From a virus, in IMG/VR virus record IMGVR_UViG_3300046167_000634, positions 1 through 63,624 of that record: DNA of 63,624 bases, one strand, 5' to 3'. Of the stretch, positions 1 to 63,624 are shown in pieces (the stretch's first letter is position 1; every line of letters begins with the position of its first letter). The position numbers were made by a program, and so were the translations under genes. The notes beneath the pieces were generated by a model, which was given only the letters and a program-made list of their open reading frames with translations, did no database searches and had not been told where the DNA came from.

Positions 1-2
1 GT

Positions 3-1179
3 ATTGAGGGTGAATCGTTAACAATAAACACCGGCCCGTCAACTATTACAGGTGAACTTGATAAGGACGGAAGTAAAATAACAAACTTAGCAAATCCTAC
101 CAGTGCACAAGATGCCGCTACAAAAGCTTATGTTGACTCTCAGTCTGGAGGCGGCGGTACCACTTATAGTATAAATGCCGGAGCAAAATCCGGCAATAAT
201 GTGCCTATTAATTTAGACGCGGCAAGCGGAACGGACACCCTTATAAACTTAACCCAGGGAACTGGAATTACATTAACTAGAAATAGTTCTAACCAAATAA
301 CCATTGAGGCGTCTGGCGGCGGTGGCGGAAGTAGCACATTGAGCGGTTTATCAGATGTTACTATTTCAAGCCTTCAAAACAATGATCTGTTGATGTACAA
401 CGGCACTGCTTCAGAATGGCAAAACACGAATTTAGGACTAACTGTTACGCCAACATTATCAGGTGCCTCAACAGGCTATGCAACGCTAAACTATACGTTT
501 ACTGTATCAAACCACGCTACTTACGACGACCCCGCTTATTATGTAGAAGTTTACAATACTTCCGGATCTGTAGTAGTAGCTAATAGCGCGATAACTAATA
601 ATTATGATGGAACTTTTACATTTGCATTACCGTCAGCGGCCGCTTCTTACACAATACAAGTAAGGGCTCAAGATTTTGGCGACCTACAATCAGAAATAGC
701 TACTAAAACGATTACTGTTTCACAGCTTTCATTGAATTACCGATATTTCCGTGTAACAAATTTTACGGGGACCGCCAAAACTTCTGTAATGATAAGAGAT
801 TTTAGGCTTTATACTTCCGCCGGCCAGAGCGGAACGCAACTACCCCCCAATATGACATCCAATACCGCTCCCCACGCCTTATGTTGCCAGCGGGCAAGGG
901 CAGTATAGCGCTTCATATGATCCTTATAAAGCATTTGACAGCAGTGCAAGCTCCCAATGGTGGAATTTAAGCGGGAATAATACTACTGATTACCTTCAAA
1001 TTGATTTAGGGCAGGCTTATACCATTAAAAGTTTTAGATTTAGAGAAGGATCAGATGATTATAGCTGGACCGGATGCACTGTACAGGCATCAAACACCGG
1101 AGCATTTAATGGGGAAGAATTTGAAGTAGTATTAACCGGGTTAACAGCATTGTACCCATCTTATAAAAACGCAGGATAA
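3..1179 (+). CDS. Tail fibre / receptor-binding protein with C-terminal discoidin (F5/8 C)-like domain; 5' partial, one frame break
   Basis: The reading frame is open from the left edge, so the N-terminus is missing. The visible part starts with a fibre motif (ANPTSAQDAATKAYVDSQ) typical of trimeric phage tail fibres, followed by Gly-rich linkers and a beta-rich section. The last ~140 residues look like an F5/8 type C carbohydrate-binding domain (AFDSSASSQWW, then YLQIDLGQAYTIKSFRF). The frame closes early at 908. Removing one C from the CCCC run near 872 restores it through to the stop at 1177-1179, so I treat it as one gene. The same fibre motif recurs in the fibre gene at 41675. Likely role: host glycan binding. 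The family call is by motif only. Confidence 0.75.
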
Positions 1180-1183
1180 AATT

Positions 1184-1405
1184 ATGAGTTTAAAAACAGA
1201 ATGTAGAGAGGCTATATATCATTATGCAGATGAGGAAGCACAACGAAACGCAGCCTTGACCGGTGAGCATATAGAATATGTAAACTTAGTATTAACACTT
1301 TTAAGAGACAGTTATAAAGAACAAAATTTAGCAGGAGCAACAACTTTTACAGTATCTGAACAAATAGCGGCTACCTTAGAAGAAGAATGTCCCTGGATAG
1401 ATTAA
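1184..1405 (+). CDS. Small hypothetical protein (73 aa)
   Basis: An acidic, probably helical protein without a family I recognise. It starts 4 bases after the fibre stop and so is probably cotranscribed with it. No signal peptide or membrane segment is visible. Its place between fibre and terminase genes suggests a virion or assembly accessory role, but only by position. Confidence 0.6.
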   Translation: MSLKTECREAIYHYADEEAQRNAALTGEHIEYVNLVLTLLRDSYKEQNLAGATTFTVSEQIAATLEEECPWID

Positions 1406-1476
1406 GTAAAAATTAACTAAATGTGTAATATATATATTATACAAATATAATAATAACAATTAAATTAAATTAAATT

Positions 1477-1737
1477 ATGTCTAAAGACAATAAAATAACC
1501 GAAGAGCAACTAGAAAAATTACAAAAATTTGTACAAGCTCTAAACCAAAGTCAAATACAACTAGGGCAACTAGAAATACAAAAGCACACCCTATTGCATC
1601 AAACCTCTGAAATCCAAAAAGGTTTAAATGATTATCAAGTTGAACTTGAAGAAGAATACGGTAAAGTATCTGTAAATATTCAAGATGGAACTTATGTAGC
1701 GATACCAGAAGAAGATGAATCTGATAAGAAAGATTAG
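1477..1737 (+). CDS. Small coiled-coil protein (86 aa)
   Basis: Residues ~8-60 are Gln/Glu/Leu-rich heptads (QLEKLQKFVQALNQSQIQLG) predicted to form a coiled coil, followed by a short SVNIQDGTYV strand motif and an acidic tail. Small proteins of this kind are common in late regions of Bacteroidota and marine phages; I recall the pattern but not a function. An AT-rich 70-base gap with the palindrome TAATATATATATTA lies upstream, so transcription could start there, although no clear promoter box is seen. Confidence 0.7.
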   Translation: MSKDNKITEEQLEKLQKFVQALNQSQIQLGQLEIQKHTLLHQTSEIQKGLNDYQVELEEEYGKVSVNIQDGTYVAIPEEDESDKKD

Positions 1738-1765
1738 TATCGGTAGAGACTATAAAAATGAAGCT

Positions 1766-1933
1766 ATGCATTACTCCGTAGGTCAAGAGGTCTACGGAGG
1801 GCATACTATCTGCGATATAGTTGAAGAGGATAATAAATACAGTATTTATATTAAAAAAAATAACGAAATATTGCCTTGGAAAGATTTTAATAAAAATATG
1901 GCGGTAGCGGTTGAATATAACTTAGAGTATTAA
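1766..1933 (+). CDS. Small hypothetical protein (55 aa)
   Basis: I start this gene at the ATG at 1766 (MHYSVGQEVYGGHTICDIV), which gives a coherent small beta-rich domain. An in-frame upstream ATG at 1715 would overlap the previous gene by 23 bases. The stop shares one base with the next start (TAATG), so translation is probably coupled. Motifs such as GQEVYGG and ILPWKDF are not from a family I can name. Confidence 0.55.
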   Translation: MHYSVGQEVYGGHTICDIVEEDNKYSIYIKKNNEILPWKDFNKNMAVAVEYNLEY

Positions 1934-2538
1934 TGCGTAGTATTTTTAACTTTATAGTTACACCAAAAAAAGAACGTTATAATAATAAAACAAAAGTTGG
2001 TGAAACAGATTTAATATTAAATACAGAAATATCAGACCATAGATATATTAGCAGAAATGCTATTGTACTTGAAACGCCGATTGCTGAAAAAACAAATATT
2101 AAAAAAGGTGATGAAATTATTGTTCACCATAATGTATTTCGCCGGTGGTATGACGTTCGGGGTAAAGAACAAAACTCTAGAGCATTTTTTGAAGAAGATA
2201 AATACTTTATTGAAACAGACCAAATATTTTTATATAAAAGAAAAAATAAATGGCAAGCTCCTAAAGGATATTGTTTTGTTAAACCATTAAAAGAATCAAC
2301 TAAGCTAAGCATTGATAAAGAAAAACCTTTAGTTGGAATTATAAAGTACGCGGATAAAGATTTAGAAAAAAACGGTATTAAAGAAAATTCTTTAGTAGGT
2401 TTTAAGCCATTCAGCGAATATGAATTTGTTATTAATGGTGAACGCCTTTATAGGGTAAAAACAGATTTTATTACAATTAAATATGAATACCAAGGAAACG
2501 AAACAGAATATAATCCGAGCTGGGCAGAAAGCAGTTAA
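1933..2538 (+). CDS. Possible tandem GroES-fold (chaperonin-10-like) protein
   Basis: The 201-residue product seems to contain two GroES-like beta-barrel halves. The first (residues ~38-100) has a run NAIVLETPI then KKGDEIIVHHNVFRRWYD. The second (~113-190) has GYCFVKPL, a GIKENSLVGF turn, EYEFVINGERLYRVKTD and a final strand. This order of strands, a G-D turn and a Y-x-V near the end is what GroES proteins show. No clear mobile loop (GGIVL type) is present in either half. It lies just upstream of the terminase genes. A true GroES is encoded separately at 46742. The fold call is my inference from strand pattern; a phage neck or decoration protein is the alternative. Confidence 0.45.
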   Translation: MRSIFNFIVTPKKERYNNKTKVGETDLILNTEISDHRYISRNAIVLETPIAEKTNIKKGDEIIVHHNVFRRWYDVRGKEQNSRAFFEEDKYFIETDQIFLYKRKNKWQAPKGYCFVKPLKESTKLSIDKEKPLVGIIKYADKDLEKNGIKENSLVGFKPFSEYEFVINGERLYRVKTDFITIKYEYQGNETEYNPSWAESS

Positions 2539-2758
2539 GGAGCTTATAAAAGTTGCAGAAGAAAAAATCATTACAAATACAGAAGATGATGTTTCTGCCG
2601 ATAGACTTAAAAACGCGGCCGCTACAAAAAAGCTTGCAATATTTGATGCGTTTGAAATTCTAAATAGAATTGAAGAAGAGCGTAATATGCTGGCGGGCGC
2701 TGATGTAGAAACTAAAGCTAAATCATTTAAAGGCTTTGCAGAAGGAAGATCTAAGTAA
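2483..2758 (+). CDS. Candidate small terminase subunit (91 aa)
   Basis: A charged, mostly helical protein (core SADRLKNAAATKKLAIFDAF) that directly precedes the large terminase and shares one base with its start (TAATG). The size, helical content and location fit a phage small terminase or DNA-recognition subunit, but no helix-turn-helix is obvious. It starts inside the preceding gene (56-base overlap) in another frame. A shorter start is possible, but the N-terminal residues look like a normal protein. Confidence 0.5.
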   Translation: MNTKETKQNIIRAGQKAVKELIKVAEEKIITNTEDDVSADRLKNAAATKKLAIFDAFEILNRIEEERNMLAGADVETKAKSFKGFAEGRSK

Positions 2759-4971
2759 TGTACGAGCAAAGTTTATTTAAAATACTACCGGATTATATAG
2801 ATCCTAAAGTGCTTAAGAAAAAAAATAGATATAAGCAATGGAAATATGGTTATGACAAAGAATCTGATGTTATAGTCATTAGTAAAACTGGGGAGATTGG
2901 CGAAGTGTATAGCATACAAAATTTAACTATAGCTTTGCCTAAACAAAATAACCCTTATGAATTTAAATCTAACAAATGGGGTAGGCTTGATTATCCACAA
3001 GAGCTTAGCAAAATAAAAAGCGTATTTGAGTGGAATCAAAAGCCAGAATACTTCAAAGAAAAATATTATGACTATATAGATGAAGAATTTAAACGTCGAG
3101 AACAAGGTTTTTGGTTCTATAATAGAAGCGTGGCTACTTACATTACTGGTGCTCATTATATGTACTTGCAGTGGGCCAAGATTGATGTTGGGGCAGCAGA
3201 GTTTAGGGAATCAAACAGATTATTCTTTATATTCTGGGAAGCTTGCAAAGCAGATCAAAGATGCTACGGTATGTGCTACCTCAAAAACAGGCGTTCAGGA
3301 TTTTCATTCATGGCATCAGGCGAAACTGTTAATTTGGCAACAATCAGTTCAGATTCAAGATTCGGCATCTTATCAAAGTCTGGTGGCGACGCCAAAAAAA
3401 TGTTTACAGATAAGGTAGTACCAATATCAGTTAACTACCCTTTCTTTTTTAAACCAATACAAGACGGTATGGACCGTCCAAAAACAGAGTTAGCATATAG
3501 AGTACCGGCTTCAAAGCTAACACGAAGAAAGCTTGATCAAGGCGAAAACCCTGAAGAGCTTGAGGGGCTGGATACAACTATTGACTGGAAAAATACAGGT
3601 GATAACAGTTACGATGGTGAAAAACTAAAGCTGTTAGTACACGATGAATCGGGTAAATGGGAAAGGCCAGACAATATATTAAACAACTGGCGAGTAACAA
3701 AAACAACACTAAGACTTGGTTCTCGTATTGTTGGAAAATGTATGATGGGTTCAACATCAAACGCATTAGATAAAGGCGGTAAAAACTTTAAAAAGTTATA
3801 TTATGACTCAGACGTTACAAAAAGAAACCGCAATGGACAGACTAGCTCAGGACTATATTCTTTGTTTATACCTATGGAGTGGAATTACGAAGGATTCATT
3901 GATTCTTATGGACACCCTGTCTTTGATACGCCAGCAAAACCAGTTGAAGGACCATATGGCGAAGTTATTGAACAAGGGGTTATTGAACACTGGCAAAACG
4001 AAGTAGACGGTTTAAAACAAGATCAAGACGGTTTAAATGAATATTACCGTCAATTTCCAAGAACGGAGCAGCATGCTTTCCGTGACGAAGCAAAAGAATC
4101 TTTATTCAATCTTACTAGAATATACCAACAAATAGATTACAACGAAGAGGTGTCTAATAATATGAAAGTAACACAAGGTAGCTTTCAATGGTTAAACGGT
4201 AAACAAGATAGTGAAGTTATTTTTACTCCTAATAAAAGTGGTAGATTTAAAATATCTTGGGTACCACCAAAAAAATTACAAAACTGTGTAATAAATAAGA
4301 ATGGCGTTAAATATCCGGGCAATGAGCATATAGGTGCGTTTGGATGTGATTCATATGATATATCAGGCACAGTTGATAAACGCGGATCTAAAGGAGCGCT
4401 ACACGGATTAACTAAGTTTAGCATGGAAGATGCCCCGCCTAATATGTTTTTTTTAGAATATATCGCAAGACCTCAGACAGCTGAAATATTTTTTGAAGAT
4501 GTTTTAATGGCTTGTATATTTTATGGTATGCCTATACTTATAGAAAATAATAAACCCAGGCTGCTTTACTATTTTAAAAGAAGAGGTTATCGGGGATTTT
4601 CAATGAACAGGCCAGATAAACTTTGGAATAAGTTATCTGTAACAGAAAAAGATATAGGTGGTATACCTAATTCGTCAGAAGATATTAAACAAGCCCATGC
4701 CGCCGCAATTGAAAGTTATATAGAAACATACATAGGTGAAGTTGCGGACGGAATATATGGGGATATGTATTTACAAAAAACGCTTGAAGATTGGGCCACA
4801 TTTAATATAAATAATCGTACAAAGCACGATGCTACTATTAGCTCTGGATTAGCGATTATGGCTTGCAATAAAAACAGGTATAGGCCATCGGCGGAAAGAG
4901 TATTAAAGTCTGTGCCTCTTGGTTTTAAAAAATATAACAATAAAGGATTTAGTTCAAAAATAATAAAATAA
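2758..4971 (+). CDS. terL: Terminase large subunit
   Basis: This 737-residue ATPase/nuclease packages DNA through the portal. A Walker-A-like segment is at residues ~175-186 (LKNRRSGFSFMAS), with Arg-Ser-Gly in place of the classic GKS. Walker B is at ~292-297 (LLVHDES, with the catalytic Glu). A coupling motif GSTSNALDKGGKNF follows at ~330. The C-terminal nuclease begins near residue 529 (AFGCDSYDISGTVDKRGSKG) and carries the first metal-binding Asp. Length and order match large terminases of Bacteroidota podovirus-like phages. The portal start directly follows its stop. No SD site is visible. Confidence 0.9.
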   Translation: MYEQSLFKILPDYIDPKVLKKKNRYKQWKYGYDKESDVIVISKTGEIGEVYSIQNLTIALPKQNNPYEFKSNKWGRLDYPQELSKIKSVFEWNQKPEYFKEKYYDYIDEEFKRREQGFWFYNRSVATYITGAHYMYLQWAKIDVGAAEFRESNRLFFIFWEACKADQRCYGMCYLKNRRSGFSFMASGETVNLATISSDSRFGILSKSGGDAKKMFTDKVVPISVNYPFFFKPIQDGMDRPKTELAYRVPASKLTRRKLDQGENPEELEGLDTTIDWKNTGDNSYDGEKLKLLVHDESGKWERPDNILNNWRVTKTTLRLGSRIVGKCMMGSTSNALDKGGKNFKKLYYDSDVTKRNRNGQTSSGLYSLFIPMEWNYEGFIDSYGHPVFDTPAKPVEGPYGEVIEQGVIEHWQNEVDGLKQDQDGLNEYYRQFPRTEQHAFRDEAKESLFNLTRIYQQIDYNEEVSNNMKVTQGSFQWLNGKQDSEVIFTPNKSGRFKISWVPPKKLQNCVINKNGVKYPGNEHIGAFGCDSYDISGTVDKRGSKGALHGLTKFSMEDAPPNMFFLEYIARPQTAEIFFEDVLMACIFYGMPILIENNKPRLLYYFKRRGYRGFSMNRPDKLWNKLSVTEKDIGGIPNSSEDIKQAHAAAIESYIETYIGEVADGIYGDMYLQKTLEDWATFNINNRTKHDATISSGLAIMACNKNRYRPSAERVLKSVPLGFKKYNNKGFSSKIIK

Positions 4972-7395
4972 ATGGTTAATACTAATTATACTAGTTTTTT
5001 CCCGAGTCAAGTCGCGAGCAATGAAGAAAAGTTAAGCATGGGCTACGGCCTAAAGGTTGCACGGGCTATTGAGCAGGAATGGTTTAAAAAAGAATCTGGT
5101 AATAATAAATTTATTATTAACCAAAACCAATTTCATAAGCTTAAGCTTTATGCTAGAGGGGAACAATCAATTCAAAAATACAAAGATGAATTATCTATAA
5201 ACGGTGATTTATCTTATTTGAATTTAGATTGGAAGCCTATACCAATAATACCAAAATTTGTTGATATTGTTGTAAACGGTATAGCCGAAAGAACTTATGA
5301 TATAAAGGCGTATTCTCAAGACCCTCATGGTGTATCTAAAAGGACGCAGTACATGGAGGCTTTAATTACGGATATGCAAACGCGTGATTTAAACGATTTT
5401 GTTGAAGAAAACTTCGGTATTAATTTATACTCTAATCCAAAAGAGATGTTACCGGTTGATGAGCAAGAACTATCACTGCATATGCAGCTTAATTATAAGC
5501 AAGCTGTTGAATTAGCTGAAGAGCAAGCTATTAATACTATTTTTGATCAAAATAGATATGAACTAACTAAAAAACGTTTTTATTACGATATAGCTGTTTT
5601 AGGTATTGGCGCTATAAAAAGTAATTTTTCAAAGTCAGAAGGAATTACTATTGATTATGTAGACCCCGCTAATATTGTTTATTCGCACAGTGAATCCCCA
5701 TATTTTGAAGATTTATACTATGTGGGCGAAGTTAAAACAGTAACAATAAATGAACTTAAAAAACAATTTCCTCTTTTAACGGATGAAGATTTAAAGGAAA
5801 TAGCAGACCAAGGTTCGCAAGAATATAGCGTTTATAATAAATATAGAACTGATCGCCAGAATAAGGATACAAATTCTATTCAATTATTATACTTCAATTA
5901 TAAAACATACATGAATGAAGTATATAAAATAAAAGTTACAAGCACCGGTGGCAATAAAGCATTAAAGAAAGACGAAAACTTTAATCCGCCAAAAGACTCT
6001 AGGGCAATGTTTGAAAAAATAGCCAATTCATATGAGGTTCTTTATGATGGTGTATATGTGCTGGGATCAAATAAACTTTTAAAATGGGAGCTATGCAAAA
6101 ATATGGTACGCCCTAAAAGTGATGCGAATAAAGTTCGTATGAATTACAGTATCGTTGCTCCAAGAATGTATGCGGGTCGAATTGAATCATTAGTAAGCAG
6201 AATGACAACATTTGCTGATATGATTCAGTTAACTCATTTAAAGTTGCAACAAGTTTTATCAAGGGTTGTTCCGGATGGTATTTATTTAGATGCCGACGGC
6301 TTAGCTGAAATAGACTTGGGTAATGGCACAAATTACAATCCGCAAGAAGCATTAAATATGTTTTTCCAAACAGGATCAATTATTGGCAGATCATATACAG
6401 GTGACGGCGATATGAATCCTGGTAAAGTACCTATTCAAGAAATAGCGTCTGGCTCAGGTAATAATAAAATAGCGTCATTGATTAGCACTTATAATTATTA
6501 TTTGCAGATGATGCGGGATGTTACAGGTTTAAATGAAGCTCGTGACGGAAGTACTCCAGACAAGAATGCTTTAGTTGGTGTACAAAAATTAGCGGCTGCA
6601 AATTCAAACACCGCAACTCGACACATATTACAAGCAGGTTTATTTTTAACGGCTGAAATGGCAGAAAAGGTTTCATTAAGAATATCTGACGTCCTTGAAT
6701 ACGCCCCATCGCGCGAAGCATTTATACAAGCTATCGGTGTACATAATGTAGCAACCTTAGACGAATTAAAAGAATTACATATATATGATTTCGGTATATT
6801 TATTGATTTAGCGCCTGATGAAGAAGAAAAGCAAGTGCTAGAAAATAATATACAGGCATCAATTGCGCAAGGTGGAATTGATTTAGAAGATGCTATCGAT
6901 ATACGGGAAATTAAAAATGTACGATTAGCAAACCAATTATTAAAAATCAAACGCCGCAAAAAACAAGAGCGTGATCAATTGGTACAACAACAAAATATTC
7001 AAGCGCAAGCGCAAGCCAACGCACAAGCACAACAGGTGGCCGCCCAGGCGGAAGTGCAAAAACAACAAGCTTTACTGTCTCAAAAAGCGCAATTAAAACA
7101 ATTAGAATCACAATTAGACGCTGAGCGTTTAGAACGCGAAGCAAGCCTCAAAAAAGATCTTATGCAGTTAGAGTTTCAAATGAATATGCAACTCAAAGGG
7201 CTGGAAGTTGATTCACAAAAACAAACAATTAAAGAAAAAGAAGATCGCAAAGATGACCGCACAAAATTACAAGCAAGTCAACAAAGCGAATTAATTAATC
7301 AAAGAAAAAACAATTTACCGCCTAAATCATTTGAATCATCAGGTAATGATATACTTAGCGGTGATTTTGACTTAGGTTCTTTTGAACCTAGGTAA
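4972..7395 (+). CDS. Portal protein
   Basis: An 807-residue protein directly downstream of the large terminase, the usual portal position. Residues ~1-620 contain the mixed alpha/beta portal core, including a region DVTGLNEARDGSTPDKNALVG (~500-520) like those of other portals. Residues ~670-770 are a Gln/Ala/Lys-rich coiled coil, a likely C-terminal barrel. It forms the dodecameric DNA gate at one capsid vertex and would contact the ring proteins encoded at 10959-12541. The call rests on position, size and architecture. Confidence 0.85.
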   Translation: MVNTNYTSFFPSQVASNEEKLSMGYGLKVARAIEQEWFKKESGNNKFIINQNQFHKLKLYARGEQSIQKYKDELSINGDLSYLNLDWKPIPIIPKFVDIVVNGIAERTYDIKAYSQDPHGVSKRTQYMEALITDMQTRDLNDFVEENFGINLYSNPKEMLPVDEQELSLHMQLNYKQAVELAEEQAINTIFDQNRYELTKKRFYYDIAVLGIGAIKSNFSKSEGITIDYVDPANIVYSHSESPYFEDLYYVGEVKTVTINELKKQFPLLTDEDLKEIADQGSQEYSVYNKYRTDRQNKDTNSIQLLYFNYKTYMNEVYKIKVTSTGGNKALKKDENFNPPKDSRAMFEKIANSYEVLYDGVYVLGSNKLLKWELCKNMVRPKSDANKVRMNYSIVAPRMYAGRIESLVSRMTTFADMIQLTHLKLQQVLSRVVPDGIYLDADGLAEIDLGNGTNYNPQEALNMFFQTGSIIGRSYTGDGDMNPGKVPIQEIASGSGNNKIASLISTYNYYLQMMRDVTGLNEARDGSTPDKNALVGVQKLAAANSNTATRHILQAGLFLTAEMAEKVSLRISDVLEYAPSREAFIQAIGVHNVATLDELKELHIYDFGIFIDLAPDEEEKQVLENNIQASIAQGGIDLEDAIDIREIKNVRLANQLLKIKRRKKQERDQLVQQQNIQAQAQANAQAQQVAAQAEVQKQQALLSQKAQLKQLESQLDAERLEREASLKKDLMQLEFQMNMQLKGLEVDSQKQTIKEKEDRKDDRTKLQASQQSELINQRKNNLPPKSFESSGNDILSGDFDLGSFEPR

Positions 7396-7426
7396 TTTAT
7401 AGTATATAATCTTATAATATCTTATC

Positions 7427-8659
7427 ATGTCTGAAAATATAGAAGCAAAAGTTGTAGACGCTGAAGAAATGTCTATAGCTGAAAAAGAACAATTTGTTCA
7501 AAAAAAATCAGGGGCTATTCAAGAAGATGGCGTATATAAAGTAAATTTAGCCGAGCCTCCGAAACAAGAAGAACCAACCGTTAAAGAAGAAGAAAATGCC
7601 GTTCAAGAGCAAAGCGCAGATGAGGTTCCTGTACGCGACGAACCCGCAGCTAGCGAAGAAATGGTCGAAGAAGTACGGAACACAGAGGAATCTGCCGAAG
7701 AAAAAGAAGAAGTAGTTTTACAAGAAATTACTGAAGAAGAGGTTAAAGAAGAAAGCGTACAAGAAGAAGCAAAAGAATTAGCTAATGAAGTTACAGAGGC
7801 TATTCAAGAACAAAAAGATTCTGGAATTGAGCTTCCTGAAAATATTAAAAAAGTTGTTGACTTCATAAACGAAACAGGAGGGACGCTTGAAGATTACGTA
7901 GCATTGAATAAAGACTATGCACAAGTGGAAGATATGGCTTTACTACGTGATTATTATAAACAAAACAAACCGCACTTATCTGCGGAAGAAATTGATTTTT
8001 TAATTGAAGATAGCTTTTCGTTTGACGAAGACGTTGACGATGAAAGAGAAATTAAGCGTAAAAAACTTCGCTTTAAAGAAGAAGCTGCGCAAGCAAGAAA
8101 TTCTTTAGAAAAATTAAAAAGTCAATATTACGAAGAAATAAAAGGTGGGTCTCGATTAACGCCTGAGCAGCAACAAGCTGTTGAATTTTTTAATCGATAC
8201 AACAAAGAAAACGAAGAGTCTTCCAAAATTGTAGAACAACAAAAATCTGTATTTTTAAATAAAACTAATAATGTTTTTAACGATCAATTCAAAGGTTTTG
8301 AATATAAAGTCGGTGATAAAAGATATAGATTTAATGTTAAAAATGCAAATGAAGTTAAAGAAACCCAAAGCGACATAAACAATTTCGTCAAAAAGTTTTT
8401 GAATGAAAGTAACGAAATGTCAGATGCTAAAGGGTATCATAAATCTTTATTTACAGCAATGAATGCTGATGCTATTGCGAATCATTTTTATGAGCAGGGT
8501 AAAGCCGACGCTTTAAAAACGAGTATGCAAACTGCTAAAAATATTGATATGGATCCTAGGGGGACTCATAATAAAACAATAGATGCAGGAGGTATGAAAG
8601 CAAAAGTTATTAGCGGGGAAAATACTTCGAACATAAAAATAAAACTTAAAAATTATTAA
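7427..8659 (+). CDS. Probable scaffolding / capsid assembly protein
   Basis: The 410-residue product has a strongly acidic, low-complexity N-terminal ~130 residues (many E/V/K), then helical segments with abundant E and K. It ends 10 bases before the major capsid protein. Position between portal and capsid, the acidic disordered N-terminus and helical C-terminus fit a scaffold. No protease motif is visible. Role is inferred from position and composition only. Confidence 0.65.
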   Translation: MSENIEAKVVDAEEMSIAEKEQFVQKKSGAIQEDGVYKVNLAEPPKQEEPTVKEEENAVQEQSADEVPVRDEPAASEEMVEEVRNTEESAEEKEEVVLQEITEEEVKEESVQEEAKELANEVTEAIQEQKDSGIELPENIKKVVDFINETGGTLEDYVALNKDYAQVEDMALLRDYYKQNKPHLSAEEIDFLIEDSFSFDEDVDDEREIKRKKLRFKEEAAQARNSLEKLKSQYYEEIKGGSRLTPEQQQAVEFFNRYNKENEESSKIVEQQKSVFLNKTNNVFNDQFKGFEYKVGDKRYRFNVKNANEVKETQSDINNFVKKFLNESNEMSDAKGYHKSLFTAMNADAIANHFYEQGKADALKTSMQTAKNIDMDPRGTHNKTIDAGGMKAKVISGENTSNIKIKLKNY

Positions 8660-8669
8660 AACTTAAAAA

Positions 8670-10070
8670 ATGGCAATTACATTTCAAGGAGGTTCATTTG
8701 AAATCTCCCCAGTAAAAAGAGCTCTAGCAAGTAATTACTTGAGCTTCACAGACGCTTCAAGCGACTGGTCACAACAATATCTCCCTGAGCTTTACGAACA
8801 AGAAGTAGAGCGTTACGGGAATCGTTCAATCGCTTCTTTCCTGCGTATGGTAGGTGCTGAAATGCCTATGGCTTCTGATCAAGTTGTTTGGTCTGAGCAA
8901 GGGCGTTTACATCTTTCTTATGAAGATGCAACTATTACAACTGCTGCTAGCGGTCTGATTACTATTTCTGGTGGTCACGCTATCCGCGTTGGTCAAACAG
9001 TTGTACTTTCTGACGGAACTACTACTACTAAAGGATACGTTTCTGCTACTCCTTCGAGTACTACTTTGAATGTGCTTCCTTATGACACTGATACATTAGA
9101 TACAAATTACAACGATGCAGCAACCATCGACCTTTTTGTATTTGGTTCAGAATTCGCTAAAGGAACTAACGGCATGGCTGGTAATACTTTATCTCCTAGC
9201 TTCCAAACTTTTGATAACAAACCAGTTATTATTAAGGATAAATTTGAAATTTCAGGTTCTGATGCTTCTCAAATTGGGTGGGTTGAAGTTTCTGGCGAAT
9301 CAGGTGAATCAGGATTCTTATGGTACCTAAAAGCTGAAGGTGAAACTCGTACTCGTTTTGAGGATTATCTTGAAATGACGCTTGTTGAAGCTGAAAAAGC
9401 TGTTAGTGCATCTACTATTGAAACTCAACTTGGATATGACTCAGGAAAGCCTGCGGGCACAGAGGGTCTTTTCTCTGCTATTGAAACTCGTGGCCACGTT
9501 GCAACTATGTTTGACGGCACTGGCACAACCGCTACCGCCGAAAGCAAGACTGACGTAACTAATCTTATCGCTAAGCTTGATGCTCAGGGTGCTATTGAAG
9601 AGAATATGCTTTTCTTAAATAGAACTACTACACTAGCAATTGATGATTTCTTAGCTGCTCAGAATTCTTATGGTTCAGGTGGTACTTCTTATGGAGTATT
9701 TGAAAACAGCGAAGATATGGCTCTTAATTTAGGGTTCAGCGGTTTCCGCAGAGGTTCTTATGACTTCTACAAAACTGACTGGAAATACCTAAATGACGGC
9801 AACACTCGTGGATTGATCAACGATATTAAAGGTGTATTGGTTCCTGCCGGTACTTCTTCTGTATATGATCAAGCTATGGGCAAAAACATCCGTCGTCCAT
9901 TCTTACACGTACGCTATCGTGCTTCTGAAGCAGATGACAGACGTATGAAGTCTTGGGTAACTGGATCTGTTGGTGCATCTACTAGCTCACTTGACGCTAT
10001 GGAGGTTCACTACCTATCTGAAAGATGTTTAGTTGTACAAGCAGCTAACAACTTCGTATTATTTAACTAG
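8670..10070 (+). CDS. Major capsid protein (HK97-fold, probable)
   Basis: A 466-residue protein in the portal-scaffold-capsid order. The N-terminal region has WSQQYLPELYEQEVERYGN and then VVWSEQGRLHLSY at residues ~72-84, motifs I associate with capsid proteins of crAss-like and related marine phages. Base composition is less AT-rich than its neighbours and codon use looks more regular, as expected for the most highly expressed gene. A strong hairpin terminator follows at 10085. No cleavable delta domain is obvious. Confidence 0.85.
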   Translation: MAITFQGGSFEISPVKRALASNYLSFTDASSDWSQQYLPELYEQEVERYGNRSIASFLRMVGAEMPMASDQVVWSEQGRLHLSYEDATITTAASGLITISGGHAIRVGQTVVLSDGTTTTKGYVSATPSSTTLNVLPYDTDTLDTNYNDAATIDLFVFGSEFAKGTNGMAGNTLSPSFQTFDNKPVIIKDKFEISGSDASQIGWVEVSGESGESGFLWYLKAEGETRTRFEDYLEMTLVEAEKAVSASTIETQLGYDSGKPAGTEGLFSAIETRGHVATMFDGTGTTATAESKTDVTNLIAKLDAQGAIEENMLFLNRTTTLAIDDFLAAQNSYGSGGTSYGVFENSEDMALNLGFSGFRRGSYDFYKTDWKYLNDGNTRGLINDIKGVLVPAGTSSVYDQAMGKNIRRPFLHVRYRASEADDRRMKSWVTGSVGASTSSLDAMEVHYLSERCLVVQAANNFVLFN

Positions 10071-10084
10071 TACTTATTAAAAGT

Positions 10085-10130
10085 CTGGGGTGCTCATACG
10101 GGCACTCCGGCTTTTATTATTAATTTTTTT
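10085..10130 (+). terminator. Rho-independent terminator after the capsid gene
   Basis: CTGGGGTGC pairs with GCACTCCGG (two G-U pairs), with a 7-8 base loop, followed by CTTTTATT and a long T-rich tract. It sits 15 bases after the capsid stop and probably limits read-through, keeping capsid message above downstream genes. Confidence 0.75.
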
Positions 10131-10144
10131 TATTTTATTATATC

Positions 10145-10900
10145 ATGGCAAAAACAAAAACCGCTACAGAAGTAGCACCAAAATGGGAAGTGAAAGATCG
10201 CTTATATGTACTTAGAAGCGGCAAATCTCCCCTAACATACACAATTAAATCAAGAAACTTATATTGGTTTGATAATGAAAAAGGGTATGAAAGAGAAGTT
10301 AAATATGCTGTAAATCAAAAAACACCTTTTGTAGATGAATTTAAAGGTGATGCAAAATTAGAGCATATTGTTTTTAAAGATGGCGCTTTATTTGTTCCAA
10401 AAGAAAAACAAACTTTACAAAAATTATTATCTCTATATCATCCTTTAAGAAATAGAACTTATTCAGAAGTAGACAACGTTAAAGAAGCTGAGGATCAGTT
10501 GGACATTTTAGAAATGGAAATTGACGCGCTTCAGGTTGCAAAAGAAATGGATATTGACCAAGCAGAAGCTATTCTAAGAGTAGAAATAGGTAATAAAGTT
10601 TCTAAAATGACTTCTAAAGAACTTAAAAGAGATTTATTATTATTTGCAAAAAGCAACCCTGGTTTATTTTTAGAATTAGCGAATGACGACAATATAAATG
10701 TTCGCAACATGGGGATTAAAGCTGTTGAGCAAGGCGTGATTATTTTATCAAATGATCAACGCACATTTAAATGGGCTAGTAATGACAAGAAATTAATTAC
10801 AGTACCATTTGATGAAAACCCGTATTCAGCACTAGCTGCGTACTTTAAAACTGATGATGGTATAGAAGTATACCAATCAATCGAAAAAAGACTTAAATAG
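10145..10900 (+). CDS. Conserved head-region protein, function unknown (251 aa)
   Basis: Follows the capsid gene and its terminator. The N-terminal half is beta-rich (KDRLYVLRSGKSPLTYTIKS, a GYEREV segment) and contains a segment promising a small domain that contacts capsid or DNA. Residues ~100-150 are helical, and the C-terminal part has ANDDNINVRNMGIKAVEQG. Similar proteins occur after the capsid gene in marine and Bacteroidota phages, as far as I recall; none has a name I trust. No counterpart is seen in cassette B. Confidence 0.6.
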   Translation: MAKTKTATEVAPKWEVKDRLYVLRSGKSPLTYTIKSRNLYWFDNEKGYEREVKYAVNQKTPFVDEFKGDAKLEHIVFKDGALFVPKEKQTLQKLLSLYHPLRNRTYSEVDNVKEAEDQLDILEMEIDALQVAKEMDIDQAEAILRVEIGNKVSKMTSKELKRDLLLFAKSNPGLFLELANDDNINVRNMGIKAVEQGVIILSNDQRTFKWASNDKKLITVPFDENPYSALAAYFKTDDGIEVYQSIEKRLK

Positions 10901-10906
10901 TCACTC

Positions 10907-10945
10907 ATAGTGGTTAGGCCATCTTATGGGTGGCCTAACTATTAT
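10907..10945 (+). terminator. Strong 15-bp hairpin (terminator or RNA processing site)
   Basis: ATAGTGGTTAGGCCA pairs with TGGCCTAACTATTAT over 15 positions (two G-U pairs) around a 9-base loop. It occupies the gap between the gene ending at 10900 and the ring-protein start at 10959. A short AT-rich stretch rather than a pure T tract follows, so it could be a weak terminator or an mRNA processing/stability element. Confidence 0.55.
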
Positions 10946-10958
10946 TAATAAAAATATT

Positions 10959-11645
10959 ATGGCCGTAAGCATAGATACAGTATATCAAAGAGTTTTAGGA
11001 ATACTAAATAAAGAACAGCGTGGCTATATTACGCCGCAGGAATTTAACCTTATGGCTAATCAAGCTCAATTAGATATATTTGAGCAATACTTTTATGATT
11101 TAAATCAATTCACTAGAGTTGGTAGAATATCAAATGAATATGCAGATATAATTTCAAATATAGAAGAAAAAATATCTTTATTTGAAACTTCAAACACACC
11201 AACCGCTGCAAACGATATATTTCCAATACCTTCTGATCTTTATAGAATGGGCTCAATATTATACGGGAATGTAGAAGCAGAAGAAGTCAGTAAAAAAGAA
11301 TATAGCTATATAATATCTTCACCAATAGCTAAACCTACTAATGATTTTCCTATATATAAAAGAAATGTTGACGGTGTTTCTGTTTTTGGAGCAGCTACTA
11401 TAAATACCAATGTTACTTTTAACTATATCAAAAAACCTATTGAGGTTCAATGGGCATATACTTCCGTAGGTGGGGAAGCATTATACAATGCTACCAATTC
11501 ACAGAACTTTGAATTGCATGGGTCTGAAGAGACTGAGCTTGTAATTAAAATATTAGCAATGGCCGGTCTTATTATTAAAGACCCCTCTATATACCAAGTG
11601 GCATCAAGCGAAGAAAATAAAAAAATACAATTAGAAAAATCTTAA
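10959..11645 (+). CDS. Tail ring / tail tubular protein, cassette A copy 1
   Basis: The start at 10959 gives MAVSIDTVYQRVLGILNKEQ, which aligns with the start of the cassette B protein at 48505 (MSINVDTVYRTVLLVMNKEQ); an in-frame ATG at 10926 lies inside the hairpin and is less likely. Shared features include RGY(I/L)TP(Q/E)EFN near residue 22 and a C-terminal EL..IKILAMAGLI(I/V)KDP. About 229 residues, versus 318 in B, which has an extra beta-rich insertion. By position between head and muzzle it should form a ring connecting portal and tail. The tail tubular name is by analogy. Confidence 0.75.
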   Translation: MAVSIDTVYQRVLGILNKEQRGYITPQEFNLMANQAQLDIFEQYFYDLNQFTRVGRISNEYADIISNIEEKISLFETSNTPTAANDIFPIPSDLYRMGSILYGNVEAEEVSKKEYSYIISSPIAKPTNDFPIYKRNVDGVSVFGAATINTNVTFNYIKKPIEVQWAYTSVGGEALYNATNSQNFELHGSEETELVIKILAMAGLIIKDPSIYQVASSEENKKIQLEKS

Positions 11646-11648
11646 TAA

Positions 11649-12541
11649 ATGGGGTTATTTACACAAACACATCAACAATATTACGAAGGTTCCGATTACG
11701 GAAACTATCAGCATATAGAGCTTAAAGATATAGTAAATAACTTTATGGTGGCTTATGTGGGCGACGATAAGACTATTAAACACATTAAGCGTACTGATGT
11801 AGCTTTTCACGCTAGAAGAGCCATACAGGAGCTCCATTACGATACGCTACTGTCTTCAAAATCACAAGAAATAGAAATCCCACCTTCGCTTTTGTTTACG
11901 CTTCCGCATGATTATGTAAACTACGTAAAAATAACTTGGTTAGATCAAGACGGGAATTGAGCATAGAATATTGCCAAATAAACTAAGTAGTACTCCGCAA
12001 GGCGTATTTACAAGACAGTGATTATAACTTTTTATTTGATAACAACGGTAACTTATTGCAGCCAGCGCAATCTGAAACAGAAAGAAAATGGCAAATATTC
12101 ACGAGCTCCAATCGTGTATACGATAATAACCAAGTAGCGTTAGATGAGCTTCCTGATTATATGACTGTAACTGGAGGAAGATATGGGATTAAACCCAGGA
12201 GCTTGCTAATTCTAATGGTGTATTTTCCATAGATAATAATAGAGGTGTAATATCTTTTAGCGCTGATTTAGCGGGAAGAATAATAACGCTTAAATATGTA
12301 TCTGATGGGCTAGCTGAAGACGACGAAATGTTAGTACACAAATTTGCGGAAGAGGCGGTTTATAAGCATATAGCTTACGGCGTTGTATCTACAAAAGCAA
12401 ATATGCCTGAATATATTATTGCTAGATATAAAAAAGAAAGATTTGCCGCCTACAAGAAAAGCTAAAATTAGATTAAGTAATTATAAGTCTCACGAGTTTA
12501 TACAACTTATGAGAGGTAAGTCAAAACAAATAAAGCATTAG
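11649..12541 (+). CDS. Tail ring / tail tubular protein, cassette A copy 2 (about five single-base frame breaks)
   Basis: The first ~103 residues (MGLFTQTHQQYYEGSDYGNY) align with the cassette B protein at 49465. Coding similarity continues to the TAG at 12539-12541 only if single bases are removed near 11955 (GGG), 12012 (TTT), 12189 (GGG), 12198 (TT) and 12450 (CC). The repaired C-terminus includes YVSDGLAEDDEMLVHKFAEE and a stretch matching MPEYIIARYKKER, as in B. The breaks look like sequencing insertions, though genuine decay of this copy cannot be excluded. It ends one base before the muzzle start. Confidence 0.75.
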
Positions 12542-12542
12542 T

Positions 12543-15500
12543 ATGCCTGAATTAAAAAGATTTTTTACATCGGGTCGAATGAATAAAGACCTTGATGAAA
12601 GACTGTTACCTAATGGTGAATATAGAGACGCTTTAAATATTCAAATAGCAAATTCAGAAGGTGCTAATATAGGCGCTATTGAAAATATTCCAGGTAATTT
12701 AGGTATATATAATAATATATATAATGAAGGTACTAACACTTTTACAGAATGGGATTTAGCAACATCTGATTTAAATAAGTACGGGTTAAATACAAACACC
12801 GCACAAACTATTGGCGTTATAAGAGATACAGAAAATAAAAAAATATATTGGTTTGTTACAGCATCTAATATGGATGCTATTATTGAATACGATCAAATCA
12901 TAAACGTAGTATCACCTATACTTGTAGATAAAAACAATGTGCTAAACTTTTCTACAGATTATTTAATCACAGGAATTAATATAATTGATGGTTTGTTATT
13001 TTTTACAGATGATAACTCCGAACCTAAAAAAATAAATATTGATAAGTTTAAAACAGCTTCAAATGCTACAGGTTTTTCTGCACATACGCAAATTTACGGG
13101 AGAGATTTCATAGAAGAAGATGTAGTTGTTATTAAAAAATATCCATTAAAAGATTTAACTTACGAAGCCAAAACATCTTTAAGAGACGGGGTGGTTGAAA
13201 GTGTTTTAGTGCATGATTTTACTACCACAGATGATGACGGGGAAATAATACCTCTACCAACCACAACTGATCCGTTTGTTGTTACATTTAGTGGACTTCC
13301 TGATTTTAAAACTAATGATATAATTATATTAACATTAGATGACGAAAATATTGGCACTGAAGACGAAACCGTTATCAGGGTACTTATAACAGGAGACGAG
13401 GGATTAGCTGAAAATGAATTTGAAATAAAAATACAAGCAGTCCCTGGAGAGCTATCAGCAAGCAATGATAGATATAAAGCTGTGCTTGAAACACCTGAAC
13501 CGCCATTCCAATTTAAATTTCCAAGATTTTCTTATAGATATAAATATGCTGATGGCGAGTATTCTGCATTTGGGCCTTTTACTCCAGTTATATTTAAAGC
13601 TGATAGTTTTAGCTATGACGCTAAAAAAGGATATAATCTTGGCATGATAAACCAAGTGAGGCTTATTACATTGTCAAATTTTATAGATAGCAATATATCT
13701 TCTGAAATTATTGAGGTTGATATTTTATATAAAGAATCGGTTAATACGAATGTGTATACAGTACAAACGGTAAAAAAAGATGACGCCGTTTGGAGTGCTA
13801 ATAGCTATGATATTGGGTCTGAGTTAATATATAAAACCGTTGAAGCCAACCAAATACTAAGACCGTACGACAATGTACCCCGAAAGGCAAAAGCGCAGGA
13901 AATTACTGCAAATAGAATTGTATATGCAAATTATTTGCAAAATTACGATTATATTAATTTAGATGGCGCGGAATTAACACCTAAATTTGATGTAGCCATT
14001 ACGTCCTCAAATATAGAAGTTGTTGATGGTATTGCGGAATTTTCTATTAAAACACAACGTAATTACCAATTAGGTGTTGTTTATTTAGATAAATTTGGCA
14101 GACAATCGCCTATATTCACAGATATATCAGGCTCAAAAAAATTAAATAAAAGTTTAAGCAGCACATATAATAAAATTATAGCAAAAACTTTATCAAATTA
14201 TCCAAGCTGGGCTACTCATTTTAAATATTATATAAAAGAACCTAGCAATGAATATTATAATATTGCTATGGATAGATATTATAATGCAGAGGACGGCAAT
14301 GTTTGGATTTCTTTTCCATCAAGCGAAAGAAACAAAATAACAGATGAAACATTTTTAGAATTAAAAAAAGAGCATAATACTGGCACCCCTATAAAAACGC
14401 CGGCTAAATACAAAGTGCTTTCAATTGAAAATGAAGCGCCTGATTTTATTAAAGAAAAATTTGTATCAAAAGGATCTGTACAAACAAATTTTGAAGACGG
14501 TATTGTTCCGCAAAAAGATTTTGCTTATATTGAATTAACAAAAGAAGATTTTGATCAAGCATTTGAGGGCATAATAGGAGAATCTAATTTATATGTTAGA
14601 ATTAATGATTCAAGCAATATTAGCGATAAGGTTTCAATAAGCAGTATAATAACTAAGACCAATGGCAATAGCGATGATACTGTTAGAATATCTTTAGAAG
14701 AAAAATTAAATGAAACTGTAAATTTTGCTCAGGCAAGCGCTAATAGCGGAACCAATGAATTATTTTTAGAAATATTTAAAAAAATAACAGAATCAAAACC
14801 TGAGTTTGGCGGTAGATTTTTTGTAAAACTAAATAAAGATAATATACTTGAAGAAAGCTTAGAGCGTGAACTTGGGGAGGAAAATTATAGCATAAAATAC
14901 CAAAGAGGCTTTTTGTGGACTGAAAGAGGGAATCGCTCAAACGACTATTGGATACCCAGAGGCGGGTGGACAATATTTGAAGCAACACCCGACGCTATCC
15001 GCCCGTGGCCATCGTTTGCATATGATGTGCATAACGCTGAAAAAAAAGGGAAAGGAATAAATCCTGGACAAAAAACAATATCTATCGCATATATTGGGGG
15101 AGATGGTAAAAAAGATTATGGATCAGGATATTGGAAAGATAAAAAAAATGCTTTTTCTTCTTGGGGATTGGAAGGTAATTCTGTGGATCAGCTTGTCATA
15201 AGAAATTTTATACAAAATATTGGTAATAAATTTAGATTTAAAAATGATCCCACCGAGCCAAAACCTGTATATGAAATAAAAAATGTTAAACAATATGCTA
15301 TGAATCTTTATGATGGGGATGGCAAAAAGCGGGGTAAATTTGAATCTTCAAGGGCTTTGCGGTGGGATTTAACATTAGATAAAGAAATACAATGGTCTCC
15401 TACCTCTTTAATGACTAGTAATAGTTCTGATAGGGATCAAGAACAAGAAATTGAATTTTTACGTATTTATGACGAAGACGCAAAAGCTTTTTCTTCAGAA

Positions 15501-16728
15501 AATCCAGGTATTTTTGAAACTGAACCAGCCGAAGATTTAAACCTTGATTTATACTATGCAGCAAGCCAAGCATTCCCTATAGCAGAGCATGGGAATGAAA
15601 AAACTTTAAATTGGTATAATTGTATTTCATTTGGTAATGGTGTAGAATCAAATAGAATACGTGATGATTATAATGCGCCTACGATTGATAAAGGGCCTAT
15701 TGTTTCTTCTGTATTAGATGAACCTTATAGAGAAGAGCGTAGGAAATCAAGTTTTATATTTTCACAAATATTTAATTCTACTTCCTGGTATTAATAGGTT
15801 AAACCAATTTATACAAGCTGAAAACATCACAAAAGATTTAAATCCTGTGCATGGTAGCATACAAAAACTACATTCTAGAGATACAGATTTGGTTACTCTT
15901 TGTGAAAATAAATGTTTTAAGGTATTATCTAATAAAGATGCATTATTTAATGCAGACGGTAATACTAATGTAACGTCAAATTTCAATGTTTTAGGTCAAG
16001 CAATTCCTTATCTAGGTGAGTTTGGTATATCAAATAACCCGGAAAGCTTTGCTGATTACGGCTTTAGAAGCTATTTTGCTGATAAAAATAATGGCAACGT
16101 TTTAAGACTTTCAAGAGATGGCATAGAAGAAATTTCTACCAAGGGTATGTCCGACTTTTTTACAGACGAATTGCGTATAGCAAAAAATATTATAGGTAAC
16201 TTTGACGAGGTCAGCGGAAGCTATAATATTACTTTAAACAATAAAACAATATCATTTAAAGAATCTGTAGGTGGTTGGCCATCTAGAAAATCATTTATAC
16301 CAGAGCAAGGAGTGTCTTTAAATGGAGTTTATTACACGTTTAAAAATGGTATTATTTGGTCGCATAATAATCCCTTAAAAAATACTTTTTATGGAGGAGC
16401 AACAGCTAAATCTTCTGTTAAATTAATATTTAATGATTCATCTTCAAAAATTAAAAACTTTAAAGCAATAAGCTATGAGGGTGATACCAGCTGGCAAGCA
16501 ACTAAAATAGTAACAGATAATCAAGAAGGTGTTGTTACAGATTTTAAAGAAAAAGAAGGAATTTATTACAACTTTATAAAAGGTGTGAATAATACGTGGG
16601 ATGGTGCTCTGCAAGCTGGAACACTAAACTTTAAAGAGTTTTCTACACAAGGAATTGGTAATTTATTATCAATTTCAGGTGATGATAAAACAGAATTTGT
16701 ACTAACAGTATCTGAAAATAACGATTAA
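12543..16728 (+). CDS. Tail stabilization / muzzle protein, cassette A (one frame break)
   Basis: The N-terminus (NKDLDERLLPNGEYRDALNI, residues ~15-34) is a signature I associate with the stabilization (muzzle) protein of crAss-like phages and related podovirus-like phages. The first frame ends at 15794 after 1083 residues. Removing one base in TTCCTGG at ~15786 joins it to the frame ending at 16728, giving ~1395 residues. The joined C-terminal part (GEFGISNNPESFADYGFRSY, then VLRLSRDGIEEIS) aligns with the cassette B gene at 54759. The protein likely closes the tail tube outside the rings. The adhesin gene follows after one base. Confidence 0.85.
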
Positions 16729-16729
16729 T

Positions 16730-18985
16730 ATGGCATTAGTTAATTGCACTATAAATTCGCAGTCTTTAACAAAAACCGCAGGTGCTCAAATAGGATCGGA
16801 TAACGCGCAGCTAGTTATTACTCCAAACGATGGGTTCGTTGTTACCGCTGGTGATTTTACGAACAATACAGGCGTTTTATCTGGCGTGTCAAGTATATCA
16901 TTAAGTGATAGCGGTACTCCAGGCACGATTGGTAATACAGTTTTAGTAAGCGTGGATCTAGATGATACCTTTACTATGCCGAGCTCTGATACAAATATTG
17001 TTATTGATATTGACGGCAGTGCCCAATTAGCACAATTTTCTTTAACTGGTAACTACAATATATTACAAGAAAATACAACATCTAGTAATGGTAATACAAG
17101 TTACACCGCTACCGGCAACTATAACCAAACTGTATCGGTATTTACGAAAACAATAACAGCTTCTGCAAACTATTATTTTAAAAACTTGCCGTATTATTAT
17201 ATAGATAGTAATTATGAAAATAATTATACTGTAACTGAGGTAAATACAACTGATAGCAATGGTAATGTTACCGCTGTTACTTTTACAGTAACATTTTTAA
17301 TGCCAAACGAAAATGTATCTGGGGACACAATTTATTTTGTAGCGAACGCATCGCCTTTAACTATTGTATTAGAAGAAATATACAGTTATGCTATTGCAAC
17401 AGCTAATATACCTTCGAATGGTGTTATTAGAAATTTAGAGCTATTAGGTAATCCAAACGCGGATTTTAATATTACTATTGAAACAAATAATGGTGTTGCG
17501 CCTTTTAATACATACGATTTTACGACAAACGAATTTACTTCAGATGTAACGAGCTTAGGCGCTTCGGTTATGCCTGCTCAAGGATTTGTTGCTTATGATA
17601 TATTTTTCCCGCCATCTGTTGCGGACGTATATAAAATAACATTATCTGGTGATTTAAATTTGCCCGCAGCAAAACCAAATCCATTTACTATTTCGCAGTA
17701 TGGTGACATTGATATTACAGTAGGTATTGATTCTATCGACGGAACACTCTTTCTCAGGCAAGATCAAATTATAACAACGAGAGCTGGACAAAATAATTCA
17801 TTTAATAAAACACTTTCTTTTGAAGTTTTTACTGATCCATCTCTAAACAACCCACAGCTTTTGTACATAGGTAATCAACCAAATATAAGTGATTGGGTTA
17901 TTAGCGCTTTAGATGGCTCAGATATTGAAGTTCTTTCTACTAGTATAACAGGTAGTGGAACTAATACACTTACAGTAACTGTTGAATTAGGAATAATTGA
18001 AACAGGTACATCAAATGTTAATATATCACTTGATATAGACCCTTACTTTAATACACCACCAGTTGCTGTTGCAGATTCAGCTAGTGTTAATAAAGGCGAT
18101 GACGTAACAATAGATGTGCTAAGCAACGACAGCGATGCAGATGGTGACTCTTTAAGTATTACAATTGTTTCAAACCCAACTGCCGGCACAGTCGCTACCA
18201 ACGCAAGCAACCAGCTTGTATATACGCATGATGACAGCAACACTTTAGCAGACTCATTTACATATAAAATTTCTGATGGATTTAATTTCAGTAATATCGT
18301 AACTGTTACAATTGGTATTGGGGTTTTACCAGGCGAATCTATAAACGCGAGCGGCGCTGTAGGTGTTTATTTAGTCCCTATAGTTTTAGGTACTGAAGCA
18401 GGTACATATAAAGTTCATTTTAATGCAGCAAGCGTACCCGATAGGGTGCAAATATTATTTGATTCGGCAGGAATATCCAATAATTTAGCTGATATGGAAA
18501 TACAAGCAGACTCTTTATTTGTCGGGGGAGATACTTCCCCGCCTGCCGCAGGAAACTCAGGTTTAGTAGCCAATAACACAATTGCCGGCAATACATTTGT
18601 TAATAATATTATTAATAATGATTATGACTCTACAACTACCGTCCACACTTTAGATGAGTTTTTATATAATGGGTCTTCGTTTGATGCTACGAATAACACT
18701 GTAAGTATTGACTTCACCACTGATGATATTGCGGATAATAGTGCTAATCGTTCCAACGCTGTTCCTAATGGCCAAGGGCAAATTGGTGTACAAAACCTTG
18801 TATATACAAGTATTTCTGATACAACTGGCACATCTAATCTTAATTATGCTGATGGAAATATTTGTATTACATTTACAAAAACAGCTACTACGGCATTTAA
18901 CGGGTATATTAGAGTTTATGGAATGACCACTCCGACTGGTATTACTTCGTGGAGAATATTCCAAACTGAATTTGTAACATCATAA
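16730..18985 (+). CDS. Large tail adhesin with cadherin-like / Big-type domain
   Basis: The 751-residue protein is rich in Thr, Asn, Gly and Val with beta-sandwich character and no signal peptide. Residues ~440-535 contain NTPPVAVADSASVNKGD, then LSNDSDADGDSLSI and DSFTYKISDG, the hallmark of cadherin-like (VCBS/tandem-95-type) Ca-binding repeats of surface adhesins. The C-terminal ~200 residues are a separate beta-rich domain. It is inserted between muzzle and the 107-residue protein; cassette B has no gene there but has a cadherin-like insertion inside its muzzle. Likely an exposed tail appendage that binds the host surface. Confidence 0.7.
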   Translation: MALVNCTINSQSLTKTAGAQIGSDNAQLVITPNDGFVVTAGDFTNNTGVLSGVSSISLSDSGTPGTIGNTVLVSVDLDDTFTMPSSDTNIVIDIDGSAQLAQFSLTGNYNILQENTTSSNGNTSYTATGNYNQTVSVFTKTITASANYYFKNLPYYYIDSNYENNYTVTEVNTTDSNGNVTAVTFTVTFLMPNENVSGDTIYFVANASPLTIVLEEIYSYAIATANIPSNGVIRNLELLGNPNADFNITIETNNGVAPFNTYDFTTNEFTSDVTSLGASVMPAQGFVAYDIFFPPSVADVYKITLSGDLNLPAAKPNPFTISQYGDIDITVGIDSIDGTLFLRQDQIITTRAGQNNSFNKTLSFEVFTDPSLNNPQLLYIGNQPNISDWVISALDGSDIEVLSTSITGSGTNTLTVTVELGIIETGTSNVNISLDIDPYFNTPPVAVADSASVNKGDDVTIDVLSNDSDADGDSLSITIVSNPTAGTVATNASNQLVYTHDDSNTLADSFTYKISDGFNFSNIVTVTIGIGVLPGESINASGAVGVYLVPIVLGTEAGTYKVHFNAASVPDRVQILFDSAGISNNLADMEIQADSLFVGGDTSPPAAGNSGLVANNTIAGNTFVNNIINNDYDSTTTVHTLDEFLYNGSSFDATNNTVSIDFTTDDIADNSANRSNAVPNGQGQIGVQNLVYTSISDTTGTSNLNYADGNICITFTKTATTAFNGYIRVYGMTTPTGITSWRIFQTEFVTS

Positions 18986-18987
18986 TT

Positions 18988-19311
18988 ATGGGAAGTATAA
19001 CATTAAATTTTACAAATGATTTAAACGTATCTTTACAAAAAAATACAGACGACGCGGTATTTTTTCAAGATACTTCTAATAACATATACCAAATAGGTAA
19101 CTGTACAGATATAACAAATAACAGCATTACTTGTAATATTGCTGATAATGCATTGCGACCTACCGCTGGTGATTTTATATTTTTTGCTAAAAACAGAGAA
19201 ATAAATACCTCAGGTCTTTTGGGATATTATGCGGAGGTTGACGTAGAAGTTACATCAAATCAATTCAAAGAGCTATTTGCTGTAAACACAGAGGTGTCGT
19301 TAAGTAGCTAA
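18988..19311 (+). CDS. Small tail protein equivalent to the end of the cassette B muzzle part (107 aa)
   Basis: Starts 2 bases after the adhesin. Its C-terminus (KELFAVNTEVSLSS) and the preceding GYYAEVDVEVTS strand align with the C-terminal end of the cassette B protein at 54759 (RELFAVSTEYVQSSY after GFVATVTFSTAA). So in A this terminal domain is a free-standing protein separated from the muzzle by the adhesin gene. Function unknown; virion position inferred. Confidence 0.65.
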   Translation: MGSITLNFTNDLNVSLQKNTDDAVFFQDTSNNIYQIGNCTDITNNSITCNIADNALRPTAGDFIFFAKNREINTSGLLGYYAEVDVEVTSNQFKELFAVNTEVSLSS

Positions 19312-19351
19312 TAAATACGTAATTATAAATAACATAAAAATATATTAGAAT

Positions 19352-20011
19352 ATGGATCCAATGTCTATGATGTCAATAGCCAAAGCTGGGGCCGGGGCAA
19401 TATCTGGTTTAGCCCAAGGCCTTATTGGAGGTAGAAAGCGCCGAAGAGAAGAGCGTGCAGCGCAGGCTGAATTTAATCGTATGAAAGAACGTTTTATGGG
19501 ATTAGATACATCTAACCCATATGCAAATATGGAAAACGTATATGAAGACCTTACTGTTAATACACAGGCCGCTGAATTCGCTGCTCAACAGCAACAACAA
19601 GGTACAGCTAATATATTGGGGGGATTACAAGGTGCGGCTGGCGGTTCTGGCATTGCTGCTTTAGCACAAAGTTTAGCCCAACAGCAATCTCAAGCGGCCC
19701 AGCAAGCAAGCGCATCTATTGGCGCGCAAGAAGCAAGGAACCAAGCATTAACCGCGCAGGGTGCTGCTAGTATACAATCTCAAGAGCGTCAAGGAGAAGT
19801 TTTATCTCGTCAAATGGAGCAACAAAAAACAAACGCATTACTGCAAATGTCTGCCGGTAGGTTACAACAAGCCAAAGCGGCAAGACAACAAGCAACACAA
19901 TCTTTAATAGGTGGTATTACTGGTGCCGCTGGATTAGCGGGTGGTGCCGCTATAGCAGGCAAAGGAAATTTAGGTGAAGGATTTAGAGAAATGGCGGGAA
20001 TGGGAAACTAA
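19352..20011 (+). CDS. Small internal virion (ejection) protein, cassette A
   Basis: 219 residues: a hydrophobic Gly/Ala N-terminal segment followed by a basic run (GGRKRRREER), a DTSNPYANMENVYEDLTV motif, and a long Ala/Gln-rich coiled-coil body. The cassette B protein at 56586 shares the plan: Gly-rich start, basic segment RSARRRRKAAEAK, NPYANIGVATQAAE, then Gln/Ala-rich helices. Proteins of this type lie before the giant genes in marine phages and are usually annotated as internal virion proteins that are ejected with DNA; that role is by analogy. Confidence 0.7.
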   Translation: MDPMSMMSIAKAGAGAISGLAQGLIGGRKRRREERAAQAEFNRMKERFMGLDTSNPYANMENVYEDLTVNTQAAEFAAQQQQQGTANILGGLQGAAGGSGIAALAQSLAQQQSQAAQQASASIGAQEARNQALTAQGAASIQSQERQGEVLSRQMEQQKTNALLQMSAGRLQQAKAARQQATQSLIGGITGAAGLAGGAAIAGKGNLGEGFREMAGMGN

Positions 20012-20022
20012 CGGCACCGATA

Positions 20023-20151
20023 ATGGATAAGACCTCTCAAACTGATCTTTTAAAAATTATAAACCCAATGGTTGGAATGGATTTTTCAGGACAAAAAATA
20101 ACCGCGGATACTTTTAAATCCACAGGAAATTATACAGAATATGGCAATTGA
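20023..20151 (+). CDS. Short open reading frame (42 aa)
   Basis: ATG at 20023 gives MDKTSQTDLLKIINPMVGMD and a stop at 20149-20151, which overlaps the next start by 11 bases. It fills an otherwise empty 129-base gap and its composition is protein-like, with a mix of charged and hydrophobic residues. No homolog in cassette B is seen and no function can be given. Confidence 0.5.
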   Translation: MDKTSQTDLLKIINPMVGMDFSGQKITADTFKSTGNYTEYGN

Positions 20152-21499
20152 TTATTTTAAAATAGGACAAATTTCCGGTAAACAATTTACTGATGTAACG
20201 GGGGCTGTTGAAAAAGGGCTTGAAGCTGGTTTTAAACCATTAGTAGAATGGCAAAAGAAAAGAGATAAGTTTGATGCAGACTACGCAAGATTGCTACAGT
20301 CTACCCCAAACATTGATAACTTACCTGAGCTACCTTCTAATTATTTACCTAAAGCTTCTGAATGGCTTATTAGCAAACAACAAGAATATGCCGCAAATGC
20401 CCGAACTACAATAAAAGCTAGACCAGGATCGCCTGAATATCAGCAAGCAGTAATGAACATGAATAATATTAAAAGTTCCGTTGCAAATTTAAAATCTAAT
20501 TTAACAGGTATTAATACAGAACGCAAAGAGTTTTTGAAATCAAAAGACACGGGCGAAGTATCGCTAGGTTTTCAAAATGCAGATATATACGAAGCTTACG
20601 GACCCAACGGCGCTATAACAGCTATTGATGCTAATGGCAATGTTGCTCTAACAGGTGATGGTGGTAAAAGCTTTAATTGGAACGAAAGGCAAGAGTTTTT
20701 TAACAAAAGTGGCAAAGTGGCTAAAGAATTATTTTCATCTGCAGATATTGCGTTAAAAGAAGGCGAAGCTGGAAAACAAAGAGATTTAAGCTATTATAAT
20801 AAATATTCAACAGCTATTCTTGCTCAATATGATTTGCCAAAAATTAAATCATTAGTATTTGATGAGCTCGATAATACAGACACAAAATTATCAGAAGATA
20901 CGGGATTAGTTTCTTTAATAAATTCACCAACACCAAATTTACCAGAAATAAGACAAGCTCTAGCCTCCAAGCTTGGGCGCGCATTTTTTGATGTTAATGC
21001 ACAAGGTTTTAAAAAATACAGTGATAAACAAGCTGAAGCTTTAGACGCGAAGCAGTCTCGTGCTGGGCGCGGATCTTTAACCCAAGCTCAAATTGATAAA
21101 AGAAATGAAAATAAAGCTAAAAAAAATAGGCTAGATGATGCGTTTTTATCTGCTTTTGAAAGTTTTTCTAAAGGTAAATTAAAAGCCGGAGCATTTGAAA
21201 ATATTAAAACCTTATTAGGTAATCAAGTAGATATTGCTCCTGTAGATTTAAATAGAGGTATATTTACAATAAAATATAAATCTGCTCCAACTGATCCTGA
21301 ATTTGTTTCTGCAACTATTAATTTAAGTACAGAAAAAAGCTTGCAAACTTTATATGATTTAGCAGATTTAAGAGAAAACGTAGACTATGAAGGTTTACCA
21401 ATTTCAATAACTTCCACGGGTAAGAATGTAGGCCCTGCAACCTTAGAAGAAACTAGAACAGAGCCTATAAATGAAGAGTTCTTTACTTTAGAAAAATAA
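20141..21499 (+). CDS. Internal virion protein candidate, cassette A (452 aa)
   Basis: A soluble, mostly helical protein with a basic/acidic mix (PLVEWQKKRDKFDADYARLL near residues 34-55) just upstream of the giant gene. The cassette B protein at 57343 holds the same position and has a comparable size (495) and similar helical start (AIIARQKKLEERLKKDNEDL), but sequence similarity is weak by eye. By position a component of the ejected internal complex or of the tail tube interior; unknown otherwise. Confidence 0.6.
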   Translation: MAIDYFKIGQISGKQFTDVTGAVEKGLEAGFKPLVEWQKKRDKFDADYARLLQSTPNIDNLPELPSNYLPKASEWLISKQQEYAANARTTIKARPGSPEYQQAVMNMNNIKSSVANLKSNLTGINTERKEFLKSKDTGEVSLGFQNADIYEAYGPNGAITAIDANGNVALTGDGGKSFNWNERQEFFNKSGKVAKELFSSADIALKEGEAGKQRDLSYYNKYSTAILAQYDLPKIKSLVFDELDNTDTKLSEDTGLVSLINSPTPNLPEIRQALASKLGRAFFDVNAQGFKKYSDKQAEALDAKQSRAGRGSLTQAQIDKRNENKAKKNRLDDAFLSAFESFSKGKLKAGAFENIKTLLGNQVDIAPVDLNRGIFTIKYKSAPTDPEFVSATINLSTEKSLQTLYDLADLRENVDYEGLPISITSTGKNVGPATLEETRTEPINEEFFTLEK

Positions 21500-21504
21500 T
21501 AATC

Positions 21505-24500
21505 ATGTTTGAAATTTATACAGTTAACGGTGAAAAATATAAAGTATCACCTGATAGGAAAAAGGATTTTTTAGCTAAATTTCCAAACGCTCAATTATTT
21601 GAAGAGCCGGGAAAGACACCACCCACGACACCGGATGCGGTTGTGGAGGAAACTGCAGCATCCAATCAACCGAGTATGGAATTAGATTCGGTAGATACTT
21701 CATTGGAATTACAAGAGCCAATTAGCATTAGAAAAAAACAAAGATTACAAGAGCTTGAAAAAATTTCTTTAAATTCTATTAATCAAGGAACAACTAGTTC
21801 TTTGGGTGATATTAAAAAAAATGAACAAAGAAAAGGTTTTTTAGGCTCGTTGGTGTTATCATTATCTAAAATTCCAGCTAATTTGCAAAAGCAAGAAATA
21901 GGCATTAGAGATTTTATTCTTCTTAATTTAGATAAATTAGTTAATCCCGGTGATTCTAGAGAAGAAAGAATTAAAAGATTAAATGAATACTGGAATAATG
22001 ATGATGATCCTATGATAGGATTTCCTGGGCTTGGAATTATTCAATCAGCAGATACTAAAGAAGAGGCTGTTGAGGTAATTAAAGAAATACGAAATAAACA
22101 GCGCAAAACAGAAACAGAAAGTCTTTCTAAAGCGTTTAAAGAAGGTGACTATACTGATTCAGCATTTCTTGCGGCTGATGGATTAATACAAGCGCTGCCC
22201 TCTATAGCATTTAGCATGTATGGAGCCGGCGGTTTTGCGGTACACGGCGCTTTAATCGCTGGTGAAAAATGGGGGGATGAAATATTAGAAAATCCAGAAT
22301 CTACTGAATTAGCTATTGCTGGTAACGCTATAGCCACAGGAGCATTACAAGCGGCAAGTGATTGGGCCTTCAGGGGCTTATTAAAAAATGCGGGAGTAGT
22401 CGCTAAAGAAACTTCTGCAAAAGCAGCTAAAGAATATTTAAAAAATGGTTTTTTACAAACTGCTAAAAAATTTGCTGTTATACCAGGGGAGGGAGCAACA
22501 GAAGTTGTTCAAAATATAGCTAATAAATATTTAGATTTATACACATTAGGCAAAGAATTTAAATTTTCAAATATAAAAAATGAATTAATTGACGAATTTG
22601 TTATAGGAACTTTAATGAGCGGGGGAGTTACATTAGCTTCTTATGCTTCGGGAGCTTCAGATGCTCAAAAAGCTTATGCTGAAGGTGTACTAATGCCAGA
22701 AGATCAAAAAGCTAAATTAAATTTTTATGTTGATAAATATAATGAATTAGGCACGCAATATTCTAATGAATCAAATGATTTATCCAGAAAACAGATAGGA
22801 TTAGAATTAAAAAACGTAGAAAGTAATATTTCTTCTTTGCGTAGAAAATATAGAACAGCATTATATTCTATGAATTCGGAGCAATTAAATGAATATGCTA
22901 AAAATAAAGATAAAATATTAAAAATAAAAGAAAATATAGATTTGTCCTCTACGCCTGAAGGGCGAAATATTTTATTTAAAGAAATTGATATTTTAAATCA
23001 AAATAATAATGAAATTATTCAAGAGGCTGTAAAAATAAAATATAATGAAACTACAGCTAAAGCAGAAAAAGAAGCAGAAAAATTAGGTGTAAAGTTTACT
23101 AAATTTGAAAAAGCAATTGAATATCAAAATTATTTAGAGAGTTTAGGTGGCAATGAATTGTATAGCTCTAATGAAGGTGTTATTGTACAAAAAGATGGCA
23201 AGCAAGAAATAATTATAAATGAAGAAGCTGCTCAAGATAATACAGCGGTTAATGTAGCAGCGCACGAACTTTTGCATGCTGTTTTATACCGCACTTTAAA
23301 AGGAAAAGACGCAACTTCTGTAAAACTTGGAGATGCTTTAATAAATCAAATAAGTAAAATTAATATTAACAAAGTAAAAGATTCTGATTTAGCAAATAGA
23401 CTTAGAAATTATTTGCTAGAGCCGGAAGCAATTCAAGGGGAAGAAGCTTTAACTTTATTTTCTGATGCGCTTGCTACCGGGGATATACAATTTAATAATA
23501 ATATATTTAACTCAATAGGAGACGGCTTTAGAAGAATACTACAAAATAAAGGTTTTAAATCTATAAAATTTGACACCGGAAGAGATGTGTATAATTTTAT
23601 AAAAGATTATAATAAAAATGTTGAAAAAAATAATCTGGGAAAAGCTATTGAAAAAGTAGCTAAAGAAGGCGCTCGTGGTAAATTAGTTTCTGATACCGAA
23701 GCTACTGCCGGTATTGAATCTATATTAAAAGAATCTCGCTCGCAAGAAGCGTCAGATCGTGTGCAAAAAATATACGATGCCCAAGGCATAACCGGAGCGT
23801 TTGAAATAATTGAAGAATTTAAACCTATTACATTAAAAATAACGCGCAAAAGACGTGAGGCCCCAAACTATGATGAAGAACTTTTATCTTCTGAAATAGA
23901 AATTGGTAAAGGAGGATTGCTTGATTTAATAAAATCGTATAATCCTGAATCAGGGGTACCATTGGCGGCTTATATAAATAAAAATTTACCTTTAAGGGCC
24001 ATTGCAGCATCGAAAAGAATGTTAGGCGAACAATTTACAGAAGATGTAACTGAGCTCCGTGATGTTGCAATACAAGAAGAAATTAGTCGTAAAGAAGAAA
24101 TAGAAGAGCGAAAAATTGCTGAAGAAATAAAGTCTTTACGTAAACAAATAGGTTTATCAGAAGATCTTGTTGCTCGAACAAAAGACGCTGTAATAAAAAC
24201 CTTTGGCACAAAACTGCCATCTCCCGAGGATCCTAAATTTAAATTAGCATTACAAAATGCTTTCAGGGTAGAGCTTAAAAAACCTATAGCTAAGTTTGTG
24301 GGTAGACAAGCTGACTACGAAAACTTTCTTAGAAATAATTTTGAAGTAATATATGATAAATTAACTATTAATACTATTGCTAAAAGATTTAGAAATTTTG
24401 CAGAGCCAGTTATAGATAAAAGAACTGGTAAACAAGCACGAGAAAAGACTGATGAAGGCAATAAGATATTTAAAAAGAAAAAGCTAACTAAAGCTGAATT

Positions 24501-27500
24501 TATTGGGTATTTTTTAGGTAGCAATGTTGGTAGATCTACGCAGGGCACACGTAAAACAGCAATAGTGGAAGCTATAGCTGAAGAGATTGCTTTTGATGCT
24601 ACTATGGAAGTGTTACGTGACCCTATGGTTACAGAAAGATATTTACAAATATCTGAACTTATTGGCGATCCATTGCCAGAAAACTTTAAATCTTTAATTG
24701 CTAAACAAATTGATAGAGGCGAAGACTTTAAATTTTCAAAAAGTATATTAAATATATCTAAAAACGAATATGGATTAAATGAACAAGAATTATCAAAAAT
24801 ATTAAATAATACAAATTTAAAAAAGCTCGATGCCCAATATTCTTTAATAGCTGATAATATAATTTACGAAGCTAACCCAGTAGATATTAAATTTAGCCTT
24901 AGTACTAAAGCAGATTCTAAATGGGAGCAAAATCCCCTAAATCCATTAGCTGTTTATGATAAAAAATATGATTTTAAAGTAGGGGAAATTAATTACCAAA
25001 TTTCAATTATCACAGCTAAAGAAGCTGGCTATGATTACGAAATATTTGAAGGGAGCTACGGACTAGAAGATAATGCTATAATTAATGACCAAAAGTCAGT
25101 TGCATTAGCCTTTAGTACTGAATCTGGAAGAACAGGTATTACGGGAGATGGAGTTGAAAAGCGCACTAATGCGTTTAAGGTATTTGGTATTGTTGGAAAT
25201 AGTGTTATAGATTTAATTAAAAAAGATAATTTAAATTCTATTACATTTACCGCTAAAGAAGAAAGCAGACAGCGATTATATCAATCCCTATCAAATAAAT
25301 TTGCGGAAGAGCTTGGCTGGGAAATATATGATTTTGTTAACGACGATAGCGGGCTATCATTTTTAGTTTATGATCCAAAAATAACATCTGAAGAAAGCGT
25401 AGTTTTAAATACTCCATCTATAAAGTTTAGTAAATCTAAAGACTATCAGTTTACAGCAAAAGATGTATTGGCTAATGCGAAAGCATGGCGTAATTTTTCA
25501 AACAAACATTTTGAACAGTCAAAAATATACCAAGAAAAAATAGGTGATATTAGCAAAAAAGGGGGTGCCGTTAGACCCTCTAATATAATAAATAGAAATA
25601 TTATAAAAAATTTTGATAAGCTATCTAGTGAAGAAAAAAAGATTGTTGAGACTAAAATTGAAGAGCATCGGCAAAAAATTATTAATTATAAAACAAAAAA
25701 CAAAAAAAGCATCCGCCCAGAAAATATATATTATAAAAGCCCCGCTGTTGCATATGGTAAAAATTATGAGTCTATTAAAGAAAATATTAAAAATGGTAAA
25801 ATATTTGAATTAACCGAAGCTTATTCTAAAATTTATACCGATATGTGGGTTGCTTATTTTGAAATACTTAAAGAAAATCCAGATATGTATGATTTTCTTG
25901 AAATGTCTTTACAAACATCTAATAATGATGTAGCTCATTGGCAAAGACTAGGGGCTAGATTCACTGGTGTTGACCCGCAAGCACGGCAAGAAATACTTAA
26001 AAACAAAAAAGGCAAAACTATATATAGGTTTACAACTAAAACAGGTAAAAAAATCCCGGTTTTACGCACATATGAATTTGAGCATGCAGTACAAAACCAC
26101 CTGAACTGGTCTAAGAATTTAGAATTAGCAAAAAAACTTTCTAAAAAAGAAAACGGCAAAGAACTATATATTAAAGAAATTGAAAAAGCTAAAGAAAATT
26201 ATACTTTATTTGCTCTTTCTGTTTCTGACGCCAGAAAAGTTGATAAAGCGGGATATAGTCTAGAAATGCCTACAAATTGGAAAACATTTTTAGACAGATA
26301 TTTTAATCCTAAAGTTTCAAAAATAAACGGCGGAATTGATACAGAAAAAATATCTATAATAAAATATGAAAATAGCAAAGCAATTATTGATGATTCAACA
26401 GTAAAAAGTGTTTATAATATTAACAACGACGGGAGCCAGCTTAAATATTCTAAATCTGCTAGAGCAGCTGAATTTAATAAAATAATTGAAAGAGCTACTG
26501 GCTTTAAAACTAGAACTAAACTGGCAGAAGTTAAAGCAGATAAGCTTGCTAAAAATAAAGGCAAATTTAGATTTTTTATCCCGGCATCGGCTGATGATTT
26601 TGCTGGGCTACTTTATTATATAACAGGCAAAAGAAAGCAAGGTGATGCTGATATGCAATATTTTAAAGAAACATTTTTTGACCCATTTGCTAAAGGCATA
26701 GCTAAGTTTGATGAGTCAAAGCAAAGAGCGCTTGCTAATTTTAAAGAACTTAAAAAGTTAATAAGAAAAACACCAGCTAGATTATCTAAACAAAACGAAA
26801 CGGGCTTTACAAACGAAGAAGTTGCTCGTATATATATATGGGATAGTTTAGGGTATGATATTCCGGGTTTAACTAAAAAAGATATAAAGGAAGCTGTAAA
26901 GTTTGTTAAAAACAATAATGAGCTATTAGAATTTGCGCAAAATGTAAAAGGTATATCTGTGCTAGGATATCCGAAGCCAGATAATGGGTGGATAGCAGGT
27001 ACAATGACTACTGATTTACTTTCTTATGTTAATGAAACAGTCAGGGCTGATTTCCTTAAAGATTGGAAAACAAATGTAGACGCAACACTTAAAAAGCCTG
27101 ATGTATTAAATAAACTTAAAGCAACTTACGGAGAAAATTATACAGAAGCATTAGAAGACATTTTATTTCGCATGGAGACTGGTAGGCGCAGGCCAATGGG
27201 TAATAATAAGTTAACTAATCAAGTTATGAACTGGGTTAATGATTCCGTTGGTGCAATTATGTTTTTTAACACAAGATCAGCACTATTACAACAGCTTTCT
27301 TTTGTTAACTTTATTAACTTTAGTGATAACAATCCATTAAAAGCAGGAGCGACATTTACAAACCAAAAACAATTTTGGGCAGATTACGCTAATTTATTTA
27401 ATTCTGATTTTTTAAAACAAAGGCGTTCAGGGTTAAAAACAGATGTAAATGCAGATGAAATTGCAAAAGCGGCCGAGTCCGGTAAAAACCCAATTAGATC

Positions 27501-28491
27501 TGTTATAGCCTCTATACTTAAAAAAGGCTTTTTGCCAACCCAATTCGCAGATTCTCACGCAATAGCTTTAGGTGGCGCAAGTTTTTATAGGAACCGTATT
27601 AATAGGTATAAAAAGGAAGGTAAATTGCAACAAGAAGCAGAGCAGCAAGCGTTTTTAGATTTTCAAGAAATTGCAGAAGAAACGCAGCAATCTTCACGCC
27701 CTGACAGAATTTCTATGCAGCAAGCAAGTCCCCTAGGTCGTATTATATTAGCTTTTGCTAATACACCTATGCAATATGCTCGTTTAACTAAAAAAGCTGC
27801 TTTAGACTTAGCCAATGGACGTGGCGATTGGAAAACTAATTTAAGTAAGCTAATGTATTATAGTTTTATTCAAAACGTAATATTTACAGCATTGCAAGGA
27901 GCAATGTTTGCTATGATATTTGACGAAACAGATGATGAAGAAAAAGAAAAAGATAAATATTATAGAGCAGTCAATAATATATCCGATTCTTTACTTAGAG
28001 GTTTAGGATTTGGCGGTGCAGCAGTTGCAACAAGCAAAAATATGATTCTTGAAGCTATAAAACAATACAAAAGTAAACGACCAGATTATACAACTGTAGC
28101 ATTAAAATCTTTAAGCTTATCCCCGCCAATAGATTCAAAAATTAGAAAATTACAATCCGCTGGTAGAACTTTTACATATAGACAATCAAAAGAAAAAATA
28201 TTTACTGAAGGATTAAGTTTAGATAATCCAGCTTTTGAAGCAGTAGGTCAAATAATAGCGGCAACTACAAATTTACCAGCGGATAGAGTAATTAGGAAAA
28301 TGGATAACCTTTCTACGCCAATTAGGCAAGATGTTGAAACCTGGCAGGCTATATCGCTTGCGCTTGGCTATTCCAAATGGGATGTAGGTTTGATAGAAAC
28401 TAAAACTAAAAAACCTACTAAAAAGAAACAACTTTCTAAAAAACAAAAAGAAAAGAAAAGAAAAAAACAAACATTAAAAAGATTTGAGTGA
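21505..28491 (+). CDS. Giant internal virion protein with HExxH metalloprotease motif (2328 aa), cassette A
   Basis: Residues 1-35 carry VNGEKYKVSPDRKKDFLAKF, a tag shared with the giant protein at 58839. Residues ~225-300 are hydrophobic Gly/Ala-rich segments. AHELLHAVLYRTL (H587, E588, H591) fits a zinc metallopeptidase, with EEALTLFSDAL further on as possible third-ligand region. Residues ~1205-1290 resemble a domain common in giant phage proteins (KVFGIVGNSVIDLI, then FTAKEESRQRLY). Residues ~1688-1760 (FFIPASADDFAGLLYYITGK, DPFAKGIAKFD) and FANTPMQYARLTKKA near 2090 are widespread in marine phage giant proteins. A transmembrane-like stretch lies near 2115-2140 and the tail is Lys-rich. 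Probably packaged in the virion and ejected to help genome entry. Confidence 0.8.
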   Translation: MFEIYTVNGEKYKVSPDRKKDFLAKFPNAQLFEEPGKTPPTTPDAVVEETAASNQPSMELDSVDTSLELQEPISIRKKQRLQELEKISLNSINQGTTSSLGDIKKNEQRKGFLGSLVLSLSKIPANLQKQEIGIRDFILLNLDKLVNPGDSREERIKRLNEYWNNDDDPMIGFPGLGIIQSADTKEEAVEVIKEIRNKQRKTETESLSKAFKEGDYTDSAFLAADGLIQALPSIAFSMYGAGGFAVHGALIAGEKWGDEILENPESTELAIAGNAIATGALQAASDWAFRGLLKNAGVVAKETSAKAAKEYLKNGFLQTAKKFAVIPGEGATEVVQNIANKYLDLYTLGKEFKFSNIKNELIDEFVIGTLMSGGVTLASYASGASDAQKAYAEGVLMPEDQKAKLNFYVDKYNELGTQYSNESNDLSRKQIGLELKNVESNISSLRRKYRTALYSMNSEQLNEYAKNKDKILKIKENIDLSSTPEGRNILFKEIDILNQNNNEIIQEAVKIKYNETTAKAEKEAEKLGVKFTKFEKAIEYQNYLESLGGNELYSSNEGVIVQKDGKQEIIINEEAAQDNTAVNVAAHELLHAVLYRTLKGKDATSVKLGDALINQISKININKVKDSDLANRLRNYLLEPEAIQGEEALTLFSDALATGDIQFNNNIFNSIGDGFRRILQNKGFKSIKFDTGRDVYNFIKDYNKNVEKNNLGKAIEKVAKEGARGKLVSDTEATAGIESILKESRSQEASDRVQKIYDAQGITGAFEIIEEFKPITLKITRKRREAPNYDEELLSSEIEIGKGGLLDLIKSYNPESGVPLAAYINKNLPLRAIAASKRMLGEQFTEDVTELRDVAIQEEISRKEEIEERKIAEEIKSLRKQIGLSEDLVARTKDAVIKTFGTKLPSPEDPKFKLALQNAFRVELKKPIAKFVGRQADYENFLRNNFEVIYDKLTINTIAKRFRNFAEPVIDKRTGKQAREKTDEGNKIFKKKKLTKAEFIGYFLGSNVGRSTQGTRKTAIVEAIAEEIAFDATMEVLRDPMVTERYLQISELIGDPLPENFKSLIAKQIDRGEDFKFSKSILNISKNEYGLNEQELSKILNNTNLKKLDAQYSLIADNIIYEANPVDIKFSLSTKADSKWEQNPLNPLAVYDKKYDFKVGEINYQISIITAKEAGYDYEIFEGSYGLEDNAIINDQKSVALAFSTESGRTGITGDGVEKRTNAFKVFGIVGNSVIDLIKKDNLNSITFTAKEESRQRLYQSLSNKFAEELGWEIYDFVNDDSGLSFLVYDPKITSEESVVLNTPSIKFSKSKDYQFTAKDVLANAKAWRNFSNKHFEQSKIYQEKIGDISKKGGAVRPSNIINRNIIKNFDKLSSEEKKIVETKIEEHRQKIINYKTKNKKSIRPENIYYKSPAVAYGKNYESIKENIKNGKIFELTEAYSKIYTDMWVAYFEILKENPDMYDFLEMSLQTSNNDVAHWQRLGARFTGVDPQARQEILKNKKGKTIYRFTTKTGKKIPVLRTYEFEHAVQNHLNWSKNLELAKKLSKKENGKELYIKEIEKAKENYTLFALSVSDARKVDKAGYSLEMPTNWKTFLDRYFNPKVSKINGGIDTEKISIIKYENSKAIIDDSTVKSVYNINNDGSQLKYSKSARAAEFNKIIERATGFKTRTKLAEVKADKLAKNKGKFRFFIPASADDFAGLLYYITGKRKQGDADMQYFKETFFDPFAKGIAKFDESKQRALANFKELKKLIRKTPARLSKQNETGFTNEEVARIYIWDSLGYDIPGLTKKDIKEAVKFVKNNNELLEFAQNVKGISVLGYPKPDNGWIAGTMTTDLLSYVNETVRADFLKDWKTNVDATLKKPDVLNKLKATYGENYTEALEDILFRMETGRRRPMGNNKLTNQVMNWVNDSVGAIMFFNTRSALLQQLSFVNFINFSDNNPLKAGATFTNQKQFWADYANLFNSDFLKQRRSGLKTDVNADEIAKAAESGKNPIRSVIASILKKGFLPTQFADSHAIALGGASFYRNRINRYKKEGKLQQEAEQQAFLDFQEIAEETQQSSRPDRISMQQASPLGRIILAFANTPMQYARLTKKAALDLANGRGDWKTNLSKLMYYSFIQNVIFTALQGAMFAMIFDETDDEEKEKDKYYRAVNNISDSLLRGLGFGGAAVATSKNMILEAIKQYKSKRPDYTTVALKSLSLSPPIDSKIRKLQSAGRTFTYRQSKEKIFTEGLSLDNPAFEAVGQIIAATTNLPADRVIRKMDNLSTPIRQDVETWQAISLALGYSKWDVGLIETKTKKPTKKKQLSKKQKEKKRKKQTLKRFE

Positions 28492-28625
28492 TGGCAAAAG
28501 ACGCATGTTATAAAAAAGTAAAAGCACGTTACCGTGTATTTCCATCTGCTTATGCAAGTGGCGCAATAGCTAAATGCCGCAAGGTTGGAGCAAAAAACTG
28601 GGGAAATAAATCTAAAAAGAAATAA
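28491..28625 (+). CDS. Small basic phage protein (44 aa)
   Basis: ATG overlaps the stop of the giant gene by one base (TGATG) and gives MAKDACYKKVKARYRVFPSA, ending in a Lys-rich tail. The pattern KDACY.KVK.RY..FPSAYASGA.AKCRKVGA.NWGN is one I recall from many phages and giant viruses. Two Cys residues suggest possible metal binding. Translation is probably coupled to the giant protein. A DNA- or virion-associated role is speculative. Confidence 0.7.
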   Translation: MAKDACYKKVKARYRVFPSAYASGAIAKCRKVGAKNWGNKSKKK

Positions 28626-28644
28626 ACTACGTAATCACATAGTA

Positions 28645-28920
28645 ATGGCAGTACGCAAAACAAAAAAAGGCGCATCGCTTAAACGTTGGTTTAAAGAAGA
28701 ATGGATTGATGTAAAAACAGGTAAGCCTTGCGGAAGACGCAAAGGCGAAGGCAGAGGTACGCCGTATTGCCGACCTAAAAAACGTATATCATCTGCTACG
28801 CCAAAAACTGCAGGCGAAATGTCCTCTGCTGAAAAACGTAAAAAAATTGTTGAAAAGAAAAGACTTGGACAACCATCTGGAAAACCTCGTCGTGTTAAAC
28901 CTGTAAAAAGAAAAAAATAA
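28645..28920 (+). CDS. Small basic phage protein with conserved WFKEEW motif (91 aa)
   Basis: I start at the ATG at 28645 (MAVRKTKKGASLKRWFKEEW); an upstream in-frame ATG at 28585 would overlap the previous gene. Core motif LKRWFKEEWIDVKTGKPCG with two Cys residues and RPKKR is a small conserved domain seen in phages, similar in style to the DUF5872 family, which I recall only loosely. The strongly basic C-terminus suggests DNA or RNA binding. The stop shares a base with the next ATG. Confidence 0.65.
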   Translation: MAVRKTKKGASLKRWFKEEWIDVKTGKPCGRRKGEGRGTPYCRPKKRISSATPKTAGEMSSAEKRKKIVEKKRLGQPSGKPRRVKPVKRKK

Positions 28921-29204
28921 TGGCTCCAGAAATAAATGAAGGAACTAAAATTACGCTCGATTTAAAAACGATAGCATTGGTTATTAGCGGTGCTGTTGCA
29001 TTGGCAGCAATGTATTTTACGCTAAAAGCAGATATAGAAATAGCCAAAGAGCTTCCTGAGCCTACTATTAGCAGAACAGAATATGATTTAAAAGATCAGC
29101 TTATTCGTGAAACTATAATGAACACGCAATCTAAAGTAGAGGAAAATAGCGCAAAGCTTGATAAGATTGATGAAAAACTATATGAGATAATTGAAAACAA
29201 ATAA
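28920..29204 (+). CDS. Small membrane protein, holin candidate (94 aa)
   Basis: One transmembrane helix at residues ~15-37 (TIALVISGAVALAAMYFTLK), then a coiled-coil-rich, charged tail to the C-terminus. The start overlaps the previous stop by one base. It precedes the exported thioredoxin-like protein and the M15-type lysin, so a holin or other lysis-membrane role fits. Size and one helix plus charged tail match single-span holins; it could also be a spanin part. Confidence 0.5.
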   Translation: MAPEINEGTKITLDLKTIALVISGAVALAAMYFTLKADIEIAKELPEPTISRTEYDLKDQLIRETIMNTQSKVEENSAKLDKIDEKLYEIIENK

Positions 29205-29206
29205 AA

Positions 29207-29549
29207 ATGAAAACTTTAATCACTTCAATATTATTATTAATTTCTTTTTTATCTTATTGTCAAAACTATACTATTGTGCAAATAAACGCTTCTTGGAACA
29301 CACGCAATGATGTTAAACTACCTGATCGAAATAAATGGAAGTAAAGTTATTTATGGTATTTTAGAAGATCAGCCTGCGTCTATAAGAAAAAGCACTAAAG
29401 CTGTACCTATTATTGTAATATATAAAAACAATAAACCGCTTAGGCAATGGTCAGCTGATTTATCATTTAAATTAAATTTAACTAAAGACGAAATAGCAGA
29501 TGCGATTAGAAAAGATAAGCAAACATATAAGCGGGCGCGAAGCAACTGA
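29207..29549 (+). CDS. Exported thioredoxin-like protein (one frame break)
   Basis: The start at 29207 gives a signal peptide (MKTLITSILLLISFLSYCQN). A Gln after the likely cleavage site is common in Bacteroidota; a lipobox reading of SYC is also possible. Removing one A in the AAA near 29331 links the N-terminus to VIYGILEDQPASIRKSTKAV and PIIVIYKNNKPLRQW, which resembles a thioredoxin-like fold with the Pro before a beta strand. No CxxC is seen, so redox activity is doubtful. Lies between holin candidate and lysin. Confidence 0.5.
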
Positions 29550-29970
29550 ATCTTATACGGCTAAAAGAAAAGGTATAGAAAATATACCAAATGAATACCA
29601 ACTTACTAATATGGTAGGCGTCGCAGAAAATGTATTTGAACCATTACGCGATTGGGTTGGCGGGCCTATAAAAATTAATTCTTTTTTTAGAAGTGTAGAT
29701 CTTAATAAAGCAATAGGCGGAAGTTCTAAGTCGCAGCATTGCCAGGGTAGAGCAATTGATATTGATGACGTGTATGGCCATAAAACAAACGCTGAAATGT
29801 ATAACTACATTAAAAACAATTTAGATTTTGATCAGCTTATATGGGAATTTGGGAACAGACGATAATCCTGATTGGGCTGCATGTAAGCTACGTATCTGCT
29901 GATGAAAACCGGAGGCGATGTTTAAAAGCTGAAAAACAAAAAGGGACGAACAGTGTATAGCATAATATAA
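29500..29970 (+). CDS. Endolysin, M15-type peptidase (D-Ala-D-Ala carboxypeptidase family), three frame breaks
   Basis: The start MRLEKISKHISGREATES matches the N-terminus of M15A-type phage lysins. The catalytic pattern SFFRS, SSKSQHCQGRAIDIDD (H, D for zinc) and PDWLHVSYV (after repair) is the M15 signature. The frame stops at 29863-29865, but removing one G from each of three GGG runs near 29850, 29875 and 29931 restores NRRRCLKAEKQKGRTVYSII with a stop at 29968-29970. The enzyme would cleave peptide crosslinks of peptidoglycan at lysis. Overlaps the previous gene by 50 bases. Confidence 0.75.
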
Positions 29971-29974
29971 AAAG

Positions 29975-30008
29975 AAAGGGGACTCAATTACGAATCCCCT
30001 TTTTTATT
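29975..30008. terminator. Bidirectional terminator between convergent operons
   Basis: AAAGGGGA (29975-29982) pairs with TCCCCTTT (29995-30002) around a 12-base loop. An A-rich run lies on the left and a T-rich run on the right, so it can act on both strands. It lies between the lysin stop on + and the nrdA stop on -. Confidence 0.75.
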
Positions 30009-31775
30009 TACCCATCACAACTTAAACAATCTGGATCCATTGCTTTTGCTGCAATATCACCTCTGAGTACCGATTCGGTACGCATATAATATAAAGTCTT
30101 AACGCCTTTTTTCCACGCATCTAAATGCACTTGATTAATCCACTTAGGTGAAGCTTCAGAAGGAAACGCTAAGTTAAGTGATACAGCTTGATCAACATAT
30201 TGTTGTCTGATCCCAGCTTGATTAACCAGCTCTAATTGGTTTATTTCTTTAAAGGTTTTAAATACATCTTTGACTGTATCAAAGCCCGTTAAATCGAGCG
30301 ATTCTTGCTCTGAAATACGCGTAAGCTTTTTATTTACATATCCCCAATCATCTAGCTCAGGTATATCTTGTACACTGCCGCCATCGGCCATTATTTTATC
30401 CCACGTTTCATTAGTGTTAATACCTGCTTTACGAAGCACTTTAGTTAGCTCTTTGTTTTTCCTAATGAACGTACCCTTCGCACTTTGTTCAGTGAAAACA
30501 TTAGCGGCCCAAGGCTCAATACCAGGACTAACGTTACCGGCAAGCTTACTATTAGACACAGTAGGAGCAATAGCCCTAAGATGAGTGTTACGAAACCCAG
30601 TACCGCGGCACCACAAAGGTTCACCATAAACTTCAGCAAGAGCCCTAGATGCTCTTTCACTTTCAATTTTAATTTGCGAAAATATTCTTCGCGTTTCAAA
30701 CTGCGCTTGTAACCCCTCAAACGGGATTCCATTTTGCTGGAGGTATGTGTGCCATCCAAGTACGCCAAGGCCGATAGCTCTGCCTTTTTCTGCAGATCTG
30801 ACTGCATTTTCAAATCCTTTGAGTCCTTTTGCTTTTTGCAAATACTCTTCCAAGACGCCGTCAAGAAACCATATAGCGTCATATATAAGGTTTGTATTCT
30901 TCCACTCTTCATATTTAGTTAAATTTACTGATGATAAACAACAAACAAAGCTATGTGACTCATCTGTATGCAATGTAATTTCACTGCATATATTTGTCAT
31001 GTGTACCTTTAATGCGTTTTCTTTATATGCTTTTGGATTTGCTTTGTTAACATTTCCTTTAAACATGATATACGGCTCTCCAGTTGCTTTTCGTTTTCTA
31101 ATAAGTTTACTCCATCGAGTCCGCGCTTCCGAATCTCCTTGTTCAAGGCGTCGCATAAACTTATCACCAACAACTGCGCATTGATGAAGGTTGAGTGACT
31201 GTCTGTTAACGTCGCCTTTTGGTTCTCTAATTTCAAGCCACTCTTCAAAATCGTCGTGTTCAATATTGATATTGACTGATGCTGCGCCTCTGCGAACAGA
31301 GCCTTGATTAGTCGCGAGGATAGTTGAGTCGTAGATTTTGCAAAAGGGGACAACTCCGTCTGATGTTCCATTACCTGTAATTGTTGCTCCGGCAGGACGT
31401 ATCATATTTAATCCGATACCAACTCCCCCGCCGTGTTTAGCTAGTAACATCATTTCTAAATTTTTACCTCCTATGTCGGCTATGCTATCACCTACATCAA
31501 TGCCAAAGCAAGAAATAGGTAACCCAGCGATCAGTACCTGTGTTACTAAGTACAGGGCTAGCGAGGTTAAGCCAACCTTTCCAAATATAATCAAAAAACG
31601 TTTCACTCAGTTCCGGTTTGTACAATCGTCTTGCGACTGTTGTTGCGACTCTTTTGTATGCATCACGGGGTGACTCACCTTGCAGCAAATATCCCCCGGA
31701 TATAGTTTTCTTGTATACGTCGGTATCTCCCCAGATTGGGTAATCAATACCTTTTTTCCATTCATTATTCCACAT
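30008..31775 (-). CDS. nrdA: Ribonucleotide reductase class I large (alpha) subunit (one frame break)
   Basis: Reduces ribonucleotides to deoxyribonucleotides. Joining the N-terminal frame (31497-31775) to the main one needs removal of one base near 31530, restoring SPVLSNTGTDR-GLPISCFG. Motifs: NMIRPAG, NICSEI (catalytic Cys with Asn and Glu partners), CCLSSVNL, TLYYMR (two radical-transfer Tyr) and C-terminal CLSC. The protein (~588 residues) begins near the NTP-binding core and lacks the ~90-residue ATP-cone, so dATP feedback may be absent. Its start shares a base with the next upstream gene's stop. It pairs with nrdB at 32068. Confidence 0.9.
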
Positions 31776-32029
31776 TATTTAAAAAATAAAATTGTGTAGG
31801 CTATAGCTACATTTAAATTAACTAATACTAAGTTCCATTGCTTTGCTACAAATACTTGAGGAATTGATATTACTCCTGCAATAATATATGTAACTATACC
31901 TGTTCTATCAGGTAATATATGTGGGGATAACATCATAAATGCCGTCCCCATATATCCTAATCTATTCGCGAGTCTTTCAATAGGCTTTAGCCTACGTTGT
32001 ACTAAAAATTTTAATACTTTCTTATTCAT
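31775..32029 (-). CDS. Small membrane protein (84 aa)
   Basis: Two hydrophobic segments (residues ~27-50 and ~55-82, the latter IPQVFVAKQWNLVLVNLNVA) after a basic N-terminus. I recall similar short proteins in Bacteroidota phages; no function is known to me. It lies between nrdB and nrdA in the same direction with a one-base overlap to nrdA, so it is part of that operon. Confidence 0.6.
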   Translation of the reverse strand: MNKKVLKFLVQRRLKPIERLANRLGYMGTAFMMLSPHILPDRTGIVTYIIAGVISIPQVFVAKQWNLVLVNLNVAIAYTILFFK

Positions 32030-32067
32030 TGCTTAATTGTTCCCACATTTCGTATTCATCTAGCAGC

Positions 32068-33037
32068 TTACCAAATGTCTTCAAAGTCCTCGCCTTCACC
32101 AGCTTTCGAATAATCCGTCGGCCGAACCGCGAAAAAATCAGTATGAGTATGCCCCCCGGTAAGATGGTAGAACCAATCAAGATTGCTTGCTGCGTTTTTG
32201 TCAAATGGGATATGCGACTTAAGATCCGCGTAACCGAGTTCAACGAGTTTTTCATTTGTTCTCTTTTTTATAAAGTGTTTTAAATCATTTGCTTTAATGC
32301 CTTCAATGTCACCCATCTCAAACATTTTATCTATATACTTACATTCAAGTTTTACCATTGTTTCGGCAGCGGTAATAATATCTTTCCGACATAAGCTCTG
32401 CTAATTGATTGTTTTCACTGCACATATCGCGAAACAACTTACAACCCATTTTACTATGAAGTGATTCGTCGCGAACACTCCATTTCATTTGTTGTCCGAT
32501 ACCCTTAAGTAAATTGCGTAACTGGAAACTATATAAAACAGCAAAAGCTGAATAGAGACTAACACCTTCGGCGAAAGCTGAAAAAATTGCCAAAGACTTT
32601 CCAATACCAACAGAACTTGAACCGCTGTAAGCAACCAAATTATCAAATCTTTCTGCCGTAGCAGGCTCGTGTAAGAATGCTTCATAATCTTCTAATCCTA
32701 ATGTTTCATTTAAATAACTATATGCAACCGCATGTATTGTTTCTTGCGAACCAAACATCATTGCCATTTGTTGTATCTCGTGTTTAGGAAACCAACCTAC
32801 TACTTTCTGCGTCCAATAATCTGACACAGCACATTCAGTTTGAGCAAAACCTAAAAGTATATTACCTACTAAGTTTTTCTCTTCGTCTGTTAGTTTCTCT
32901 TTCCAATCTTTAACGTCTCCTTGCATTGGTATTTCAGTATGTAACCAAAATGCTTGTGCTTGTTTTAACCAACCTTCATTGTAATATTCAGGATATTCAA
33001 AAGGTTTATATGCTATACGCTCATCAAATAATCCCAT
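32068..33037 (-). CDS. nrdB: Ribonucleotide reductase class I small (beta) subunit (one frame break)
   Basis: Provides the diiron-tyrosyl radical for NrdA. FGSQETIHAVAYSYL contains the Glu-x2-His and, four residues after that His, the Tyr matching the radical Tyr122 of the E. coli protein, which fits class Ia. Further ligands appear in FAEGVSLYSAF and RDESLHSKM. The frame is broken near 32377 at an AAA run; removing one A yields DIITAAETMVKLECKYI. The C-terminus FEDIW is the peptide that docks to NrdA. The start overlaps the stop of the 49-residue gene upstream (TAATG). Confidence 0.9.
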
Positions 33038-33186
33038 TAATTTTCTATTTCAATTGCAATATCAATAAATGGTAAATATATAACGTGTTGATGGTGTGTA
33101 TCTCCATGATATGTGCGCATACCCACAACAATGCCTGGGTATGTACCTAAGCTAACTGACCAATCTTTTTTCTTTTTATTATCCAT
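33037..33186 (-). CDS. Small hypothetical protein upstream of nrdB (49 aa)
   Basis: Reads MDNKKKKDWSVSLGTYPGIV and ends in a PFIDIAIEIEN strand. The stop TAA shares its last A with the nrdB start. I recall similar short proteins (SLGTYPG...MRTY) in Bacteroidota phages, without function. Found by translating the gap, because it is too short for usual gene calls. Confidence 0.65.
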   Translation of the reverse strand: MDNKKKKDWSVSLGTYPGIVVGMRTYHGDTHHQHVIYLPFIDIAIEIEN

Positions 33187-33352
33187 ATACTTTTATATTA
33201 TGTTCTTCGTGTAATTTTACTATATCTTTATATTTTACATATCCTTTTTGATTGATAGACCACTTAATAAATTTATCAATCTGCCGCTCCTTATATTTTT
33301 GGCGGGCTACGTGTTTCGAGAGTTTAGGATTAACTCTATTGTTCTGTCGCAT
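33179..33352 (-). CDS. Small hypothetical basic protein (57 aa)
   Basis: ATG at 33352 gives MRQNNRVNPKLSKHVARQKY with a Lys/Arg-rich helical body, ending KVYG. It overlaps its upstream neighbour by 46 bases and the next gene by 8, so the three are tightly packed and probably translated together. No family is recognised; basic character may mean nucleic-acid binding. Confidence 0.5.
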   Translation of the reverse strand: MRQNNRVNPKLSKHVARQKYKERQIDKFIKWSINQKGYVKYKDIVKLHEEHNIKVYG

Positions 33353-33762
33353 TCAGCTTGATTTTGTGGTTTATATAATGTATAACTAGGAAACTGCTGT
33401 GACACTAGCAACTTAAATAGCTTCCAACGGATTGGAAAAGATTCATTTGCTCTGCCCTTAGTTTCAATAATAAAGTCTTCGCCTATAAAGTCAGGTGTAT
33501 ATTTTATTGGTAATATACGTTTACTGCCTCTATTTTGATAGCTGCCTTTACCATTAGCTTGTCTTTCAAAAGCTTCGTTTTCAAAATGAAAACCATTAAT
33601 AAGTACAAAAGTTTCACCCTCATACTTAGCTTTAATTTTAGCTTTCTTCAATCCCATATACATATAGCGTTCAAGCCCTGAAGCAAAGTTGATGCCATCA
33701 TATGATACCTTCTTTGCTTGTACAGGGCCTCGCTTTTTTCTTTTAAATGTTTTTCTTCGCAT
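33307..33762 (-). CDS. T7 endonuclease I-like (PD-(D/E)xK) nuclease
   Basis: The 151-residue product has a short basic N-terminus, SGLERYMYMGLKKAKIKAKYE, then YTPDFIGEDFIIETKGRANE, which supplies the D...ExK catalytic core. T7 endonuclease I has SGLE and YTPDF...VETKG at matching spacing. Such enzymes resolve four-way junctions and debranch recombination intermediates before packaging. It overlaps the previous (upstream) gene by 20 bases. Confidence 0.8.
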   Translation of the reverse strand: MRRKTFKRKKRGPVQAKKVSYDGINFASGLERYMYMGLKKAKIKAKYEGETFVLINGFHFENEAFERQANGKGSYQNRGSKRILPIKYTPDFIGEDFIIETKGRANESFPIRWKLFKLLVSQQFPSYTLYKPQNQAECDRTIELILNSRNT

Positions 33763-33973
33763 CTCTAATATAACATTCTTCTACTTCATTACGAAGTACC
33801 ATTCGTGCTTTTTCTAAATAGTTAACAGCATCCATAAGTTCTTCTTGCAAATGTTGTAACCATCTATCAAGCGGTTGATCATCATCGGCAAGTGTAACAC
33901 CGTATTTTTTATAGCCTACATCTGAGCGGCTTTGTATTTTATCAATTACTTGTTTAATTATTTGATCTCTCAT
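33743..33973 (-). CDS. Small MazG-superfamily-like protein (76 aa)
   Basis: Helical protein with RSDVGYKKYGVTLADDDQPL and WLQHLQEELMDAVNYLEK; the Glu-Glu-x2-Asp pattern and the KYG.TL...D motif are found in phage nucleotide pyrophosphohydrolases of the MazG/DUF550 type. Possibly trims dNTPs or guanosine nucleotides. Overlaps its upstream neighbour by 4 bases. Confidence 0.6.
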   Translation of the reverse strand: MRDQIIKQVIDKIQSRSDVGYKKYGVTLADDDQPLDRWLQHLQEELMDAVNYLEKARMVLRNEVEECYIRDAKKNI

Positions 33974-34731
33974 ACCGTGTCTTTTACAAATGTTCCATTT
34001 ACCATATTTCCAGTTCTATTACTGATCTCGCCATATGCACTATCGATACAATGCTCAATGTTGACACCAGCCAAAGTGGAAAGATTGGTAAGTACCACAA
34101 CGGCATCACCAATAGCGTCAATAATGTCCTCTTTATTGTTTTTGAGTATGGCGTCCGCAAGCTCGCCAACTTCTTCAAGTAACTTAATATATTGTGTTTT
34201 AACATCTCCATTTTGTGTTATGCCACGAACATCTGCCCATGAGCGAATTAAATCAAATGTATTATTACCAAGTGCCGGTTCCGCTATAAAAGCTTCGTGA
34301 TAAGCTTTGTTATATATGTAGCATCGGCCATCGTTATACATAGAAGGCTTTGCGTTAGCTACTATCCAGGGTATTGTTTCACTTGATATTTTAAATTTAC
34401 CAAGCCAGGTGTCCCATTCGGTACCTTGGTTATCCATTAGTGCGCCTTTTAGTTTGTTCATTGGCACTGGGAATGTTGTTGTTTGGTCTGTCGGGTTTAT
34501 TTTCATTTTATTTAATTTATTAAAGTATAAATTTTTATACTTTTTGTTATCTACTCTATAGCCATAAGACTTTTGAAGTTCTATTTCGCGGTCTGATATA
34601 TAATCTATATCGTCTGACTGCTCAAGAACTTCATATTCGTTAGGCTTATAGCCCTGCTGTTTAGTAACGCGAATAAAAAGATTACGTGTAACACCTATCT
34701 TCTTACCTGGTATGTGATATAAATAATACAT
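33970..34731 (-). CDS. MazG-type nucleotide pyrophosphohydrolase with GIY-YIG-like N-terminus
   Basis: 253 residues. Residues 1-60 (MYYLYHIPGKKIGVTRNLFI) resemble the start of a GIY-YIG nuclease but lack a clear YxG partner, so activity is uncertain. Residues ~165-245 are MazG: KLLEEVGELADAILKNNKED, IIDAIGDAVVVL, with the Glu and Asp metal ligands. MazG-type enzymes hydrolyse nucleoside triphosphates and can counter ppGpp. Its context in a nucleotide-metabolism operon fits. The middle ~100 residues (WDTWLGKFKIS) are unrecognised. Confidence 0.65.
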   Translation of the reverse strand: MYYLYHIPGKKIGVTRNLFIRVTKQQGYKPNEYEVLEQSDDIDYISDREIELQKSYGYRVDNKKYKNLYFNKLNKMKINPTDQTTTFPVPMNKLKGALMDNQGTEWDTWLGKFKISSETIPWIVANAKPSMYNDGRCYIYNKAYHEAFIAEPALGNNTFDLIRSWADVRGITQNGDVKTQYIKLLEEVGELADAILKNNKEDIIDAIGDAVVVLTNLSTLAGVNIEHCIDSAYGEISNRTGNMVNGTFVKDTV

Positions 34732-34734
34732 AAT

Positions 34735-35418
34735 TTATATTGCTACAGGTGCTGGTATATGAGGACCGTGTTGATAATCAACTAGTCGCACACCTTTGTT
34801 AGTACAAAATCTATATGCTGGTAAATTTCTAACTGGCTGCTCTAAATATTTCTTTACCGCTTCAATTTGGTTTAGATACACATGAGCATCAATAATATTT
34901 ACCGCAAGTTTACCTATTTGATAGCCTGTTTTATGTGCTACATAATTCATAATTAAAGTAAATAATGCAACATCATAAGGCACTCCTAAATACATATCCC
35001 CAGATCTTTGTACTACAAACATATTAATTTTTCCGTTCTCAACAAAGAATTGAAAGTATAAATAACAAGGAGGTAATGCCATCTTTTCTTGCTCAGCTGG
35101 ATTCCACAGCGATATAACATGACGACGGCTATCTGGTTCGTGACATAAGCCCCATATAACGTCCTTCATCTGATCAAAACCTTGACTATTAAAGTTTCTA
35201 AGCTGATGGCCATAAACAGGCCCTAAATCGCCATTTTCATCTGCCCAAGCATCCCATATTTTAACACCTGCTTTTTTAAATCTTTCAATGTTTGTTTCAC
35301 CATTTAAAAACCATTTCATTTCAGTGTTAAAAACTTTAGGGAACATCTTACGACCAGTTAATATAGGAAAGCGATTGTTAACATCAAATTCCATACTTTG
35401 ATTAAATATAGAATACAT
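34735..35418 (-). CDS. Thymidylate-synthase-family pyrimidine (hydroxy)methyltransferase, N-terminally short
   Basis: Motifs ADENGDLGPVYGHQ, DSRRHVISLWNP, ALPPCYLYFQF (nucleophilic Cys) and RSGDMYLGVPYDVAL are thymidylate synthase motifs. In dUMP enzymes the last one reads ..PFNIA.., with Asn reading the pyrimidine. Here it is Asp (codon at 34972-34974), which matches T4 dCMP hydroxymethylase Asp179, and Tyr follows the catalytic Cys where His is usual. So dCMP may be the substrate. The start is ~25 residues later than in E. coli ThyA and lacks the RTG phosphate-binding Arg. Upstream is a truncated ERF gene, so the N-terminus may be deleted. Confidence 0.75.
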   Translation of the reverse strand: MYSIFNQSMEFDVNNRFPILTGRKMFPKVFNTEMKWFLNGETNIERFKKAGVKIWDAWADENGDLGPVYGHQLRNFNSQGFDQMKDVIWGLCHEPDSRRHVISLWNPAEQEKMALPPCYLYFQFFVENGKINMFVVQRSGDMYLGVPYDVALFTLIMNYVAHKTGYQIGKLAVNIIDAHVYLNQIEAVKKYLEQPVRNLPAYRFCTNKGVRLVDYQHGPHIPAPVAI

Positions 35419-35626
35419 CTACTGCAACGGCAACACTTTCAATAACACCCTCACCTAAATAGGTTTCGTCTACTTTAAAGTACACATTGTACTTTTCATT
35501 AAACGGCTTTAGTGCTTCAAGTATATCTTCAGCAGATCGGAAATTATACTTTCCGAATGAATTAAAGCGACTCTTCTTTGCTTTAAATTCTTGTTGAATT
35601 TTACTTAATTTCTCGTGAATTGTCAT
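35402..35626 (-). pseudogene. ERF-family single-strand annealing protein, C-terminally truncated
   Basis: The N-terminal ~60 residues (KLSKIQQEFKAKKSRFNSFG, then KYNFRSAEDILEALKPF) match ERF-type annealing proteins, which are usually ~200 residues. The frame ends after 74 residues where it enters the following synthase gene in another frame. Either a deletion fused two genes or the assembly lost sequence. ERF proteins promote recombination with single-stranded DNA in phages. Confidence 0.7.
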
Positions 35627-35656
35627 ATATATATTATTACGTATTTATTACTTAAA

Positions 35657-36418
35657 CTACAGGTAATCAATAACTTGGTTCGATGGAACGTTATCAATTA
35701 ACTTCTCTATTGCTGCTTTTTTAATTTCAGATACACGCACATAATTACTTACTCCGTCTATATTTAATTTAGCAGCTATCTCCTTTGCTGGGTGTTTGTC
35801 ACAGTCTAAGCCATAAGATAATCTTATTACTTCATACTCTTTATCACTTAAATGCTCACTCATAAGGCCGAGTAAATAAGCATTCAGCAAAGCTATGTTA
35901 TAAGGCTCGGAGTTATCCGGTACTTGAAACATAGGGCTTTCGTTTTCACTTTCAAAATTCTCATCTATTGATGCAAATATTTGGTTAAAAAAGGTTTCAA
36001 CTATTTTTTTGTCTTTACCATAATTTTTACGTATCTCATTTAATTTATATTCTGGTATACGCATATCCCCTCTATTTATATCTATAGCTCTTCTAATAGC
36101 ACCTCGTATTCTTTTAGCTAAGAATGATTTGAGCGTTTTTTCAGGGTCGTCAGACTCTTTAACTTTATCCCAAACAATTCTATCGCATGCCACAGTAAGT
36201 CCTATTGCACCCTCTTGTATAAAATCATTTATACTAAGCACTCCAGACGCTTGCTGCATAGTAGAAAACTTTCGCGCTATATTTTCTACTAATGGTAAAA
36301 ACACGGTTTGCAGTTCTTCTCTAGTATAATCCCAAAAGTCTTTACTAGGTATTCTTTTTATTACTACATCTAGATCTTGTTTATATCTAATATAGTTCTG
36401 CACATTATACTTTTTCAT
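35657..36418 (-). CDS. Phage RNA polymerase sigma factor (sigma-70 family)
   Basis: 253 residues. LPLVENIARKFSTMQQASG and INDFIQEGAIGLTVACDRI correspond to region 2 (core binding and -10 recognition), followed by FLAKRIRGAIRRAIDIN. Residues ~190-245 (LSDKEYEVIRLSYGLD, AKEIAAKLN, RVSEIKKAAIEKL) form region 4 with its helix-turn-helix. It would direct host RNA polymerase to phage promoters, probably of the late cassettes. Its start overlaps the stop of the HTH gene by 14 bases, so the two regulators are cotranscribed. Confidence 0.85.
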   Translation of the reverse strand: MKKYNVQNYIRYKQDLDVVIKRIPSKDFWDYTREELQTVFLPLVENIARKFSTMQQASGVLSINDFIQEGAIGLTVACDRIVWDKVKESDDPEKTLKSFLAKRIRGAIRRAIDINRGDMRIPEYKLNEIRKNYGKDKKIVETFFNQIFASIDENFESENESPMFQVPDNSEPYNIALLNAYLLGLMSEHLSDKEYEVIRLSYGLDCDKHPAKEIAAKLNIDGVSNYVRVSEIKKAAIEKLIDNVPSNQVIDYL

Positions 36419-37019
36419 TTAAAAGCTCTTTCTCTTTGGTTAACTCATGTGTCATATTCCTGTACACCGTACGGGTTGAAACACTGAGAACTTTAGCTAT
36501 TGCTGCAACGGTAATTTTTTTATCATCATCGTGCAGTAATAACATTGTTTCATATATATCCTCTGGAGTTGCCTTGCTCCCTCTTCCTATGAGCTTTCCT
36601 ACTATAGATAATTTTTCACTCTTTGTCAACCCTGTATTGTCTTTAAAAATAACTTTTCTTAGTTTATTTTTAGGTGGTTGATCTAAATCCATCATACTGA
36701 TTTCGTAAATCATTGTCTTGAGTAGTAGCTCAGGCATGGTAAAGGTAGCAAATCCATTTGACTTTTCTGCAATAAACCATGCTAATTCTTCAAACTTATC
36801 CGGATTAAGCTGAGGATTGAGATACCAAAGAACAAGTAAATGCCACTTTAACGACTTATATGTTGTTATCTGTGCTTTACTTCTAAACAATGTATAGCAT
36901 TCATACGTCCCGTGCTCATAGAAATAACCCCACTCATAAACTTCTGTGGGTTTATCACTGATCGGATCACGTCGATAGACTATATTATTATTATTTAAGT
37001 AAAACATTTTGCGTGACAT
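36405..37019 (-). CDS. Helix-turn-helix DNA-binding protein, upstream of the sigma factor
   Basis: 204 residues. The C-terminal part has ITVAAIAKVLSVSTRTVYRN, a clear helix-turn-helix. The N-terminal part (YEWGYFYEHGTYECYTLFRS) is unrecognised. It likely controls early transcription or replication. An inverted repeat CGTCA-N6-TGACG lies 33 bases upstream of its start and could be its own operator. Confidence 0.65.
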   Translation of the reverse strand: MSRKMFYLNNNNIVYRRDPISDKPTEVYEWGYFYEHGTYECYTLFRSKAQITTYKSLKWHLLVLWYLNPQLNPDKFEELAWFIAEKSNGFATFTMPELLLKTMIYEISMMDLDQPPKNKLRKVIFKDNTGLTKSEKLSIVGKLIGRGSKATPEDIYETMLLLHDDDKKITVAAIAKVLSVSTRTVYRNMTHELTKEKELLNEKV

Positions 37020-37051
37020 TAGCCTGTTACTTTATATACTTAATTAGCTAG

Positions 37052-37067
37052 CGTCACACTTTTGACG
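37052..37067. promoter_or_regulatory. Possible operator: CGTCA-N6-TGACG inverted repeat
   Basis: A perfect 5-base inverted repeat with a 6-base spacer, upstream of the minus-strand HTH gene. It is adjacent to GCTAGC. It may be an autoregulatory site; short repeats in AT-rich DNA are common, so support is weak. Confidence 0.3.
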
Positions 37068-37117
37068 TACTAATTTTAATTTTCTGTTTATACCATTCAT
37101 TATTTGCTATTGCAAAT

Positions 37118-37609
37118 TTATACTTTTTCTGCGAATGGTCGTACAATTTTCTGCTCATTTTTATTTGCTATCTTATATTTGTCTCCTTCGTAGTAGTTCC
37201 AGTAAGCTGCAATACTATCACCTTCAACCTTATATTCATCTGGCATACACTGTGGTGGCTCGCACCAATCGTCGCCTTGTATATATCTAGGGTATTGAGA
37301 AAGAAAATCTCTACATTTGATTATAGTTAAATGTTCTTTACCATATCTTTTTGTATATTCTCTGCCCAATGCCATCATATATTCATACGCCCAAAAATAT
37401 GTAGTGCGTGATTTTCTAACCCATATTGTGGAGGGGTGATTTAAATGTGCTTGCTTATAAGGTATAAGATCTTTTAGTTCTTCATCGCCATAACAATGAT
37501 GCGCTGTACAAAGCATTTGCGCAGCTTCTAAGACCATCTTAACCTTATGCTTATCATAATGATAGCTAGCGGCTGTTACAGGGTCTCTATCGAGATAAAA
37601 TAAATTCAT
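37118..37609 (-). CDS. Conserved phage protein of unknown function (163 aa)
   Basis: The start at 37609 gives MNLFYLDRDPVTAASYHYDK and then HKVKMVLEAAQMLCTAHHC, followed by HLNHPSTIWVRKS and W..EYMMALGREYTKRYGK. I recall this FYLD.DP...DKH pattern in many phages but not a reliable function. An in-frame ATG at 37690 is rejected because the extra 27 residues come from the GC-rich repeat. It is the first minus-strand gene, so probably early. It lies 98 bases from the HTH gene. Confidence 0.7.
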   Translation of the reverse strand: MNLFYLDRDPVTAASYHYDKHKVKMVLEAAQMLCTAHHCYGDEELKDLIPYKQAHLNHPSTIWVRKSRTTYFWAYEYMMALGREYTKRYGKEHLTIIKCRDFLSQYPRYIQGDDWCEPPQCMPDEYKVEGDSIAAYWNYYEGDKYKIANKNEQKIVRPFAEKV

Positions 37610-37640
37610 TACAGTTCTTCGTATTTGAATGTAAATGCTA

Positions 37641-37688
37641 TACACTTGCGCTACGCGCTTCGCTACGCTCCGCGCTAGTTGCCGCGCC
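37641..37688. repeat. GC-rich palindromic cluster
   Basis: TACACTTGCGCTACGCGCTTCGC and following CTACGCTCCGCGC contain nested inverted copies of GCGC, CGCTACGC and GAGCG-type segments. Its GC content is far above the surrounding AT-rich DNA. It sits just upstream of the first early gene and could be a REP-like hairpin, a regulatory RNA structure or an inserted element. Confidence 0.6.
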
Positions 37689-37695
37689 AAATATA
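37688..37695 (-). promoter_or_regulatory. Candidate Bacteroidota-type -7 box (TATATTTG)
   Basis: The minus strand reads TATATTTG, matching the TAnnTTTG -7 consensus of Bacteroidota sigma-ABfr, 79 bases upstream of the first minus-strand gene. A -33 TTG at the expected distance is not clear. Fits an early promoter for the metabolic operon; low-information motif. Confidence 0.35.
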
Positions 37696-38001
37696 GTTTA
37701 TGGATCCCGGCACAGGATCTGGAAAGTCCGAAAAAACAACCTGAAACCTAAGAAAATGCGGGGAACCGGGCTAAAAAATATGGTTTTCCGTAGCGGCGGT
37801 GTTAGTGAAAATGAGTATATAACCCCTAACCTCTAAAAATCTAGTAACAAAATTAAAAAAGGCACCCCTTAATTTATTTGGTACCCTAAAATATGCGACG
37901 TTAACCTGTTAAGGTATATATAATAGTAGGCTATTGTCACTTCTAGGGGTGTAAAAACGGTAAAAAGCACGTAAAATACTATATTATATAAAAAATTAAA
38001 A
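37691..38001. other. Divergent intergenic region (early leftward / late rightward)
   Basis: No gene is supported here. It lies between divergent transcription units and should hold promoters for both. I see TTAAC-CT-GTTAA (an inverted repeat near 37900), a CACCCCT / AGGGGTG pair 75 bases apart, and stretches of A/T. No start-proximal SD site is seen for the rightward gene. An origin of replication is possible but unsupported. Confidence 0.4.
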
Positions 38002-38253
38002 GTGGGTAAGCAAAAATTGTCTCCAGAGGCTGCCAGGCGCAAGAAGAAGCGTGATCTTAAATATGCAAATAGCAAGGATCGCAAGGAAAAGCGTGCTGAT
38101 AGCCAAAAGAAACGTCGTGCGGCTAAAAAAGCAGGTAAAAAGATTGCTGGTAAAGACTACGATCACTATACGGGGACATTTGTTACAGCACATAGAAATA
38201 GAGGTGGAATGAATCCGCGTAGAAACGGTACTAAAAACGAAAAGAATGCCTAG
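38002..38253 (+). CDS. Small basic phage protein (83 aa)
   Basis: Starts with GTG (MGKQKLSPEAARRKKKRDLK) and is almost wholly Lys/Arg-rich until KKIAGKDYDHYTGTFV and HRNRGG. The type is common in phage late regions as far as I recall, and I suspect it binds nucleic acid. It is the first gene of the rightward block and overlaps the fibre gene by 8 bases. Confidence 0.65.
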   Translation: MGKQKLSPEAARRKKKRDLKYANSKDRKEKRADSQKKRRAAKKAGKKIAGKDYDHYTGTFVTAHRNRGGMNPRRNGTKNEKNA

Positions 38254-40351
38254 AATACCTAGTTATCCCTTAATAGGGTCACTTTCCAATGATGATCTAC
38301 TTGTTATTGACGATGTTTCCCAGCAGTACGCTACTAAGAGTGTAGAGCTGCAGTCATTAAAGGGATATTTTAATACAGGACAGGCTACAACTACGTATGT
38401 TGATGATAAAGTAGTATCTGGAGCGGCGTTTGATACCAATACGGGAGTTTTAACATTGACTAGAACAGATGGTGTAGACGTTACACGAGGTTTGGACGGT
38501 AGATATGCGTTGACAACTGATGTGTTTAGCGGTAATTATAATGACTTAACAAATAAACCAACAATACCAACAGACAATAGCCAATTAGCAAATGGTGAGG
38601 GGTACACAGATAATTTAGGCATAGTACAATCGCTAACAACTAATAGCTCATCAGGTGCCGCTACTTTAGTTGATGGCGTTTTAAATATACCGCAATACTC
38701 TAGCGGTGGTGGAGGTGGTAGTGGTACTGTAACAAGTATAAGTACGACAGCTCCTATAACGGGTGGCACAATAACAACATCAGGCACAATAGGAATAACA
38801 CAAGCGTCGGCAAGTGGTAGTGGTTATATTTCTTCTACTGACTGGAATACGTTTAACAACAAGCAAAGCACGTCGGAAAAAGGTGCAGCCTCTGGTTATG
38901 CTCCTTTAGACGCTAATGAAAAAGTGCCTGCGGCTAACTTGCCAGATAGTATAGTTGGAGCTGTAGTATATCAAGGCACGTGGAACGCAGACACTGACAC
39001 ACCTGCGCTCCCAACGCCAGCTGCTGGAAACAACGGGCATTATTACATAGTAAGCGATCCTGGCACATACTTAGGAACAACCTATGCTGTAGGTGATTGG
39101 GCTATATCAAATGGTATTGCATGGGAAAAAGTAGATAACACACAAGATGTTAATAGTGTATTCGGACGTCAAGGAAATGTAGTTGCTGATGCTGGTGATT
39201 ATTCTGCTTTTTACGATGCTAACGTGCAGAGCAATTGGAATGATACTGATACTAATAGTGATGCATTTATATTAAATAAGCCAACTACTATAACAACCGA
39301 TCAGGCCAATGCGATAGCCGCTAATAGCAACAAAACATCCTTTCCAGGTTTTGGAACAACACAAGGAACAGCACTAGAAGGAAACACGATTATACCCGCT
39401 GCTTACACAGACGCGGATGTAGATACACACCTTAATAAAACAGCCCAAACACAAGATAACTATGTTTTAAGCCTATCAGGTAACGATTATACCTGGGTGG
39501 CCCAATCTGGGGGCGGTGGCGGTATTGGCGGAAGCGGTATAGATACTCAAATGGCGATATTTGACTCTACATCAACAATAACCTCCACGCAAGCTGTGGC
39601 TGTAAATAGCTCTAGCCAAATAATAATGGACGTGTTGCGTAGTAGTACTTCTTACGCGAATGACACAGCTGCTCAGGCTGGAGGCGTTCCATACGGCGGA
39701 TTATATAGAACTGAAAGCACTGTAAAAATAAACTTGCTTGGAAGCAGCCCAGGCCCAGGCCCAGGTGAAGTAGAAATTGGTAGTTTAATCTGGACCGATG
39801 CAAACTCAACAACATTAGCTAGCTCCGGAGGTACAATACCTATTTTTACAACAAACCAAGAAGCAGACGACGCCCGAAGTACCCGAACGCCGGGAGCTGT
39901 TTATTGGGATTTTGATTCAGCCAACGCCTCAAGAGGTTTGTTTTATAACCGATGGGCTGCCGCTGCTATAACACCTCCAAGTGGTTTTAGATTACCAACT
40001 CGAAATGATTGGAATAATTTACGAGCAGAACTGATAGCACTAGACAGTCTGTCTAATATAACGGCTATAGGTGGTGGAACTAATGCTTTCTGGAACAATA
40101 GTATTCAATCTAATCCTGATTATAATTTATCTGGGTTTGAATCTTTAGGAGCTGGATATGCGGAGTTTTCAGGTATACAATTGAGGTTTTGGGATGACAG
40201 CGAAATGTGGTGGGAATTAGAGGGAGCATCTGCTCCAGTTGGCCAAGCCGGAACAGGATTTTGGGCTAACGGTCCAAATACCGTAATAACCTCCAACAAC
40301 TTTCAATTATTCTGGAGCTTTAATTGTATTAGATTTTGTAAAGACGCGTAA
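38246..40351 (+). CDS. Tail fibre / receptor-binding protein with FISUMP-like C-terminal domain
   Basis: 701 residues. The N-terminus (IGSLSNDDLLVIDDVSQQYA) resembles fibre attachment regions; then SGGGGGSGTVTSISTTAPIT and SSTDWNTFNNKQ are repeated beta-spike motifs of phage fibres. The C-terminal ~130 residues contain GFRLPTRNDWNNLRAELIA and end in FNCIRFCKDA, the pattern of FISUMP domains with a C-type-lectin-like fold. That tip probably determines host recognition. No reverse transcriptase was seen nearby, so diversity generation is not supported. Confidence 0.75.
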   Translation: MPRIPSYPLIGSLSNDDLLVIDDVSQQYATKSVELQSLKGYFNTGQATTTYVDDKVVSGAAFDTNTGVLTLTRTDGVDVTRGLDGRYALTTDVFSGNYNDLTNKPTIPTDNSQLANGEGYTDNLGIVQSLTTNSSSGAATLVDGVLNIPQYSSGGGGGSGTVTSISTTAPITGGTITTSGTIGITQASASGSGYISSTDWNTFNNKQSTSEKGAASGYAPLDANEKVPAANLPDSIVGAVVYQGTWNADTDTPALPTPAAGNNGHYYIVSDPGTYLGTTYAVGDWAISNGIAWEKVDNTQDVNSVFGRQGNVVADAGDYSAFYDANVQSNWNDTDTNSDAFILNKPTTITTDQANAIAANSNKTSFPGFGTTQGTALEGNTIIPAAYTDADVDTHLNKTAQTQDNYVLSLSGNDYTWVAQSGGGGGIGGSGIDTQMAIFDSTSTITSTQAVAVNSSSQIIMDVLRSSTSYANDTAAQAGGVPYGGLYRTESTVKINLLGSSPGPGPGEVEIGSLIWTDANSTTLASSGGTIPIFTTNQEADDARSTRTPGAVYWDFDSANASRGLFYNRWAAAAITPPSGFRLPTRNDWNNLRAELIALDSLSNITAIGGGTNAFWNNSIQSNPDYNLSGFESLGAGYAEFSGIQLRFWDDSEMWWELEGASAPVGQAGTGFWANGPNTVITSNNFQLFWSFNCIRFCKDA

Positions 40352-40366
40352 AATAAAAAAAAATAA

Positions 40367-41228
40367 ATGGCAAGAATAACTAATTTTCCATCATCGGCAG
40401 CACAGCCAGCAGATTTTGTAATTGGATCGAGCCCTACGGGCGGTTCCAAAAAAATGTCTGTAGGAAGCATTGCATCGCTTGTTAGAGATTCAATAAACAC
40501 ATTGAATAACTTTAGCGTTAGTAATTCTGACAATGGGTACACGCTAGCTTGGAGCAATAATACACTATCAATTAATGGGCCAAGTATTGAAGATGCCATA
40601 TTATCTGTAAACGGCGCGGGTCCTGTATCTGTTGTAACATCAGAAAGAAATTCTTTTATTAGCTTAAAATACTCAGGCGCGCGTAATATTATAGATGCAG
40701 CAGGTATTTATAAAGGTAAAACAAGTAATATAAATTTCTTTGTAGAAAACAAGGCAAAGAATGAAGTTAAAAAAATTGGTATTGATAAACTACCATTTAC
40801 AAATAATACAGGCACTGTAACAGCAGTAACCATTGCAGATGAAAACGGCACAGGCAAAACTATTACCGAATCCTGGTACAATAAATATTAAAGGTGGTAA
40901 TGGTATCACGACCAGTATGGTCGGAGCCGACTTAACTATTGAATATCTTGGAAAAGTCGGAGGGACTGTTAACAATGTTATATCTCTGGATGAAACTGTA
41001 CTGTTAACTAACGTATCACCGGACGGAAGCGAAGTAAGTATTCGCCCCGCCAAAGTACCGGTAAGAACTGGTAGATACGACTTTGCCAGCGTAACAGTTG
41101 ATAATTACGGCAGAGTTACAAAGATAGAAGATCAAAAACATATTATAGATGCTTTAGCTGCAAGAATTGAAGCATTGGAATCACAAATACAATCACAAGA
41201 TGAGTCAAGCACTGATACAAGCAACTAA
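40367..41228 (+). CDS. Tail fibre-associated protein with coiled-coil C-terminus (one frame break)
   Basis: The first frame (MARITNFPSSAAQPADFVIG) stops at 40891. Removing one base in TCCTGG near 40873 joins it to the frame ending at 41228 (GTINIKGGNGITTS ... IDALAARIEALESQIQSQDES), giving ~286 residues. Beta-rich body, heptad-like C-terminus. Lies between fibre genes; probably part of the same appendage. Confidence 0.65.
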
Positions 41229-41454
41229 CGCATTTGAAGTAACACCAAGCGATACTGAAGATTTTGCGGGAATAAGCGTACTATATGTGGGCGTGGGCGG
41301 TCACGTAAAAGTTGAAACGCGCGCTGGAAATGATATTACGTTTTACAATATGAATAACGGGCAATTTGTACCGGTTCAAGTACGCAAGGTATATGATACA
41401 GGCACAACAGCAACTAACTTAGTTCGCATGCCCATAAACACGTATTCAAGATAA
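41200..41454 (+). CDS. Spike-base-like small structural protein (84 aa)
   Basis: The start at 41200 gives MSQALIQATNAFEVTPSDTE, with GISVLYVGVGGHVKVETRAG and QVRKVYDTGTTATNLVRM. This matches the RcGTA spike base protein (Rcc01079) type that links fibres to capsid or tail, from memory. It overlaps the end of the preceding fibre-associated gene by 29 bases. Confidence 0.65.
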   Translation: MSQALIQATNAFEVTPSDTEDFAGISVLYVGVGGHVKVETRAGNDITFYNMNNGQFVPVQVRKVYDTGTTATNLVRMPINTYSR

Positions 41455-41455
41455 G

Positions 41456-41671
41456 ATGGCAATCCATAATACAAATACACTTACTATAGATATTAATGAT
41501 CTATATGATCACGGTAGTGTTAATTCTCTTGAAATGATTACGGAGCTTGGCACTGCTGATCCACCAATTGAAATTATAGCAGAAGAAGGCTCATGGCCTC
41601 CTGGTGACCGTTACCCTACAATGATTACAGAAGGTTATAATGATGCATTGCATTACACTAATAGAACATAA
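41456..41671 (+). CDS. Small hypothetical protein (71 aa)
   Basis: Begins MAIHNTNTLTIDINDLYDHG, with an EIIAEEGSWPPGDRYPT section; no family recognised. It sits between the spike-base-like protein and the largest fibre with one- to three-base gaps, so a virion accessory role is likely by context only. Confidence 0.5.
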   Translation: MAIHNTNTLTIDINDLYDHGSVNSLEMITELGTADPPIEIIAEEGSWPPGDRYPTMITEGYNDALHYTNRT

Positions 41672-41674
41672 AAG

Positions 41675-44600
41675 ATGGCAATAAAGTTTTCACAGTTTAA
41701 TTTACGAACAGAATCTACACCAACAATGTATTTAGTTGGGTACGATGGAAATCAGAATATACATATTACAGTTGATAATTTAATAAGTGATATTATAGAC
41801 GGTACTGAAAATACTATTGCAATGTTTGGGCCTGGCGGCAATAAAGTTATTGACTCTATGCTATCTCAAAATGCAGGAGCGACTTTATTAACAGTAGGCG
41901 GCCAATTAAATGTTGACGGTGCTGCCACTTTTGACACGAGTATTACAGTTACCGGAGATAGTACATTAAATGGAAATGTTACATTAGGCAATGCTAGCGA
42001 TGATTTAATAACGCAAACAGGCACATTATATTTACAAGGAATTGTACAGGACACAAACCAAACATCCGGCGCAGAAGATCAAATTTTAGTATCAGATGCT
42101 GGAGGCTTATTAAACTTCCAAGATTTAAGTGCAACACACGTAGAAAGCGCGGAAGTTATTAAAGTACCTGTTAAAAACCTGCAGGGCTCCGGACTTACAA
42201 AGGGCGATCCGGTATATATATCGGGGTCTGTAGGCGAATCAGGTAAGCTTGAAGTAAAACTTGCTGATGCAAGTAATTCAGCTAAAATGCCAGCGGTAGG
42301 GCTTCTTTTTCAAGACTTAGGAATTAATGGCGAAGGCTATGTTGTTATTACAGGTAAGCTTAGAAATTTAACAACCGATCCAATTGATGGCCTAACACCC
42401 TTAGCAAACGATGTTATCTATGTAAAGCCCGGTGGAGTAACAGGCGACGCGCTTACATTAACAAAACCAACAGGAAGTAACCTTATTCAAAATATGGGTA
42501 AGGTTGGTAGAGTTAGCTCCGCTAATAGTGGTAATTTTGTAGTATCATCTATACTTAGAACAAATGATATACCAAACTTAACACCTGGAAAAATATGGGT
42601 TGGATCAACGGGTAATACTATTGAATCTAGTTCTATAACATTTACAGAAGCTACAGGGGCGGTTCAACTAAATGAATATGGTGTAGGTACACATACAGGC
42701 ACAGTTGCAAAAAACCTAGCGGTTGACGCAAGCGGTAATGTAATTGAAACCAGCGGAAATATTATTGATAGCTCAGGAACGGCTAATTATTTACCGCGCT
42801 GGACAGACACTGACACTTTAGGCGACTCTGGTTTTTATCAAGCAAATTTACCTGGTGTCCCCCTAGATAGAGCTATTGGTTTAAACACAACTAAACTTGA
42901 TAGTGTTTTTGGTGAAAGGCCAGATCTGAGAATTGCTTCAAGAGAAATAAATGACCCAGGTGTATTGGATTTGTTTAGACCAGATGGGGACGTACTAGCC
43001 GGTGACAGGGTTGGTGTATTGCAGTATAGCTTAGATGATGACAATCAGTATACCGTAGCACAAATAGAAGTAAAAACAATTGGTGATTCTGGTAGTTACA
43101 ACGGAGGTGGCGGAAAGCTTTACTTTAAAACATCTACAAATGTTACAAGTGCTAACCCAACAGAAAGACTTTCTATAAGTAATACTGAGGCAGATTTTTC
43201 AGTACCTATAAATGTAACAAGCACAAGCCAATCAAGTTTCGCAGGCCAAATAGAAGCCAACTCGTTAGTTGTTAACGACACAGCTTTAATAAGCGATAAA
43301 TTAACAATGGAAGATGATATTGATATGACCAATAATGGTAATATTAAAAATCTTGTAGATCCTGTTGACGCTCAAGATGCAGCTACAAAAAATTATGTAG
43401 ACTCTCAGCCTGGCAGTGGAACAGTAACAGGATCTGGCACCCCAAGAACTTTGACCATGTGGGACACGAATGGGACCGGCATAGAAGATTCTATTGTTTC
43501 TGAATTAGCGAATCGGGTATACGTAGCTGGAAACTTACTAGTAGGGACCAATAATGTCATACCTGGCACTAATGCTTTAACTTCAGGTGATAACAACAAT
43601 GTTTTAGGTAATAGCTCTGTTGCTTTTGGTTCTAATAATGAAGTATCAGGAAATCGTTGTGGTGGATTAGGAGCAAATAACATTGTAGCTGGTGGTCAAG
43701 TTTGGGCAACAGGTGATGGAAATAACGTAGGTATTGACAAGTTAAATGTAGGAGGAAATATTGTAACCTCTGGTTTTAACAACACTGTTAAATCAGGTGG
43801 TTCTTGTGTAGTAGGAACTTCAAATATTTTAACTAACACTACAGAATCTAGCGAAATAAATACAAATTTCGCCCTGGGTTCTTCAAACACTTTAAACGAC
43901 GTAGGTGACGGAATAGTCCTTGGTTTTAACAATACTATAAATAATAATGACAGCTGCGTCTTAGGTAAAAGTAATACTACAAGCGCCATTGATACTTATG
44001 CTATAGGTAAAAGTAACACACTTAGCAGTGAAGATGATTACGCATTCGGGCTTAATAACACAATTAGTGGCAACGCGATAATTGCCATGGCACTTGGGCA
44101 TAATAACGTGTTATCAGGAAGTCAATCTTATGCTTTCGGTAGAAACCTTGAAGACGGCGGTGAAGATAACACCGTTATAATTGGACGTTATAATGCAACG
44201 CCAACCGCAACAGGTAGAATTGTATTTGGAACTGGGTTTTCTCCTACTGGTAGAAAAAACGCAATAGAAATACAGAATGGCACTAGTTCGCAATCTGGGT
44301 TATTATTCCCAGCACTTAGGTTATCTCATTCATACAATAGCGATTCAGATGCTGCAGCAGCTGGTGTAGAAAGAGGAGAGCTTTATAGGTCTAACAATCA
44401 AGTTAGAATAAACCTAGATCAAGCAGAACAAAATGCAAAAAACAATGAAGGGCTTGCATATTTAACGCCACTATTAAAAACAGCTAGCGCTGGCGCTTCT
44501 TCCAGTATTAGCGCAAACTATAATTTAGTTTTAATTAGTTGGTCAGGCGGCAATGGCGTGTATACGTTGAAACTTCCCTCGGCATCTGCCACTACGAATA

Positions 44601-44785
44601 GACTTATAAGAATTACAACAGACGGAACGCTTAGCTCTGGAGCTGGCGATAAAATAAATATTACAGCTGACGGTGGAGGAACTATAGATGGCGCTGCTTC
44701 TTTTCAAATATCAAAATCATACGAAGGTATTGCCGTTTACTCAACAGGATCTGAATGGATTGTAATACAAGCAAAAGCACATTAG
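41675..44785 (+). CDS. Large tail fibre with YadA-head-like repeats
   Basis: 1036 residues. The first ~250 residues contain phage fibre segments; the motif VDPVDAQDAATKNYVDSQPG (~570-590) is nearly the same as in the fibre at the left edge. Residues ~630-860 are repeats of the form N..V.G.NN...G (GDNNNVLGNSSVAFGSNNEV and so on), as in left-handed YadA-type stalk heads. A DNTVIIGRYNATP section with RNAIEIQNG follows, typical of peptidase-G2-like fibre ends. Likely trimeric adhesin. No signal peptide, as expected for a virion protein. Confidence 0.75.
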   Translation: MAIKFSQFNLRTESTPTMYLVGYDGNQNIHITVDNLISDIIDGTENTIAMFGPGGNKVIDSMLSQNAGATLLTVGGQLNVDGAATFDTSITVTGDSTLNGNVTLGNASDDLITQTGTLYLQGIVQDTNQTSGAEDQILVSDAGGLLNFQDLSATHVESAEVIKVPVKNLQGSGLTKGDPVYISGSVGESGKLEVKLADASNSAKMPAVGLLFQDLGINGEGYVVITGKLRNLTTDPIDGLTPLANDVIYVKPGGVTGDALTLTKPTGSNLIQNMGKVGRVSSANSGNFVVSSILRTNDIPNLTPGKIWVGSTGNTIESSSITFTEATGAVQLNEYGVGTHTGTVAKNLAVDASGNVIETSGNIIDSSGTANYLPRWTDTDTLGDSGFYQANLPGVPLDRAIGLNTTKLDSVFGERPDLRIASREINDPGVLDLFRPDGDVLAGDRVGVLQYSLDDDNQYTVAQIEVKTIGDSGSYNGGGGKLYFKTSTNVTSANPTERLSISNTEADFSVPINVTSTSQSSFAGQIEANSLVVNDTALISDKLTMEDDIDMTNNGNIKNLVDPVDAQDAATKNYVDSQPGSGTVTGSGTPRTLTMWDTNGTGIEDSIVSELANRVYVAGNLLVGTNNVIPGTNALTSGDNNNVLGNSSVAFGSNNEVSGNRCGGLGANNIVAGGQVWATGDGNNVGIDKLNVGGNIVTSGFNNTVKSGGSCVVGTSNILTNTTESSEINTNFALGSSNTLNDVGDGIVLGFNNTINNNDSCVLGKSNTTSAIDTYAIGKSNTLSSEDDYAFGLNNTISGNAIIAMALGHNNVLSGSQSYAFGRNLEDGGEDNTVIIGRYNATPTATGRIVFGTGFSPTGRKNAIEIQNGTSSQSGLLFPALRLSHSYNSDSDAAAAGVERGELYRSNNQVRINLDQAEQNAKNNEGLAYLTPLLKTASAGASSSISANYNLVLISWSGGNGVYTLKLPSASATTNRLIRITTDGTLSSGAGDKINITADGGGTIDGAASFQISKSYEGIAVYSTGSEWIVIQAKAH

Positions 44786-44871
44786 TAAAAAACAATAAAA
44801 ACCAGTAATATATATCGTATACCCTGCCCGGGTTAGGGCAACCAATTAATAACATAAAAACCAAAACCAAA

Positions 44872-45153
44872 ATGACTTATTTTTATCACCAAACGTGGAC
44901 ATCACAAAATGATGGAAGCGTATCCGATGAAACCAGAAAACTTTGGGAGCACGTCTCCGATAAAGCTAACTGGCGAATAGTACAACTGCCAAATGGATAT
45001 TACCAGGCCGAATATAACAAAGACGGCAAATGGGTTGATACCACAAGGCGCGAAACCGTAAAAGGCGCAGAGGCTGCAATTGATGCTTCAATTGAACATT
45101 ACAAAAAGAAGCTGGCTTTTGCAAATGGGCCCTGTAGTTGTAAAAACGTTTGA
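44872..45153 (+). CDS. Hypothetical protein upstream of GroEL (93 aa)
   Basis: MTYFYHQTWTSQNDGSVSDE, then WRIVQLPNGYYQAEYNKDGK and a Cys-containing tail. It resembles short phage proteins that recur in Bacteroidota phages; function unknown. Starts after an 86-base gap containing CCCT-N9-AGGG and few other signals, 40 bases before GroEL. Confidence 0.55.
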   Translation: MTYFYHQTWTSQNDGSVSDETRKLWEHVSDKANWRIVQLPNGYYQAEYNKDGKWVDTTRRETVKGAEAAIDASIEHYKKKLAFANGPCSCKNV

Positions 45154-45193
45154 CAAATAAACCAATCAATAATATAATTTAATTTAATCTAAT

Positions 45194-46745
45194 ATGTCTG
45201 ACGCAATCGTTAAGAACTTAAACTTTGGATCGGATGCCCGAGAAAAAGTTTATAGCGGAATAGAAAAACTCACTAAAGCCGTTAGCTCTACATTAGGGGC
45301 TAGCGGACTTAGTGTTATACTGGAAAACGATAAAGGTAATCCGGTAATTACAAAAGACGGTGTAACCGTAGCTAATAATATCTTTTTACGCGACCCTGTT
45401 GAAAATATGGGTGCTACGCTTTTAAAAGACGCAGCGCGGAAAACTGTAAAAGAAGCAGGTGATGGAACAACTACCGCAACAGTACTTGCGCATTCAATTT
45501 TAAAAAGTGCTTATAAAGCATTAGAAACTGATAGCTCTAGAACTTTAAAAGAAGGTATAGCTACAGGGTGTTGAAAAAGTTGTATCGTATTTAGAAAAAG
45601 TTGCAATACCGGTTAACGGTGATATGATTGATCAAGTTGCAACCATATCTGCTAACAATGATAAAGAGCTTGGTAAGCTTATAAGTGATGCATTCAAGTC
45701 TGTGGGCAACACAGGCGTTGTTATAATGCAAGAAACAGATCAACCTGAAACAAGTATAGAGGTTGTAGATGGAGTGCAATACGAGCAGCCATTGAAGTCC
45801 AACCACTTTATAACAAATCAAAATACAGGCGCTGCAGAACTTGAAAACCCATATGTGCTTATTTCGGAATCAACTATACCGAATATTCGTAGGGTTCAAG
45901 CAGTACTGGAGCATGTTATAAAGCATAACAAGTCGCTTCTAATTATTGCAAACGTTGAGCCGCAAGTATTGAATACACTTGCAATGAATAAAATGAAAGG
46001 TAACATAAAAGTAAATGTTATTGATCTTCCAACATATGGTATTACAAAAAAAGAAGTAATGGAAGACCTTTCAATGCTTACAGGCGCTAAGATTATAAAT
46101 GAAGATCTTGGCGATGATATGGACCTAATAGATATTGAGATGCTAGGCACATGCGTAAAAGCCGTAACAAACAACGAAGAAACTGTTTTACAAATAGAAG
46201 GTAGAACAGAAGAAGTTGAAGAAAAAATTAAATCAATACAAGAAGAGTTAGAAAAGCCAATGATGCCAGGTTATATTACAAGGTATGAAAAAAGGCTTGG
46301 AAGACTTTCTGCAAAAGTAGCCGTTGTAAAAGTCGGTGCTAATTCAGAAGTTGAATTAAAAGAAAAGCGCGACCGAGTTGAGGACGCGATATGTGCTACC
46401 AAAGCCGCGATAAAAGAAGGTATAGTACCAGGCGGTGGAATAGCCCTTTTAAATGCCGCGCAAAAAACTAAAGCAAGCGGCAAAGGTGAAGAGGTTCTTT
46501 TAGAATCAATTAAAGCGCCTTTTTATACAATACTGAATAATGCAGGTATTGAAGAATTTGAAGAGCCTAATATCAAAGGCAAAGGGCTGAATGTTGTTAC
46601 AGGGAGTATGGTGAATATGATAAAATCTGGTATCATAGATCCATTGCTTGTTACTAAAAGTGCTCTTCGGAACGCGGCTTCAGTAGCTACAACAATAATA
46701 TCAACAGATTGTGTAATTAATAATGTTAGAGTTGAACAGTTATGA
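45194..46745 (+). CDS. groEL: GroEL-type chaperonin (one frame break)
   Basis: Folds or protects phage proteins in an ATP-dependent barrel. The first 126 residues contain ENDKGNPVITKDGVTVANNI and the nucleotide-binding motif GDGTTTATVLAHSI. The frame closes at 45574; removing one G in ACAGGGTGTTG near 45568 restores ATGVEKVV and the frame to 46745. Further motifs: IEGRTEEVEEKIKSIQEELE, KRLGRLSAKVAVVKVGANSE, VPGGGIALLNAA and GIIDPLLVTKSALRNAASVA. Length ~516, slightly under host GroEL (~545). The break is probably a sequencing insertion. Confidence 0.9.
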
Positions 46746-47002
46746 AAGCAATAGGATATTATTTAATTATAGAAAAAGAAAAACAAGGTACACAAAAAAC
46801 CGAAGGCGGTTTATTGTTAGCCGAAAATGCCCGTGAAGATATAAGATACGCTAAGGGTTGCGTAATATCAGCGGGCAATGATATTGTAGGGATAAATAAC
46901 GGTGATAATATATATTACGATAAACACGCTGGTTACCCTATTGAGTTAGATAACAAAGTTTACCACGTTATCAAAGCGCAAGATGTAGTTATTATATTAT
47001 GA
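46742..47002 (+). CDS. groES: GroES-type co-chaperonin
   Basis: 86 residues in the GroES size range. MKAIGYYLIIEKEKQ is the first strand, then TEGGLLLAENAREDIRYAKG, which fits the mobile loop (GGIVL-like) that caps GroEL, and GDNIYYDKHAGYPIELDNKV with a final strand. It overlaps the end of groEL by 4 bases, so the pair is translated together. Confidence 0.85.
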   Translation: MKAIGYYLIIEKEKQGTQKTEGGLLLAENAREDIRYAKGCVISAGNDIVGINNGDNIYYDKHAGYPIELDNKVYHVIKAQDVVIIL

Positions 47003-47436
47003 AAATAAAAGCTTCTGATCTGCGCGATTCAAAAGTATTGAAGCATTATCGTATAGTACGCCGTTGGGCTTGCAGAAATTACGGTATTAAAGATGCGGAT
47101 TTGGAGCTTTTAATATTTTTAGATTGTCAAGGTTTTTTTAGCAAAACTAATTTTAAAGAAGACACTTATGCATACAGCTGGGATAATAATCGCTTTTCAA
47201 GATTATTAAAAGAAGGTTGGATAGTAGTATGGCGTCACGGCAATAAAAAATTAAGACAAGGAAGTTTGTACAAAGTATCATTAAAAACGACACAGTTATT
47301 AACGCGTATGTATAGAATACTTGCAGGCGAAGAAAATATACCAACAGGTGCCACGCAAAATGTAATTAGAAGCAAAGCGTATGCTGATAGAATGCTTCAG
47401 GTAGCAATTAAAAAAATAAATAACGATAAAAAATAA
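46999..47436 (+). CDS. Winged-helix-like protein (145 aa)
   Basis: LKHYRIVRRWACRNYGIKDA, DLELLIFLDCQGFFSKT, LLKEGWIVVWRHGN and YKVSLKTTQLLTRMYRILAG resemble a MarR-like winged helix layout. I recall such proteins in Bacteroidota phages. It overlaps groES by 4 bases and ends 4 bases before the next gene. DNA-binding function is inferred. Confidence 0.55.
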   Translation: MKIKASDLRDSKVLKHYRIVRRWACRNYGIKDADLELLIFLDCQGFFSKTNFKEDTYAYSWDNNRFSRLLKEGWIVVWRHGNKKLRQGSLYKVSLKTTQLLTRMYRILAGEENIPTGATQNVIRSKAYADRMLQVAIKKINNDKK

Positions 47437-47440
47437 TAAT

Positions 47441-47915
47441 ATGTCTTATAGCAAGTCACCTTTAAATTTTAATTTCAGCTGCTGGTAGAGAATCACAAAG
47501 AATACAAAAACAGGATGTTTATACTGTTAATCAATCCCCACTTACTGAGCCTACAAAACATTATCCCGTATATACTTACGAAAATAATATTATACAAGTA
47601 TACCCCAATTCAGGCAGCGGTAGCATAGGAGTAGGGCCAGGGCCTGTGAGCCCAGGGCCGGGTGATCCTTTTAATTTTCAAATTAATTATTTAGCATTTC
47701 CAGAAGATCCAATCTGGGGATTTGATATTGAGCCTAATTTAGGTAATTATATTTATAATGCAGTAAAGTCAACAGATTTTGAAATTCATCAGTCTGATCA
47801 ACCTTTATTAATAGATAAGATATTAGGGTATGCAGGTGTAATGACTAAAGATCAACTAGCATTGTCTTTAGCCGCGCAAAAAGAACAACAAATAACGGTG
47901 GATAACCAAAAATAA
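47441..47915 (+). CDS. Tail-region protein before ring proteins (one frame break)
   Basis: MSYSKSPLNF begins at 47441. Removing one base near 47473 joins it to ISAAGRESQRIQKQDVYTV and on to SPGPGDPFNFQINYLAFPED and GAMTKDQLALSLAAQ-type C-terminus ending at 47915. About 157 residues. I recall similar proteins with a C-terminal GNYIYNAVKST ... KILGYAG pattern in phages, with no role assigned. It precedes the ring genes by six bases. Confidence 0.6.
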
Positions 47916-47921
47916 TAAAAA

Positions 47922-48494
47922 ATGGCAAATTTAAGCGATGCGTTTATATCAATTAATGATATTGTAAACAACTTTTTAATATCATACACTGGCCCCGGCA
48001 AAATAATTCCAGATAGCAAAAGAACTGAAGTTGTATTTCATGCTAGAAGATGCTTACAAGAGTTTGCTTATGAAACTTTAAAAAGCCAAATGTCAGATAC
48101 GAGCACTGTGCCAAGTAACCCTGCCACATATAGTTTTCCAAGCGATTTAGTTGCTATAATAAAAGTTATAATAAATAACGCTGAAGCAACAGAATCTGCA
48201 AATGCAAACCCAAATGCAGGGGAATATTATCCTGACTATACAGCTAAAACAGTATTATTCAATATAGCTGATGCAAACGAAGTCCTGCAATTTGATTATT
48301 TATCAAACGCACTTACTACAGACGAAACCGCAGCAATTCCAAAACTAGCTGAAGAAGCAATGTATGCATGTATGATTTATGCTATTCTTGCTAATAGAGA
48401 AAACACCAGACCTGATGTGCTACAAAGATTACTTATAGAAAAAACAGATAAGCTGGAAAAAGCTAAATCAAGATTAGTATTTACTAATTTTTAA
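47922..48494 (+). CDS. Tail ring protein paralog, cassette B (190 aa)
   Basis: MANLSDAFISINDIVNNFLI with DSKRTEVVFHARRCLQEFAY, and AIPKLAEEAMYACMIYAILA near the end, is clearly a paralog of the ring protein at 49465 (VINNFLISYVGDDKIF, RTDVVFHAKRAMQEFSYDTL). It lacks the middle part. Cassette A has no third such gene. It may add or replace a ring. Confidence 0.75.
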   Translation: MANLSDAFISINDIVNNFLISYTGPGKIIPDSKRTEVVFHARRCLQEFAYETLKSQMSDTSTVPSNPATYSFPSDLVAIIKVIINNAEATESANANPNAGEYYPDYTAKTVLFNIADANEVLQFDYLSNALTTDETAAIPKLAEEAMYACMIYAILANRENTRPDVLQRLLIEKTDKLEKAKSRLVFTNF

Positions 48495-48504
48495 AAAATA
48501 AACA

Positions 48505-49461
48505 ATGTCAATAAACGTAGATACCGTATACAGAACTGTCTTGTTGGTAATGAACAAGGAGCAGCGCGGCTACTTGACACCTGAAGAATTTAATAAAATA
48601 GGTGAACAGGCGCAGTTTGAAATATTTAATTCATATTTTGAAGAATTAAATCAGCAGCTACGCACGCCTGAAAATGACAGCGAATACGCTAACAGAGTAA
48701 GAAGTTTAGAAGAAAAACTTGAATACTTTAAGCAAACACCTACAGCTCTAACATTTTTTGCAGACAGCGGCGCCTCTTCACAATATTTTGCTCCACCCGA
48801 AAGTTCTACAATTGTTAATAGCGAAAGCATAACCACAACTTCTGCTCAAGTTTATAATTTAACAATCCCTCCTCAAACCGTTAAAGACGGTACTTTAAAT
48901 GTATTTTTAAACGGCGCTGAAATATCCTCCCCGGCTGATTATATTATATCTACAGACGGAACAAGTATACAGTTAACAAGTATCCCCGTGGGCGGTGGCT
49001 CTTTAACTATAAATGTATATGAAAATAATTTTTATAAATTAGGTACAGTTATATATAATAATCCAACTCCCTCAGAAAACGTAATACAAATAGAAGAAGT
49101 TGATAGGGTTAAATTACTAAAGTTAAATAATTCAAGTTACAGCAAGCCTGATAAAAATACACCAGTATATGTGTATGAAAATAATAAATTATTTATCCGG
49201 CCTACAAGTATTGTTTCTAATGTGATCGCAAGCTTTATTAGAAAACCTATTGCACCCAAATGGGATTTTACTGTAGATACTGCCACACAAGCATATGTGT
49301 ATAATTATAATACTAGTGTAAATTTTGAATTAGATGCAATTGAACAAACATCTCTTGTTATAAGAATACTACTCTACGCGGGTGTTGTTGTTAAAGACCC
49401 TCAAGTAGTACAGGTTGCAGCAAGTCAAATACAACAAGAACAAGCAAACGAAAAAAGTTAA
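48505..49461 (+). CDS. Tail ring / tail tubular protein, cassette B copy 1
   Basis: 318 residues. It matches the cassette A ring protein at 10959 from the start (VDTVYRTVLLVMNKEQRGYL, TPEEFNKIGEQAQFEIFNSY) and at the C-terminal RILLYAGVVVKDPQ. In between it has a ~80-residue beta-rich insertion (LTIPPQTVKDGTLNVFLNG) absent from A. Probably a ring between portal and tail. Confidence 0.75.
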   Translation: MSINVDTVYRTVLLVMNKEQRGYLTPEEFNKIGEQAQFEIFNSYFEELNQQLRTPENDSEYANRVRSLEEKLEYFKQTPTALTFFADSGASSQYFAPPESSTIVNSESITTTSAQVYNLTIPPQTVKDGTLNVFLNGAEISSPADYIISTDGTSIQLTSIPVGGGSLTINVYENNFYKLGTVIYNNPTPSENVIQIEEVDRVKLLKLNNSSYSKPDKNTPVYVYENNKLFIRPTSIVSNVIASFIRKPIAPKWDFTVDTATQAYVYNYNTSVNFELDAIEQTSLVIRILLYAGVVVKDPQVVQVAASQIQQEQANEKS

Positions 49462-49464
49462 TAG

Positions 49465-50379
49465 ATGGCTATACCGAATGGTGGGTTAATAACCCAAACT
49501 AACGAACAATATTACGACGGAAACGATTACGGCAGCTATAAGTACACATCGATGAATGATGTTATTAATAACTTTTTAATTAGCTACGTGGGTGATGATA
49601 AAATATTTCCCGCTGTTAAAAGAACAGATGTAGTATTCCATGCAAAGCGCGCAATGCAGGAGTTCAGCTATGATACTTTAAAAAGTATAAAATCGCAGGA
49701 GCTTACTGTGCCTAATAATTTAACCTTAGCCATACCTCAGGATTACGTGAATTACGTAAAGCTTTCTTGGGTTGATAGTTTAGGGGTAAAACACATTATA
49801 CAACCAACTAGACTTACTAGTAATCCAAGCGAAATACCTTTGCAAGACGGCGATGGTATACCTACGCAAGATAACACTGGGGAAAACATAACAGGAACTT
49901 CAATTACAGAAGAGCGCTGGTCAGAGGCCGATACAAAGAAAATAACAGGTGTTTATGATCCTTTCTTTGAAGATGCTAATACTTACATAGCCCCTGATTA
50001 TAAAACCACATACGGGCAGCGATTTGGCCTTACGCCTGAATCCACCCAAATCAATGGTTGGTTTACAATAGATGATAGCGAGGGCAAATTTTCTTTTTCA
50101 AGCAATCTAGTAGATAAAGTTATTATACTTGAATATATATCAGATGGCCTTGCATATACAGAAGACACAAAAATACCTAAGCTAGCAGAAGAAGCTTTTT
50201 ATGCATATATAGCTTATGCAATTGCAGCGGTGCGCCCAACTATTCCAGAATACATAATTAACCGGTTTAAAAAAGAAAAGCGCGCAAAACTTAGAAATGC
50301 TAAGCTTAGAATATCTAATATTAAAATAGAAGAAATTACACAGGTATTTAGAAATAAATCTAAAATAATTAAACACTAA
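49465..50379 (+). CDS. Tail ring / tail tubular protein, cassette B copy 2
   Basis: 304 residues. The start (GLITQTNEQYYDGNDYGSYK) and DVINNFLISYVGDDKIFPAV match the cassette A gene at 11649 throughout, including FGLTPESTQINGWFTIDDSE and PEYIINRFKKEKRAKLRNAK. The frame is intact here and shows how the broken A copy should read. The stop shares one base with the muzzle start. Confidence 0.8.
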   Translation: MAIPNGGLITQTNEQYYDGNDYGSYKYTSMNDVINNFLISYVGDDKIFPAVKRTDVVFHAKRAMQEFSYDTLKSIKSQELTVPNNLTLAIPQDYVNYVKLSWVDSLGVKHIIQPTRLTSNPSEIPLQDGDGIPTQDNTGENITGTSITEERWSEADTKKITGVYDPFFEDANTYIAPDYKTTYGQRFGLTPESTQINGWFTIDDSEGKFSFSSNLVDKVIILEYISDGLAYTEDTKIPKLAEEAFYAYIAYAIAAVRPTIPEYIINRFKKEKRAKLRNAKLRISNIKIEEITQVFRNKSKIIKH

Positions 50380-53300
50380 TGCCAGAAGCTAAAAATACTT
50401 TTCTTAAGGCAAAAATGAATCAAGACCTGGACGACAGGTTATTGCCAAACGGGGAATATAGAACTGCTCAGAATGTACTTGTTGGTAAATCTGAAGAAGA
50501 CAGCGTTGGTACTTTACAAAATATTAAGGGCAATGAAATACTAGACACCTTAGTAAGACCCGCTAATTCTTTTATTATAGGGTATTTAATGGATACTACT
50601 AAAAATAAAATATATGCATTTTTTACTGATGATAATAGTAATCATTCAATAAGGTGTCATACTATAAATACAGACAGCGGGTGGGATATATTAGTAGAGG
50701 GTAGCTTTTTAAATTTTAACACAAACTTTCCAATTTTAAACGTAAACCTTTTAGAAGATTTATTATTTTGGACAGATAATAATAACCAGCCTAGAAAAAT
50801 AAACGTAACCCATTCTTTAGGTTACTACACAGAAGAGCATCAAATCAGTGTTGCTAAATACAATCCATACCAACCTATATCGCTTGTAAAGCAGGAAATA
50901 GAAGAAGTATTAACTGTAACAAGCACTACCGAGTTCACTGTTGCAGAAAATGCTAACATCGTGGAGGGTATGATTGTATTGTCTAAAAGGGGAATAGCGT
51001 CTGAAATAACAGCTGTTAATTATATTACAGTAGATAGTGTAAGCACAGCGGCAAATATTACTACTGTAACCTTAGCTTCTGCTGCGTCGTCAATTAACGC
51101 CGGCGATATTATGTACTTTCTTTCAAGTACAATGACTGATCAGTCTGCAAATGCATCTTGGCCTGGCGACCCTAGTTATTTAGAAAGCAGATTTGTAAGA
51201 TTTTCATATAGGTTTAAATTTGACGATAACGAATATTCTATATTTGCGCCATTTACGCAAATAGCTTTTATTCCTAAACAAAAAGGATATTTTGTAAACG
51301 GGCAAGAACAACTTGCTGTTAATAGTACAATACTTGAGTGGTTTGAAAATGGCATTAATAATATTGAATTAATTGTTCCTTTACCAAACACTCCACAAAA
51401 TATTTTTAGTAGTTATAAAATTAAAGAAATAGATATTCTTTATAAAGAATCAGATCAAATACCTGTAAAAATAATTGACACAATAAGTGTTACGGATATT
51501 CCATCAAGTTCAGATAACTATTATACATATAGCTACCAATCAAGAAAACCGGTTAGAACACTTCCTGAAGCGCAAACCGTAAGGGTATATGATAAAGTGC
51601 CTGTAAAGGCTAATACTCAAGAAATTGTTAGTAATAGAGTTGTATACGGTAATTTTAAAACTAAGCATACACCCCCAGATACAATAAACTACACTGTAAA
51701 CATTGAAGAAAAAAGAACAAATGGTGGGTTTGATAGTTTTGCAGAATACCCAAATCATACGGTAAAACAAAATAGAACTTATCAAGTAGGCTTCGTATTG
51801 TCAGATAAATATGGTAGACAATCCGATGTAATTTTATCTCCAGTTTCTGAATCAAGTGACAATAAAGGATCTACAATATTTGCTCCATATATACCCGATG
51901 ATCCTGAGGGCTCTGGGATTCCAGATCAAAATTACATGCCTTCCGGTGTAAAAAATTGGTTTGGAAATTCATTAATTTTAACTGTTCAATCCGCTATAAC
52001 AGGAACTGATGACACCAAACTTTATGCCGAAGAAATAGGAAACGGATTTAATATTGATACTACATATCCCCCTATTATTAATGGAAATACTTACTCATTT
52101 ACACTTTCTGGAACAGATACAACAGGAATTCCTCAGGAAGGATATTATATGCGCGGTCATACTAAAGACTACGTAGAAATTACTGCGGTTACACCTTTAG
52201 CGCAATCTTCATATCAAGTAACAACTAACGGGCAGGTTAGTAATGTTTATTTAAAAAATACAGAAATTGTTTCAACGCTTGAAGACACAAAATTTACATA
52301 TAGAATAAATCCATTAGGTTGGTATTCATATAAAATTGTAGTTAAACAAACAGAGCAAGAATATTATAATGTGTATTTGCCGAGCGCTATTAATGCTAAC
52401 GTCTTCCCTACCACTAAAACAACGGACACAGCAGCATCGGTAAGCTATATTACACTTATTAATGATAATATAAACAAAGTGCCACGCGATTTAGCGGAAG
52501 TCGGGCCTGACCAAAAGCAATATCGCAGTAGCGTTAGATTATTCGGCAGAGTACAACCAAAGGCTACTGGCTCGCCCATTGTATACGGAAACAATCAATA
52601 TTTCCCGCTTAGAACAGCAGACACATCAACAGCCGTTGGTAATACAGATGATATACTTGGTGATTCAAATACCGCCCCAACAGCCGAAAATGCCGTTTTC
52701 CAATATGATTCAAACCCAATAGTGGCTAGAATATCTACAAATAAAGAATTTGGAATTGATGCGACTTCCTTTGGCGGAACTCCAGCTGTATCAGATAGAT
52801 TTTCATTAGCAGTATACGAAACAGAACCTGTAGTTTCTGCATTAGATATATATTGGGAAACAAGCCAGGCAGGGCTTATATCTGATTTAAATGCTAAAAC
52901 TTCTGTAGGGTTTAATGGGCCTGTAGGATTAGAAGGGTGGGAAGATTTATTTAATGAAAATGTCCCTGCATCTGACCCAGTTACAGAATATTTTTCACCT
53001 TTAAAAGCTGATGGAACAAATTTAAATAATTTTACAATTAATATTCATAGTGTTACTAATGGTAACAATGACCCTATTACAGGTAAATTTGAGCTTCAAC
53101 AAAATCCACAAGCTTCTACTGAATATAGAATTATACTACTAGAAAACGAGGTATTTAATTTTAATAGTGATAATGTAGATGAATATACTTTTACATTTAG
53201 AATTACGGATGATGATGCGTTGTCAACATGGGTTAGCGCTGACGTAGTTGAAACATTAAAGCTATCAAATACTGAACCTAGTTTTACTACCCAGCCGCCA

Positions 53301-54728
53301 GGCACGTTTTATAATTTTGATGAAGAGGCTACTCTAAACACAATAATACATAATTTTGGTAGTAACACCCCTAGAAACGGTAGCGCTAGCTCAACAGGAA
53401 ATACCGAAGGTCTAAAGTGGTCTATTAGCGGTACAAATGCTAATTTATTTACTATAAACCCTGTAACAGGAGTGCTTAATCCTACCGCAGCCGGCCTTAG
53501 TGCTGGGCTGAATACATATTCTCTTGAAGTAACATTAGCAGACGCTTCAAATACAAACCAATCTTTAGGAGTGGGTAGCGAATCAGTTACACAAATATAT
53601 AATATTGTAAAAGGCTATACTCAGTGGAATGGAACGCAACAGGGGCTACCTATGGGAAGTATATTTACATTTGATATAACCCAGTGTGATGCTGGATGTT
53701 ATACTACGGCTTACGAATGTTTTTATATGACAAATAATACGTCTATTTCAAATTCTAATTTGCCTAATTTTAATAACGGTGGTGCATATGGTTCTGGTTT
53801 GGCTACCTACGAACAAGCGCTTGCCCCTGAAAAAATAGCAGCAGGCCATGAAAGAGGTGCGTTTTTATTCGGCATAGAAAAAGCCCTAATTATAAACGCT
53901 GGCCCCTGTAATGCTACAAAAATAGTTAATGTTTCTGGAAGAGCTTATTATAGAACTAGCGGTAGTAGCAATTGGATTTATAAGGACGATTTAAATAATA
54001 CAAATAGTTTAGGAATTAGAATTCAACAAGCAAATGAAATAGATTATGCTTTAGGGTATGCATGGTATAGCCAAGATAGAAATAATTTTCCCGCTGCAAA
54101 TAATATAGAGTGGGCATTTGTAATAAAATCTATTGGCACAGATAATGCAGGCTACCCCCGCCCTCCTGGGTGTACACAGCCTTCATATGGCGACACAATC
54201 ACCTGGGGTGGATTAGCAACTGCTAGAGATTTACATTATAACTCACCTACCCAATCGCAAGCAATTTATGAATATGTTACTTGGCCTGACGGAGGTGCTA
54301 GTGCTCCTGCAAATGTAACTTATTCTGGAACCTCTCAAACTTTATATTCAGATAATCCTTTAGTAGAAACAAATGCTAAATTTTTTACAGATGCAAACTT
54401 ATCAAATATTTGGAAGCCTGCTACCGACCAATATTATACCGTAAGATTTTTAGATGGGCCTGGAAACACGAACCCGCAGGGCTGTACTGGAACAGATAGA
54501 TATGCTAATAATACTCAATTTAATAACAACAGTTATATACAAGCCGAAGGCATAATGAAAATTCAAACATCAGGATTGGTAGATAGAACAGTTACTCCTG
54601 TTGCTAATGCTGGCGCCGCAGGTAACGCGGGAACTATTCGCTCAGGTAACAATTTTAGAACAAGAATTACTGAATGTGATTATACAAACACCTATTTTGA
54701 AGAGCAATTAACAAATCCTGGTCCGTAA
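50379..54728 (+). CDS. Tail stabilization / muzzle protein, cassette B N-terminal part with cadherin-like insertion
   Basis: 1449 residues. MNQDLDDRLLPNGEYRTAQN near the start is the muzzle signature, as in the A protein. The match to A continues to about residue 830 (EPVVSALDIYWETSQAG here, EPAEDLNLDLYYAASQAF in A). Then a cadherin-like segment (~960-1080; EPSFTTQPPGTFYNFDEEAT, FTINPVTGVL) and an unrecognised C-terminal region with several Cys residues follow. In A the muzzle continues directly, so B appears to have inserted a domain block here and split the gene. It probably forms the outer tail tip, with added host-binding domains. Confidence 0.8.
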   Translation: MPEAKNTFLKAKMNQDLDDRLLPNGEYRTAQNVLVGKSEEDSVGTLQNIKGNEILDTLVRPANSFIIGYLMDTTKNKIYAFFTDDNSNHSIRCHTINTDSGWDILVEGSFLNFNTNFPILNVNLLEDLLFWTDNNNQPRKINVTHSLGYYTEEHQISVAKYNPYQPISLVKQEIEEVLTVTSTTEFTVAENANIVEGMIVLSKRGIASEITAVNYITVDSVSTAANITTVTLASAASSINAGDIMYFLSSTMTDQSANASWPGDPSYLESRFVRFSYRFKFDDNEYSIFAPFTQIAFIPKQKGYFVNGQEQLAVNSTILEWFENGINNIELIVPLPNTPQNIFSSYKIKEIDILYKESDQIPVKIIDTISVTDIPSSSDNYYTYSYQSRKPVRTLPEAQTVRVYDKVPVKANTQEIVSNRVVYGNFKTKHTPPDTINYTVNIEEKRTNGGFDSFAEYPNHTVKQNRTYQVGFVLSDKYGRQSDVILSPVSESSDNKGSTIFAPYIPDDPEGSGIPDQNYMPSGVKNWFGNSLILTVQSAITGTDDTKLYAEEIGNGFNIDTTYPPIINGNTYSFTLSGTDTTGIPQEGYYMRGHTKDYVEITAVTPLAQSSYQVTTNGQVSNVYLKNTEIVSTLEDTKFTYRINPLGWYSYKIVVKQTEQEYYNVYLPSAINANVFPTTKTTDTAASVSYITLINDNINKVPRDLAEVGPDQKQYRSSVRLFGRVQPKATGSPIVYGNNQYFPLRTADTSTAVGNTDDILGDSNTAPTAENAVFQYDSNPIVARISTNKEFGIDATSFGGTPAVSDRFSLAVYETEPVVSALDIYWETSQAGLISDLNAKTSVGFNGPVGLEGWEDLFNENVPASDPVTEYFSPLKADGTNLNNFTINIHSVTNGNNDPITGKFELQQNPQASTEYRIILLENEVFNFNSDNVDEYTFTFRITDDDALSTWVSADVVETLKLSNTEPSFTTQPPGTFYNFDEEATLNTIIHNFGSNTPRNGSASSTGNTEGLKWSISGTNANLFTINPVTGVLNPTAAGLSAGLNTYSLEVTLADASNTNQSLGVGSESVTQIYNIVKGYTQWNGTQQGLPMGSIFTFDITQCDAGCYTTAYECFYMTNNTSISNSNLPNFNNGGAYGSGLATYEQALAPEKIAAGHERGAFLFGIEKALIINAGPCNATKIVNVSGRAYYRTSGSSNWIYKDDLNNTNSLGIRIQQANEIDYALGYAWYSQDRNNFPAANNIEWAFVIKSIGTDNAGYPRPPGCTQPSYGDTITWGGLATARDLHYNSPTQSQAIYEYVTWPDGGASAPANVTYSGTSQTLYSDNPLVETNAKFFTDANLSNIWKPATDQYYTVRFLDGPGNTNPQGCTGTDRYANNTQFNNNSYIQAEGIMKIQTSGLVDRTVTPVANAGAAGNAGTIRSGNNFRTRITECDYTNTYFEEQLTNPGP

Positions 54729-54758
54729 AAATTATTAAAAAACAAGTGATTAAATAGT

Positions 54759-56132
54759 ATGTCAGCTACAATAGAATTAAAATACTATAACTCTTTCTGG
54801 GGAAAGAAGATAAAAAGTATAACTGATACAACTCCAGCTATAGATGATTTTACTAATGTACCTCAGGACTATGCTGGCGACGATGATGAAGATTGGTATA
54901 TTGAAGAATCACGTATACGCGGCGGTTACAATAATACTACAGTAGATTTTGGCGTAAAAGCATATGCTGTAGATGCGGTAAAAAAAGGTGAAACGCGCGT
55001 AAATGCAATGATTTATTCTGGCATTTATAATTCAAGAACTGGTATAAATGAAACGAATCAGTTTTCAGTTGCTAAAGATATTACTAAAGGTGTAGATCCT
55101 GCTTATGGTTCAATACAAAAGTTATATGCTGAAGACAGCAACCTTATAATATTTCAAGAAGATAAAGTTAGTAGAGCGCTTATAGATAAAGATGCAATAT
55201 ATTCAGCCGAAGGCGGAGGAACTGTAACATCTGCTAATTTAGTTATTGGGCAGATTGTGCCTTATGCAGGTGAGTTTGGAATATCAACAGAGCCTGAAAG
55301 CTTTGCAGTATATGCATATAGAAAATACTTTACTGATAGAAAACGAAATGCTGTTTTAAGGCTATCCAGAGACGGTATTGAAGAAATATCTCGTTATGGC
55401 ATGACTGACTTTTTTAGAGATGAATTAGCTAGCTTAAACGGCTCTATAAACTCAGTTACGCAAAGAATTGACGGAAGAATTATAGGCGGGTACGATATTC
55501 ATACTAAAAAATATGAATTATCTATACAACCTAACGGAACATTTAAAGAAACAAATACTGACCCATATAAAACTCTTTCTTTTGACGAAAGCGTTAAAGG
55601 CTGGACAAGCTTTTATACTTATGCGCCAGATTTTATGGGTAGCCTAGGAAATGCATTTTATTCGTTTAAAAATGGGCAAGTATACAAACATTATAGCGAT
55701 ACATCTGCAAAAGGAACATTTTATGGGGATCCGCAGCCTTCAGCGGTTACATTTATATTTAACCCAAATGTTTCAATGTCTAAAAACTTTAAAACAGTAA
55801 ATTACGAAGGTACAGCCGCTTGGGAAGCGCAGATAACAACAGACAGTGATACACAAGAAAGATTATTAGGTATTAGACCTTATCAATTCGCAGGATCACT
55901 TTCGCAAATACAAAATGATTTTATTGCATCAAATATTTTTATTAAGAAAGAAAATAAGTATTTTGCAAATATATTAAACGCACAGCCTGCAAAACCAGGT
56001 GAAATTGTATTTGGTGATCAAATTAGCGGCTTAAAAGGTTTTGTAGCTACAGTTACATTTTCTACAGCAGCTACTACCGCGGATAGAGAATTATTTGCAG
56101 TATCTACAGAATACGTGCAATCATCATATTAA
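54759..56132 (+). CDS. Muzzle C-terminal part, cassette B (separate gene)
   Basis: 457 residues. It begins MSATIELKYYNSFWGKKIKS, which corresponds to the region of the A muzzle around KTLNWYNCISFGNG. It then follows A (ITKGVDPAYGSIQKLYAEDS, GEFGISTEPESFAVYAYRKY, VLRLSRDGIEEISRYGM). Its last ~45 residues match the free 107-residue protein of cassette A (18988). So one A gene plus a second A gene are represented here as one C-terminal piece. Starts 30 bases after the N-terminal part. Confidence 0.8.
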   Translation: MSATIELKYYNSFWGKKIKSITDTTPAIDDFTNVPQDYAGDDDEDWYIEESRIRGGYNNTTVDFGVKAYAVDAVKKGETRVNAMIYSGIYNSRTGINETNQFSVAKDITKGVDPAYGSIQKLYAEDSNLIIFQEDKVSRALIDKDAIYSAEGGGTVTSANLVIGQIVPYAGEFGISTEPESFAVYAYRKYFTDRKRNAVLRLSRDGIEEISRYGMTDFFRDELASLNGSINSVTQRIDGRIIGGYDIHTKKYELSIQPNGTFKETNTDPYKTLSFDESVKGWTSFYTYAPDFMGSLGNAFYSFKNGQVYKHYSDTSAKGTFYGDPQPSAVTFIFNPNVSMSKNFKTVNYEGTAAWEAQITTDSDTQERLLGIRPYQFAGSLSQIQNDFIASNIFIKKENKYFANILNAQPAKPGEIVFGDQISGLKGFVATVTFSTAATTADRELFAVSTEYVQSSY

Positions 56133-56137
56133 ATTAA

Positions 56138-56584
56138 ATGGAAATAAGTAAATTTATGCAAGACTTAGCTGTTTTAGAAAATCAGTTAATAATGCGTAAT
56201 GATATAGACGGATTGTATGGGGATGGTAAGTCATTGGTTAACAATGAGGAATTTCCAATTGAGCATGATTTTGAAGATCAGCTTTACATGCGCAAAATGA
56301 AAATGAAAGCTGGCAGCGTTGTTATTAGCGCAATACACGAAACTAATCACTTTTGGTTTCTTATGACCGGTAAAATTTTAGTTAACACAAACGGTGAAAT
56401 TATAGAACATATTGCACCGTGTTATGAGCATTCCGCTAAGGGTGCTAAAAGGGTTATACATTGTTTGGAAGATTGTATATTTATTAATATACATAAAAAC
56501 CCAAGTAATGAAAAAGATTTAAATATATTAGAAAAACAATTGTATTCTTTTACAATTGAAGAACATTTAGAAAAAAACAAATAA
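56138..56584 (+). CDS. Cupin-like virion-region protein (148 aa)
   Basis: LYMRKMKMKAGSVVISAIHE, TNHFWFLMTGKILVNTNGEI and EHIAPCYEHSAKGAKRVIHC suggest a cupin-type beta barrel with several His residues, followed by HKNPSNEKDLNILEKQLYSF. Similar proteins are found in phage tail regions. Its role is unknown; metal binding is possible from the His pattern. Cassette A has no clear counterpart. Confidence 0.6.
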   Translation: MEISKFMQDLAVLENQLIMRNDIDGLYGDGKSLVNNEEFPIEHDFEDQLYMRKMKMKAGSVVISAIHETNHFWFLMTGKILVNTNGEIIEHIAPCYEHSAKGAKRVIHCLEDCIFINIHKNPSNEKDLNILEKQLYSFTIEEHLEKNK

Positions 56585-56585
56585 T

Positions 56586-57341
56586 ATGTCTGGAATACTT
56601 GTGGGCGCCGGGGCTAGTTTACTCGGCGGTTTATTTGGCAGCAGAAGTGCTAGAAGAAGAAGGAAAGCGGCTGAAGCAAAAGCGCGACAAGCAGCAAAGG
56701 CTATTGCTAAAATTGAAGCAAATCGTCAAGCGGTAATTAACCCTTATGAAGGAACAAAAAGTTTAGCTAGTTTAGCAACTGATCTTTCTGGTGAATTTAC
56801 AAATCCTTATGCTAATATAGGCGTTGCTACGCAAGCAGCAGAAATGCAGGTTGCAGAAGCAGATATTGCTCTTGCAAATACGCTTGATACGCTTAGGTCT
56901 ACAGGGGCTTCAGCCGGCGGGGCCACTGCGCTTGCTCAGGCTGCATTAAAATCTAAACAAGGTGTTTCTGCTAGTATTGAACAACAAGAGGCTAAAAACG
57001 AGCAATTAAAAGCACAAGGCGAAGCTCAATTACAAACACAGCGTGTAGCAGAAAAACAAAGACAGCAAGGTATACAAATATCTGAAGGCCAACGTGTACA
57101 GCAAGCTGATGCAGCTGGTAAGCAATTTAAATACAATGCGCAAGAAGCAAGAACAAACCAAAAATTAAATAGAATAGCAGGACAACAAGCACAAGCCCAG
57201 CAGCAAGCAGCGCAAGCACAGGCTGATCAATCTGCGGCATTAGCCGGAGCGTTTAGCGGTGTTACTAGTACGATAACTGCCGGTATTGGGGCTACAACCA
57301 CGAAATATAATCCATTTAAAAATTTAGGTACATTTAGGTAA
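56586..57341 (+). CDS. Small internal virion (ejection) protein, cassette B
   Basis: 251 residues: Gly-rich hydrophobic start (MSGILVGAGASLLGGLFGSR), a basic stretch, ANPYANIGVATQAAE-type motif and a long Ala/Gln coiled coil (IAGQQAQAQQQAAQAQADQS). It mirrors the cassette A protein at 19352 in order and composition. Probably ejected with DNA or part of the inner core. Confidence 0.7.
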   Translation: MSGILVGAGASLLGGLFGSRSARRRRKAAEAKARQAAKAIAKIEANRQAVINPYEGTKSLASLATDLSGEFTNPYANIGVATQAAEMQVAEADIALANTLDTLRSTGASAGGATALAQAALKSKQGVSASIEQQEAKNEQLKAQGEAQLQTQRVAEKQRQQGIQISEGQRVQQADAAGKQFKYNAQEARTNQKLNRIAGQQAQAQQQAAQAQADQSAALAGAFSGVTSTITAGIGATTTKYNPFKNLGTFR

Positions 57342-57342
57342 T

Positions 57343-58830
57343 ATGGGAGCATACGAAAATCCACCAATGATTTCATTCGCTACAACGGGAGCAGGAGATG
57401 CATGGGCTAACGCAGCAGCAGCGGCGGGCAAAAATATTGGCGATGCAATTATTGCGCGACAAAAAAAATTAGAAGAGCGTTTAAAAAAAGATAATGAAGA
57501 TTTATTAAAACGGAATAGAAAAGGAGCGGAAATTGCTAATAAAGCGCCTGGAGAAATCCAAAAAACTCTTGATAAACTAGGCCCATTGCCAGATGTTATA
57601 AAAAATACTATTGTTACCGGGTTAAAAGACGGTTATAAAGTATATGAAAAATATATGAGCTCCGGTGATATTGAAGAGCAAAAAAGATTACAACCTGCTT
57701 TAGATCAATTTAATAGCCTTAGAAGTAATATTACAACAACGCCTAGTGATGCTAGCGAGTATTATATTTCAATTACAAAAGAATTAGACCAAGTTAGAAA
57801 TGGGGAAATTGGTATTGAAGGAACTGTTGATCAATTTGATACAAGAAATAATCCATCTTTATTTGCGGCAGATATTGAAAATTTTGGTATAACAGGAAAA
57901 GAAAGCAGAGCAGGAAAATTTAATGAAAAAGGGCAATTAGTAGTAGATTATACTGATATGAACGGAAATCCGTTTTCTATAAATTTAAATGACCCGCCCC
58001 CTACGCGTAAAGTTCCGCAAATTTCTGCGCAGTTTCAAGCATTAGTTGATAAAACAGATATGTATGTTGGTGAAGGAAAAGATAAAACTATTTCAACAGA
58101 CTATATGGCTGTTGACACAACAGGAAAACCTAAAATGGTATATGCATTTGAAGATATTGACCCAGACCCTTCGGGAAGAAAAAGACAAATAATACGTAAA
58201 GGACCCGAGGTGCGGAATAATGATATAGAGCAAGTTTACACAGATTTAATTTCGGATTTAGATTATACAAATGACCAACAACTTTCTGTATTTAAAAATA
58301 TTTTAGTTGATTCAATGAGTAAAAAAGATATTGAAGCAATTAATAACTCTTTAGAAGAAGCAAAAAAAAATATTCAATTTGAATCGCAAGACGAACTTTT
58401 TGATTTTTTTGCTTATCCAAAAGAAGGCACCGCAAAGTTTGATGATAATCAACAATTAATTTATAATATGGTTGCAAGTGTTTGGGCGGGTAATAAAGCT
58501 AAAAACGATGTAGCCACTATAACTAAAAAGCTTGGTGGCTCAGAAACAATTGTAACATACCCTAAGAAAAATATGTCAAATAACGTTCAAAACGCAATTG
58601 ATGGATTTAAGCTGTTAGAATCAGGTGAAATAATAAACTTAGGAGTTAGCGGAGGATATATTGAAAATAAAGGCGGTGGAAAATACACTTATTACAGAAA
58701 TACTACTACCGGGCCTGTTCCAGTGCTAGAAAATGTTTTATTAGCAGAGACTATTAGAATGGTTGATAATATTCCTCAATCAGAAGTTATTGCTGGTATT
58801 ACAAACCAAACATACAATTCAGGTAAGTAA
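57343..58830 (+). CDS. Internal virion protein candidate, cassette B (495 aa)
   Basis: MGAYENPPMISFATTGAGDA is followed by helical, charged segments (AIIARQKKLEERLKKDNEDL). It holds the same position as the 452-residue cassette A protein at 20141, though similarity is weak by eye. It starts 2 bases after the previous gene and ends 9 bases before the giant gene. Confidence 0.65.
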   Translation: MGAYENPPMISFATTGAGDAWANAAAAAGKNIGDAIIARQKKLEERLKKDNEDLLKRNRKGAEIANKAPGEIQKTLDKLGPLPDVIKNTIVTGLKDGYKVYEKYMSSGDIEEQKRLQPALDQFNSLRSNITTTPSDASEYYISITKELDQVRNGEIGIEGTVDQFDTRNNPSLFAADIENFGITGKESRAGKFNEKGQLVVDYTDMNGNPFSINLNDPPPTRKVPQISAQFQALVDKTDMYVGEGKDKTISTDYMAVDTTGKPKMVYAFEDIDPDPSGRKRQIIRKGPEVRNNDIEQVYTDLISDLDYTNDQQLSVFKNILVDSMSKKDIEAINNSLEEAKKNIQFESQDELFDFFAYPKEGTAKFDDNQQLIYNMVASVWAGNKAKNDVATITKKLGGSETIVTYPKKNMSNNVQNAIDGFKLLESGEIINLGVSGGYIENKGGGKYTYYRNTTTGPVPVLENVLLAETIRMVDNIPQSEVIAGITNQTYNSGK

Positions 58831-58838
58831 AATTAATT

Positions 58839-61800
58839 ATGAATAAAATTTATATTATAAACGGCGAACGATTTGAAGTTTCTCCGGATCGCGAAGCGGA
58901 TTTTTTAGCTGAATATCCAGACGCTCAACTAATTAGTGGGCCGGAAGATTTAACAGAAAAGCCGCAAGAAACTATTGTTGAACAAACCGAAGAACAAGAA
59001 ACGTTTGAGGATCCATTCCTCCAAAGCGCAAAAAAGATATACGGCCCTGTAGAGGAGGTTGCAGTTGCAGAGCCGACAACAACAATCGAGCAACCAGATA
59101 CGGAATTACCTTCGGAAGATACTTCTTCGGAGTTAGTAGAGGAAGACAATAGAGTTGTAGAATTTAACATAAAAGGTAACAAAACATATAGCTCATATAG
59201 TGATCTTGAAAAAGAGCACGGCGATGTAGAAGCGTGGGTTACAAATTGGAATAATCAAACAAATACAGGTAGAGCTAAAATAGTTACACCTTCTTCTGAG
59301 CTTAAAGAAGCAGTTGTTACGGGTGATGCGTCTAAAGTAAAAAAACCTGCTGAAATATTGCTTGGTAGTGGAGCAATTACCCCTGAAACATTTCAAGAAT
59401 TAGAGACTGACGAAATTATACCAATGGTTGCAAGAATCATACAACCTAATTCTAATTTAAGTGTTTATGAACAGGACAACCGCGTTTTTATAAAAGATAA
59501 AAAAACCGATACAGCTATTGGATTATCTACTAAAACAAATTTTGCTAATGAAAAAGATGCGGAAATTTCATATAATAATTTTGCAAGACTTTTAAATAAA
59601 AACTTTACGCCTGAGCAAGTCACAGCAAGCGCAGGCACGCTTTCAACAATTGATCAAGAATTAAAAAAGCAATCGGCTATTATTAAAAATCAATTTAAAA
59701 ATACCGAAGAATATAAAAAATTACAAGATCCTGATTTATTTAAAGAGCAAACTAAAAAAGATATTAGAACTGGCCCAGGGGGCGGGGTAGCGCTTACTAA
59801 AAAAGTTATTCCATACGAAGAAGAGGTTCAAGCAGAAATAGCAAAATTAAAAGCAAAAAACCCAGATACTACTGAAGACAAAATTTTAGCAACCGCTCAA
59901 GCCAATGTAAGAGAAACCCTATTACAAAATGCTAAGTTTGAATATGTTGCTGAAAGTTTTACTAAAAAAATTGAAGGATTTGATGTTGACAAAAAGCTTA
60001 AAAAAGAAGTTCAAGCAGACTATAATATTACTTTAAATAGAGCTAACGCATATCAGCAAGCTTTGCTTGACGAAATAGAAGGGCAAAGACAAGTTGCGGA
60101 TACTACCTTAAAACTAATTAAAGGTAATGAATTAACCCAAGAAGAGGTAGATAATTTAGCTACATCACTTGAAAAGTCAGGCGTTGAAGTTGATACATCA
60201 AAAACAAAAACTGTGACTTTGCCAAGCGGCGCAGTATTAACAGAGGGAACTTTAGAAGCTTTAGATAAGTTTCAGAAAAAAGCTGCTGCTAATGAAATTT
60301 TATTATTTAAAAGTCAAGAGGAAAAAGCTAAAGCTATTGGTGACATTACTTTAACTCAAGCTGCATTAGATGCAACTAAACGCGATTATGATTTAATAGA
60401 CAAATATGGTGCGTCAATTGGCCTTGGGTTTACAGATATAATTACAGGAGGAGCTTATTTAGGTGGCAAGGTATTTTCATATAGTAATCCTATAGGGTGG
60501 TTATTTCACGAAGATATTAACACAGGATTAAATCGTTTAGGTGTAAAATATAAAAAGGCTACAGATGAAGTCCGTAATAGTTATGTGCGCGATATTTCTT
60601 TTGACAACGCTTTTAAAGACTCTTCTAACTTTGGTAAGTTTGTAGGGCAAGAAATAGCAAATCAATTACCAATTATTACAACTATGATTGCGTCAGGCGG
60701 TACGGCTGCTCCTTGGGTTATTGGAGCATCTACTGCTGGAGGCAAGATGATGGACATGCAAACAGAAATTGCAACCGGTACAAAAGATTATTCAGAGGCT
60801 GAAATGTGGCTTAAGTCTATTGGCTATGGTGCTGCAGAGGGTATTTTTGGCACATTGCCAACTATGCGAATATTAAAACGCACCCCAGCTCTTTTTAAAG
60901 GTGCAGGAACAAAAGACGCTATACTAGGCGGTACTAAACAATTTTATAAGCAAAACACAAAAGGATTAATTTCAGACACCTTATTAGAGGTTGGCGGCGA
61001 ATCTTTAACTACTGGTTTTCAAAATGTAATTGATGGAAGATCATTTGTAGCTGATATGGATCACGCTGCATTTTCAGCATTTGGCTTTAGCCTTTTGTTT
61101 AGCGGCTTACCATTTGCAGTAGGTTTGAATACATCTAAATACGGTGACTATTCTCAAAAAGCTAAAATACGTAATCTACAAGGCCAAATAAATAATCTTA
61201 GTAATAATCTTAAATATACTAAGTCACCAGCGGAAATAAATCGTATTGAAGGACAAATTGAAAAGCTAAGCAATGAAATGGCTATTGAGGTTGCTAGGCA
61301 AGAAAAGTTTGTAAATAATTACATGACGTCTACCTCGGCGCAGCATGTAATCGATGTTGTAACCCGTCAAGAAAATATTAGAAGCGAAGCAAAAACAATT
61401 GAAGCCGATAAAGAACTACCTAGGCAAGAAAAAAATACACGTTTAGGTGAATTGCAATTAGAGTTTTCCGAACTACAAAGTGCTAAAGAATCTGCTCTTA
61501 CTGACGCTGCTAAAATGAATTTTAAAACAGAGTTTTTATTACTTAAAGGCGTTGACAAAGCTAAATATGATGAATACTTTGATGACGCAGCAACTTTACT
61601 TAATAGCCAAAAACCTGATAAAAACATTACAGACGAGGCTATAGAACAAAAAGCTGTTGATTTATATTTTGAAGATCAGGTTGTTGAAGAAAATAGCAAA
61701 GCTGCAAAAAACTTAGGTACTAATTTTAAATCATTTAATACTGTTGATGAAGCAATTGCTTCAATAGAAGCGGATAATAAAATTAATGATGCAGATAAAA

Positions 61801-63624
61801 AAGATGCAATAGCGAATCTTAAAGAAGGTGATGATGGCCGCGCATTTCAAAATGAAGACGGTAGCAAAGTTACATATGCGGTTGTTGAAAACCAAGTATT
61901 AAATAAAAGAAAATATATACGTACACACGAGGTTGGCCATCAAGTATTTTGGGATATATTTGGCTCCCATAATACGACAGAAGGTAAGGCTATTTTTAAT
62001 AATATTGCTGAACAATTATTACATACAACAAAAGAAATTAGCCCTGCGTTGCACAAAAAATTATCACAAGAAACTTTACCCGTAGAAGTTATTGCTAGAT
62101 TTTTAGAAGCTGCTGCAGCCGGTCAAGTTGATGCTAGAAAGCCAAGCACTAATAAAGCTATATCAGGATTGTTTGGTACAATGTTACAACAAAATGCTAT
62201 TGATAGCTACGACTTTAATTTTACAGGTGAAACAGATATGTTTAACTTTGTTGTTGGGCTTGGTAAAAAAATTGCTTCAGGCGAGCTTTCAATGGCTGAT
62301 ATACGCGCTGCTAGAACAGGACGTGTAGTACAAATGCCAATGCAAACAGAGCAAGCTACTCTTACTCGTCGGGCCGCATCGGCGAGATCTGCGGGGACAT
62401 TAGACCAGGCTTTAAATAAGTTTTCACAAAACGAAGACGGCTCTGCCAAGTTTGCGAGCAAAGAAGAATGGCGTAAATCTTCAGAAGCGGGTGAAGCATA
62501 CTTTACTGTGCAACAAACAAGTTTGCTTGACGGTGAAATTAGAAAGCAAGCAAGACTAAAAGGATTACCGGAAGACATTGACATTAGCGAAATTAAAGAT
62601 AATATTGCGCTTCGCGTATTTGAAAACTATGATCCATCTAAAAATAATTTATTTGGTTATCTTTTAGGTAAAGTTAATATTGTAGAAAAAGCTGTACTTG
62701 ATTCGGCTAAAAAGTTTGGTACTCGTGTAGAATCTACCGCAGCAAGTATTGATACTGCAGCCGGTGAAACGGGTGCGGTTGCTGAAATTGAAGCAGATGT
62801 AACAACTGTAGATGAAAAAATAGAAAGAGAAGCTAAGGAGGCTACAGAAGAGGCTTCTGCGTTTAATTTAACCACTTCTAAAGCTATTGAGCCAACTACT
62901 TTGGAAAAAGGGAAAGGCAAAGTATTAAGTATTGTTAGAACGCTTAAAAATAAATTAGGTGCTGCTGTATCTAAGAATGTAAATACTGTACCAGTTGTTG
63001 AAGAAGTAATACAATCTTCTGCTAAATCAATTGATATTGACATTAAAGGGCAAATGGGTGGTAAAGGCGGCTTAAAACTTCGCAAGTTTGTAATTAACAA
63101 CAAAGCTGATATTATTAACAATGCTTCCTCTACTTGGCTAATGGGTAAAAACAAAAAAGGCAGTTCTGTAGTCAATGGCGGTATACCTATTGTTATTGAA
63201 AAGTCTGTAGGCGGTAGATATACCGGTAAAACTATTGAAATAAATGTTGGTGGTAAAACTGTTGCAGTTGAAGAATTTATACCAAACTTTTTGCCATATC
63301 CAGAATGGGCTGGTAAAAAAATTGATCGCGAAAAAACAATTAAAAGAGGGCAAACATCAGGAAATCAAATTGTAAGAAAAGTTGATCCGCTTGAGGTTGA
63401 TGACAAAGCTTTTGCAGATTTTGTAACAACTGAAGATGGTACACCAATACGCGGTAGAAAAGAATCATTAGCAAATGAGCTTGCAGGCAGATTAGGTGGG
63501 CAGATATTTAAAGAAGCAATAGCTGATCCTGATTCAGATATATCAAAAGCATTTGAACAAAATCAAGATCTTCGCGGGGCTGTACTTTCAGATAACTTTA
63601 GAAATGAAGTTATTGAACAAACAG
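58839..63624 (+). CDS. Giant internal virion protein with HExxH metalloprotease motif, cassette B (3' partial)
   Basis: Begins at ATG 58839 and stays open to the window edge (at least 1595 residues). Residues 1-32 (INGERFEVSPDREADFLAEY) match the start of the cassette A giant protein. Residues ~600-765 contain Gly-rich hydrophobic segments (IANQLPIITTMIASGGTAAP, FSAFGFSLLFSGLPFAVGLN). H1030-E-V-G-H1034 lies in YIRTHEVGHQVFWDIFG, with LPVEVIARFLEA ~60 residues later as likely third-ligand region. Beyond the tag, the sequence differs from the A protein. It is a probable ejected virion enzyme. Confidence 0.8.
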   Translation, partial: MNKIYIINGERFEVSPDREADFLAEYPDAQLISGPEDLTEKPQETIVEQTEEQETFEDPFLQSAKKIYGPVEEVAVAEPTTTIEQPDTELPSEDTSSELVEEDNRVVEFNIKGNKTYSSYSDLEKEHGDVEAWVTNWNNQTNTGRAKIVTPSSELKEAVVTGDASKVKKPAEILLGSGAITPETFQELETDEIIPMVARIIQPNSNLSVYEQDNRVFIKDKKTDTAIGLSTKTNFANEKDAEISYNNFARLLNKNFTPEQVTASAGTLSTIDQELKKQSAIIKNQFKNTEEYKKLQDPDLFKEQTKKDIRTGPGGGVALTKKVIPYEEEVQAEIAKLKAKNPDTTEDKILATAQANVRETLLQNAKFEYVAESFTKKIEGFDVDKKLKKEVQADYNITLNRANAYQQALLDEIEGQRQVADTTLKLIKGNELTQEEVDNLATSLEKSGVEVDTSKTKTVTLPSGAVLTEGTLEALDKFQKKAAANEILLFKSQEEKAKAIGDITLTQAALDATKRDYDLIDKYGASIGLGFTDIITGGAYLGGKVFSYSNPIGWLFHEDINTGLNRLGVKYKKATDEVRNSYVRDISFDNAFKDSSNFGKFVGQEIANQLPIITTMIASGGTAAPWVIGASTAGGKMMDMQTEIATGTKDYSEAEMWLKSIGYGAAEGIFGTLPTMRILKRTPALFKGAGTKDAILGGTKQFYKQNTKGLISDTLLEVGGESLTTGFQNVIDGRSFVADMDHAAFSAFGFSLLFSGLPFAVGLNTSKYGDYSQKAKIRNLQGQINNLSNNLKYTKSPAEINRIEGQIEKLSNEMAIEVARQEKFVNNYMTSTSAQHVIDVVTRQENIRSEAKTIEADKELPRQEKNTRLGELQLEFSELQSAKESALTDAAKMNFKTEFLLLKGVDKAKYDEYFDDAATLLNSQKPDKNITDEAIEQKAVDLYFEDQVVEENSKAAKNLGTNFKSFNTVDEAIASIEADNKINDADKKDAIANLKEGDDGRAFQNEDGSKVTYAVVENQVLNKRKYIRTHEVGHQVFWDIFGSHNTTEGKAIFNNIAEQLLHTTKEISPALHKKLSQETLPVEVIARFLEAAAAGQVDARKPSTNKAISGLFGTMLQQNAIDSYDFNFTGETDMFNFVVGLGKKIASGELSMADIRAARTGRVVQMPMQTEQATLTRRAASARSAGTLDQALNKFSQNEDGSAKFASKEEWRKSSEAGEAYFTVQQTSLLDGEIRKQARLKGLPEDIDISEIKDNIALRVFENYDPSKNNLFGYLLGKVNIVEKAVLDSAKKFGTRVESTAASIDTAAGETGAVAEIEADVTTVDEKIEREAKEATEEASAFNLTTSKAIEPTTLEKGKGKVLSIVRTLKNKLGAAVSKNVNTVPVVEEVIQSSAKSIDIDIKGQMGGKGGLKLRKFVINNKADIINNASSTWLMGKNKKGSSVVNGGIPIVIEKSVGGRYTGKTIEINVGGKTVAVEEFIPNFLPYPEWAGKKIDREKTIKRGQTSGNQIVRKVDPLEVDDKAFADFVTTEDGTPIRGRKESLANELAGRLGGQIFKEAIADPDSDISKAFEQNQDLRGAVLSDNFRNEVIEQT

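Follow-up and report, generated by a model that had tools for sequence, protein, structure and literature searches.

A thymidylate synthase-family enzyme with a predicted dCMP methylase function in uncultured aquatic phages

INTRODUCTION

In the DNA of Xanthomonas phage Xp12, 5-methylcytosine stands in place of every cytosine. To our knowledge, no phages other than Xp12 and its kin are documented to exchange all of their cytosine for the 5-methylated base.

Substitution of Asp for Asn at position 177 (E. coli ThyA numbering, used below unless stated otherwise) makes ThyA a dCMP methylase yielding 5-methyl-dCMP. In a metagenomic screen of cytosine-modified phage contigs, positions 177 and 147 showed the highest differential conservation of the thymidylate synthase (TS) family, and TS genes co-occurred with PF01503 pyrophosphohydrolase genes (PMC8670742). 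T4 gp42 carries a signature of hydroxymethylation, made up of Asp or Glu three residues before the catalytic Cys (Asp145), Ser or Thr (Ser94) two residues before Tyr96, and the lack of a C-terminal tail; the gp42 substitution D145N was reported to abolish formation of 5-hydroxymethyl-dCMP, and Trp83 and Leu143 of E. coli ThyA keep water from the active site (PMC6400193).

The window analyzed here, 63,624 bp of the virus record IMGVR_UViG_3300046167_000634, carries a TS-family gene (Table 1). An earlier note made from the sequence alone had proposed that its product acts on dCMP. We compared this enzyme and its gene neighborhood with those of related phages and of the described systems.

Table 1. 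Positions of the enzyme gene, its neighbors and the corresponding genes of marine sister phages
Feature	Position	Strand	Basis
TS-superfamily enzyme, dCMP-type, N-terminally truncated in the window	34735..35418	-	PF00303, alignment
Codon of Asp149, base-reading residue (Asn177 of E. coli ThyA; Asp179 of T4 gp42)	34972..34974	-	
Catalytic Cys118 (codon 35065-35067) and next residue Tyr119 (codon 35062-35064; His147 of E. coli ThyA)	35062..35067	-	alignment
Junction found only in the window, about 3.7 kb missing	35415/35416	.	comparison with relatives having flanking sequence
MazG-type protein, MazG/PRA-PH (all-alpha NTP pyrophosphohydrolase) domain at the C-terminus, candidate dCTPase	33970..34731	-	
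Conserved small ORF following MazG; relatives share this order	33743..33973	-	
DUF1064 / Holliday-junction-resolvase-like protein, bordering the cassette on the right	33307..33762	-	
Ribonucleotide reductase (RNR) small subunit, shortened by the 124-bp gap at 33178/33179	32345..33037	-	
RNR large subunit, spread over two overlapping frames but a single ORF in relatives	30008..31775	-	
ERF ssDNA-annealing protein, N-terminal fragment, cut by the 35415/35416 junction	35402..35626	-	
Sigma-like factor, left neighbor of the replication block	35657..36418	-	
T4-type dCMP hydroxymethylase of marine sister phages	L265 6526-7200; L266 11002-11703; L267 6354-7037; L268 3726-4427		

The enzyme gene of the window and its relatives

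The ORF encodes 227 amino acids and matched PF00303 in a profile search (E=7.5e-72, 242 bits); its score also exceeds the NCBIfam thymidylate synthase cut-off. A scan of viral contigs provided 39 close relatives (L002–L040) with 56%–98% identity, and these phages have a single TS-family gene each. Among bacterial chromosomal sequences, the best matches were ordinary ThyA enzymes with 38%–47% identity, and none belonged to this clade.

The ATG at 35418 is a non-native start immediately preceded by a TAG stop codon; in the 97%–98% identical relative L002, the gene starts farther upstream. Compared to L002, the window lacks about 3.7 kb, from mid-ERF up to residue 2 of the TS ORF. In L002, this segment encodes the remainder of ERF, an exonuclease, SSB, a primase/helicase, the product of a small ORF, and the N-terminal part of TS with the equivalent of Arg21. 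The junction occurs in none of the fetched relatives, and every relative for which flanking sequence is available has the missing segment. A second clean window-specific gap, absent in relatives, removes 124 bp at 33178/33179. The L002 contig (62,928 bp) looks like a complete circular genome since it carries a 127-bp repeat at both ends. The window junctions represent either deletion or misassembly, and the window copy of the enzyme is truncated and probably non-functional. Inferences about function accordingly draw on the relatives.

Active-site residues, fold, and phylogeny

The earlier note had read the base-reading Asn of thymidylate synthases as Asp and the His following the catalytic Cys as Tyr, and the alignment bore out both readings. 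Asp149 of the window enzyme occupies position 177, and Tyr119, following Cys118 (position 146), occupies position 147; Asp177 and Tyr147 were found in 39 of 39 related viral loci, which excludes chance or sequencing error. The Asn177/His147 pair of canonical dUMP thymidylate synthases is thus missing in the window and in all of these relatives. A wider alignment included the 39 relatives, further enzymes from phages and bacteria, and named references. In this alignment, the two positions change together, since His147 was present in 117 of 120 rows with Asn177 and in 0 of 54 rows with Asp177.

T4 gp42 shares with the window enzyme the TS fold, the catalytic Cys, and the base-reading Asp, but differs from it at the other signature positions. 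In the alignment, gp42 has Asp143, Ser92, and Val83 and no tail, while the window clade has Leu143, Pro92, Trp80, Trp83, and a C-terminal tail. In the window, these residues are Leu115 and Pro67, which replace the Asp/Glu and Ser/Thr of the signature, and Trp55 and Trp58; the tail reads APVAI. With about 40% identity to ThyA-type enzymes, the window enzyme is not gp42-like. The dUMP hydroxymethylase of SPO1 also has Asp143. The Xp12 relatives AXL1 and AAT-1, which were compared in place of Xp12 itself (MT664984), have Asn143 with Asp177, and the Xp12-type combination of Asp177 with methylase rather than hydroxymethylase residues is present in the window enzyme.

The AlphaFold model of the intact L004 enzyme (pLDDT 78) matched ThyA structures with a TM score of about 0.82. 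Foldseek grouped it with ThyA structures including 1njc, the N229D variant of Lactobacillus casei TS with dCMP. The engineered variants, ThyA N177D and L. casei TS N229D, likewise combine a ThyA scaffold with Asp in place of Asn at the base-reading position, but the window enzyme is natural, has the additional H147Y change, and is accompanied by a conserved companion gene.

In an unrooted maximum-likelihood tree of 58 proteins, the window enzyme and its relatives grouped as a single clade (100/99), and a branch with support of 96/94 placed this clade on the ThyA side. The branches of T4 and SPO1 were very long and their positions unsure. The window clade was separated both from the Asp177 enzymes of Pamexvirus, with Asn177 ThyA on the window-clade side, and from a third Asp177 group (L078, L080, and L081), with Asn177 enzymes in between. 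In this unrooted topology, at least two of the Asp177 groups look independent in origin.

The Pamexvirus enzymes (AXL1 gp63 and AAT1_02046 of AAT-1) resemble the window clade in having Asp177, a residue other than His at 147, no Asp143, an adjacent PRA-PH pyrophosphohydrolase gene, and one TS-family gene per phage. They differ in their separate branch in the tree, in Phe83, Asn143, and Pro147, in an adjacent dCMP deaminase gene, and, in AXL1 and AAT-1, in an annotated DHFR; their MazG partner and that of the window clade are not close homologs. The TS of cytosine-modified environmental phage contigs identified by MetaGPA share with the window clade the same two residue positions and the same PF01503 co-occurrence, while the carbamoyltransferase and deaminase of those contigs were not seen in the window clade (PMC8670742).

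A MazG-type companion and a shared enzyme slot

In the window, the MazG-type gene lies downstream of TS at a distance of 3 bp from the stop codon, and its product matched PF03819 (28.4 bits) and PF01503 (22.9 bits) above the cut-offs. A MazG/PRA-PH gene was found downstream of TS in 39 of 39 loci, immediately in nearly all of them and at a distance of 3–9 bp in most. Residues E186, E187, E190, D205, and D209 are invariant, and the EExxE and ExxxD-like motifs are conserved. The structure model matched MazG, MazZ of phage S-2L, and mouse dCTPase with 5-Me-dCMP, weakly over the whole chain, which makes this protein a candidate dCTPase, although the fold match alone leaves specificity unfixed. Considered as a mark of Asp177 enzymes, MazG adjacency is weakened by Asn177 thymidylate synthases adjoining PRA-PH genes in 4 of 19 records; the Asp177 loci L080 and L081 have no PRA-PH gene next to TS. 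The N-terminal region of the window protein (33970-34731) contains a conserved YxYHIxGKKIGVTRN...R...E pattern resembling GIY-YIG nucleases by eye, and it had no Pfam match.

The earlier note had suggested a search for a matching dCMP kinase or dCTPase. The adjoining gene supplies a candidate for the latter, while no dCMP kinase was found: T4-type dNMP kinase (DNMK, PF21448), as well as dCMP deaminase (PF00383) and DHFR (PF00186), were not detected in 18 clade records, including the circularly closed relative. Phosphorylation of 5-methyl-dCMP would therefore be performed by a host or an unrecognized enzyme. Neither a DNA polymerase nor a base-decorating transferase was recognized among the ORFs scanned, and the host would incorporate the modified nucleotide.

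The enzyme gene occupies a slot between the primase/helicase and the MazG-type pyrophosphohydrolase. In marine relatives with 76%–78% terminase identity, the gene order is identical (SIG-ERF-EXO-SSB-primase/helicase-x-[enzyme]-MazG-x-DUF1064-RNR), and the same slot is occupied by a T4-type dCMP hydroxymethylase gene, after which comes the orthologous gene for MazG. The marine enzyme carries the motifs SNYG, DTPCT, and FCND, is tailless, and has annotated deoxycytidylate hydroxymethyltransferases as its best named matches. In two complete, more distant genomes, MW202828, which encodes ThyX, and Flavobacterium phage elemoA, both the enzyme and MazG are missing. The enzyme and MazG are thus gained or lost jointly, and either of two cytosine-type enzymes occupies the slot. 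The same pattern suggests that the slot is a cytosine-modification cassette with a swapped enzyme. With a probability that we place slightly short of even, an independently evolved, ThyA-derived dCMP methylase took over the locus of the T4-type hydroxymethylase while MazG was kept; the swap may have run in either direction. If true, close relatives would have 5-hydroxymethylcytosine or 5-methylcytosine DNA according to the slot enzyme, and fully 5-methylcytosine phage DNA would have a second natural origin.

Predicted reaction and alternative explanations

The proposal that dCMP is the substrate is well supported by the residue pair, by its association with cytosine modification in the literature, and by the T4-type dCMP hydroxymethylase in the slot of sister phages. 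As to the product, which the earlier note gave as 5-hydroxymethyl- or 5-methyl-dCMP, the 5-methyl option agrees with the methylase features, while the 5-hydroxymethyl option is disfavored by the missing T4 residues and the presence of a tail. Leu143, Pro92, Trp80, Trp83, and the tail, set against the T4 signature, lead to 5-methyl-dCMP as the predicted product.

From the residues and their conservation, the gene order, the slot shared with T4-type hydroxymethylase, and the absence of hydroxymethylase signatures, we infer the following scheme, which covers the reaction, the specificity of MazG, and the incorporation of the product into DNA with the protection that this would give. The enzyme would transfer a one-carbon unit from methylene-tetrahydrofolate to C5 of dCMP, with Asp177 reading the N3/4-amino edge of cytosine. 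This unit would then be reduced by hydride transfer, as ThyA does on dUMP, giving 5-methyl-dCMP. The MazG-type protein probably cleaves dCTP to dCMP, which would both remove the unmodified precursor and supply the substrate, and host kinases would convert the product to 5-methyl-dCTP. Phage DNA would then contain 5-methylcytosine instead of cytosine, as in Xp12, and could be shielded from restriction enzymes. We consider it probable that the family is a dCMP methylase of this kind, with a MazG dCTPase partner and 5-methylcytosine DNA.

Formation of 5-hydroxymethyl-dCMP by a dCMP hydroxymethylase like T4 gp42, leading to DNA with 5-hydroxymethylcytosine that is possibly further decorated, would fit the Asp shared with Asp179 of T4 and the enzyme found in the slot of the sisters. 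It is unlikely given Leu in place of Asp145, the residue whose change to Asn was reported to abolish the reaction in gp42 (PMC6400193), Pro in place of Ser94, the retained Trp83 and tail, and the lack of any recognized glycosyl- or carbamoyltransferase among the ORFs scanned. The enzyme might instead serve thymidylate supply rather than DNA modification, if host dCMP deaminase converted 5-methyl-dCMP to dTMP. This bypass would be consistent with these phages having no other TS-family gene and with the presence of ThyX in MW202828, which lacks it, but it appears quite improbable, because a phage dCMP deaminase was found in 0 of 18 clade records and the hydroxymethylase in the same slot of the sisters makes a product useless for this purpose.

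We regard as very unlikely an ordinary dUMP thymidylate synthase that tolerates Asp and is fed with dUMP by MazG acting as dUTPase. Sequence and fold nearest to ThyA, the score above the NCBIfam cut-off, and the PRA-PH genes adjoining some Asn177 enzymes are in line with it, but Asp177 and Tyr147 are strictly kept across a divergent clade, published Asp mutants shift preference to dCMP (PMC8670742), and the slot is common to a dCMP hydroxymethylase. Whatever the family does, the chances are even that the window gene itself is a decayed or misassembled fragment with no function here: both window junctions are absent in relatives and the RNR large subunit is divided over two frames, but the remaining frame is undamaged and shares 97% identity with that of an intact relative, and a misassembly would mean that the real virus is intact.

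For the family, dCMP methylation thus being the preferred reading, an Xp12-like strategy reached separately in uncultured aquatic phages is the best reading of the comparisons. If true, the presence of another dCMP methylase, of separate origin, in abundant uncultured aquatic phages would show that this trait evolves repeatedly, and the hydroxymethylase in the slot of the sisters would represent a natural swap experiment on the choice between 5-methylcytosine and 5-hydroxymethylcytosine. Automated annotation, with scores above the TS cut-off, would hide such cytosine-modifying enzymes, which two residues would reveal.

Restriction-site composition and other genes of the window

Avoidance of restriction sites as a sign of protected DNA proved uninformative, since no purged 4-mers were detected in 35 of 36 Asp177 contigs of at least 10 kb, nor in 38 of 38 terminase relatives. 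In 20.7 kb, the Asp177 contig L038 contains neither CATG nor GATC and only a single CTAG; this purging counts against full DNA protection, under which it would be unneeded. Purging of GATC and CCGG was limited to the ThyX phage MW202828 (L257 and L258), in which GATC does not occur in 60 kb, nor CCGG in at least 42 kb.

The hosts are probably Flavobacteria, judging from the relatives. The RNR gene pair of the window type is replaced by a different RNR large-subunit family in L031 (12676-14550) and 24 other loci. The window gene for GroEL (45194-46745), a single long ORF in relatives, appears split or shortened. Two sets of ORFs, at 10926-18985 and 48505-56132, match the same virion-structural families, phrog_14543 and phrog_14478, which suggests a duplication or a chimeric contig.
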